The notes beneath the pieces were generated by a model. That model was not told the DNA's origin, ran no database searches, and was given only the letters and a program-made list of their open reading frames with translations. Below, piece after piece: positions 1 through 29,588 of a stretch of 29,588 nt of DNA. The position numbers were made by a program, and so were the translations under genes. Each line of letters starts with the position of its first letter. Position 1 is the stretch's first letter. This DNA comes from a virus, in the IMG/VR virus record IMGVR_UViG_3300038696_000424, positions 1 through 29,588 of that record. The stretch is one strand, 5' to 3'.

Positions 1-1990
1 TGACGAAGTCGCCCACGGCGGTTTCCGCGCTCTGGAACGCCCCGACCAACGTCTGGCCGATATCGCCACCGATATCGCGGGCCTTGGCTGCATATTCAGC
101 AAGAGCAGCCGTAACCGCGCCCCAGCCAGTGGCAGCTTGGTCCGCACCCTCGGCGGCTGCTGCCCCGGCTGCGCGCGCAGCAGCACCTGCACTACCGGCG
201 GCGGCGGCAGTGTCATCAAGTTCGGCGCCGAGTGCGTCTGCCGATGTAGCAGCATCTGCAAGGGCTGTTTCGGCCTCGGTCCCAGCGTTGGTCATCGCGT
301 CGCGCAGCGCCTCCCAACTTGCCAACGGGCGACCAGCCGCATCGGCCAGCATGCCTGCTGCCTCGCGGTAGCCGTTGGCCCGGGCGCTGGCATCGTCGGC
401 TGCCGCCCCAAGTCCCAGATCAGGCGTATCGACGTAAGTCCGCCCCAGTGCCGCCGAGAACGCATCGGCTGCCGCAGCACCGGCTGCTTCGGCCGCCCCA
501 GCGAAAGGGTTATCGATCCCGCCAAGTGCCACCGGGTCCAAGGTCCCGATCCGCACGCCGCCTTCGCCGGTGGCCCATTCTGGAAGCAGGTCCAGCGCTG
601 CGTTCAGCGTCGTAATGAAGCCATTCATCCGGGTGACGACACCGTTCAGCATCGACTCGACTCCGCTGATCAGCCCGTTCGCCGCCTGAAACGCGAAGTC
701 CCCGATAGCGCCGGGGAGCTGCCCCCAGATCGCCTTCATTGCATCGAATGCGCCCTGGAATACCGCCACCGACCGGTCACCAAAGCTGAACACGCCGGTC
801 ACTGCACCGTCGAGCGACGTCAGCGCTGTTGCTTTCATCCCCTCCCAGCCTGCGGCCATCCGCGCCAGCGCCGCATCAAGCGTGAGGCCAATACGCCCCC
901 ACACCTCGGAGGCGAGGTCGGAGAGCAAACCCATCGCGTTACCAAAGCCTCCGGCACCGGCCATTAGCCGGGTGAACTGATAGACCAGCTCGCCTGCGCC
1001 AACGATCAGCGCGCCAATGCCGGTGCGGATCAGAGCCCCACGCAGGAAGACGAGGGCCGTGGCAAGCCCGCGCACCGAGAGCGCGGCTGCAGCCATTCCG
1101 GCAACCCAGCGACTCGCCATGATGCCCGCAAAGGTCGCGGCATAGGTGGTCAGGCGTCCGATGTTGTCGAACAGCATTGTGATCGCGATGCCGACCGGGC
1201 CGGTCGTGCGCGCGACAGCGGCCAGCGCATTGGCGACAGCCTCCAGCGCCGGGGCTGCCGCGACCGCCAGCTGGTTCGATACGCCGCGCCAGATCAGCCC
1301 AAGCCGGGAGATCGCGTCGTTGGTCCGCTCGATCTGATCGGCGTCTTGCTCTGAGACTACAACGCCAAAGGCAAGGACATCCTCTGTCGCCTGCCGCAGT
1401 GTCGCCGTGTCGATACGCGACATGGCGATGGAGCCTTCTTCGCCGAACAACTGCCCCGCAACGGCGGCACGCTCTGCGGCAGGCACGAAGTCTTCAATGG
1501 CCGCATTGATCGCACCGACGCGCTGGTCCAGTGGCAGGGCGATCAGGTCGGAGGCCGACAACCCCAGCCGGTCCAGCGCATCGGCAGCGGGCCCGGTCCC
1601 TGCAGCCGCCTGGCTCAACCGCCGCGTCAGATCCTTCGTGGCCTGCTCGATCCCGGACATCGACACACCGGCCAGTTCACCCGCCCGCTCCAGTGTCTGG
1701 ATCGAGGCAACTGTCGTGCCCAATGATTGCGCCAGTTTTGCCTGCGCATCCACCGTCTGCAGGCCTGAGCGGATCATCGCGCCGCCTGCTGCCACCAGCG
1801 CCGCCGTAGCAGCCGCAGCGGCGAGCGTGGCGCGGCGGGCAAAGGCGGCAACGCGCGTGTTTGCAAGGTCCATCTCGGAAGACAGACGCCCGAAGCCCCG
1901 CGCGCCTGCCTCGCCCACGCCCTCCAGCTCGGCGCGCACTTGGCGGCCGCCCTCGGCGACGAGGCGGACGGAGACGCGTTTTTCAGCCAT
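1..1990 (-). CDS. Phage tail tape measure protein (partial, C-terminus off the window)
   Basis: This protein sets tail length and is threaded through the tail tube of a siphovirus. I translated the minus strand by hand: an open frame begins at the ATG at 1990 (MAEKRVSVRLVAEGG) and stays open for about 663 codons to the left edge, so only the N-terminal part is present. It is rich in Ala, Gly and Leu with coiled-coil-like N-terminal stretches (LEGVGEAGARGF, then an LNxR-like helix) and hydrophobic segments such as LAAAATAALVAAGGAMI and GIGALIVGAGELVY, as expected for lambda gpH-like tape measures. It follows the tail-chaperone frameshift gene, the standard position in lambda-type genomes, with a plus-strand AbrB-like gene between them. 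Several plus-strand open frames across it are GC-driven shadows. Identification is firm; the exact subfamily is not determined. Confidence 0.9.
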   Translation of the reverse strand, partial: MAEKRVSVRLVAEGGRQVRAELEGVGEAGARGFGRLSSEMDLANTRVAAFARRATLAAAAATAALVAAGGAMIRSGLQTVDAQAKLAQSLGTTVASIQTLERAGELAGVSMSGIEQATKDLTRRLSQAAAGTGPAADALDRLGLSASDLIALPLDQRVGAINAAIEDFVPAAERAAVAGQLFGEEGSIAMSRIDTATLRQATEDVLAFGVVVSEQDADQIERTNDAISRLGLIWRGVSNQLAVAAAPALEAVANALAAVARTTGPVGIAITMLFDNIGRLTTYAATFAGIMASRWVAGMAAAALSVRGLATALVFLRGALIRTGIGALIVGAGELVYQFTRLMAGAGGFGNAMGLLSDLASEVWGRIGLTLDAALARMAAGWEGMKATALTSLDGAVTGVFSFGDRSVAVFQGAFDAMKAIWGQLPGAIGDFAFQAANGLISGVESMLNGVVTRMNGFITTLNAALDLLPEWATGEGGVRIGTLDPVALGGIDNPFAGAAEAAGAAAADAFSAALGRTYVDTPDLGLGAAADDASARANGYREAAGMLADAAGRPLASWEALRDAMTNAGTEAETALADAATSADALGAELDDTAAAAGSAGAAARAAGAAAAEGADQAATGWGAVTAALAEYAAKARDIGGDIGQTLVGAFQSAETAVGDFV

Positions 1991-2060
1991 GGGTCAGAAT
2001 CCTTGATGTTGCGAAGTCGACATTTTACGTCCTGCGCATTGATATGCCGGAGGTATGAAA

Positions 2061-2270
2061 ATGGCCGAGACCGCGACCCTCTCCTCGAAGTTTCAGATCT
2101 CGATCCCCAAGGCGATCCGGAGCGCGCAGGGTTGGGAGGCAGGGCTTACCTTTGCCTTCATTGCGAAAGGCACCGGTGTTCTGTTGGTTCCGGTTCCAAA
2201 ACGCGACGCATTGAAAGGCATCGCGCGCGGTGCCTCTGCTGCCGGTGTCCGAGACCGCACGGACTGGTGA
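2061..2270 (+). CDS. AbrB/MazE/SpoVT-family DNA-binding protein (orphan antitoxin-like)
   Basis: A small 69-residue protein with the AbrB swapped-hairpin signature: ATLSSKFQISIPKAIR near the N-terminus, followed by a GxxFAFI...GVLLVPVP strand pair. Such proteins act as antitoxins or transcription regulators, usually autoregulating. I prefer the ATG at 2061 over the one at 2055 because GGAGG at 2049-2053 lies 7 bases before 2061 but only 1 base before 2055. It is on the plus strand inside the minus-strand tail gene block, between tape measure and tail chaperone. No PIN-domain (VapC) or MazF-like toxin follows: after its stop at 2268-2270 the next bases are the 3' end of the opposing chaperone frame. 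It is therefore either an orphan moron or the remnant of a toxin-antitoxin pair. Family call good, role unknown. Confidence 0.75.
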   Translation: MAETATLSSKFQISIPKAIRSAQGWEAGLTFAFIAKGTGVLLVPVPKRDALKGIARGASAAGVRDRTDW

Positions 2271-2314
2271 CACTCATTTCGAGGGGCTTTCGGGCGTGAC
2301 GCTGATCGAGAAGA

Positions 2315-2994
2315 TCAATCCCTGAGCGCGCTAGGCCCTCCCTCGGCCGTCTGTTCGTTTACTTTGCGCACCATCACAGCCTCGATTTCAGGCAGCAGCT
2401 CGGCTGCGATCAGCGCGTCGATGCCCAGCGCTCGGGCGAGAGCAATTGCCGCACCCATGTCCCAGCCCAGCACAGCGCCGGGGACCACCCGCAGCTGGCC
2501 ACCGAGGCGGCCGACGAGATCCCAGACCTGCCAACCCTCCTGCGTTTGTGGCCTGTTCAGTCTGATTGGACAGTCGGCACAGTTGCTCTCGCACGCGGCG
2601 CAGTAACGATCGCCCCCGCCGAAGGACCACTCGGCAAGGGCGCGGAGACGTTTTTTTCCGCGTCCAGGATCAGGCCGCGGGCGACGTATTGGGTTTGGAA
2701 GGCTTCAAAGACCGGCCAGATTTCCAGCAGGGCGTCGATGCCTTCGGGCGTTACGGCGACGGGTTCGCCCGCGTGATCGCCCACGCCCTCCCAATCCAAC
2801 ACTGCGCGCCGGGCGACGGCTTTCGCCATGGCGAGCGCCAGCTCTTCGGTCTTAGCGGTGTCCGGCATGGCTTCGATTGCCGGATCGGCGCGGGCTGATA
2901 CCATCAGCGCGGTGGTGAGCGGGGAGACGAGCAGGCGCAAGTCGGGGGCGAGGTCCAGCCATTCAGGCGCGGCGGTCAGGTTCAATCGGATCAT
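2315..2994 (-). CDS. Tail assembly chaperone, -1 frameshift fusion (G-T-like long product)
   Basis: Lambda-type phages make a long tail-assembly chaperone by -1 frameshifting between G and T; this locus has the same layout. Translation starts at the ATG at 2994, runs 115 codons to the slip site at 2650-2656 (A AAA AAC), then continues in the -1 frame as KKRLRALAEWSFGGG and stays open to a TGA at 2315-2317, giving about 226 residues. The downstream part has a CAACESNCADC cluster (C-x2-C-x3-C-x2-C), a likely metal site, followed by a conserved-looking helical domain (GWQVWDLVGRLGG, GAVLGWDMGAAIALARALG). It lies between tail tube and tape measure, the canonical place. The long frame has no good independent start, supporting frameshift expression. 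I recognise the overall layout; the metal cluster is my inference from spacing. Confidence 0.75.
2557..2994 (-). CDS. Tail assembly chaperone, zero-frame (G-like short product)
   Basis: The unshifted product is about 145 residues, starting MIRLNLTAAPEWLDLAPDLR and stopping at 2557. It probably binds the tape measure before tube polymerisation, as lambda gpG does. The ATG at 2994 is preferred over an upstream start at 3036 because the tail tube gene ends at 2997, leaving a 2-base gap typical of this operon, and the upstream extension would overlap the tail tube end. The first 115 codons are shared with the frameshift product. The last 30 residues (low-complexity Ala/Pro/Thr) come from reading past the slip site and look like the usual unconserved zero-frame tail. 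Confidence 0.8.
   Translation of the reverse strand: MIRLNLTAAPEWLDLAPDLRLLVSPLTTALMVSARADPAIEAMPDTAKTEELALAMAKAVARRAVLDWEGVGDHAGEPVAVTPEGIDALLEIWPVFEAFQTQYVARGLILDAEKNVSAPLPSGPSAGAIVTAPRARATVPTVQSD
2650..2656 (-). promoter_or_regulatory. Programmed -1 ribosomal frameshift slippery heptamer
   Basis: On the minus strand the codons GCG GAA AAA AAC contain A AAA AAC in the zero frame, a textbook X XXY YYZ slip site. Slipping back one base continues into a frame open for 111 more residues ending at 2315. The zero frame ends 90 bases later. A stable structure 3' of the site was not evaluated. Confidence 0.8.
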
Positions 2995-2996
2995 GG

Positions 2997-3935
2997 TCAG
3001 TATCCTGTAAGGATGTTGATAAGGACGGCGGTGCACATGCGGGCGGGGCTTGTGGCCTTAGCCGCCTGCCAGTCAAAGCTGGCCTGCACCCCTTGGGGTC
3101 CGGCAATCTCAATGCGCGGGCGCGGCAGGTAGACAGCATGGGCAGTGAAAGTGAAGCTGGCGTTGGCCCCGAGGCTGTAGTTGAATTCCAACTCGCAGGG
3201 CGTGCCGTCGATGGCTTGGGTGACCAACGTTGTGTCGGAAAACCGCACTTCAATCCGGCCAGTGAGCGCGGCCATTGTCGGATCGGCACCATCGATGCGG
3301 CCATCGCCCCGGATCGTCTCGATCCGGTCGAGGTTGTTGGAATAGGTGATTTCGGCGGAGACCACATTGCCCAGCGCTGTGCCGTTGCGTTTGACCGTAC
3401 CGTTGAAATGGCCGAAGCGCTGAAGAGCGAGCGCGATGGGTGTGCCAGCGGCAGTCGTGGCGGCGATGGTTTCGCCTTGAGCGATAAGACGGGCGGTGGC
3501 GGTCAACAGGCCAGAGCGCTGCATCTGCCATGACAGCTGATCCAGGACACAGCCGGAATACATCGCGAACCGCGGCACTTCCGGCATGGCTGTCTCGATC
3601 GACATGCTGGGCAGCGTCCAGTTGCCAGATTGGAAAGTATGGGTCTTGGGTGTGGTGCCGCTTGTGGTCGGTTGCCCAAACGCCGCCTTCAGCCAGAAGC
3701 CGAAGGCCTCGACATCAATGGGGATCACCACCTCGCCGTCGGCGGTCACCGCGTCCTTAATCGGGGCCAGCGGATCGCGGCCGTAGCCCAGAAGTTCGGA
3801 TTCCAGCAGCGGCTGTTCCGCGCCCAACGTCGCCCGGGCAAAGGGCATCAGCCGGAAGCCACTCACCGGCGGGGTGCCGTAAACCGTCTCAAAGCCAAGC
3901 GCCATCTGCGCCCGGGCGCCTTGCGCTCGTGCCAT
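2997..3935 (-). CDS. Phage major tail tube protein
   Basis: This 312-residue protein would form the stacked rings of the tail tube. It starts MARAQGARAQMALGFETVYGTPP, a characteristic opening for the lambda-type tail tube family in rhodobacterial prophages, and continues as a beta-rich chain with a repeated pattern of short strands (GRIEVRFSDTTLV, ELEFNYSLGANASFTFTAHAVYLPRPRIEIAGPQG), as in tail tube domains. The start at 3935 has GGAGAACG upstream on the minus strand. It lies 24 bases after the gpU-like gene and 2 bases before the tail chaperone, which matches the U-V-G-T-H order of lambda. No Ig-like C-terminal extension is obvious. Confidence 0.85.
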   Translation of the reverse strand: MARAQGARAQMALGFETVYGTPPVSGFRLMPFARATLGAEQPLLESELLGYGRDPLAPIKDAVTADGEVVIPIDVEAFGFWLKAAFGQPTTSGTTPKTHTFQSGNWTLPSMSIETAMPEVPRFAMYSGCVLDQLSWQMQRSGLLTATARLIAQGETIAATTAAGTPIALALQRFGHFNGTVKRNGTALGNVVSAEITYSNNLDRIETIRGDGRIDGADPTMAALTGRIEVRFSDTTLVTQAIDGTPCELEFNYSLGANASFTFTAHAVYLPRPRIEIAGPQGVQASFDWQAAKATSPARMCTAVLINILTGY

Positions 3936-3959
3936 ATCGTTCTCCTTATTGTCGGGGTG

Positions 3960-4382
3960 TCAGGCCAGCGGGCCTGTGGTGGTGTAGTGCAGCACGACGG
4001 TGATTACCGCCGCCTTTAGCGCCGCCGCGCCCTCAACTGGCAGATCGACGGAAGCGGGTGCTTCGGCTTCGACCCAGTCACAAAGGCCGCCCAGACTGCG
4101 GTCGGCTTCCAGCGCGGTGCCGATGCTGGCAATTAGGTTGTCGAAGGCGCTGGCCCGGCCATCAGGGACTTGGACAACGACCTCGAGCTCGGCGCGGTGC
4201 TGGTAATGGTAGCGCAGCGGCGACAGCGTCACTTCCGGCTCACCGGGCTGGCCATCGCGCAGAATGATTAGCCCCACAGGCGGGATCCGCTCGGGCAGGA
4301 TCTCGTCACGTAGAACAAGTGAGGCAAGCGGCTTCAGCCGCGCATGCAGCGCGGTAAGGACGGTTTCGCGACGAGTAGGCAT
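3960..4382 (-). CDS. Phage minor tail protein U-like (tail terminator)
   Basis: This protein of about 140 residues probably caps the growing tail tube and ends polymerisation, as lambda gpU does. I choose the ATG at 4382 (MPTRRETVLTALHARLKPL) over a TTG at 4391 because AAGAGG lies about 9 bases before the ATG and overlaps the vicinity of the TTG. The chain has an N-terminal helix, then RDEILPERIPPVGLIILRDG and a strand-rich core (YHYQHRAELEVVVQV), and ends KAAVITVVLHYTTTGPLA, the alpha/beta pattern usual for this family. It comes directly before the tail tube. Upstream, between it and the DUF6441-like gene, a plus-strand HNH gene is inserted, splitting what is normally a contiguous connector block. 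Confidence 0.75.
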   Translation of the reverse strand: MPTRRETVLTALHARLKPLASLVLRDEILPERIPPVGLIILRDGQPGEPEVTLSPLRYHYQHRAELEVVVQVPDGRASAFDNLIASIGTALEADRSLGGLCDWVEAEAPASVDLPVEGAAALKAAVITVVLHYTTTGPLA

Positions 4383-4584
4383 TGCTGTCAACCTCTTGGA
4401 GTTGCGGAGAGAGCCCGGGCTGACAATCTGGTAAATCGGCAGTTCCTCTGCTATTTTTCGCCCATGCCCTTAGCGGCTGGAGTTGGCCGATGCTGGTTGA
4501 CATGTGTATTCGAACGGGTCTCTCAATAGATCGGCGCGCTACCACATGATAAAGCTCGGATGAGTAGAGGGAAAATCACTTTCG

Positions 4585-5511
4585 ATGCGGCGTTACATAG
4601 GAAAATTCAATTCGGTCGATCTCCCAAAGGGGCATCCTCATAGTTGGGAGGGTAGCGTACTTGTACTCGATAAGCCCGGCCCGCGAAGCATTCCCGATTC
4701 CTTGACTGGACCCGGATCCACGAAGGTAAACAGACGAGGTATTCCACAGATCGGAAAGGGCGATGAACTCTGGATATGCACTGACAAACTCGGGCCTGGT
4801 ATTTGTGCGGTTGCGCAGGTTCAGGATGTCGGCACTTCGTCAGTGAGTGTCGAAATTCGTGTTGGTCGCACAAGATCCATACAGAACCCCATTAGGCTTT
4901 CAGATTTCGAACGGCTTCAGAGTGGGTCTAAAGTATTTGGCCAGCTTCAACGTAGTCGGGGCCCCGATCTATACATCTTGAAAGAGCGTGAGTTCGAGGA
5001 GTTTGAGGAGGTAATTCTGACCCGAAAGGGGCCCGGAAGCTTGCCCGAACCGCTTGACCAGGGCAAAATCATTGAACCAAACAAAGTAGCCCCAGAAGCC
5101 GAATACGCTGGCGGGGACGCGACAAAGCCCCTGCCTTCAGTTCAGCAAGAAGCGTACCGCATGGCGATGCTCATAATTGATCGCGTCAAACGCGGCGGTG
5201 AGATCGGAGTAAAGATCAATCCGCAGCGTTCCGCCCCCAACCTGTCCGAGCTGAACGCGTTACTCATTCGAAAGTGGAGCGAACAGGCTGGGCAATGCGC
5301 GCTTTGCGGGGGCGCGCTGGTTGTTGGCGGCGAGAACAAGATGCTCCAGCCGTCCGCAGACCGTACCGACAGTGCTAACGGTGCCTACTACAACGCGAAT
5401 GTTGGGATAGCTCACTTGGCCTGTAATTTAGCGAAGAACAAATACGGATTGGATGACTTCGAGGGCTGGTTGTCAGTTCTTAGAAACGCTGATTTGCAAG
5501 CAAGTGGCTGA
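4585..5511 (+). CDS. HNH endonuclease with N-terminal EVE/PUA-like region (phage cargo gene)
   Basis: A 308-residue protein on the plus strand, opposite to all flanking tail genes. The C-terminal part (about 236-285) is an HNH/zinc nuclease: CALCGG at 238-243, then SADRTDSANGAYYNANVG with the Asp/Asn/Tyr/Asn core, and IAHLACNLAKN with the distal His, Cys and Asn. The N-terminal part (about 55-100) contains GDELWICTDKLGPGICAVAQV, which resembles an EVE/PUA-type fold that reads modified bases; that part is inference. An AGAGGGA lies about 12 bases before the ATG at 4585. One sequence line within it (4861-4920) counts to about 48% GC, against 63% for a capsid-gene line, suggesting later acquisition. 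It could be a modification-dependent restriction enzyme protecting the lysogen, or a homing-type nuclease. The nuclease call is strong, the substrate unknown. Confidence 0.75.
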   Translation: MRRYIGKFNSVDLPKGHPHSWEGSVLVLDKPGPRSIPDSLTGPGSTKVNRRGIPQIGKGDELWICTDKLGPGICAVAQVQDVGTSSVSVEIRVGRTRSIQNPIRLSDFERLQSGSKVFGQLQRSRGPDLYILKEREFEEFEEVILTRKGPGSLPEPLDQGKIIEPNKVAPEAEYAGGDATKPLPSVQQEAYRMAMLIIDRVKRGGEIGVKINPQRSAPNLSELNALLIRKWSEQAGQCALCGGALVVGGENKMLQPSADRTDSANGAYYNANVGIAHLACNLAKNKYGLDDFEGWLSVLRNADLQASG

Positions 5512-5529
5512 TCACGCTGTGCTTACTGG

Positions 5530-6159
5530 CTAAAACTTTACGTCCGTCCAATTTGCCACGATCAGCCCCGGCACGCCATCCACCGCCCGTTCCGCATCCC
5601 GGGCCAGATCAAGCCGTTTCCGCAGCTTGACCTGCGGCACCAACAGGAAGATTGGCACGGTCGCCAACCCGCGTCCGGTTTTGGATCTGCTCGCTACCGC
5701 GTGGCCTTTTGTATTCAGCCGCCCCTCGGCCACAAGCAGGCTTGGCCCACGGCGGCGATAGATGAACCTCAGGCGCAGACCAGTGCGGCGCTCCCATTCG
5801 CCCGGGGTGATCCGGCCGCCCCTGGTGCTTTTGCCAGCGGCAGCGGTTGGGATTGCCAGCCAGAACCCATCCTTTGACCGGATCAGCGGGCCGGTATCAT
5901 GTGCGCCGATAATCACGGGGGCTTTGGACCAGACCAGCGCTGCGGCGTTCAGGCTGTTGCTGGTCTTTGGGAACGTTGCCAGACGGATGCTATTGCCCAG
6001 CCTTGTGCCCAGACCAGCGCCGGTGATCTGCGTGCGCCATGCGGATTTCAAACTGCCGCCCGCCTCGCGCATTGCCCCCGACACCGCTTTTTCCCCGGCT
6101 GCGATTTCGGCCTGCATCAGGGCGGCAATGTCAGGACGGATGTCGATCCTCAGCCTCAT
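5530..6159 (-). CDS. DUF6441-like tail completion protein (gpZ-like position)
   Basis: A 209-residue protein starting MRLRIDIRPDIAALMQAEI. The N-terminal half is helical with KAVSGAMREAGGSLKSAWRTQI, followed by strands and a basic, Arg/Lys-rich stretch (RRTGLRLRFIYRRRGPSLLV), and a C-terminal hydrophobic segment VPIFLLVPQVKLRKRLDL. I recognise the pattern as the rhodobacterial DUF6441 group found in lambda-like heads and tails, in the slot where lambda has gpZ, which makes the head-tail interface competent. It overlaps the FII-like gene by 4 bases, so translation is coupled. Its 3' end faces the stop of the plus-strand HNH gene across 18 bases. Family recognition is from memory; structural role is inferred from position. 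Confidence 0.65.
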   Translation of the reverse strand: MRLRIDIRPDIAALMQAEIAAGEKAVSGAMREAGGSLKSAWRTQITGAGLGTRLGNSIRLATFPKTSNSLNAAALVWSKAPVIIGAHDTGPLIRSKDGFWLAIPTAAAGKSTRGGRITPGEWERRTGLRLRFIYRRRGPSLLVAEGRLNTKGHAVASRSKTGRGLATVPIFLLVPQVKLRKRLDLARDAERAVDGVPGLIVANWTDVKF

Positions 6160-6470
6160 GTTAGCCTCAGGTCTAGCGACCAGATCAGGCGTTCACGGTC
6201 ACGCATTGGCTCGCCCTGGATGGTGAAGCTGTCGGTGCCGATCACGATCAGATCGCCGGAGCGGCAATCGGGCAGGTCTGTGACGCGGACGTCTACCATC
6301 ATCGTATCGCTGACAAAGCGCCCCGCGCCAAACTCTGTGATGCGATCCGGGGCGCCGCGGATCACACGGATCGTGCGTTCATCGGAGGTAGTTGCCGAGA
6401 TCCAGAGCGCGGCGACCGCCATGGAGGGGTTTGCATAGATCCGGTCCACGGCGGCGGCGAAGACGTTCAT
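6156..6470 (-). CDS. Head-tail connector protein, FII-like
   Basis: A 104-residue protein beginning MNVFAAAVDRIYANPSMAVAAL and ending in strands (SGDLIVIGTDSFTIQGEPMRDRERLIWSLDLRL). The beta-rich end and the position directly after the major capsid gene, and before the tail completion gene, match lambda gpFII and its relatives, which bridge connector and tail. It starts 10 bases after the capsid stop and overlaps the next gene by 4 bases. Sequence similarity in this family is weak, so the assignment rests mainly on size, fold pattern and order. Confidence 0.6.
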   Translation of the reverse strand: MNVFAAAVDRIYANPSMAVAALWISATTSDERTIRVIRGAPDRITEFGAGRFVSDTMMVDVRVTDLPDCRSGDLIVIGTDSFTIQGEPMRDRERLIWSLDLRLT

Positions 6471-6480
6471 GGTGGGCTCG

Positions 6481-7503
6481 TCAGTTCGAGGTCTGCAGGC
6501 GGATCGCGATGCGCGGCCGCTTGTTCACCGGCAGGATCGAGGCCTCCGTCATCAGGTCGATCCAGCGGCCCTTTTCGTCGAGATGCTGGCGCGCGTAGAG
6601 TGGCAGACCCATGGTGTTGGCCGCCTCCAGCAAGTTGGCAGGCCCGCCATAGGTGGTGAAGGTGTCCATGGTGCCCAAGGGGAAGGCGATGCCTTCGCTG
6701 GCGGGGACCAAGCGTTCGGTCGCCTTGGTGGAAAGCGTGACGGTGCCCGAGTATTCCTCGAACACGATGCCCGCGAAGGGAAAGTTGCGCCGCATATCTT
6801 CACGCAGAGGTTGGGCTCCGGTGGCGGCATAGAACTTGTAGGCTTCCTCGGTCTTGGGATGCGCGATCAGCTTGTCGAAGAATTCGCGGCTGACCAGTGC
6901 GTGAACCGAGGACATCGCCTCGCCCAACAGGTTGTCTTCTACCGCGCGCAAGACCTCGCGGACTTTGCCCTGCACGTTGGTACCTGCGGTGCCCAGCAGG
7001 AAGTCCACCGAGATTTGTGCCAGCCCGAACTCGGTGAAGTAGTTATAGAGGGTGGTGCCAGAACCGTCTTTGACGATGCCGCGCAGCGCGTTCATCTCCA
7101 TGTACTCGCGCGTTTGGGCATGCTTGCGGCGCATCAGCTGCAGCTTGCGGTTCATCACCTCGACCAGCGGGTCGGCCCTGTCGAAGACGCCCAGCGCGGG
7201 TTGGCCCTGAATGTCGCCGGGCAGGATCACATCGTCATGGGGGATCCATGGCAGCGCGAAGGACCGCATCGACCGGCCTTCCCGGGTGCCGACGGTGGCG
7301 GGGCCGCCGAGGGGGACAGAGGGCAGCAGGTTCAGCACGCCCTCGTATTGCTCGATGATCACCGACCGCTGGCTGACGCCTTCGAAGCGGAACAGGCCGA
7401 TCTGGCCGAGGCGGGTGTAGAGGTTGGGCAGGATGTTGATGGCCTGCGTCATCTCGGCCAGCGAATAGCCGCCAGCGTCAAAGGGATTGCGGACAAGGGT
7501 CAT
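6481..7503 (-). CDS. Major capsid protein, lambda gpE family
   Basis: This 340-residue protein forms the icosahedral shell (HK97 fold, lambda E family). It begins MTLVRNPFDAGGYSLAEMTQAINILPN and contains the typical early segment LYTRLGQIGLFRFEGVSQRSV (about 29-49), a helical spine segment with MRRKHAQTREYMEMNALRGI (about 123-142), and a C-terminal domain ending in LPVNKRPRIAIRLQTSN. Length equals that of lambda gpE. It follows the D-type decoration gene by 53 bases and precedes the FII-like gene by 10. Two overlapping plus-strand open frames here are shadows. Confidence 0.92.
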   Translation of the reverse strand: MTLVRNPFDAGGYSLAEMTQAINILPNLYTRLGQIGLFRFEGVSQRSVIIEQYEGVLNLLPSVPLGGPATVGTREGRSMRSFALPWIPHDDVILPGDIQGQPALGVFDRADPLVEVMNRKLQLMRRKHAQTREYMEMNALRGIVKDGSGTTLYNYFTEFGLAQISVDFLLGTAGTNVQGKVREVLRAVEDNLLGEAMSSVHALVSREFFDKLIAHPKTEEAYKFYAATGAQPLREDMRRNFPFAGIVFEEYSGTVTLSTKATERLVPASEGIAFPLGTMDTFTTYGGPANLLEAANTMGLPLYARQHLDEKGRWIDLMTEASILPVNKRPRIAIRLQTSN

Positions 7504-7556
7504 GAGGGGCTCCGGGTGAATGAGAGTTGGATGTGGATGCGCTGCGCCGGTGGGCG

Positions 7557-7937
7557 TCAGACGCCGTCGCGGGCGATAATGCCGACAGCGGCAAGCTGGC
7601 CGATCTTGGTGGTGATCTTCGCGCCATCATCGACAGTGGCGTCATAGGCGAGGCCCGCGCGCGACACGATTGAGGGGCCGCGCACAACCACAATGCCAGT
7701 GGCGTCCGCCAGCGTGGCGTCGACGGCATAGAGCAGCACAGCACTGGCAGTCTGCGCACCATCAGTGCCACCGCTGGTCGCCAGCTTGTATTTGCCATTG
7801 ACCGTGATGCGGCCGAGGACCGCGCCCACCGGATAGCGCGTGCCGATCAGAAGCGTGATGACTTCACGGGTGTAGTTCGGGTTGACCTCATATTTGAGGA
7901 CATCGCCCATGCTGGGCTGTTCCGTCAGGGCGGGCAT
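7557..7937 (-). CDS. Head decoration protein, lambda gpD-like
   Basis: A 126-residue trimeric capsid-stabilising protein. It contains DVLKYEVNPNYTREVITLLIG near the start, then AVLGRITVNGKYKLA and ASAVLLYAVDATLADATGIVVVRGPSIV, the strand pattern of the gpD fold. It sits between protease/scaffold and capsid, as in lambda. A GGAGACC sequence lies just upstream of the ATG at 7937 on the minus strand. Nothing unusual is seen. Confidence 0.9.
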   Translation of the reverse strand: MPALTEQPSMGDVLKYEVNPNYTREVITLLIGTRYPVGAVLGRITVNGKYKLATSGGTDGAQTASAVLLYAVDATLADATGIVVVRGPSIVSRAGLAYDATVDDGAKITTKIGQLAAVGIIARDGV

Positions 7938-7972
7938 TGGTTGGTCTCCATGTTTGGGGGGTGGCAGGTGGT

Positions 7973-8377
7973 TCAGCGCGAGGACGCAGCGGCCTTCTTG
8001 GCGGCAACAATGATCGGGCTGTCTTTCGCGGCGTCAGCAGCCGGGGCGGTGGCGATGATGCCAGCGGCATCGCTGCGTGCGGCGAGATCGGCCAGCACGC
8101 GGGCGCGCAGGGCTTCGGGTTTCAGGCCACGTGTCACGGCATCGGCCGCATCGATGGCCACGCCGAGCCGCGCGGCTTGGGCACAGACCTGCGCCACCTC
8201 GGCCGCCTCGGCACGGACGGCGTCGGCGGTCATGGTGGTTGCGTCGTGCGTGAGCGTGGATGCGGCGGCTTCAACAGGCTGTTCGGGTGCCGTCTCGGCA
8301 GTGGTCGTTGTGTGCGGTGTCATGGGTGAAGTGGAAACAGGTGCCGGGCTCGGGGTGTCGGTAGGCGTGGTGGTCAT
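7973..8377 (-). CDS. Nested in-frame scaffold protein candidate (Nu3-like)
   Basis: In lambda, the scaffold Nu3 is translated from an internal start in gene C. Here an internal in-frame ATG at 8377 (GPQ-MTTTPTDTP) is preceded on the minus strand by AAAGGG, 8 bases away, a plausible ribosome site. The product would be about 134 residues: a disordered Thr/Pro/Ala stretch followed by helices (AEAAEVAQVCAQAARLGVAI, ALRARVLADLAARSDAAG). No separate scaffold gene is present between protease and decoration genes, so the nested product would supply the function. This is an inference from architecture plus the internal ribosome site. Confidence 0.55.
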   Translation of the reverse strand: MTTTPTDTPSPAPVSTSPMTPHTTTTAETAPEQPVEAAASTLTHDATTMTADAVRAEAAEVAQVCAQAARLGVAIDAADAVTRGLKPEALRARVLADLAARSDAAGIIATAPAADAAKDSPIIVAAKKAAASSR

Positions 8378-9319
8378 CTGTGGACCCTTTCTGTTGGTGG
8401 GATTGGTGCCGCGCGGGGCGGCGGAGAAGGAACGAAATGCGGTGACCGGATCGGCCAACTCGTCGGCCAGACCGGCGGCAATGGCATCGGCCCCGCGAAA
8501 CACGGCGGCCTCTGTGGCCAGCGCTGCCGCGTGGGTCAGCCGATCCCCGCGACCGGCGGCGACAGTTTCGGCGAAGAGGAAGCGCACGACCTCCAGCTCA
8601 CGCTGCATCTGGTTGTGCACGGCCTCGGGCAGCGGCTGATATGGGTTTGCGTCGATCTTGTGCGATCCTGCATGGATCAGTGTGACGGCGATGCCCTTCT
8701 GGTCCAGTGCGCCGCTCATGTCGGTGTGCAGCGCCACGACCCCGATGCTGCCAACAGCCCCGGTGCGCGGTAGAATGATCCGGTCGGCTTGCGATGCCAG
8801 AACATAGCCAGCGGACAGCGCATGTTCCGCCACGAAGGCGTGGACGGGTTTCTGCACCCGTGCCGCCCGGATACGATCAGCCAGATCGAAGGCACCGGCC
8901 ACCTCGCCGCCGAAGCTGTCGATATCAAGAGCGATACCACGCACACTCGGATCCGCGACGGCCGCCTGAAGCTGGGCGGCGATCCCCTCGTAGGAGGTCA
9001 GCCCCGAGGATTGTCCGATCCACGCCCCGCGATGGACCAGCGTTCCGGCGATTTCGATCACGGCAATGCCGTCAGTCACCGCGTAGGGCTGGCTGCCATT
9101 GCGCTGATGGCGCTGGGCGAGGTCATTGCTGAATAGCGATATGCGGGCGGGTAGACTTGCTGCAGTCTGATCTGCGTCTGCCACCTTCAGCCCTTGGAAG
9201 GTGATTTCTTGTCCAGTGATGCGCGGCCCCATTCCGGACAGAAACGCCAGCGCCTTGGCAGGGTCGACCATCAACGGGGTGTTGAAGGCGCGCTGGGCGA
9301 TTTGCGCGTGGTGCATCAT
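7973..9319 (-). CDS. S49-family prohead protease (lambda gpC-like) with scaffold-like C-terminus
   Basis: This 448-residue protein would mature the prohead. The S49/SppA domain spans roughly 80-310: IAVIEIAGTLVHRG, then LDIDSFGGEVAGAF, the nucleophile Ser at about 169 in ALSAGYVLAS, TGAVGSIGVVALHTD, and the catalytic Lys at about 221 in AGSHKIDANPY. From about residue 315 the chain becomes Thr/Pro/Ala-rich, then a helical Ala/Arg/Asp-rich tail ending AKKAAASSR, typical of internal scaffolding regions. Its start overlaps the portal stop by 4 bases (ATGA). The C-terminal part may also be made separately (nested start at 8377). Confidence 0.9.
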   Translation of the reverse strand: MMHHAQIAQRAFNTPLMVDPAKALAFLSGMGPRITGQEITFQGLKVADADQTAASLPARISLFSNDLAQRHQRNGSQPYAVTDGIAVIEIAGTLVHRGAWIGQSSGLTSYEGIAAQLQAAVADPSVRGIALDIDSFGGEVAGAFDLADRIRAARVQKPVHAFVAEHALSAGYVLASQADRIILPRTGAVGSIGVVALHTDMSGALDQKGIAVTLIHAGSHKIDANPYQPLPEAVHNQMQRELEVVRFLFAETVAAGRGDRLTHAAALATEAAVFRGADAIAAGLADELADPVTAFRSFSAAPRGTNPTNRKGPQMTTTPTDTPSPAPVSTSPMTPHTTTTAETAPEQPVEAAASTLTHDATTMTADAVRAEAAEVAQVCAQAARLGVAIDAADAVTRGLKPEALRARVLADLAARSDAAGIIATAPAADAAKDSPIIVAAKKAAASSR

Positions 9320-10806
9320 GCGCCCTCCTTGGGGTCAGGTTTTTCATCGGCGCTGTCGTCGGCCTCGTCATCTTTGGTGCTGTCTTGATCTTTCGTCCCA
9401 CTCTCACCTGGCCCCTGTGCCGGGGATCCCGGACGGCGGAAGTCGAGACCCAATGCCAGCTCGCGTTTGCGCTCGGCGGCAATCTCGCGGTCGACCTGTT
9501 CAGCGTCATAACCACGCTCCGAGATCGCCTGCGTGCGGGATTTCAACCCGGACTCTATCTGTAGGATCTCGGCCGAGGCATCCTTCATCGGATCGATCCA
9601 GTCCCATTTGGTCGGCAGCCATGCGCAGGCCTGATATTGGCGGCGCTGTTGATCATAGCCGGGCAGGTCCAAGGCACCGGACAGCACCGCGACATCCATC
9701 CAGCGGGTCCAAACCGCACGACACAGCTGGAACACCAGCACGCCATGTTGCCATGCTGATATCCGGCGGCGGAACTCGATCAGGCTGATCCGCGTGTTCG
9801 AGAAGTTCCCCTTCGCCGTATCGCCGGTCAGATAGCCGTAGGGGATACCGAGCGCCGCTGCGACTTGCAGCAGGGTTCTATATTGGAACGGCTCGTAGGT
9901 GCCGCCGGAGTCCGGGGTGGCAGGCGTCGAAACATCCTCGCCCGGGTCGAGGCGCACCACCTGGCCCGGTTCGACCTCGAGATCCTCCTCGGTCGGTTCC
10001 AGCGGGGTTTCTGGCGCAGGCGAGGTGATGAACATCGCGAACATCGCCGCGATTTTCTTCCGCTCCAGCTCGGCATCGTCATAGAGGTCGAGGGTGAACA
10101 GCTTGACGATGGCGGCTGCAAAGCGCGACACGCCGCGCAGCTGGCCTGCCTCGACTGGGTCCAGCACATGGATCACATCTGCTGCGGGAACACGGACAGT
10201 CTCATTGGTGAGGCCCGGATCGGTCAGATCGCCGGGATGGCGACGCAGAAAGTGATAGGCTACGCGGCGGCCGATGCCATCGAACTCGATGCCTTGCCGG
10301 ATCAGCCCAACGCCGGGCAAGGTGCGGTTCATGTCGAGCGGCAGCATTTCGGCGGGCAGCATCTGCAATTGCAGGGGCACTGTCAGCCCATCCTCTGCAC
10401 GGCGTGGCCGGATGCGGATGAACACCTCCCCTGACAGGAACACCTCGCGCGCGGCACGGCGCTGCAGCCCGTAGAAATCCGTCAGCCCTTCGGCGTCAGC
10501 ATCATCGGTCCAAGCCAGCCAAAGCGCCTGAAGTTCTTCCTTCTTGGCAGCGTCGGCGATAGTCGACGACGGCTTGATACCGTCACCGACGACATTGCTG
10601 GCGAAGCTTTCCACGGCGTTGGCTGCATAGCCATTGTTACGCACCAGCCAGCGCGCGCGGGCGGTGATCGTATCGCCCGATGCCGCGATCAGCGTGTTCA
10701 CATGGGCGCGCGACGCCCGGAACCCGCGTAGACGGCGATGGGCTTGGGCTGCATCGAAGCCTCCAATGATACTGCCGATGCGCTGGCGAAAGGCCTCGAA
10801 CGCCAT
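9316..10806 (-). CDS. Phage portal protein, lambda family (gpB-like)
   Basis: This 496-residue protein forms the dodecameric DNA portal. It starts MAFEAFRQRIGSIIGGFDAAQ and shows the lambda-family pattern: ARARWLVRNNGYAANAVESF and VVGDGIKPSS near residues 48-77, FLSGEVFIRIRPR at about 120, a central VIHVLDPVEAGQLRGVSRFA, and LLQVAAALGIPYGYLTGDTAKGNFSNTRISL at about 310-345. The C-terminus is an acidic, disordered tail rich in Asp/Glu/Lys. It starts 3 bases after the gpW-like stop and overlaps the protease by 4 bases, so the head genes form one coupled operon. Confidence 0.93.
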   Translation of the reverse strand: MAFEAFRQRIGSIIGGFDAAQAHRRLRGFRASRAHVNTLIAASGDTITARARWLVRNNGYAANAVESFASNVVGDGIKPSSTIADAAKKEELQALWLAWTDDADAEGLTDFYGLQRRAAREVFLSGEVFIRIRPRRAEDGLTVPLQLQMLPAEMLPLDMNRTLPGVGLIRQGIEFDGIGRRVAYHFLRRHPGDLTDPGLTNETVRVPAADVIHVLDPVEAGQLRGVSRFAAAIVKLFTLDLYDDAELERKKIAAMFAMFITSPAPETPLEPTEEDLEVEPGQVVRLDPGEDVSTPATPDSGGTYEPFQYRTLLQVAAALGIPYGYLTGDTAKGNFSNTRISLIEFRRRISAWQHGVLVFQLCRAVWTRWMDVAVLSGALDLPGYDQQRRQYQACAWLPTKWDWIDPMKDASAEILQIESGLKSRTQAISERGYDAEQVDREIAAERKRELALGLDFRRPGSPAQGPGESGTKDQDSTKDDEADDSADEKPDPKEGA

Positions 10807-10809
10807 CCG

Positions 10810-11025
10810 TCACAAACCCTTTGAGGCGACTGTGCCCCAGCGGCGACGACGTGGCGCGCCTGTCGTAGCTGTCGCAATGCGGGTTTCCAAATCGCTGATC
10901 GCGTTCGCCAGTTCCGCGTCCGAGCCATAGTTGATCGACTTGCCGTCATAGCTGACCGACCGGACACCCGCGTAACGAGCCTCCTGCAGCGCCGCCAACA
11001 AGGCGCGCATCCGTTCCAGATCCAT
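10810..11025 (-). CDS. gpW-like head-tail joining protein
   Basis: A 71-residue protein, MDLERMRALLAALQEARYAGVRSVSYDGKSINYGSDAEL..., with the gpW layout of a helix, a short beta hairpin (RSVSYDGKSINYGS) and a second helix, then a basic tail. In lambda gpW plugs the portal after packaging. It lies 1 base after the large terminase stop and 3 bases before the portal, the exact lambda order (A-W-B). Confidence 0.85.
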   Translation of the reverse strand: MDLERMRALLAALQEARYAGVRSVSYDGKSINYGSDAELANAISDLETRIATATTGAPRRRRWGTVASKGL

Positions 11026-11026
11026 C

Positions 11027-13093
11027 TCAGTCCCTCATGAAATTCGGTGTGTAAGCCCGGCGTTTGCGCCGGGGCGTCGTTGGTGTTCCGGCCTTAGGCG
11101 CGGTTGGGGCCTCTGATGGCGCAGGTGTTGCCACAGGCGTCTGAGGCTTCGTTTCCACCCCGGCCTGTTCTTCAAGCCGCCGCCATGTCGCCTCGTCCCA
11201 GCGATCCGCGCCGATGATCCACGCAGCTGCCCGGGCATAGACACGGCAGTCCAGCGCCTCGTTGCGCTCGCGCATTTTCTGCCATTCAGGGTGGCTGTAA
11301 CCGCGCTTATTGCGGGCGGTAACGAGCTGTTCTGCCACCAGTTGCTTCAGCCATTCGGTGTCGATCCAATCGGGCAGATGGACCGTGCCGGGCGCATCAC
11401 AGACGCCCAGCGCGCGATCTTCATCCGAGGGCCGTTCCAGCCGCAGGAACCGATAGGTCTCGGTCTTGAACGTTGCCGTCGCGACCGACCACAGCCGCGC
11501 GCCCCGGCGCAGACGTTTGCCGCCGATGGTGGCGTCAACGAAGGTCGGTCCCGACACCGGCGTGGCACGGTTGAAGCCTTCGAGGCCCTTGATCGGCGAA
11601 ACTTGATCGAACCCCTGTTTTCTGGCCCAAGCGTAAACGGCCGGGGCCTCATATCCAGTATCGATGGCCAGTTTTCCGATGACCATCACAGCGCCGTTTG
11701 CACATTCCCATGTCCGCCCCAAAAGGGCCGTCAGCTTGTCCCAGCAGGTTGGATTGTCAGGTCCACCCGCGATGACGATGTGATCCACGAGCCAAGACTC
11801 TAAACCACGGCCCCAGGCCCAGACATCGACCTCAATGCGGTCCTTCTGCACATCAACGCCCGCTGTCAGGAACAAACCACCCTCGGGGATCTGTGTTCCG
11901 AAGGCTTCGCGGCGTTCCGCCAGCCGCTGCCATTCCGGTGCATCTCCACTTTCGACCCATGTCTCGCCCAGCAGAGTGTTGCGCGCGGCGCGCAGCATTT
12001 CCTCTGAGCCTTGCGCCGCCAGCCAGTCCCGCGCGATCTGCTGCCAGCTTTTCCAACCCAGCGGCGAGTAGAGCGCCGAGAGGTGGAAGCCGATGGAATG
12101 CGGATCTGCAGAAACGGCCGTCGCCCGCCATTCGCCATTCTCCAGCATCTGCGTCTTGTGATGCTCGGCGATGGACTTTTCGCAGCCTTCGCAGTGATAG
12201 GCCGCCGTGTCCGGACGTCCCTTGTCCCAGCGCAGCCTCTCGAACTGCAGCCATTGCATCGCCGCACAGTGCGGACAGGGCACAAAGTATCGACGCTGAT
12301 CGCTGGCCTCATACTCCCGCTCAATCCGACTGATGCCCCGGATCGTTGGCGTCGAAACCATGAACACCTTGCGCCGGTGCGAAAAGGTCGTCGTCCGCGC
12401 TTCAGCCAGAGTAACCGGGTCGCCTTCCTCGTCGGCGCTGGCCGGATAGGCATCAACCTCGTCGAGGAAGATGTACCTTGCAGGCATCGACCGCAGGCCG
12501 GTGGCGCTGTTCGCGCCAGTCAGCACCAGAATGCCGCCGGGGAATTCCTTGGACAGCATCGAGTTGCCCGCGTCGCGCGAACGCGCTGGGTTCACCCGTT
12601 CACGAAGTGCCGGGCTTTCCGCGATCAGCGGATCAAGCCGTCCACGCGAGGTGCGCTTGGCCATCTCCACTGTCGGCAATACCGCCAGCATCGGCCCCGG
12701 CGCGTGATGGATGACAAAGCCGATCCAGTTGTTGCCAGCCTCTGTCGCCCCGACCTGTGCGGCTTTCATGAAACTGATCCGCTGCGCCGGGTGGCGGGGC
12801 GACAGCGCATCCATGATCTCGCGCAGGTACGGCGTGCGTGCTGTGCGGTATTGTCCCGGCTCTGCCGAAGCACGCGACGACAGCTTGCGATGTTGATCCG
12901 CCCATTCCGACACCGTCAGGTCCGGATCAGGGCGCATCCCGCGACGCCAGGACCGCAGGATGTCCTCGGCCCCGTCAAACCCGAGATCAAGCCCGTCTGT
13001 CAGCTGATCATCGGTCAGATCGCTGGTTGTCGTGTTGTCGCTATCCGAGATCGACGCGGAGATCGGTAAGGGCGTCGAGTTGCGCTCTGACAT
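11027..13093 (-). CDS. Phage terminase large subunit, GpA family
   Basis: This 688-residue protein is the packaging ATPase and nuclease. The N-terminal ATPase has a non-classical Walker A region KAAQVGATEAGNN at about 110-122 (as usual in the GpA family), a Walker B RYIFLDEVDAY at about 206-216, and VSTPTIRG as coupling motif at about 246-253. A zinc-ribbon-like CPHC (273-276) and CEGC (301-304) follow. The nuclease half begins near FLTAGVDVQKDRIEVDVWAWG, with AIDTGYEAPAVYAWAR further on. The C-terminus is a Pro/Thr/Ala/Lys-rich tail ending RRAYTPNFMRD. It overlaps the small subunit gene by 53 bases. The first 40 or so residues are acidic and poorly conserved looking, so a slightly later start is possible. 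Confidence 0.93.
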   Translation of the reverse strand: MSERNSTPLPISASISDSDNTTTSDLTDDQLTDGLDLGFDGAEDILRSWRRGMRPDPDLTVSEWADQHRKLSSRASAEPGQYRTARTPYLREIMDALSPRHPAQRISFMKAAQVGATEAGNNWIGFVIHHAPGPMLAVLPTVEMAKRTSRGRLDPLIAESPALRERVNPARSRDAGNSMLSKEFPGGILVLTGANSATGLRSMPARYIFLDEVDAYPASADEEGDPVTLAEARTTTFSHRRKVFMVSTPTIRGISRIEREYEASDQRRYFVPCPHCAAMQWLQFERLRWDKGRPDTAAYHCEGCEKSIAEHHKTQMLENGEWRATAVSADPHSIGFHLSALYSPLGWKSWQQIARDWLAAQGSEEMLRAARNTLLGETWVESGDAPEWQRLAERREAFGTQIPEGGLFLTAGVDVQKDRIEVDVWAWGRGLESWLVDHIVIAGGPDNPTCWDKLTALLGRTWECANGAVMVIGKLAIDTGYEAPAVYAWARKQGFDQVSPIKGLEGFNRATPVSGPTFVDATIGGKRLRRGARLWSVATATFKTETYRFLRLERPSDEDRALGVCDAPGTVHLPDWIDTEWLKQLVAEQLVTARNKRGYSHPEWQKMRERNEALDCRVYARAAAWIIGADRWDEATWRRLEEQAGVETKPQTPVATPAPSEAPTAPKAGTPTTPRRKRRAYTPNFMRD

Positions 13094-13577
13094 GGGTTTC
13101 CAGCACCCTCTGCAGGATCGCGGCCTCGATGATTACCGGTGTTCCGGTTTGTTTTTCAACTCCCAAAGCCACTTCGGCCGCCATCAGCGCCGCCACTCTG
13201 CTGGGCCAGGTCACCCAGACATCGCGTTCCTGTCGCGCAAGCCGAAACACCAGCGTTTCCGCCCGGGCGCGATCAACCAGCGTGCCCTTTTTCTTCTGGA
13301 TCGCCAGTTGGCGTTCCTGCGCCTGATAGACGGTCAGAGCAGTGCGGGCTTTCAGGTAGGACGAGCTGTCCGCTGGACCGCTGAACGCAGCATCGCCGCC
13401 GGTGCTCCGCCGCTGCTGGTCGGGGTCGGTCATATCGGCCCGGCGGATGTCCGAGGCGGCTGCATTGATCGATCCATCACCGTAGACCACCAAACGCCCC
13501 GCCTTGCGTGCCTTCTGGATCGCCCCGCGCGAGATGCCGGAATGGGCGGAATACTCGCGCTCGCTCATTCCTTCCAT
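13041..13577 (-). CDS. Phage terminase small subunit (Nu1-like DNA-binding protein)
   Basis: A 178-residue protein that would recognise cos and recruit the large subunit. It has an N-terminal helix-turn-helix (SEREYSAHSGISRGAIQKARKAGRL), like Nu1, a charged linker, and a helical C-terminal half (LKARTALTVYQAQERQLAIQKKKGTLVDRARAETLVFRLARQ) typical of terminase small subunits of this type. Start could be the ATG at 13577 or the one at 13568; the first has no strong ribosome site. It is the first gene of the leftward late operon, and its upstream region is a divergent AT-rich promoter region. Confidence 0.85.
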   Translation of the reverse strand: MEGMSEREYSAHSGISRGAIQKARKAGRLVVYGDGSINAAASDIRRADMTDPDQQRRSTGGDAAFSGPADSSSYLKARTALTVYQAQERQLAIQKKKGTLVDRARAETLVFRLARQERDVWVTWPSRVAALMAAEVALGVEKQTGTPVIIEAAILQRVLETHVRAQLDALTDLRVDLG

Positions 13578-13698
13578 GGCACTGTCCGCTTCGATTAAAT
13601 ATATGATATTGCTTGTTATTCAGTTGATTACACTTCGCGTAAGAGCGATTCTGATTACACGGAAACGATGCAACTCACCCCCCCCCGGAGATCCCGCC
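13578..13698. promoter_or_regulatory. Divergent intergenic promoter/operator region
   Basis: This is the only clearly AT-rich stretch in the prophage half, between the leftward terminase gene and rightward small genes. It contains ATTAAATATATGATATT and two direct copies of TGATTACAC at 13625-13633 and 13652-13660, 27 bases apart, a spacing suited to a dimeric regulator or paired sites. A run of nine C residues at 13678-13686 precedes the GGAG used by the DUF6900-like gene. No precise -35/-10 pair is claimed. Confidence 0.5.
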
Positions 13699-13881
13699 AT
13701 GACCACAAAGACCAAAGCCCCCAGCGAAGCCCTGCTGCTGAAGATCGCCGCGAAACATTTTTACCTTGAGACGCTGGAGACGCGGAACAGCGACAGCCTC
13801 GATTTCCACGATGTGGCGGTCTGGTCGATCCGCGCCGCACTGGAAGCGGCCTTCGCCGCTGGCCAAGCCGCAGCCCGCTGA
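13699..13881 (+). CDS. DUF6900-like small phage protein
   Basis: A 60-residue protein starting at the ATG at 13699 (MTTKTKAPSEALLLKIAAKH), with GGAG 8 bases upstream; the longer open frame from further left is not supported. The core ETRNSDSLDFHDVAVWSIRAALEAAFAAG is a signature I associate with the DUF6900 group of rhodobacterial phages and mobile elements. Function is unknown. It is the first of three plus-strand genes running opposite to the late operon, separated from the next by 14 bases. Confidence 0.7.
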   Translation: MTTKTKAPSEALLLKIAAKHFYLETLETRNSDSLDFHDVAVWSIRAALEAAFAAGQAAAR

Positions 13882-13895
13882 ACAGGAGAGCAGCC

Positions 13896-14126
13896 ATGAC
13901 CATCCGCCGCGCCACCACCTCGAATGACAAAGCCCTGAACGCCTTCATCTCTGCCAAAGCGGAGATCGATAAGATGCTGGAGCGCCTGACCACCCTCAGC
14001 GGTGACCATTTTGAAACCAACCCAGACGAGATCAACTGGGGCGACGTCGGTACCCTCAACCACTACGCCAGCCTGCTGCGCCAGATTACCGACAGCGCCT
14101 TCAAGGAGGGCGAATATGCCGAGTGA
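13896..14126 (+). CDS. Small hypothetical phage protein
   Basis: A 76-residue acidic, mostly helical protein (SAKAEIDKMLERLTTLSGDHFE, then NPDEINWGDVGTLNHYASLLRQITDSAF). CAGGAGAG lies 8 bases before the ATG at 13896, a strong ribosome site, and the spacing to the preceding gene indicates a shared transcript. I do not recognise a family beyond similarity in style to small rhodobacterial phage proteins. A helix-forming, Trp-containing middle suggests a small binding partner rather than an enzyme. Confidence 0.7.
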   Translation: MTIRRATTSNDKALNAFISAKAEIDKMLERLTTLSGDHFETNPDEINWGDVGTLNHYASLLRQITDSAFKEGEYAE

Positions 14127-14142
14127 GGCGACCCCGCCTTGA

Positions 14143-14166
14143 GCCTGCCCCGCGATGGCGGGGCTT
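14143..14166 (+). terminator. GC-rich hairpin in the small-gene operon
   Basis: GCCCCGC at 14147-14153, a GATG loop, and GCGGGGC at 14158-14164 form a perfect 7-base stem between the second and third plus-strand genes. It lacks a U-run, so it is more likely an attenuator or mRNA processing/stability element than a full terminator. Confidence 0.4.
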
Positions 14167-14217
14167 GGCCTCATAGAAGCGTGCCGCATTCCGCGCGCCG
14201 TGAACGCAGAGGCCAAC

Positions 14218-14751
14218 ATGACCAAACTTACTGAAACCCAAACCATCATTCTCAGCGCCGCAGCCCAGCGCGCGAGCAATCTCGCGATGCCGCTCCCCAA
14301 GGGGCTGCACGGCGCTGCTGCGAAAAAGGTCATCAGCATGATGATCGAACGCGGCTGGCTCGAGGAGGTGGACGCCGATATGCGCAAGCGCGAGCCACTC
14401 TGGCGCGAGACCGGCGATGGTCACGGAACCACGCTGGTCATCACTGACGCAGGGCTACTGGCCATCGGGGTGGAGCCGGTTGTGGTCAAGACCATGGCCT
14501 CCATTCGCGAAAGTTCTGCCGAGGTGCCGGTTCCGAAAGTGCCAACGCCGCGAACCGGCACCAAGCAGGCGCAGATCATCACCCTTCTACAGCGCCCCGA
14601 GGGCGCTACTATCGCCGAGATTGTCGCGGCAACCGGCTGGCAAGCTCACAGCGCGAGGGGCATGATTTCCGGAGCGCTGAAGAAGAAGCTGGGCCTGCCT
14701 GTTACCTCGGAGAAGGTCGATGGGCGCGGGACGGTGTATCGGATTTCGTAG
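14218..14751 (+). CDS. DUF3489-domain protein
   Basis: A 177-residue protein starting at the ATG at 14218 (MTKLTETQTIILSAAAQRAS). The N-terminal half has a winged-helix flavour (AAKKVISMMIERGWLEEVDA, then LVITDAGLLAIGV). The C-terminal part, after a Pro/Thr linker, is the DUF3489-type domain: GTKQAQIITLLQRPEGATIAEIVAATGW, QAHSARGMISGALKKKLGL and VDGRGTVYRI. This C-terminal domain resembles a small DNA-binding winged helix and is common in alphaproteobacterial prophages near terminase genes. Role may be a transcriptional regulator; this is inference. Its stop forms part of a long inverted repeat with DNA on the far side of the gap. Confidence 0.8.
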   Translation: MTKLTETQTIILSAAAQRASNLAMPLPKGLHGAAAKKVISMMIERGWLEEVDADMRKREPLWRETGDGHGTTLVITDAGLLAIGVEPVVVKTMASIRESSAEVPVPKVPTPRTGTKQAQIITLLQRPEGATIAEIVAATGWQAHSARGMISGALKKKLGLPVTSEKVDGRGTVYRIS

Positions 14752-14837
14752 CGCCGCGAACGAGACAAAGTACCTTCCAGCTATAATGGCGCGTCAGGCC
14801 GCTATTGCGTCTGTGAACTGATTGCGTCGCGGCGCTA
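14749..14837. repeat. Inverted repeat flanking the gap between convergent genes
   Basis: TAGCGCCGCGA at 14749-14759 is matched by its perfect complement TCGCGGCGCTA at 14827-14837, separated by 67 bases. The left arm includes the stop codon of the DUF3489-like gene and the right arm ends 5 bases from the stop of the convergent NYN gene. It could be a bidirectional terminator with a long loop or the ends of a small excised cassette. Confidence 0.5.
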
Positions 14838-14842
14838 GAATG

Positions 14843-15529
14843 TCAGGCGACTTGGGCAAAGCCCTCTGGCCGAAACCGAACCATCGCCTCGGGGCCGCGG
14901 GGATCAAGGTCGAACAGCGCAGGTCTTGCCTGAAGATAACTGCGCCATGTCTTCTCGGGAAAGGTGCTGATCCGAATGCCATGTTGCACATGCATTTTGG
15001 GCGCGAGTTCAGCAATACGTATCCCAGCACCCTTCTTGCTGTGTACGCTTATCATGGCCCGGATCTTTTCATCCAATTCGGCGACTCCCGCCGGTGTCCT
15101 AGTCACCAGCTTTAGGGCCTTCGGGGTTCCGACCTCCACAAAATGCGAACAGGTGGCTCTGAAAGACTGCGGCGCCTTTGCCTCGCCTATACCGATGACC
15201 TTTGCGCCGTGTTCGCGCAGTCTGAGCGCAAGATGCGTGAAATCGCCGTCGGATGTGGCAATGATGAAGCAATGCATTCCTCTTGAGAGGATCAGTTCCA
15301 TCGCATCAAGGGCGAGAAGAATGTCGGCAGCGTTCTTTCCTGTACCCGCATGAACGAGACGATAACCAATCGAGGCATGCCAGTCTGATGCAAGCTTTGC
15401 ATCCAAGTACGCGCGCACCACAGAAGGGTCGCCGTGCTTCGCGGCAATACCCAGAATGGCTGCGGCGTGTTTCCCGCTGATGTTGTCTCCATCTACAAGC
15501 ACTGCCACAGGCTGAGTCATGTCCATCAC
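14843..15529 (-). CDS. NYN-domain RNase with OST-HTH/LOTUS-like C-terminus
   Basis: A 228-residue protein. The N-terminal PIN-like NYN domain (about 7-135) carries its acidic metal-binding set: LVDGDNIS (D13, D15, N16), NAADILLALDAMEL (D69), and FIIATSDGDFTHLA (D94, D96). The C-terminal segment (about 150-228), ELDEKIRAMISVHSKKGAGIR... IRISTFPEKTWRSYLQARP... FDLD, resembles the OST-HTH/LOTUS RNA-binding fold, usual for this bacterial LabA/DUF88 type. Predicted activity is endoribonuclease on structured or host RNA. Neighbours are DUF3489-like (convergent) and a ParB-methyltransferase upstream, 130 bases away. In a prophage it could act in RNA turnover, host takeover or defence. Domain calls are good, target unknown. 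Confidence 0.85.
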   Translation of the reverse strand: MMDMTQPVAVLVDGDNISGKHAAAILGIAAKHGDPSVVRAYLDAKLASDWHASIGYRLVHAGTGKNAADILLALDAMELILSRGMHCFIIATSDGDFTHLALRLREHGAKVIGIGEAKAPQSFRATCSHFVEVGTPKALKLVTRTPAGVAELDEKIRAMISVHSKKGAGIRIAELAPKMHVQHGIRISTFPEKTWRSYLQARPALFDLDPRGPEAMVRFRPEGFAQVA

Positions 15530-15658
15530 CGTCTAATTTCTGCTGCAAAACCGATATCCGAAGATTGCGCCCAAATTTCGGCATCACCACAAAGCCGGTG
15601 TATTGGTTTCCGTTGGCCAGCCGCTAATTCTCAATTCGACCCGGCAGGATTGGCGCGT

Positions 15659-16918
15659 TCATGCCGCCAGCCTCTTGGCCTTCAGGTCGGCGAAGGTCTC
15701 ACCCGTTTCGGCCAGCACGGCATTGGCACCAGTGAACTGCTGCCACCGTTCGATGGCCACATCTACATAGGCCGGGTTTAACTCGATCCCGAAGCACACT
15801 CGGCCTGTGGTTTCCGCCGCAATCAATGTTGTGCCCGATCCCATGAAGGGTTCAAACACCGCCTGACCCGGGTTGGAGTTGTTCAGGATTGGCCGCCGCA
15901 TGCATTCGACCGGTTTTTGCGTGCCGTGGATAGTGGCGGCGTCTTGGTCCTTGCCGGAAATGTGCCACAGCGTGGTCTGCTTCCGGTCACCCGCCCAATG
16001 CCCCTTGCCGGTCTTCTTCACGGCATACCAGCACGGTTCGTGCTGCCAGTGGTAGTCGCCGCGGCTGAGCACAAGGCGGTCCTTGGCCCAGATGATCTGC
16101 GACCGCACATTGAAGCCAGCCGCTACAAGGCTTTCAGCCACCGTCGCAGCATGCAGTGCGCCATGCCAGACATAGGCGACGTCACCGGGGAACAATGCCC
16201 ATGCTTCGCGCCAATCGGCCCGGTCGTCATTCAGCACCTTGCCGGTGCGCTTTGTCTTCGCCGCCCCGGCCTGGTTGCGCCAGGACGGGTCATATTCCAC
16301 GCCGTAGGGCGGGTCTGTCACCATCAGCAGCGGTTTTACATCTCCAAGCAGCCGCCCCACCACATCAGCGGACGTGCTGTCACCGCAGATCAGCCGATGC
16401 GATCCAAGTTGCCACAGATCGCCTGCCGCGGAAACCGGCGTGACCGGCGGTTCCGGAATATCATCCTCGCCCTCGACAGCGCCACCTTCCAGCTGATCCG
16501 GATCGCGTAGCAATGCGTCCAGATCCTCGTCAGTGATGCCCAGCAGCGACAGGTCGAAATCCTCGGCCAGCAGCCCCGCGATCTCGTCGCGCAGCATCGC
16601 CTCGTCCCAGTCGCCCAGCTCGGTCAACTTGTTGTCGGCGATCCGATAAGCACGGCGCTCGGCGTCGTCGAGATGGCTCAGCCGGATGACCGGCACGTCC
16701 TTCAGCCCCAACATGGCGGCGGCCAGCACCCGGCCGTGCCCGGCGATCAGCTCGCCATCGTCGGCCACCATGCAGGGCACCGTCCAACCAAACTTCGCCA
16801 TGCTGGCGGCGATCTTGGCCACTTGATCGGTGCCGTGGATCTTCGCATTGCGTGCATAGGGGCGCAGCCGGTCGAGCGGCCATGTCTCAATCTGGCTCGG
16901 CGCAAAGACGAGGTCCAT
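15659..16918 (-). CDS. ParB-like nuclease domain fused to beta-class N6-adenine DNA methyltransferase
   Basis: A 419-residue fusion. Residues about 10-100 are a ParB/Srx-type domain (LRPYARNAKIHGTDQVAKI, the loop ELIAGHGRVLAAAMLG at 56-71, and VPVIRLSHLDDAERRAYRIADNKL). Residues about 165-400 are the methyltransferase: catalytic DPPYG at 202-206 precedes the target region, with HGTQKP at 331-336 and the AdoMet loop FEPFMGSGTT at 355-364, so motif order is beta class, like CcrM-type adenine methylases. Such fusions are common in alphaproteobacterial prophages, where they may protect phage DNA from host restriction. No partner restriction gene is adjacent. The start at 16918 has only a weak upstream purine stretch. 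A strong terminator hairpin lies about 90 bases upstream. Confidence 0.9.
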   Translation of the reverse strand: MDLVFAPSQIETWPLDRLRPYARNAKIHGTDQVAKIAASMAKFGWTVPCMVADDGELIAGHGRVLAAAMLGLKDVPVIRLSHLDDAERRAYRIADNKLTELGDWDEAMLRDEIAGLLAEDFDLSLLGITDEDLDALLRDPDQLEGGAVEGEDDIPEPPVTPVSAAGDLWQLGSHRLICGDSTSADVVGRLLGDVKPLLMVTDPPYGVEYDPSWRNQAGAAKTKRTGKVLNDDRADWREAWALFPGDVAYVWHGALHAATVAESLVAAGFNVRSQIIWAKDRLVLSRGDYHWQHEPCWYAVKKTGKGHWAGDRKQTTLWHISGKDQDAATIHGTQKPVECMRRPILNNSNPGQAVFEPFMGSGTTLIAAETTGRVCFGIELNPAYVDVAIERWQQFTGANAVLAETGETFADLKAKRLAA

Positions 16919-17004
16919 GGGGCAGTTCTCAATTTGGGCTGGGCGGATACGACGATGCGCGCGGGCAACAAGGCCAGCGACAGAATCAGGATCCGCGATG
17001 TGGG

Positions 17005-17044
17005 GGAAAACGAAAGCGCCCGAGAGGGGTTTCCTCCGGGCGCT
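17005..17044 (-). terminator. Rho-independent terminator, minus-strand transcription
   Basis: AGCGCCCG at 17015-17022 and CGGGCGCT at 17037-17044 pair perfectly, extended inward by GAGG/CCTC around a GGTTT loop with one bulged A. Read on the minus strand the stem is followed by TTTCGTTTTCCCC, a U-rich tail. It would end transcription coming from the DISARM side, insulating the prophage methyltransferase gene. Confidence 0.7.
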
Positions 17045-17104
17045 GTTCTTCGATGATCAATAGGTAGTGCAAGGGGGGCAGCTTTGTCAATTGGAAAACA
17101 GGCT

Positions 17105-17286
17105 TGGATTCAATGGCTTCCGGGTAGGTGGCTTCCTATGGCTGGCTTCCGACTGGGTGGCTTCCGCAAACTGGATTCCCTGGATTCCGAAAAGAATCCA
17201 GCACGGTGAGATCGAGATTCCGCAAGCCTTTGATAATGAGTCGCTTTTTCCGAGATGGAGCGTCAGGTGGCTTCCGCCTGGATTCC
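17105..17286 (+). repeat. Spaced direct repeats of TGG(C/A)TTCC
   Basis: Exact TGGCTTCC occurs at 17114, 17129, 17143, 17158 and 17268; TGGATTCC at 17172, 17181 and 17279; near copies at 17105 (TGGATTCA) and, inverted, at 17194-17200. The first five are spaced 15, 14, 15 and 14 bases start to start. The whole 16919-17475 interval (557 bases) has no supported gene; its content is this repeat block, the terminator at 17005-17044, and otherwise featureless DNA. It occupies the place where drmC would be expected. Confidence 0.7.
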
Positions 17287-17475
17287 CCGGTGAAAGTGCC
17301 TGTCGCTAGCGAAATGCCGCGCTGCGCCCCCCCGCATACGTTCGGGACCGGGGAGGAACCATGCCAAGGGGGCGGGTTGCTTGAGCCGTGCAGGAGAATT
17401 GAAGATCCGAACGCCGACGCCCAGAGGCTTCGTGTCAAGCGCCGGGTTGGTTGTCCAATTTCTTGTTCAGCAGCC

Positions 17476-19326
17476 TCAGGAAAGGGCTGAAGGTAAATCC
17501 GACAACATCAGACGATCAAGCAGCATATTGCGCATTTCGCAGCTCGTTTCTGGCACCAGAAGACAGGCGTTGCACGCGGCACCGTTCACCAATGAGCCAT
17601 CAAAGTGGGCCTGTGGAGTGCTCTCGGAGCAAATCGGGTCGTTTGAGCAAACTTGCATCTTTTCGACTGCTGCGTCCATCAACGTGACGATCTTGGGCGC
17701 CATTGCGACCAGGCCGCCCAACGAACCCTGTGCACCAGATGCGGACGTGTAGATCAGGATGCCGAGGCGGCCGATGGCACCCTTTGTACCGTCTGTTGGC
17801 AAAGCGTACACACGCTCCTTAATGGACGTGGCAGGGTAGCCGCACTGCAAAGCAATCTCGGACATCAGCCCATGTGAAAGCGAATGCAGAAAGGTGTAAG
17901 CTCCGCCAGGGAATGTTGGGGAATTCTTGAATTTTCCAGCCCAGTCCTGATAAGCTAATCGTAGGGCATTAATCCGTTCTGAGTTAAAAGTGGATTGAAT
18001 TATTTTTCCAACCATCTCTGGATCGAACTGCAGGAAAATGCCCTCACCATTTTGTTCGATTGCAGGAAGCCAATCTGCGTCGCCGAGGCTGGCACCCTCA
18101 ACGGCGAGCAGAACTTCTTCCAAACTGCCATCCGAAGCGACTGGGGCAGGCTCTAACCGCGTAAACCCATATAGGCAGGTTACCTCAGTTAGCCGCTTGA
18201 CTGCCACGACGCGAGAAAGCAATCGCTCAAGGCTATTCCCGGTTTTCCATTCAACATCTAGAAGCGTCGTAGCATGCAGCCGGGAGTCTATTGAGTTGGT
18301 GCCTATCGTCGCTTTTCCGGAAGCTAAGATATCGAATTCGGCGATCTTCGGCGAAGAACTTGGAGTGTCAGCTTCCTGATTGGTAGTATCTTTCAGCTCC
18401 TGAATTCTGGAAAAAATTACATTAGGATCAACGTTTCCAAACATATTTGAAAGTGCCGGGCTGAAGCTTAGGACTCCAATAAGCTGATCAACACTCGTGA
18501 GAGGTGCAAGGTTGGCAAGGTTTGCCTTGACTATGTCGCCGATATGATCGGCATCAACAGGTAGGGCTATGACATTTGCGACTTGGGGAAAGTACGCGTT
18601 TGTCGCGCCGCGAACAAGAAGCTTGAGGTTTTCGTTGCAACCGTTTGCATCAACCGATTGATCGCCAAGCCATGGCTGATGACCGTTGCAACCGCCGAGG
18701 ATTCCTTCAGCAAAAAGGTACTCGAATTCAACACGTGCACCGCAGTCGCATTCAATCGATAGGTCTTTTGGGTCTGCACTGGTGCCGCGATCTAAAAACC
18801 ACATTGCAGATCGGCAGCCAGTTTGGCCTTGTCCACGATGAACGAGACCCCGCCAGTTGATATCCTGCATGTGACCTTTTTTGCATGCTGCAACGAACCG
18901 CATTGGGGTGACACTGATGGTCTTGGTTCCATCCTTGAATTTTCCGGTTGCCCATTCAAGTTCTTTCCACTGGACCATTCGTCGTCGCGATCCGCCGGTC
19001 GATGGAGCTGTTCCAGAGTCAGGATCGCAGACAAACCACAGTGGAAAGACCAAGGCCGGGACATCACGCTTCATCCGATCCGCATCATTCGTAGCATAAG
19101 GCGGCTGACGAAGAGTAAGCCTGACTCCTTCGGCGAGCCGCCCACTTTGGGACAGGCTACGCTCAAGCATTTCCTGTAGTCGCGGTTCGACAATGATCCT
19201 TGGCTCTATCTGCTGTCGCCACAACGGTAGGCCACCGACGATGATCGAACGCGAAGGGAGGTCAATCATCGCCCCAGGCCCAAACCCCATGATCATTTGG
19301 CTTAGGCGAATTTCATTATCGCTCAT
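17476..19326 (-). CDS. drmB: DISARM protein DrmB (DUF1998 domain)
   Basis: DrmB partners the DrmA helicase in the core DISARM complex. This 616-residue protein begins MSDNEIRLSQMIMGFGPGAMIDLPSRS and carries an early zinc-like set (ACKKGHMQDINWRG at about 147-159, CDCG at 193-196, further Cys at 213 and 230). The DUF1998 domain lies at about 477-600: AYTFLHSLSHGLMSEIALQCGY, GILIYTSASGAQGSLGGLV, and the Cys cluster C560, C566, C585, C588, C596 (CSNDPICSES, GAACNACLL). Length and order fit DrmB. It starts 9 bases after drmA and is the last gene of the operon. GC is clearly lower than the phage half (about 42% in the line 18421-18480). No drmC follows. Confidence 0.93.
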   Translation of the reverse strand: MSDNEIRLSQMIMGFGPGAMIDLPSRSIIVGGLPLWRQQIEPRIIVEPRLQEMLERSLSQSGRLAEGVRLTLRQPPYATNDADRMKRDVPALVFPLWFVCDPDSGTAPSTGGSRRRMVQWKELEWATGKFKDGTKTISVTPMRFVAACKKGHMQDINWRGLVHRGQGQTGCRSAMWFLDRGTSADPKDLSIECDCGARVEFEYLFAEGILGGCNGHQPWLGDQSVDANGCNENLKLLVRGATNAYFPQVANVIALPVDADHIGDIVKANLANLAPLTSVDQLIGVLSFSPALSNMFGNVDPNVIFSRIQELKDTTNQEADTPSSSPKIAEFDILASGKATIGTNSIDSRLHATTLLDVEWKTGNSLERLLSRVVAVKRLTEVTCLYGFTRLEPAPVASDGSLEEVLLAVEGASLGDADWLPAIEQNGEGIFLQFDPEMVGKIIQSTFNSERINALRLAYQDWAGKFKNSPTFPGGAYTFLHSLSHGLMSEIALQCGYPATSIKERVYALPTDGTKGAIGRLGILIYTSASGAQGSLGGLVAMAPKIVTLMDAAVEKMQVCSNDPICSESTPQAHFDGSLVNGAACNACLLVPETSCEMRNMLLDRLMLSDLPSALS

Positions 19327-19335
19327 TCTTTTTCC

Positions 19336-22300
19336 TTAACTCTTAAGTGGTCGGGCGTTCGGACCACATATGTCTAGCCTGACAACAGGCTCAACATCCC
19401 GCATGGATCGGCCTGCTGTGAAAAGTTGCCGCTCAGGATCAAGTGTTTTGGTTTGGGGATCCAGAACATCTTGCAGCAGGCTGTTTTGCCCCCGCCGATT
19501 ATAGCTGAGCCTTCCGCCGTTTTCTGTCTGCGATGAAGCAGTCCTCGCCCAGATATCTGCAAGCGACGCGATCTGGCGTTCAAGGTCAGCGGGCTCGTCA
19601 GTGAATGGTGCCGCGCGATCCAAGATGTAGGAAAGTGCCCGATCATATACCGTTTCAGGTAGGGTAAATGCCCCGGCCGCTTTGTCACCGCCATACTGGC
19701 TATCAGCATGTCGAATAATCGCTACTACAACTGCAGCCAGAGCTCGATCTAGCGCCCTGTCGGCCCAAGGCGTAACGCTGGTCGCCTCGACGCCGCGGTA
19801 GAAACTTTCATGGAAATACCCAAATCGTTCATAGTGTGCGCGGTCGCGTGGTTTGTGGACGTTCAGCAGAGAAAGAACCAGACCTGGTCGCTGATGGTCA
19901 CGCCCGACGCGGCTGGTCGCCTGGATGTATTCAGCTGTTGCCTTCGGTTGGCCCATAACCACCATTAAACCAAGTCTAGTGATGTCCAAGCCGACCGAGA
20001 TCATGTTCGTTGCAAGAGCAACATCAACGGCGTCTTTTGAGCCCGCTTTTGAGTCGAGCCGTCGTTTCGATTTCGCTACATCGTCGGTGCTTTCGCGCGA
20101 AGTCAGTTCCACCGGTGCTGCGATCTTCCGATTGGCAAAGGGTATATCGGCAGGGTTGATTCTTCGCCTTTCCGTGCCATAGCGCTGGGCGCGGTCACGC
20201 ACTTCGTCTTCCACAATACGTCGAGCGCCACCCAACTCCCGTAACGCATTAAAATAGCACATTGCTGTCATGTACGGATCAGCCGAGTTTCCGTCAGTGA
20301 CCCCTTGCGCGTCGAACTCTGACTGAGCCGCAGCTTCAAGGGTCACGAGCGCGCGCAGGAAAACGAGTTTAGGTCCGCGCCCGAGGGCGGCCAAGCCAAC
20401 GTATTTCCTGGCCGGATTTGCCTCACTGGCCGGAAGTGTTTCTGCGAAGAAGCTGTTGCGGCGACTGATCCCTGGTGGCGGAAAGATAGCAGTTTCGTTT
20501 CGATCAAATAGGGCCCGGATCTGGGTTTGGGCACGTCGAACTGTCGCAGTCGATGCAACGATTTTGGGTCTGATCCTAACGCCACCTTTGGTCCTTGTCG
20601 CCAGATAGTCGATCGCTGTCTCATAGAGACCGGCAACAGTCCCGAGGGGGCCAGAAATTAAGTGCAGTTCGTCCTGTACGATCAGGTCTGGCGGATCAAG
20701 CTTCCAGCCGTTGTTTAGCCTCGCTCCACTTCGAGGTTCGGATGCCCCGTAGAACCCTTGGCCATCTGCGCGATCAACGTGGCCGAAGAATGCACCTGTC
20801 TGCCCGACCCAAGGTAGGGCAGCGAATTTGTCGATGGTCGCTACGATAAACGCAGGCAGTCGGCGATAAATTTCGTCGTCGGTAGCCAAGATTGGCAGCG
20901 CGCGATCTCCGGTGAATTCGCAATCAATATTCGGGCACACGATCAGCATGCGCGATGGCACCTGTTCATTCGGCCAGCATTTAAAGCTGGTATGGTCCAA
21001 GTTGGTGCCGCACCAAGGGCAGTTTCGGATCGGCGCGGGTGCAGGCCCGCTTCTGCGTTTGTAGGCCCGCACCCGCGTCACGGCACGATCATCGCCCGTA
21101 TCGCCCTTGCCACCCAGCTTGTTTGGTGATGCTGCAGAGCCGATCCACAGACCAATCTCGATATCCCAATCGCCGAGCATCCGTCGGCCCTGATCGTCTT
21201 TCCAGGCATCCGAACAACGCATCAGTTCCAAGGCACAGATTACGCCTGCGGCCCGGCCCAACTGATCCAGTGTCAGAAGACGCAGGGTGTAGCGCATAAT
21301 CACTGTCACCCCCGCACCTAACACACCCGATGCACCAAGCCGTCGCAGCGCGATGGTGTAGGCTGCGAGGCCGAGGTAGGCTTCTGTCTTGCCGCCTCCC
21401 GTAGGGAAGAACAGCAGGTCAACGATTTCGCGGTCAGGGTGGGCTTTGTCGGTGAGGCCAGACAGGTTCACCAGAATAAATGCCAACTGGAACGGCCGCC
21501 ATTTCAGCGGGTCGATCTGTTCAAGCGGCACGCCTCGCTCAGACGCGAAGCGGCGACGACCGGCGGTTTCCACCGCCTCGTTCATCGCAACGAATGCCGT
21601 GCGTGCCATGTCGTTGGTCAGCAGCAGCTCGATCCCGGCTTCCATACGCGCCTTGGTCTCAGTCTGGGCTTTGATCAGATCAAGCGCCATGTCGCGGCGG
21701 CGTGGCTCACTTGCGAACTGATCCGCCAAGGGGGATTGGGCGGCGATCCAATCACCATAGTGGAGGGGAAGATCGGCAAGGGCGGCGCGCAGCGGCTCAG
21801 TCCCGGCGCGGGCGGCGTCGCGCAGGGCTATCATGTCGAAGGTCACGCCAGTGATGGACTCGTTCGGGGCGACGCGCTCCACTTCGGCCACCGGCATTGG
21901 CTCGGTGTACACACGACGCACTACGCCGTCGGCGTCTGCCTCATGCGCGCAGGCGGTGTTACGGCCAGCGGCGTATTGCGGGACATCGTGGTAGTGGAGA
22001 TCGTGGGTGCGCAGATCGGCGTCATTGGAACGATAGCCGGTCAGGTCATGGCCTGCGACGATGCCCAGCGCGCAGCCCACCGTCATCCGCACTTGGAACG
22101 CATAGGACATCTCAGCGAAGCGGCGATTGCGGACCACGGCGCGGCGGTTCACCACGAACACAGACAGCGACCAGATATCGACATCCGGCCCCTCGGCCTG
22201 GCGCATCTTGGTTTTGCGGCAGATCATCGACAGGACCAATGCACCGGGTCGATTGATCAGTGTTTTGCTGTCGGGCAGAACCTCGTCCCACTTACCTTCC

Positions 22301-22785
22301 TTCAGCACCAGCGTGTGATCCACATGCCGGGGTTTGCGGCTCCAGCGGACGTCGGGCATGGCTGTGCGGCCCTCGGCCTCCAGGATCGCTTCCGGGGGCA
22401 TCGGCTCGGCGATGTAGTCGCCCCAGTCGAGTGTCACCGTCACTTCGGTCGCCGTGATCGGCAGGGCGGTGGACAGGCCGAGCGAGGTGGGCAGAAAGCG
22501 CTTTCTGGCGGAGTGGTCTTGGGCGGTGCCTTCGTCGTCGGGGGCGGTGCTGGGCGCTTCCAGCCCGGCGAGGGTTTCCTCATGCGGGGCGTCCACGTCG
22601 TCTTCGTCGAGTGGCGATGTGCCGTCCTGCGTGGGGGCGATCCAGCCGGTCAGATACCATTTCGAGGGTTCCTCGGGCAGGATTTCCTCGGCCAGATCGG
22701 CATCTTCCGCGGTGGGATTGGGGCCGATCAGGTCGCGGCGCAGTTTGGTCAATATGGTTTCGCGGACTTCCAAACTCGTCGTCAT
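19336..22785 (-). CDS. drmA: DISARM helicase DrmA
   Basis: DrmA is the DNA-translocating superfamily 2 helicase of DISARM and works with DrmB on incoming DNA. The protein is 1149 residues. Motif I is FFPTGGGKTEAY (459-470); CPWC (589-592) with CPNIDC (617-622) form a likely zinc element inserted in the first RecA lobe; motif II is QDELHLI (704-710), motif III ASTATVRRA (744-752), then ATNMISVGLDI (925-935) and motif VI QATSRVGRDHQRPG (955-968). The N-terminal 400 residues are the less conserved DrmA-specific region. All helicase motifs are intact, so this gene looks functional. Its ATG overlaps the drmMI stop (ATGA). GC falls along the gene, from about 63% at the 5' end to about 55% in the helicase half by eye. 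Confidence 0.95.
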   Translation of the reverse strand: MTTSLEVRETILTKLRRDLIGPNPTAEDADLAEEILPEEPSKWYLTGWIAPTQDGTSPLDEDDVDAPHEETLAGLEAPSTAPDDEGTAQDHSARKRFLPTSLGLSTALPITATEVTVTLDWGDYIAEPMPPEAILEAEGRTAMPDVRWSRKPRHVDHTLVLKEGKWDEVLPDSKTLINRPGALVLSMICRKTKMRQAEGPDVDIWSLSVFVVNRRAVVRNRRFAEMSYAFQVRMTVGCALGIVAGHDLTGYRSNDADLRTHDLHYHDVPQYAAGRNTACAHEADADGVVRRVYTEPMPVAEVERVAPNESITGVTFDMIALRDAARAGTEPLRAALADLPLHYGDWIAAQSPLADQFASEPRRRDMALDLIKAQTETKARMEAGIELLLTNDMARTAFVAMNEAVETAGRRRFASERGVPLEQIDPLKWRPFQLAFILVNLSGLTDKAHPDREIVDLLFFPTGGGKTEAYLGLAAYTIALRRLGASGVLGAGVTVIMRYTLRLLTLDQLGRAAGVICALELMRCSDAWKDDQGRRMLGDWDIEIGLWIGSAASPNKLGGKGDTGDDRAVTRVRAYKRRSGPAPAPIRNCPWCGTNLDHTSFKCWPNEQVPSRMLIVCPNIDCEFTGDRALPILATDDEIYRRLPAFIVATIDKFAALPWVGQTGAFFGHVDRADGQGFYGASEPRSGARLNNGWKLDPPDLIVQDELHLISGPLGTVAGLYETAIDYLATRTKGGVRIRPKIVASTATVRRAQTQIRALFDRNETAIFPPPGISRRNSFFAETLPASEANPARKYVGLAALGRGPKLVFLRALVTLEAAAQSEFDAQGVTDGNSADPYMTAMCYFNALRELGGARRIVEDEVRDRAQRYGTERRRINPADIPFANRKIAAPVELTSRESTDDVAKSKRRLDSKAGSKDAVDVALATNMISVGLDITRLGLMVVMGQPKATAEYIQATSRVGRDHQRPGLVLSLLNVHKPRDRAHYERFGYFHESFYRGVEATSVTPWADRALDRALAAVVVAIIRHADSQYGGDKAAGAFTLPETVYDRALSYILDRAAPFTDEPADLERQIASLADIWARTASSQTENGGRLSYNRRGQNSLLQDVLDPQTKTLDPERQLFTAGRSMRDVEPVVRLDICGPNARPLKS

Positions 22786-25700
22786 TTATTCGTCCTGTCA
22801 AAAAGGGGGCCTTCACCAATATCCAGCGTGCTCTGCTTGGGCCGTTTGCCGGATTGGGCGCCAGAGTGCGGCGCGTCCGGTGCGGTTGCAATGGCGATGC
22901 CTTCATTCGCCTCGGCGGCGAAGCGTTCCCGGTTGAGGTCGAGAAGGCGGGCCAGCACCTCGTCCCGGAAGTCGCTGGGCCAGAACAGGCGGCCCTGATA
23001 GGTGAATTCGGTTTCGGTTTCCTCGGTCAGGAAGACCGTGTTGGCGGCATCGGCCAGATCGTCCCAGCCATACGCACGCAGGACGGCGCAGTCCATTTCG
23101 ACGTGCAAATCGCGCAGGCGCTGGATTTCTGCGTCATCGTCGTAGGAATCGTGAAAGCGATTGTAGGTGGGGGTCAGGCCCTTGTTGGTGGCGATCATCA
23201 GTTGCGCGCGGTGGTCGTGGTAGGCTTGGCCAGCAGCTTCGAGGAAAGGGTTGGCGTCGGACTCTTCGGGAAATGGGAAGGTGGCAAAACAATCTGCTAC
23301 TGAGTAGCGAAGGTCATCCTTCATTGAGGAGGAAAGAAAATTAGCCCAAACCTCATGCGTTCGTGACTGAAGGACGCAAAGTGTAGCGAGTTGCTCGAAG
23401 GCGAATACGACCGACGAGTCAGCGAAAAGCGGGCCAGTAGGCGACCGGCCGATAGCAAGCTTTGTTGAAACTCGACTCAATAAGAAGACGGAGGACAAGC
23501 CATCTATAGCTGCGTTAAGTGCCCCGCCGAAACGCCAATGCTGCCACCAAGCGTGAGCGGCGACAGCTTTGTTCCGAGAATTGATCCGCTCATGCTTTAC
23601 TTTTCGTTCGATGATTTCGAGCAAATCCGGCCAATCCGCTGCAACCGGATACGGATAGTCCGCCGGAACAACACCAGTCCGGATGAATGCTGTCTTGCTT
23701 TTGTCTGATGATCGATGCCAAGGGAAAAGACTTGCATCTCTCCGTAGCGGAAATTCCTCAAAGTCGATCACATACCGATGATAATGGTGACGCGGATGGT
23801 TGTTGACCTCCTCGCCACCAAGGTAAGGCCTGATCCTCTCTGCATTTCGTGGGTCTTTGGCGATCAATTGGCGCATTTCGTCCAGCGAACTTGCTATGCC
23901 CTTTTCGGTGGTTGAATCGTCGAACGTAAATCCCATCCCCAAAACCACAGCACCCTGAAACGCTTTTTCTTCATTTGCTGCCAATGAGATTGGGCTATCA
24001 TCATTCTCTCCGTTTACAAGAAAGGCCGATACACGCGCCACTGCCCGCCCGTCGATCTGACTCTGCGGCACCTGATCTGGCCGCTTAACCCCATGCACCA
24101 CGGACACGACCACCGCCGCCTCGCCCGGCCACTTCAACCGCCGCACCGCGCGATACAGCACCGTGCCATGGGCAATCATCTGCCGCAGCCCGCTTTCGCG
24201 GGTGTCGCCCTGCGCGATGGTGTTCGATGCGATCAGGCCAAAGCCGCCGCCCTTGCGGAGCAGCCCCTCGGCCCGGCGAAAGAAATGCGCCACAAGGTCG
24301 GCGTTGCCATGGGTTTTGTCATGTACCTGTTGCAGCCACTGGCCGTATCCGGCGCGGTTGCCCTTGGCGATGGTGTTCTTGCCCGCAAAGGGCGGGTTGC
24401 CAACAATCAAATCAAAGCCGGGATTGTCGCGCCCGAACACCTCGGGGAATTCGATTTGCCAATGAAAGGGCGCAATGGGATGGTCACCGGTGCGCAATTC
24501 GGCGGCCAAGCTTGCCGCCAAATCCCAAGCGTCGGCGCGGCGCTCGGTAAAGGCGACCTGAAACGCCTGCAGCTCTTTCTTGCGCGCGGTGGCTTTTGCG
24601 GCGGCAAAGAAGGTGGACACCAAAGCATCGCCGACATTGCGGATGGTAGACAAGGATCGTTCCGCCTCGCGCAGCCGCACCTCTTGCAGGGCAAGGGCCA
24701 CATCGTCGGGGGCGCTGCGAATGGCCTGCCGCCCCTCGCGCCACTTTTCCACCCGCTCTTTGATATGCCCGATCAGCAGAGGTTTGGAGATCTTCGGATC
24801 CCAGGTCAGGGTGCCAATCTCGGCTGCCGTAAGGCCCACGAGGCTGTCGCCGGATTTCAGGGCGTGGTCGAGAAAGGTGAATTCATGATCGCGGGCCAGG
24901 GTGGCCAGCCACAGCGACAGCCGCGCCAGATCAACCGCCATGGGATTGCGGTCAACACCATAGAGACAGCGCTGGGCGACCAGGCGGCGGGCGTGCAGGT
25001 CTTCGTCCTCATCCTGCGGCAAGGTGGGGCGTAGGCTGGGGTTCCGCTCCCAAGCGCGGGTCAGCTGGGCCGCGAGCGCGCGGCAGGTTTCGACAAGGAA
25101 GGCACCAGAACCCATCGCGGGATCGCAAACCTTGATGTCGAGGATCTGATCGGGCGTCGGAGTGTCGCCAAGGTGAAGCAGCACAGGCTCCAGCGCCTCG
25201 GCCACAATGGGCTGTGTCAGGCTGCGCGGGGTATAGTGCGATCCGCTTTCGCGGCGTTCATCGGTGGGTTGCAGGATTGGTGTGCCTTTGGGGGCCGCGC
25301 GTTTATGCGGCGAAGCGCGCTCATCGACGATGGCATCAAGGGCAGCGGCCAGAGTTTCGACTGATGTGGCGTTCTTAAGGCCGTCTTCTTGCCGCTTGGT
25401 CAGGTTTGAGCGCTGGCATTCCTCCTTGAGGTATTTCTTGCGATCAGCGGGCTTGCGGACGAGCAGTGCGTCGAGGTCAACATAGACCGGGGTCTTGTTG
25501 TTCTTGCCCGCCTTTATGGCCAGCATCGGGCCGCTGGCACGCTCCACACGGAATCCCATGACGGTTTCATAGACCGAGCCGATTTGTTCGACATCGAGCG
25601 CCTTGTAGGACAGGCGTTCGCCTTTCAGGGACAGAAGCCCTTCCAGTACATTGAGGATGCAATCGTCGGAAATGCGCAATACGCGGGCTTTGTCGTCCTT

Positions 25701-26840
25701 GGCCGTGCGGCCCTGCAGAAACAGAAAGACATCCGGATCGAACAGCCGCCCGCCACGAGACCTGATAAAGCCGCTGCGATGGCCACTGTGAATCATGCCG
25801 AACAGCGCCAGCAGACGGCCCCATCCACCAACCCGTTCATCCATGGTGTCCGGGTTTAGCGCGCGGTCTTCCAGCAGACGGTCATAGAGGCCCCGAGCGG
25901 AGTAGTTTTCGTCATAAAGGATGCGGGCAGAATCCTCGGTCATCGAGGGCAGCAACTCGCGGTCTTCGGCAAAAAGGACAAACACCAAGCGGAGGAGGAC
26001 GGTAAGCAGGCCTTCATAAAGCTGGTCGGGGTCTTCGTCGGCAAGGGTTTCGATCAGCTCACGGGCATCGTCATCAGCGAGAAAGCCTCGCAACAGTTCA
26101 TGCAGGGCACCAAGGACTTGTTCAGCAAGGGTGATCGAGACAATTGCTTGCGCCTCTCGCGAAGCTTTCAGAACTGCGTGCAAACGCATGTTGGCTGGGG
26201 CTGTGAAGAGGCGGTCCGTGCCCAGCGCCGACTTAAGCCCACCCAGCATGGAACGGCCAGCGACCGAGTTCAGATCATGCAGAGGCCAGCCGATCCATCC
26301 TGCTGTTTCACCCCGTGGTGCATAGACAAGTCGTAGCTGCAGGTCGGAAAATAGAATTCCAGCCTCGACGCCGCTTTCGCGAAGCAGGCGTTCAAATCGC
26401 TGCTGGGGCGATGCTTCCCAACCGTCAAGTGCGCCGCGGGCGTCCGGATCAATTCCCGGGTCCTCGGAGCGCACGAGTAAAAGCACTCGATCTTCTGCAC
26501 GAGTGTCGATCAATGCTAAGTCGGCGAAAAGCACGGTGTCCAGCTCTGGAAGAGCCAACGTCGCAAGTTCCGGCAGAGATGGGCCACCGGGAGCGCCAGC
26601 GAGACGACTGACCGGCCAGCCAAGGGCGGACTGCAGAAAACCCAATGGATCAGCAACCGCTGGTTCGTCGCGCGTCGAAGCCAGATGGGCGGCAACCTCT
26701 TGACTGTCAAAGCGCGTTTGCTGAATGGGACTAATGCCAAGATCTTCAAGAATGGGTCTGGCAAAAACCAATCCTTCGCGCTGGACATGATCAAGCCATT
26801 CAAATGGCGCGTATTTCAATGGCTCTGCAATGATCATCAA
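22782..26840 (-). CDS. drmMI: DISARM class 1 N6-adenine DNA methyltransferase DrmMI
   Basis: This 1352-residue protein marks host DNA as self in class 1 DISARM. AdoMet motif I is CDPAMGSGAFL (572-582), preceded by the conserved GSHYTPRSLTQPIV (533-546); the acidic residue follows in LYGVDRNPMAVDLAR (626-640); the catalytic motif is GNPPF (814-818), then FGLIASNTIAQGD (867-879). Gamma-like order (motif I before NPPF) and the large size match Eco57I/PglX-type enzymes. The region about 925-1190 is the probable target-recognition domain. The N-terminal 450 residues are helical with no clear nuclease motif that I can verify. The start overlaps the drmD stop by 4 bases and the end overlaps drmA by 4. 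GC over the putative recognition domain is much lower than on either side. Confidence 0.92.
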   Translation of the reverse strand: MMIIAEPLKYAPFEWLDHVQREGLVFARPILEDLGISPIQQTRFDSQEVAAHLASTRDEPAVADPLGFLQSALGWPVSRLAGAPGGPSLPELATLALPELDTVLFADLALIDTRAEDRVLLLVRSEDPGIDPDARGALDGWEASPQQRFERLLRESGVEAGILFSDLQLRLVYAPRGETAGWIGWPLHDLNSVAGRSMLGGLKSALGTDRLFTAPANMRLHAVLKASREAQAIVSITLAEQVLGALHELLRGFLADDDARELIETLADEDPDQLYEGLLTVLLRLVFVLFAEDRELLPSMTEDSARILYDENYSARGLYDRLLEDRALNPDTMDERVGGWGRLLALFGMIHSGHRSGFIRSRGGRLFDPDVFLFLQGRTAKDDKARVLRISDDCILNVLEGLLSLKGERLSYKALDVEQIGSVYETVMGFRVERASGPMLAIKAGKNNKTPVYVDLDALLVRKPADRKKYLKEECQRSNLTKRQEDGLKNATSVETLAAALDAIVDERASPHKRAAPKGTPILQPTDERRESGSHYTPRSLTQPIVAEALEPVLLHLGDTPTPDQILDIKVCDPAMGSGAFLVETCRALAAQLTRAWERNPSLRPTLPQDEDEDLHARRLVAQRCLYGVDRNPMAVDLARLSLWLATLARDHEFTFLDHALKSGDSLVGLTAAEIGTLTWDPKISKPLLIGHIKERVEKWREGRQAIRSAPDDVALALQEVRLREAERSLSTIRNVGDALVSTFFAAAKATARKKELQAFQVAFTERRADAWDLAASLAAELRTGDHPIAPFHWQIEFPEVFGRDNPGFDLIVGNPPFAGKNTIAKGNRAGYGQWLQQVHDKTHGNADLVAHFFRRAEGLLRKGGGFGLIASNTIAQGDTRESGLRQMIAHGTVLYRAVRRLKWPGEAAVVVSVVHGVKRPDQVPQSQIDGRAVARVSAFLVNGENDDSPISLAANEEKAFQGAVVLGMGFTFDDSTTEKGIASSLDEMRQLIAKDPRNAERIRPYLGGEEVNNHPRHHYHRYVIDFEEFPLRRDASLFPWHRSSDKSKTAFIRTGVVPADYPYPVAADWPDLLEIIERKVKHERINSRNKAVAAHAWWQHWRFGGALNAAIDGLSSVFLLSRVSTKLAIGRSPTGPLFADSSVVFAFEQLATLCVLQSRTHEVWANFLSSSMKDDLRYSVADCFATFPFPEESDANPFLEAAGQAYHDHRAQLMIATNKGLTPTYNRFHDSYDDDAEIQRLRDLHVEMDCAVLRAYGWDDLADAANTVFLTEETETEFTYQGRLFWPSDFRDEVLARLLDLNRERFAAEANEGIAIATAPDAPHSGAQSGKRPKQSTLDIGEGPLFDRTNK

Positions 26841-29479
26841 GTCGCCTCCGGCCAGAGATAAATCAACCCTACCGGTTCAAGACGACAAGCGATGACGTCA
26901 AAGCCTTTACGGATTTTTTCGGGCTCAACGTCGATCTCGGTTAATAAGCGGTCCAGCTTCGCCTGCCAGTGTCTACGGTCAGCATCTACCTGGCGCTGCT
27001 CTTCAAAGTTGAATTCACTCTGTTCTGGTTCGTGCGCTCGTTTCTGCAGGCGTGCGCGTTGGTCGATCAGCAGCTGACGCATGCTCTCCTCTTCTTTCCT
27101 GCCAAGCTCGTGTAGCTGTTCGGTTATAGCTTGGGCTATCGGGGCCGAACGCAGTTCGAACTCAGTGCGCAGGCTTGCAACATCGCTCTTTCGGCGGCTC
27201 AGGGCCTCGGTCGAAATGGCTTCACTCGCCGCTTTCCCATTCCGAAGTGAATCGTCAAGGCTCGTCAAAGTGAGTGCCTCAGCATCCAGTCCTTGGCGCA
27301 GCAGGCGCAATTGTCCATCTGCACCAATGCGCGCTGTTATCGGTATGACTTCCTCGTGCAGGCGTACCCCTTTAGGCCCGTAGAGCGACATTCGACCGAG
27401 GAGGACGACACGCCGCTGTGCGTTGGGCACGAGGAGGACACAAGCGCGGTTCAGGCGGGTACGGAAGCCCTGAGAGACAAACCGAGCTACCAGTCGCCGA
27501 ACCAGCCGATGTTCGACATGCAGATGGCAAACTTCGGGTGCATCTCTTTGATCAGCCAAGATAACTGGATCGAAGGACAATCGCTTTAGCGGCTGTGCTG
27601 CCCTCCACTCGTTCAGCTTTTGTCCCTTAGCGGGTGGAGCAAGACGTAAGTCATCCAAGATGGGTGCCCATCCTGGCCCAGAAAATACCGGATCGTTTTC
27701 CTTGATCGTGAATACCTTGGCGCTGGGCACTGCCGACACTGACGAATCTGTCATCTGCCCACCCGCTTGCGAAAGAGCGATTCCAATGACTTGCTGAAGA
27801 TCGCCGCCCTCAATGCCAACGCGCCGACGTGAATCCTCTAGCGTCTTGCGAAGTTTGGCATTCTGCTCGCCAACTATCTTGCGGCGTTTTTCTTCGCTGC
27901 CATTCAAAGCCCGAATCTCGTCGCGATATGCAGCGGTTTCGTCGTCACTCTCCAGCTCCGCCACCAGTGCTACAGCCCTGTCGCCTCTGATGCCCTCGGA
28001 CGTCAGACGTTTCATCAAGCGATCTTCGATAACACGACCGACGGCACCAAGCTCATTCCTTATTCGCTCAGTCTTGCGAACCAATGCAGCTTGTACAATG
28101 TCCGTGGGACGTTGTGCGTACCTGAAGTAGCGGCAGAATACCGTTGGTGCTGGCTGCAACTTTCTGTCGATGCGACCATTCCTTTGTTCCAAGCGCGATG
28201 GGTTCCACGGAAGGTCAAAATGGATCAGGTCATGACAGCCCTTCTGAAGGTTGATCCCCTCCCGCGCCGCGTCGGTGCAGATCAGCAACCTCAATGGGCT
28301 CTCGGTCGGGTTGCAATTGAAAGCGAATTTGATGCGCTCCCGATCATCCAATGAAGTCATACCAGTGAGGCTTGAAACGTGTTTTTCAGGATCGAGGTCA
28401 TCAAGAAGCTCAAGCAGGCGATTTTGTAGCCACAGCCGCGTATCTTGGTACTCTGTGAAAACAATTAACCTGCGGTTGTTCCAATGCCCGTTAGATATCA
28501 TGTTTTCACGAATCCAAGATGCCATCCATCTGACTCGAGCATCTGGTTTCAGGCTGGCCTTGCGTGCGACTTCCAACATCGATTTCACGAATGCCTTTTC
28601 GTCTTCGACGATTGGTTCTGTAGCCCCTAAGAGACCTACCTTGGTTGCCGCGATAACGAGGCTTGGATCATCATCAACGTCATCGGTTGTGGCCAAAGAA
28701 TAGTTAAGGTCATCCTCATCAAACCCGTCCATCTCCTTTCCATCTGCAAAGGTCGTCGCCAACGAACTGAGCGTTGAACGCTCAGATTCGGTGGGAGCTT
28801 TCATGGCCCGCAAATGAACTTCGAGTGTTTTCTTGAACGCTTCTGGCGATGATAGAAGCCGCTGCTGTAACCCGGAAAATATCAGCTTACCTTCCGCCCG
28901 TGCACGGGCGGTCATGGCGTGAAGCCGAGCGTCTCGCATCGCGCCATAGAATTCCAGCATTTCCGAGAGCTGTAAATCAGCAGCATCAATTGCCAAGCCA
29001 TCAATTTTGATTTCTTCGACAATACGCTCTGGAAAATGCTCGCCCAGCGCACGGAGATCCGATTTCAGTCGCCGAACCATAACGGGTTCTAAATCGGCTG
29101 TCTCCACAGGAACTCCACGCGTAAATCGGTGCGGATCAAGAATCTCTAAAAGTGCAGTGAAACTGTTTGAATGACCATTGTGCGGAGTCGCACTGAGGAA
29201 CAAGCGATGTTCAAAACCTTGTGCAATATCGCGTATCGCCCGGGTGAATTGGCTGTCTATGGCATAACGACCTCCGCTGGCGGGGGCGGCATGATGCGCC
29301 TCATCAAGAATCAGCATCGAGTTCGACCGCATTGAGCCGAGAACCTCTCGCAAGCCCGAGGCGTAGGTCTCGTCAGCTAGAAGGCGGTGAGAAACTAGAA
29401 AGCAAGACCCAGAAGCCCATGGGTTGGTGCCGAAGCCTCGCCTTCGGCGAACCTGAGCTAAATAACCTGAATCGGTGAC
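26837..29479 (-). CDS. drmD: DISARM SNF2-like helicase DrmD, 5'-truncated
   Basis: DrmD is the class 1-specific SNF2 helicase. The open frame runs from an in-frame stop at 29480-29482 to 26837, about 880 codons. The first usable start is a TTG at 29353, but homologous-looking coding sequence begins earlier (GYLAQVRRRRGFGTNPW, FLVSHRLLADETYASGL). Motif II is LDEAHHAAP (near 29300), motif III LSATPHNGH (near 29190), and the second lobe has LIVFTEYQDTRLWLQ, CTDAAREGINLQKG and the motif VI segment LPWNPSRLEQRNGRIDR. Motif I (Walker A GKT) and the whole N-terminal portion are missing, cut at about 29476-29480 by foreign-looking DNA. The C-terminus (CRLEPVGLIYLWPEAT) is intact. Without motif I the ATPase should be dead, unless a rearranged 5' part is supplied elsewhere. 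Confidence 0.88.
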   Translation of the reverse strand, partial: VTDSGYLAQVRRRRGFGTNPWASGSCFLVSHRLLADETYASGLREVLGSMRSNSMLILDEAHHAAPASGGRYAIDSQFTRAIRDIAQGFEHRLFLSATPHNGHSNSFTALLEILDPHRFTRGVPVETADLEPVMVRRLKSDLRALGEHFPERIVEEIKIDGLAIDAADLQLSEMLEFYGAMRDARLHAMTARARAEGKLIFSGLQQRLLSSPEAFKKTLEVHLRAMKAPTESERSTLSSLATTFADGKEMDGFDEDDLNYSLATTDDVDDDPSLVIAATKVGLLGATEPIVEDEKAFVKSMLEVARKASLKPDARVRWMASWIRENMISNGHWNNRRLIVFTEYQDTRLWLQNRLLELLDDLDPEKHVSSLTGMTSLDDRERIKFAFNCNPTESPLRLLICTDAAREGINLQKGCHDLIHFDLPWNPSRLEQRNGRIDRKLQPAPTVFCRYFRYAQRPTDIVQAALVRKTERIRNELGAVGRVIEDRLMKRLTSEGIRGDRAVALVAELESDDETAAYRDEIRALNGSEEKRRKIVGEQNAKLRKTLEDSRRRVGIEGGDLQQVIGIALSQAGGQMTDSSVSAVPSAKVFTIKENDPVFSGPGWAPILDDLRLAPPAKGQKLNEWRAAQPLKRLSFDPVILADQRDAPEVCHLHVEHRLVRRLVARFVSQGFRTRLNRACVLLVPNAQRRVVLLGRMSLYGPKGVRLHEEVIPITARIGADGQLRLLRQGLDAEALTLTSLDDSLRNGKAASEAISTEALSRRKSDVASLRTEFELRSAPIAQAITEQLHELGRKEEESMRQLLIDQRARLQKRAHEPEQSEFNFEEQRQVDADRRHWQAKLDRLLTEIDVEPEKIRKGFDVIACRLEPVGLIYLWPEAT

Positions 29480-29588
29480 CTAACCCCTGCCAACCCATTT
29501 TACGGCCTCGATTTTCACAATGCCGCCGCAAAATCTCGTAGACGTCCCTGTCTAATCTCGTCGTTACACTAAACAGGCCCACATGCAG
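29476..29588 (+). mobile_element. Possible terminus of an IS21-like insertion sequence interrupting drmD
   Basis: Directly upstream of the broken drmD frame the DNA changes character. Starting with TGACCTAACCCCTGCC at 29476, it continues with short repeated phrases (CCCATTTTACGGC, GATTTTCACAATGCCGCCG, AATCTCGTAGAC, then TGTCTAATCTCGTCGTTACA) and has two copies of AATCTCGT. The TG start, internal repeats and the GTCTAAT phrase resemble ends of IS21-family elements, from memory. The element would extend beyond the right edge; an ATG at 29583 may be the first codon of its transposase but this cannot be tested here. The minus-strand open frame at 29373-29582 crosses the junction and is probably meaningless. 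Confidence 0.4.

What the first reader, a model, noticed from the sequence alone, without database searches (positions are those of the whole stretch)
17476..29479. Class 1 DISARM operon directly abutting a lambda-like prophage
drmD-drmMI-drmA-drmB are present in the class 1 order with 4-base overlaps, and the next gene downstream on the same strand is a typical prophage ParB-methyltransferase. DISARM loci are known as chromosomal defence-island systems; finding one apparently within, or at the edge of, a prophage raises the possibility that a temperate phage carries it as cargo, giving the lysogen broad superinfection immunity. The right prophage boundary is not visible, so the alternative is integration of the phage next to an existing defence island.
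Basis: partly seen in the sequence, partly recalled or inferred. Interest (0 to 1): 0.75.

Follow-up and report, generated by a model that had tools for sequence, protein, structure and literature searches.

The report
Class 1 DISARM carried by temperate phages
A large bacterial anti-virus gene cluster (DISARM) sits inside the genome of a virus that can lie dormant in marine-type bacteria, in a slot beside the virus's DNA-packaging site where related viruses carry other anti-virus systems.

Summary
Window 17476-29465 encodes drmB, drmA, drmMI and the C-terminal part of drmD; drmC is absent. Phage packaging, head and tail genes fill the rest. DISARM is inside the phage. Two other assemblies (Yoonia vestfoldensis DSM 16212; uncultured MAG contig G003:C122) carry the same operon with late phage genes on one side and phage replication and integrase genes on the other. 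Across 57 sequences, phage conservation stops at one box (window ~17279-17372). Its profile matches the physical DNA ends of three Rhodobacter RcC phages, so the box is cos, not att. The interval between cos and conserved gene phrog_9306 is a cargo slot: 0.16-9.4 kb in 17 other phages, 10 of which carry recognised defence genes there (type I/II/III RM, Mza, SoFic, PrrC). DrmMI's specificity half is recombined between phages (0 of 2000 permutations). In the window drmD is cut 123 bp before the record end by unrelated DNA; in Yoonia an IS3-type element splits drmB; the MAG copy is intact. Class 2 DISARM in archaeal proviruses and cos-side hotspots in P2/P4 are published, so this is a new member of known kinds. 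Activity is untested.

The parts
17476..19326 (-). drmB (616 aa, MZB/DUF1998)
   Evidence: PADLOC DrmB 9e-82, Pfam MZB; 84-94% identical in four other assemblies
19336..22785 (-). drmA (1149 aa, helicase)
   Evidence: PADLOC DrmA 5e-253; 98% identical in Yoonia, 92% in MAG G003, 89% in Roseovarius L082
22782..26840 (-). drmMI (1352 aa, type IIG-like N6-adenine MTase, NPPF at residue 815)
   Evidence: PADLOC DrmMI E=0, Pfam Eco57I/MmeI_Mtase/MmeI_TRD, motif
23299..24432 (-). recombined segment of drmMI (about residues 803-1181: MTase C-part and target-recognition domain)
   Evidence: Window vs Yoonia 96-100% aa before it, 34-68% within and just beyond it (residues 801-1238); 0 of 2000 permutations reach the observed score
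26837..29465 (-). drmD, C-terminal part only (SNF2-type helicase)
   Evidence: PADLOC DrmD from profile position 252; 98.3% DNA identity to Yoonia drmD up to 29466
29466..29588 (.). unrelated 123-bp end that interrupts drmD; nature unknown (insertion end or assembly junction)
   Evidence: No continuation in any frame; no match to relatives, plasmids or 395 family genomes
17279..17372 (-). conserved cos region; inferred cut between 17334 and 17335 with an 11-base overhang at 17324-17334
   Evidence: Abrupt end of phage homology in many loci; HMM of 57 sequences matches only the joined physical ends of three RcC phages, E 3e-8 to 4e-6
15659..16918 (-). ParB-domain DNA methyltransferase, first gene after cos
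   Evidence: phrog_498 2e-154; 80 best relatives kept from viral contigs
14843..15529 (-). NYN-domain protein
   Evidence: Pfam NYN
14155..14751 (+). DUF3489 protein
   Evidence: Pfam DUF3489
13041..13577 (-). terminase small subunit
   Evidence: phrog_57
11027..13093 (-). terminase large subunit (lambda gpA type)
   Evidence: GpA_ATPase and GpA_nuclease; 62% identical to RcC phages
9316..10806 (-). portal, lambda family
   Evidence: Phage_portal_2
7973..9319 (-). S49 head maturation protease
   Evidence: Peptidase_S49, phrog_53
6481..7503 (-). major capsid protein E
   Evidence: Phage_cap_E 3e-105; 100% identical in Yoonia
5530..6159 (-). DUF6441 protein
2997..3935 (-). tail tube
   Evidence: Phage_tube_2
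2..1990 (-). tape measure protein, cut by the record end
   Evidence: phrog_8462

Best explanation
The DISARM operon is cargo inside a temperate, lambda-like, cos-packaged siphophage of Rhodobacterales. It occupies a variable slot between the early genes (integrase, excisionase, O-like replication initiator, phrog_9306) and the cos site, so it is packaged as the right end of the linear genome. In a lysogen the expected mode of action is the published one. DrmMI methylates self DNA, DrmAB with DrmD loads on unmethylated, single-strand-bearing foreign DNA and blocks it, and competing phages are excluded. Exchange of DrmMI's specificity half between phages would change the self mark, so related DISARM phages would no longer recognise each other as self. 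Shown: gene content, location inside the phage, cos homology, hotspot turnover, DrmMI recombination. Inferred: expression, activity, specificity change, packaging. The copy in this record is probably inactive because drmD is broken.
For: Same DrmB-cos-MTase order in the window, Yoonia and MAG G003; a fourth assembly, L085, has DrmB-cos without MTase. Integrase, O-like initiator and phrog_9306 lie directly beyond drmD in Yoonia and G003, with an excisionase identified in Yoonia. The order Int-Xis-Olike-p9306-[variable]-cos-MTase recurs in other phages, with intervals from 160 bp to 9.4 kb. PADLOC defence genes occur in 10 of 17 complete intervals. The cos profile matches RcC physical ends, which have 11-base 5' overhangs (PMC8601537). 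DrmMI mosaic. Mechanism from PMC9142583.
Against: No att repeats were found for the Yoonia prophage, so exact prophage ends are not defined. drmD is truncated here and drmB is split by an IS3-type element in Yoonia, so only the MAG copy looks intact. L085 has host-type genes soon after drmB-cos, which implies decay or misassembly there. Roseovarius L082 carries the same DISARM beside conjugation genes, so this DISARM is not tied to the phage.
Confidence: 0.88

Rival explanations
1. The phage integrated next to an existing chromosomal DISARM island and the two are only neighbours.
For: DISARM is usually chromosomal or on plasmids; Rhodobacteraceae have other, more distant chromosomal DrmB copies.
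Against: Integrase, excisionase and replication genes of the same phage kind lie beyond drmD in two assemblies, and the boundary box is cos, not att.
Confidence: 0.04
2. The junction is an assembly chimera of a phage contig and a bacterial DISARM contig.
For: The record ends in 123 bp of unrelated DNA; metagenome assemblies can be chimeric.
Against: The drmB-cos-MTase junction recurs in an isolate genome and a MAG, with 80-96% DNA identity to Yoonia across it.
Confidence: 0.02
3. The phage-borne DISARM is a decaying passenger that gives no protection in most carriers.
For: Two of three phage copies are interrupted: drmD in the window, drmB by an IS3-type element in Yoonia.
Against: All four genes are full-length frames in MAG G003. 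Outside the interruptions the window and Yoonia frames are open and mostly about 98% identical. The DrmMI exchange kept open frames, which suggests recent selection.
Confidence: 0.3

Closest known systems
Class 1 DISARM (drmD, drmMI, drmA, drmB, drmC)
   Same: Same four genes in the same order; strong PADLOC matches
   Different: No drmC beside drmB (published as dispensable and often missing, PMC9142583); located in a temperate phage
P2-like phage and P4 satellite anti-phage hotspots beside cos (PMC9122126)
   Same: Variable defence cargo between conserved phage genes, next to cos
   Different: Different phage group (lambda-type terminase, Rhodobacterales); larger cargo, up to about 12.5 kb with DISARM
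Class 2 DISARM in Woesearchaeales tailed proviruses (PMC11705971)
   Same: DISARM inside a tailed provirus
   Different: Class 2, archaeal host, no hotspot described in the passages read
Rhodobacter capsulatus phages of cluster RcC (PMC8601537)
   Same: ParB gene, TerS, TerL directly after cos; TerL about 62% identical; homologous cos
   Different: RcC ParB gene has no fused MTase in the annotation; no DrmA match in the phage collection

Membership tests
Class 1 DISARM | drmA helicase and drmB (DUF1998/MZB) core | tested here: met
Class 1 DISARM | drmMI adenine methyltransferase | tested here: met
   PADLOC DrmMI E=0, Eco57I/MmeI domains, NPPF motif
Class 1 DISARM | drmD SNF2-type helicase, complete | tested here: inconclusive
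   Only the C-terminal part in the window; complete in Yoonia C17 and G003 C122
Class 1 DISARM | drmC PLD nuclease | tested here: not met
   No gene between drmB and cos/MTase in window, Yoonia or G003; reported as dispensable and often missing (PMC9142583)
Class 1 DISARM | restricts phages | not testable with these tools
   needs experiment
Phage-borne defence hotspot | variable content between conserved phage genes | tested here: met
   17 intervals of 0.16-9.4 kb between p9306 and cos
Phage-borne defence hotspot | defence genes common in the slot | tested here: met
   10 of 17 with PADLOC matches at 1e-5 or better, one more weak, 5 none, 1 empty
Phage-borne defence hotspot | cargo travels in virions | not testable with these tools
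   no virion sequencing data
Lambda-like cos siphophage | gpA-type terminase and lambda-family portal | tested here: met
Lambda-like cos siphophage | cos site | tested here: met
   By homology to sequenced RcC ends only
Temperate phage | integrase and excisionase | tested here: met
   In relatives; the window itself is cut before this region
Temperate phage | att sites | tested here: inconclusive
   No convincing repeat found for Yoonia prophage 1

The most novel reading that the evidence does not exclude
Temperate phages of Rhodobacterales use class 1 DISARM as an inter-phage weapon whose self mark is switched by recombining the specificity half of DrmMI, so that closely related cos phages carrying the same DISARM exclude one another.
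Probability: 0.3. Interest if true: 0.75.

Novelty: new member of a known kind. Interest (0 to 1): 0.58.

Why it matters
DISARM is among the largest anti-phage systems and is described mainly from chromosomes. This shows a natural route for class 1 DISARM to spread in temperate phages and names the slot where it sits, beside cos, where other defence systems come and go. The slot gives a way to find new systems in many Rhodobacterales prophages. The recombined DrmMI half makes a question testable: does DrmMI alone set what DISARM treats as self?

Tried and rejected
att core in 16919-17475: rejected, because the conserved box matches phage physical ends. tRNA at the boundary: none in the window or in the related loci scanned. 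Identity of the 123-bp right end: no match in plasmids, relatives or 395 family genomes, left unresolved. Att repeats for the Yoonia prophage: the longest match was a chance-like 16-mer. DrmA in isolated phage genomes: no match. Distant DISARM-like cores in other viral contigs were not pursued; L133 sits beside GTA-type tail genes and may not be a phage. A first attempt at the DrmB alignment failed on coordinates and was repeated.

Full report
What is there. The window is a complete 29,588-bp IMG/VR record with no end repeats. On the - strand, PADLOC profiles identify DrmD, DrmMI, DrmA and DrmB, then a ParB-domain methyltransferase and a lambda-type late region: TerS, gpA-type TerL, lambda-family portal, S49 protease, capsid E, tail tube and tape measure. 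drmMI/drmA overlap by ATGA, drmD/drmMI by 4 bases only if TTG is the start, and drmA/drmB are 9 bases apart. There is no drmC. drmD is broken: the match starts at profile position 252, no frame continues it, and DNA identity to the intact Yoonia gene (98.3%) stops at window 29466. The last 123 bp match nothing found.

Is it inside the phage? A scan of viral contigs with DrmB found one close relative, and a scan of genome contigs found five loci. In Yoonia vestfoldensis DSM 16212, DrmB is followed by the same MTase and late genes at 93-100% identity. The rest of the operon is on scaffold 17. The two scaffolds end in the two halves of an IS3-type element inserted in drmB at the equivalent of window 18888/18890 (IS3 assignment is mine from the translated ends), which also shows they adjoin. 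In MAG contig G003:C122 the whole unit is on one contig with full-length drmD. Beyond drmD both carry phrog_9306, an O-like replication initiator and a tyrosine integrase; an excisionase was identified in Yoonia, with a tblastn match in G003. DISARM is therefore enclosed by phage genes.

The boundary is cos. Comparison with the MTase loci from viral contigs shows that homology to the window stops abruptly at about 17372 in most loci that extend that far. A profile of 57 such boxes was searched against available parts of Rhodobacter phages RcBaka, RcHotPocket and RcFrancesLouise with their ends joined. The only significant matches span the physical ends (E 3e-8, 3e-8, 4e-6). These phages have 11-base 5' overhangs (PMC8601537), and RcBaka begins with a ParB gene, TerS and TerL. 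By homology the window's cut lies at 17334/17335.

The slot. The order Int-Xis-O-like-phrog_9306-[variable]-cos-MTase recurs. In 17 phages where both flanks are held, the interval runs from 160 bp (L073) to 9.4 kb (L027). Ten hold PADLOC-recognised defence genes: type I RM (L014, L022, L035 with PrrC, L056, L063), type II RM (L017, L051), type III RM (L027), Mza-type (L008) and SoFic (L068). L012 is a weak SIR2-like case, five had no match among the proteins tested, and L073 is empty. Several other phages have more than 9.5 kb before cos, so DISARM's roughly 12.5 kb is large but not isolated. Yoonia carries a second prophage of the same kind with other cargo. A comparable slot beside cos is published for P2-like phages and P4 satellites (PMC9122126).

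DrmMI recombination. Window and Yoonia DrmMI are 96-100% identical over residues 1-800, 34-68% over 801-1238, and about 90% after that. The window is instead 96-100% identical to G003 over about 801-900. Informative DNA sites place a G003-like segment at window 23299-24432; none of 2000 permutations came near it. The segment covers the NPPF motif region and part of the MmeI-type target-recognition domain. I infer a change of methylation specificity; this is untested.

How it most likely works. From published work, DrmAB is activated by DNA with 5' single-stranded overhangs and less by methylated DNA, and DrmC is dispensable (PMC9142583). A DISARM lysogen should thus exclude incoming unmethylated phages, including cos phages with 5' overhangs such as its own relatives, while DrmMI protects self. 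Expression, activity and packaging are inferred. The window's copy is probably inactive.

Comparison with the known. DISARM in a provirus has been reported (class 2, Woesearchaeales; PMC11705971). My literature searches were limited to an open-access library and found no class 1 DISARM in a cos-side phage slot. The same DISARM type also sits beside conjugation genes in Roseovarius (L082), so it moves between kinds of mobile element. I rate it a new member of known kinds.

Noticed in passing
L082 (Roseovarius sp. EGI FJ00037), 91-14485: The same DISARM type (DrmA 89% identical) lies beside TraG-type coupling protein, signal peptidase and RPA-type replication initiator genes, so it also travels on a conjugative element or plasmid.
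   Followed up: partly
L085, 140-10712: DrmB then the cos-side sequence, then a DUF3489-like gene and host-type metabolic genes with no MTase or late genes: a decayed prophage or a misassembly.
   Followed up: partly
G002:C17 27972-72493 (L100-L102): A second prophage of the same kind in Yoonia with different cargo (HATPase proteins); a TmtA-like 1495-aa defence protein lies just beyond its integrase.
   Followed up: partly
L137 (same contig as L060): A distant DrmB (29%) with a downstream gene near the other end of a phage of this kind, suggesting a second cargo site at the tail end. Yoonia C24 has a TIR-like gene (1915-3252) in a similar place, judged by eye.
   Followed up: no
L133, 3-16657: DrmMI-DrmA-DrmB-DrmC beside GTA-type tail genes in a record classed as viral.
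   Followed up: partly
window 4585-5511 (+): A 308-aa + strand frame among the tail genes with weak endonuclease VII-like matches, in a stretch without similarity to Yoonia: possibly a mobile endonuclease insert.
   Followed up: no
L003, L004, L005 and others, just downstream of the ParB-MTase: Many of these phages carry a second, diverged copy of the ParB-MTase gene directly after the first.
   Followed up: no
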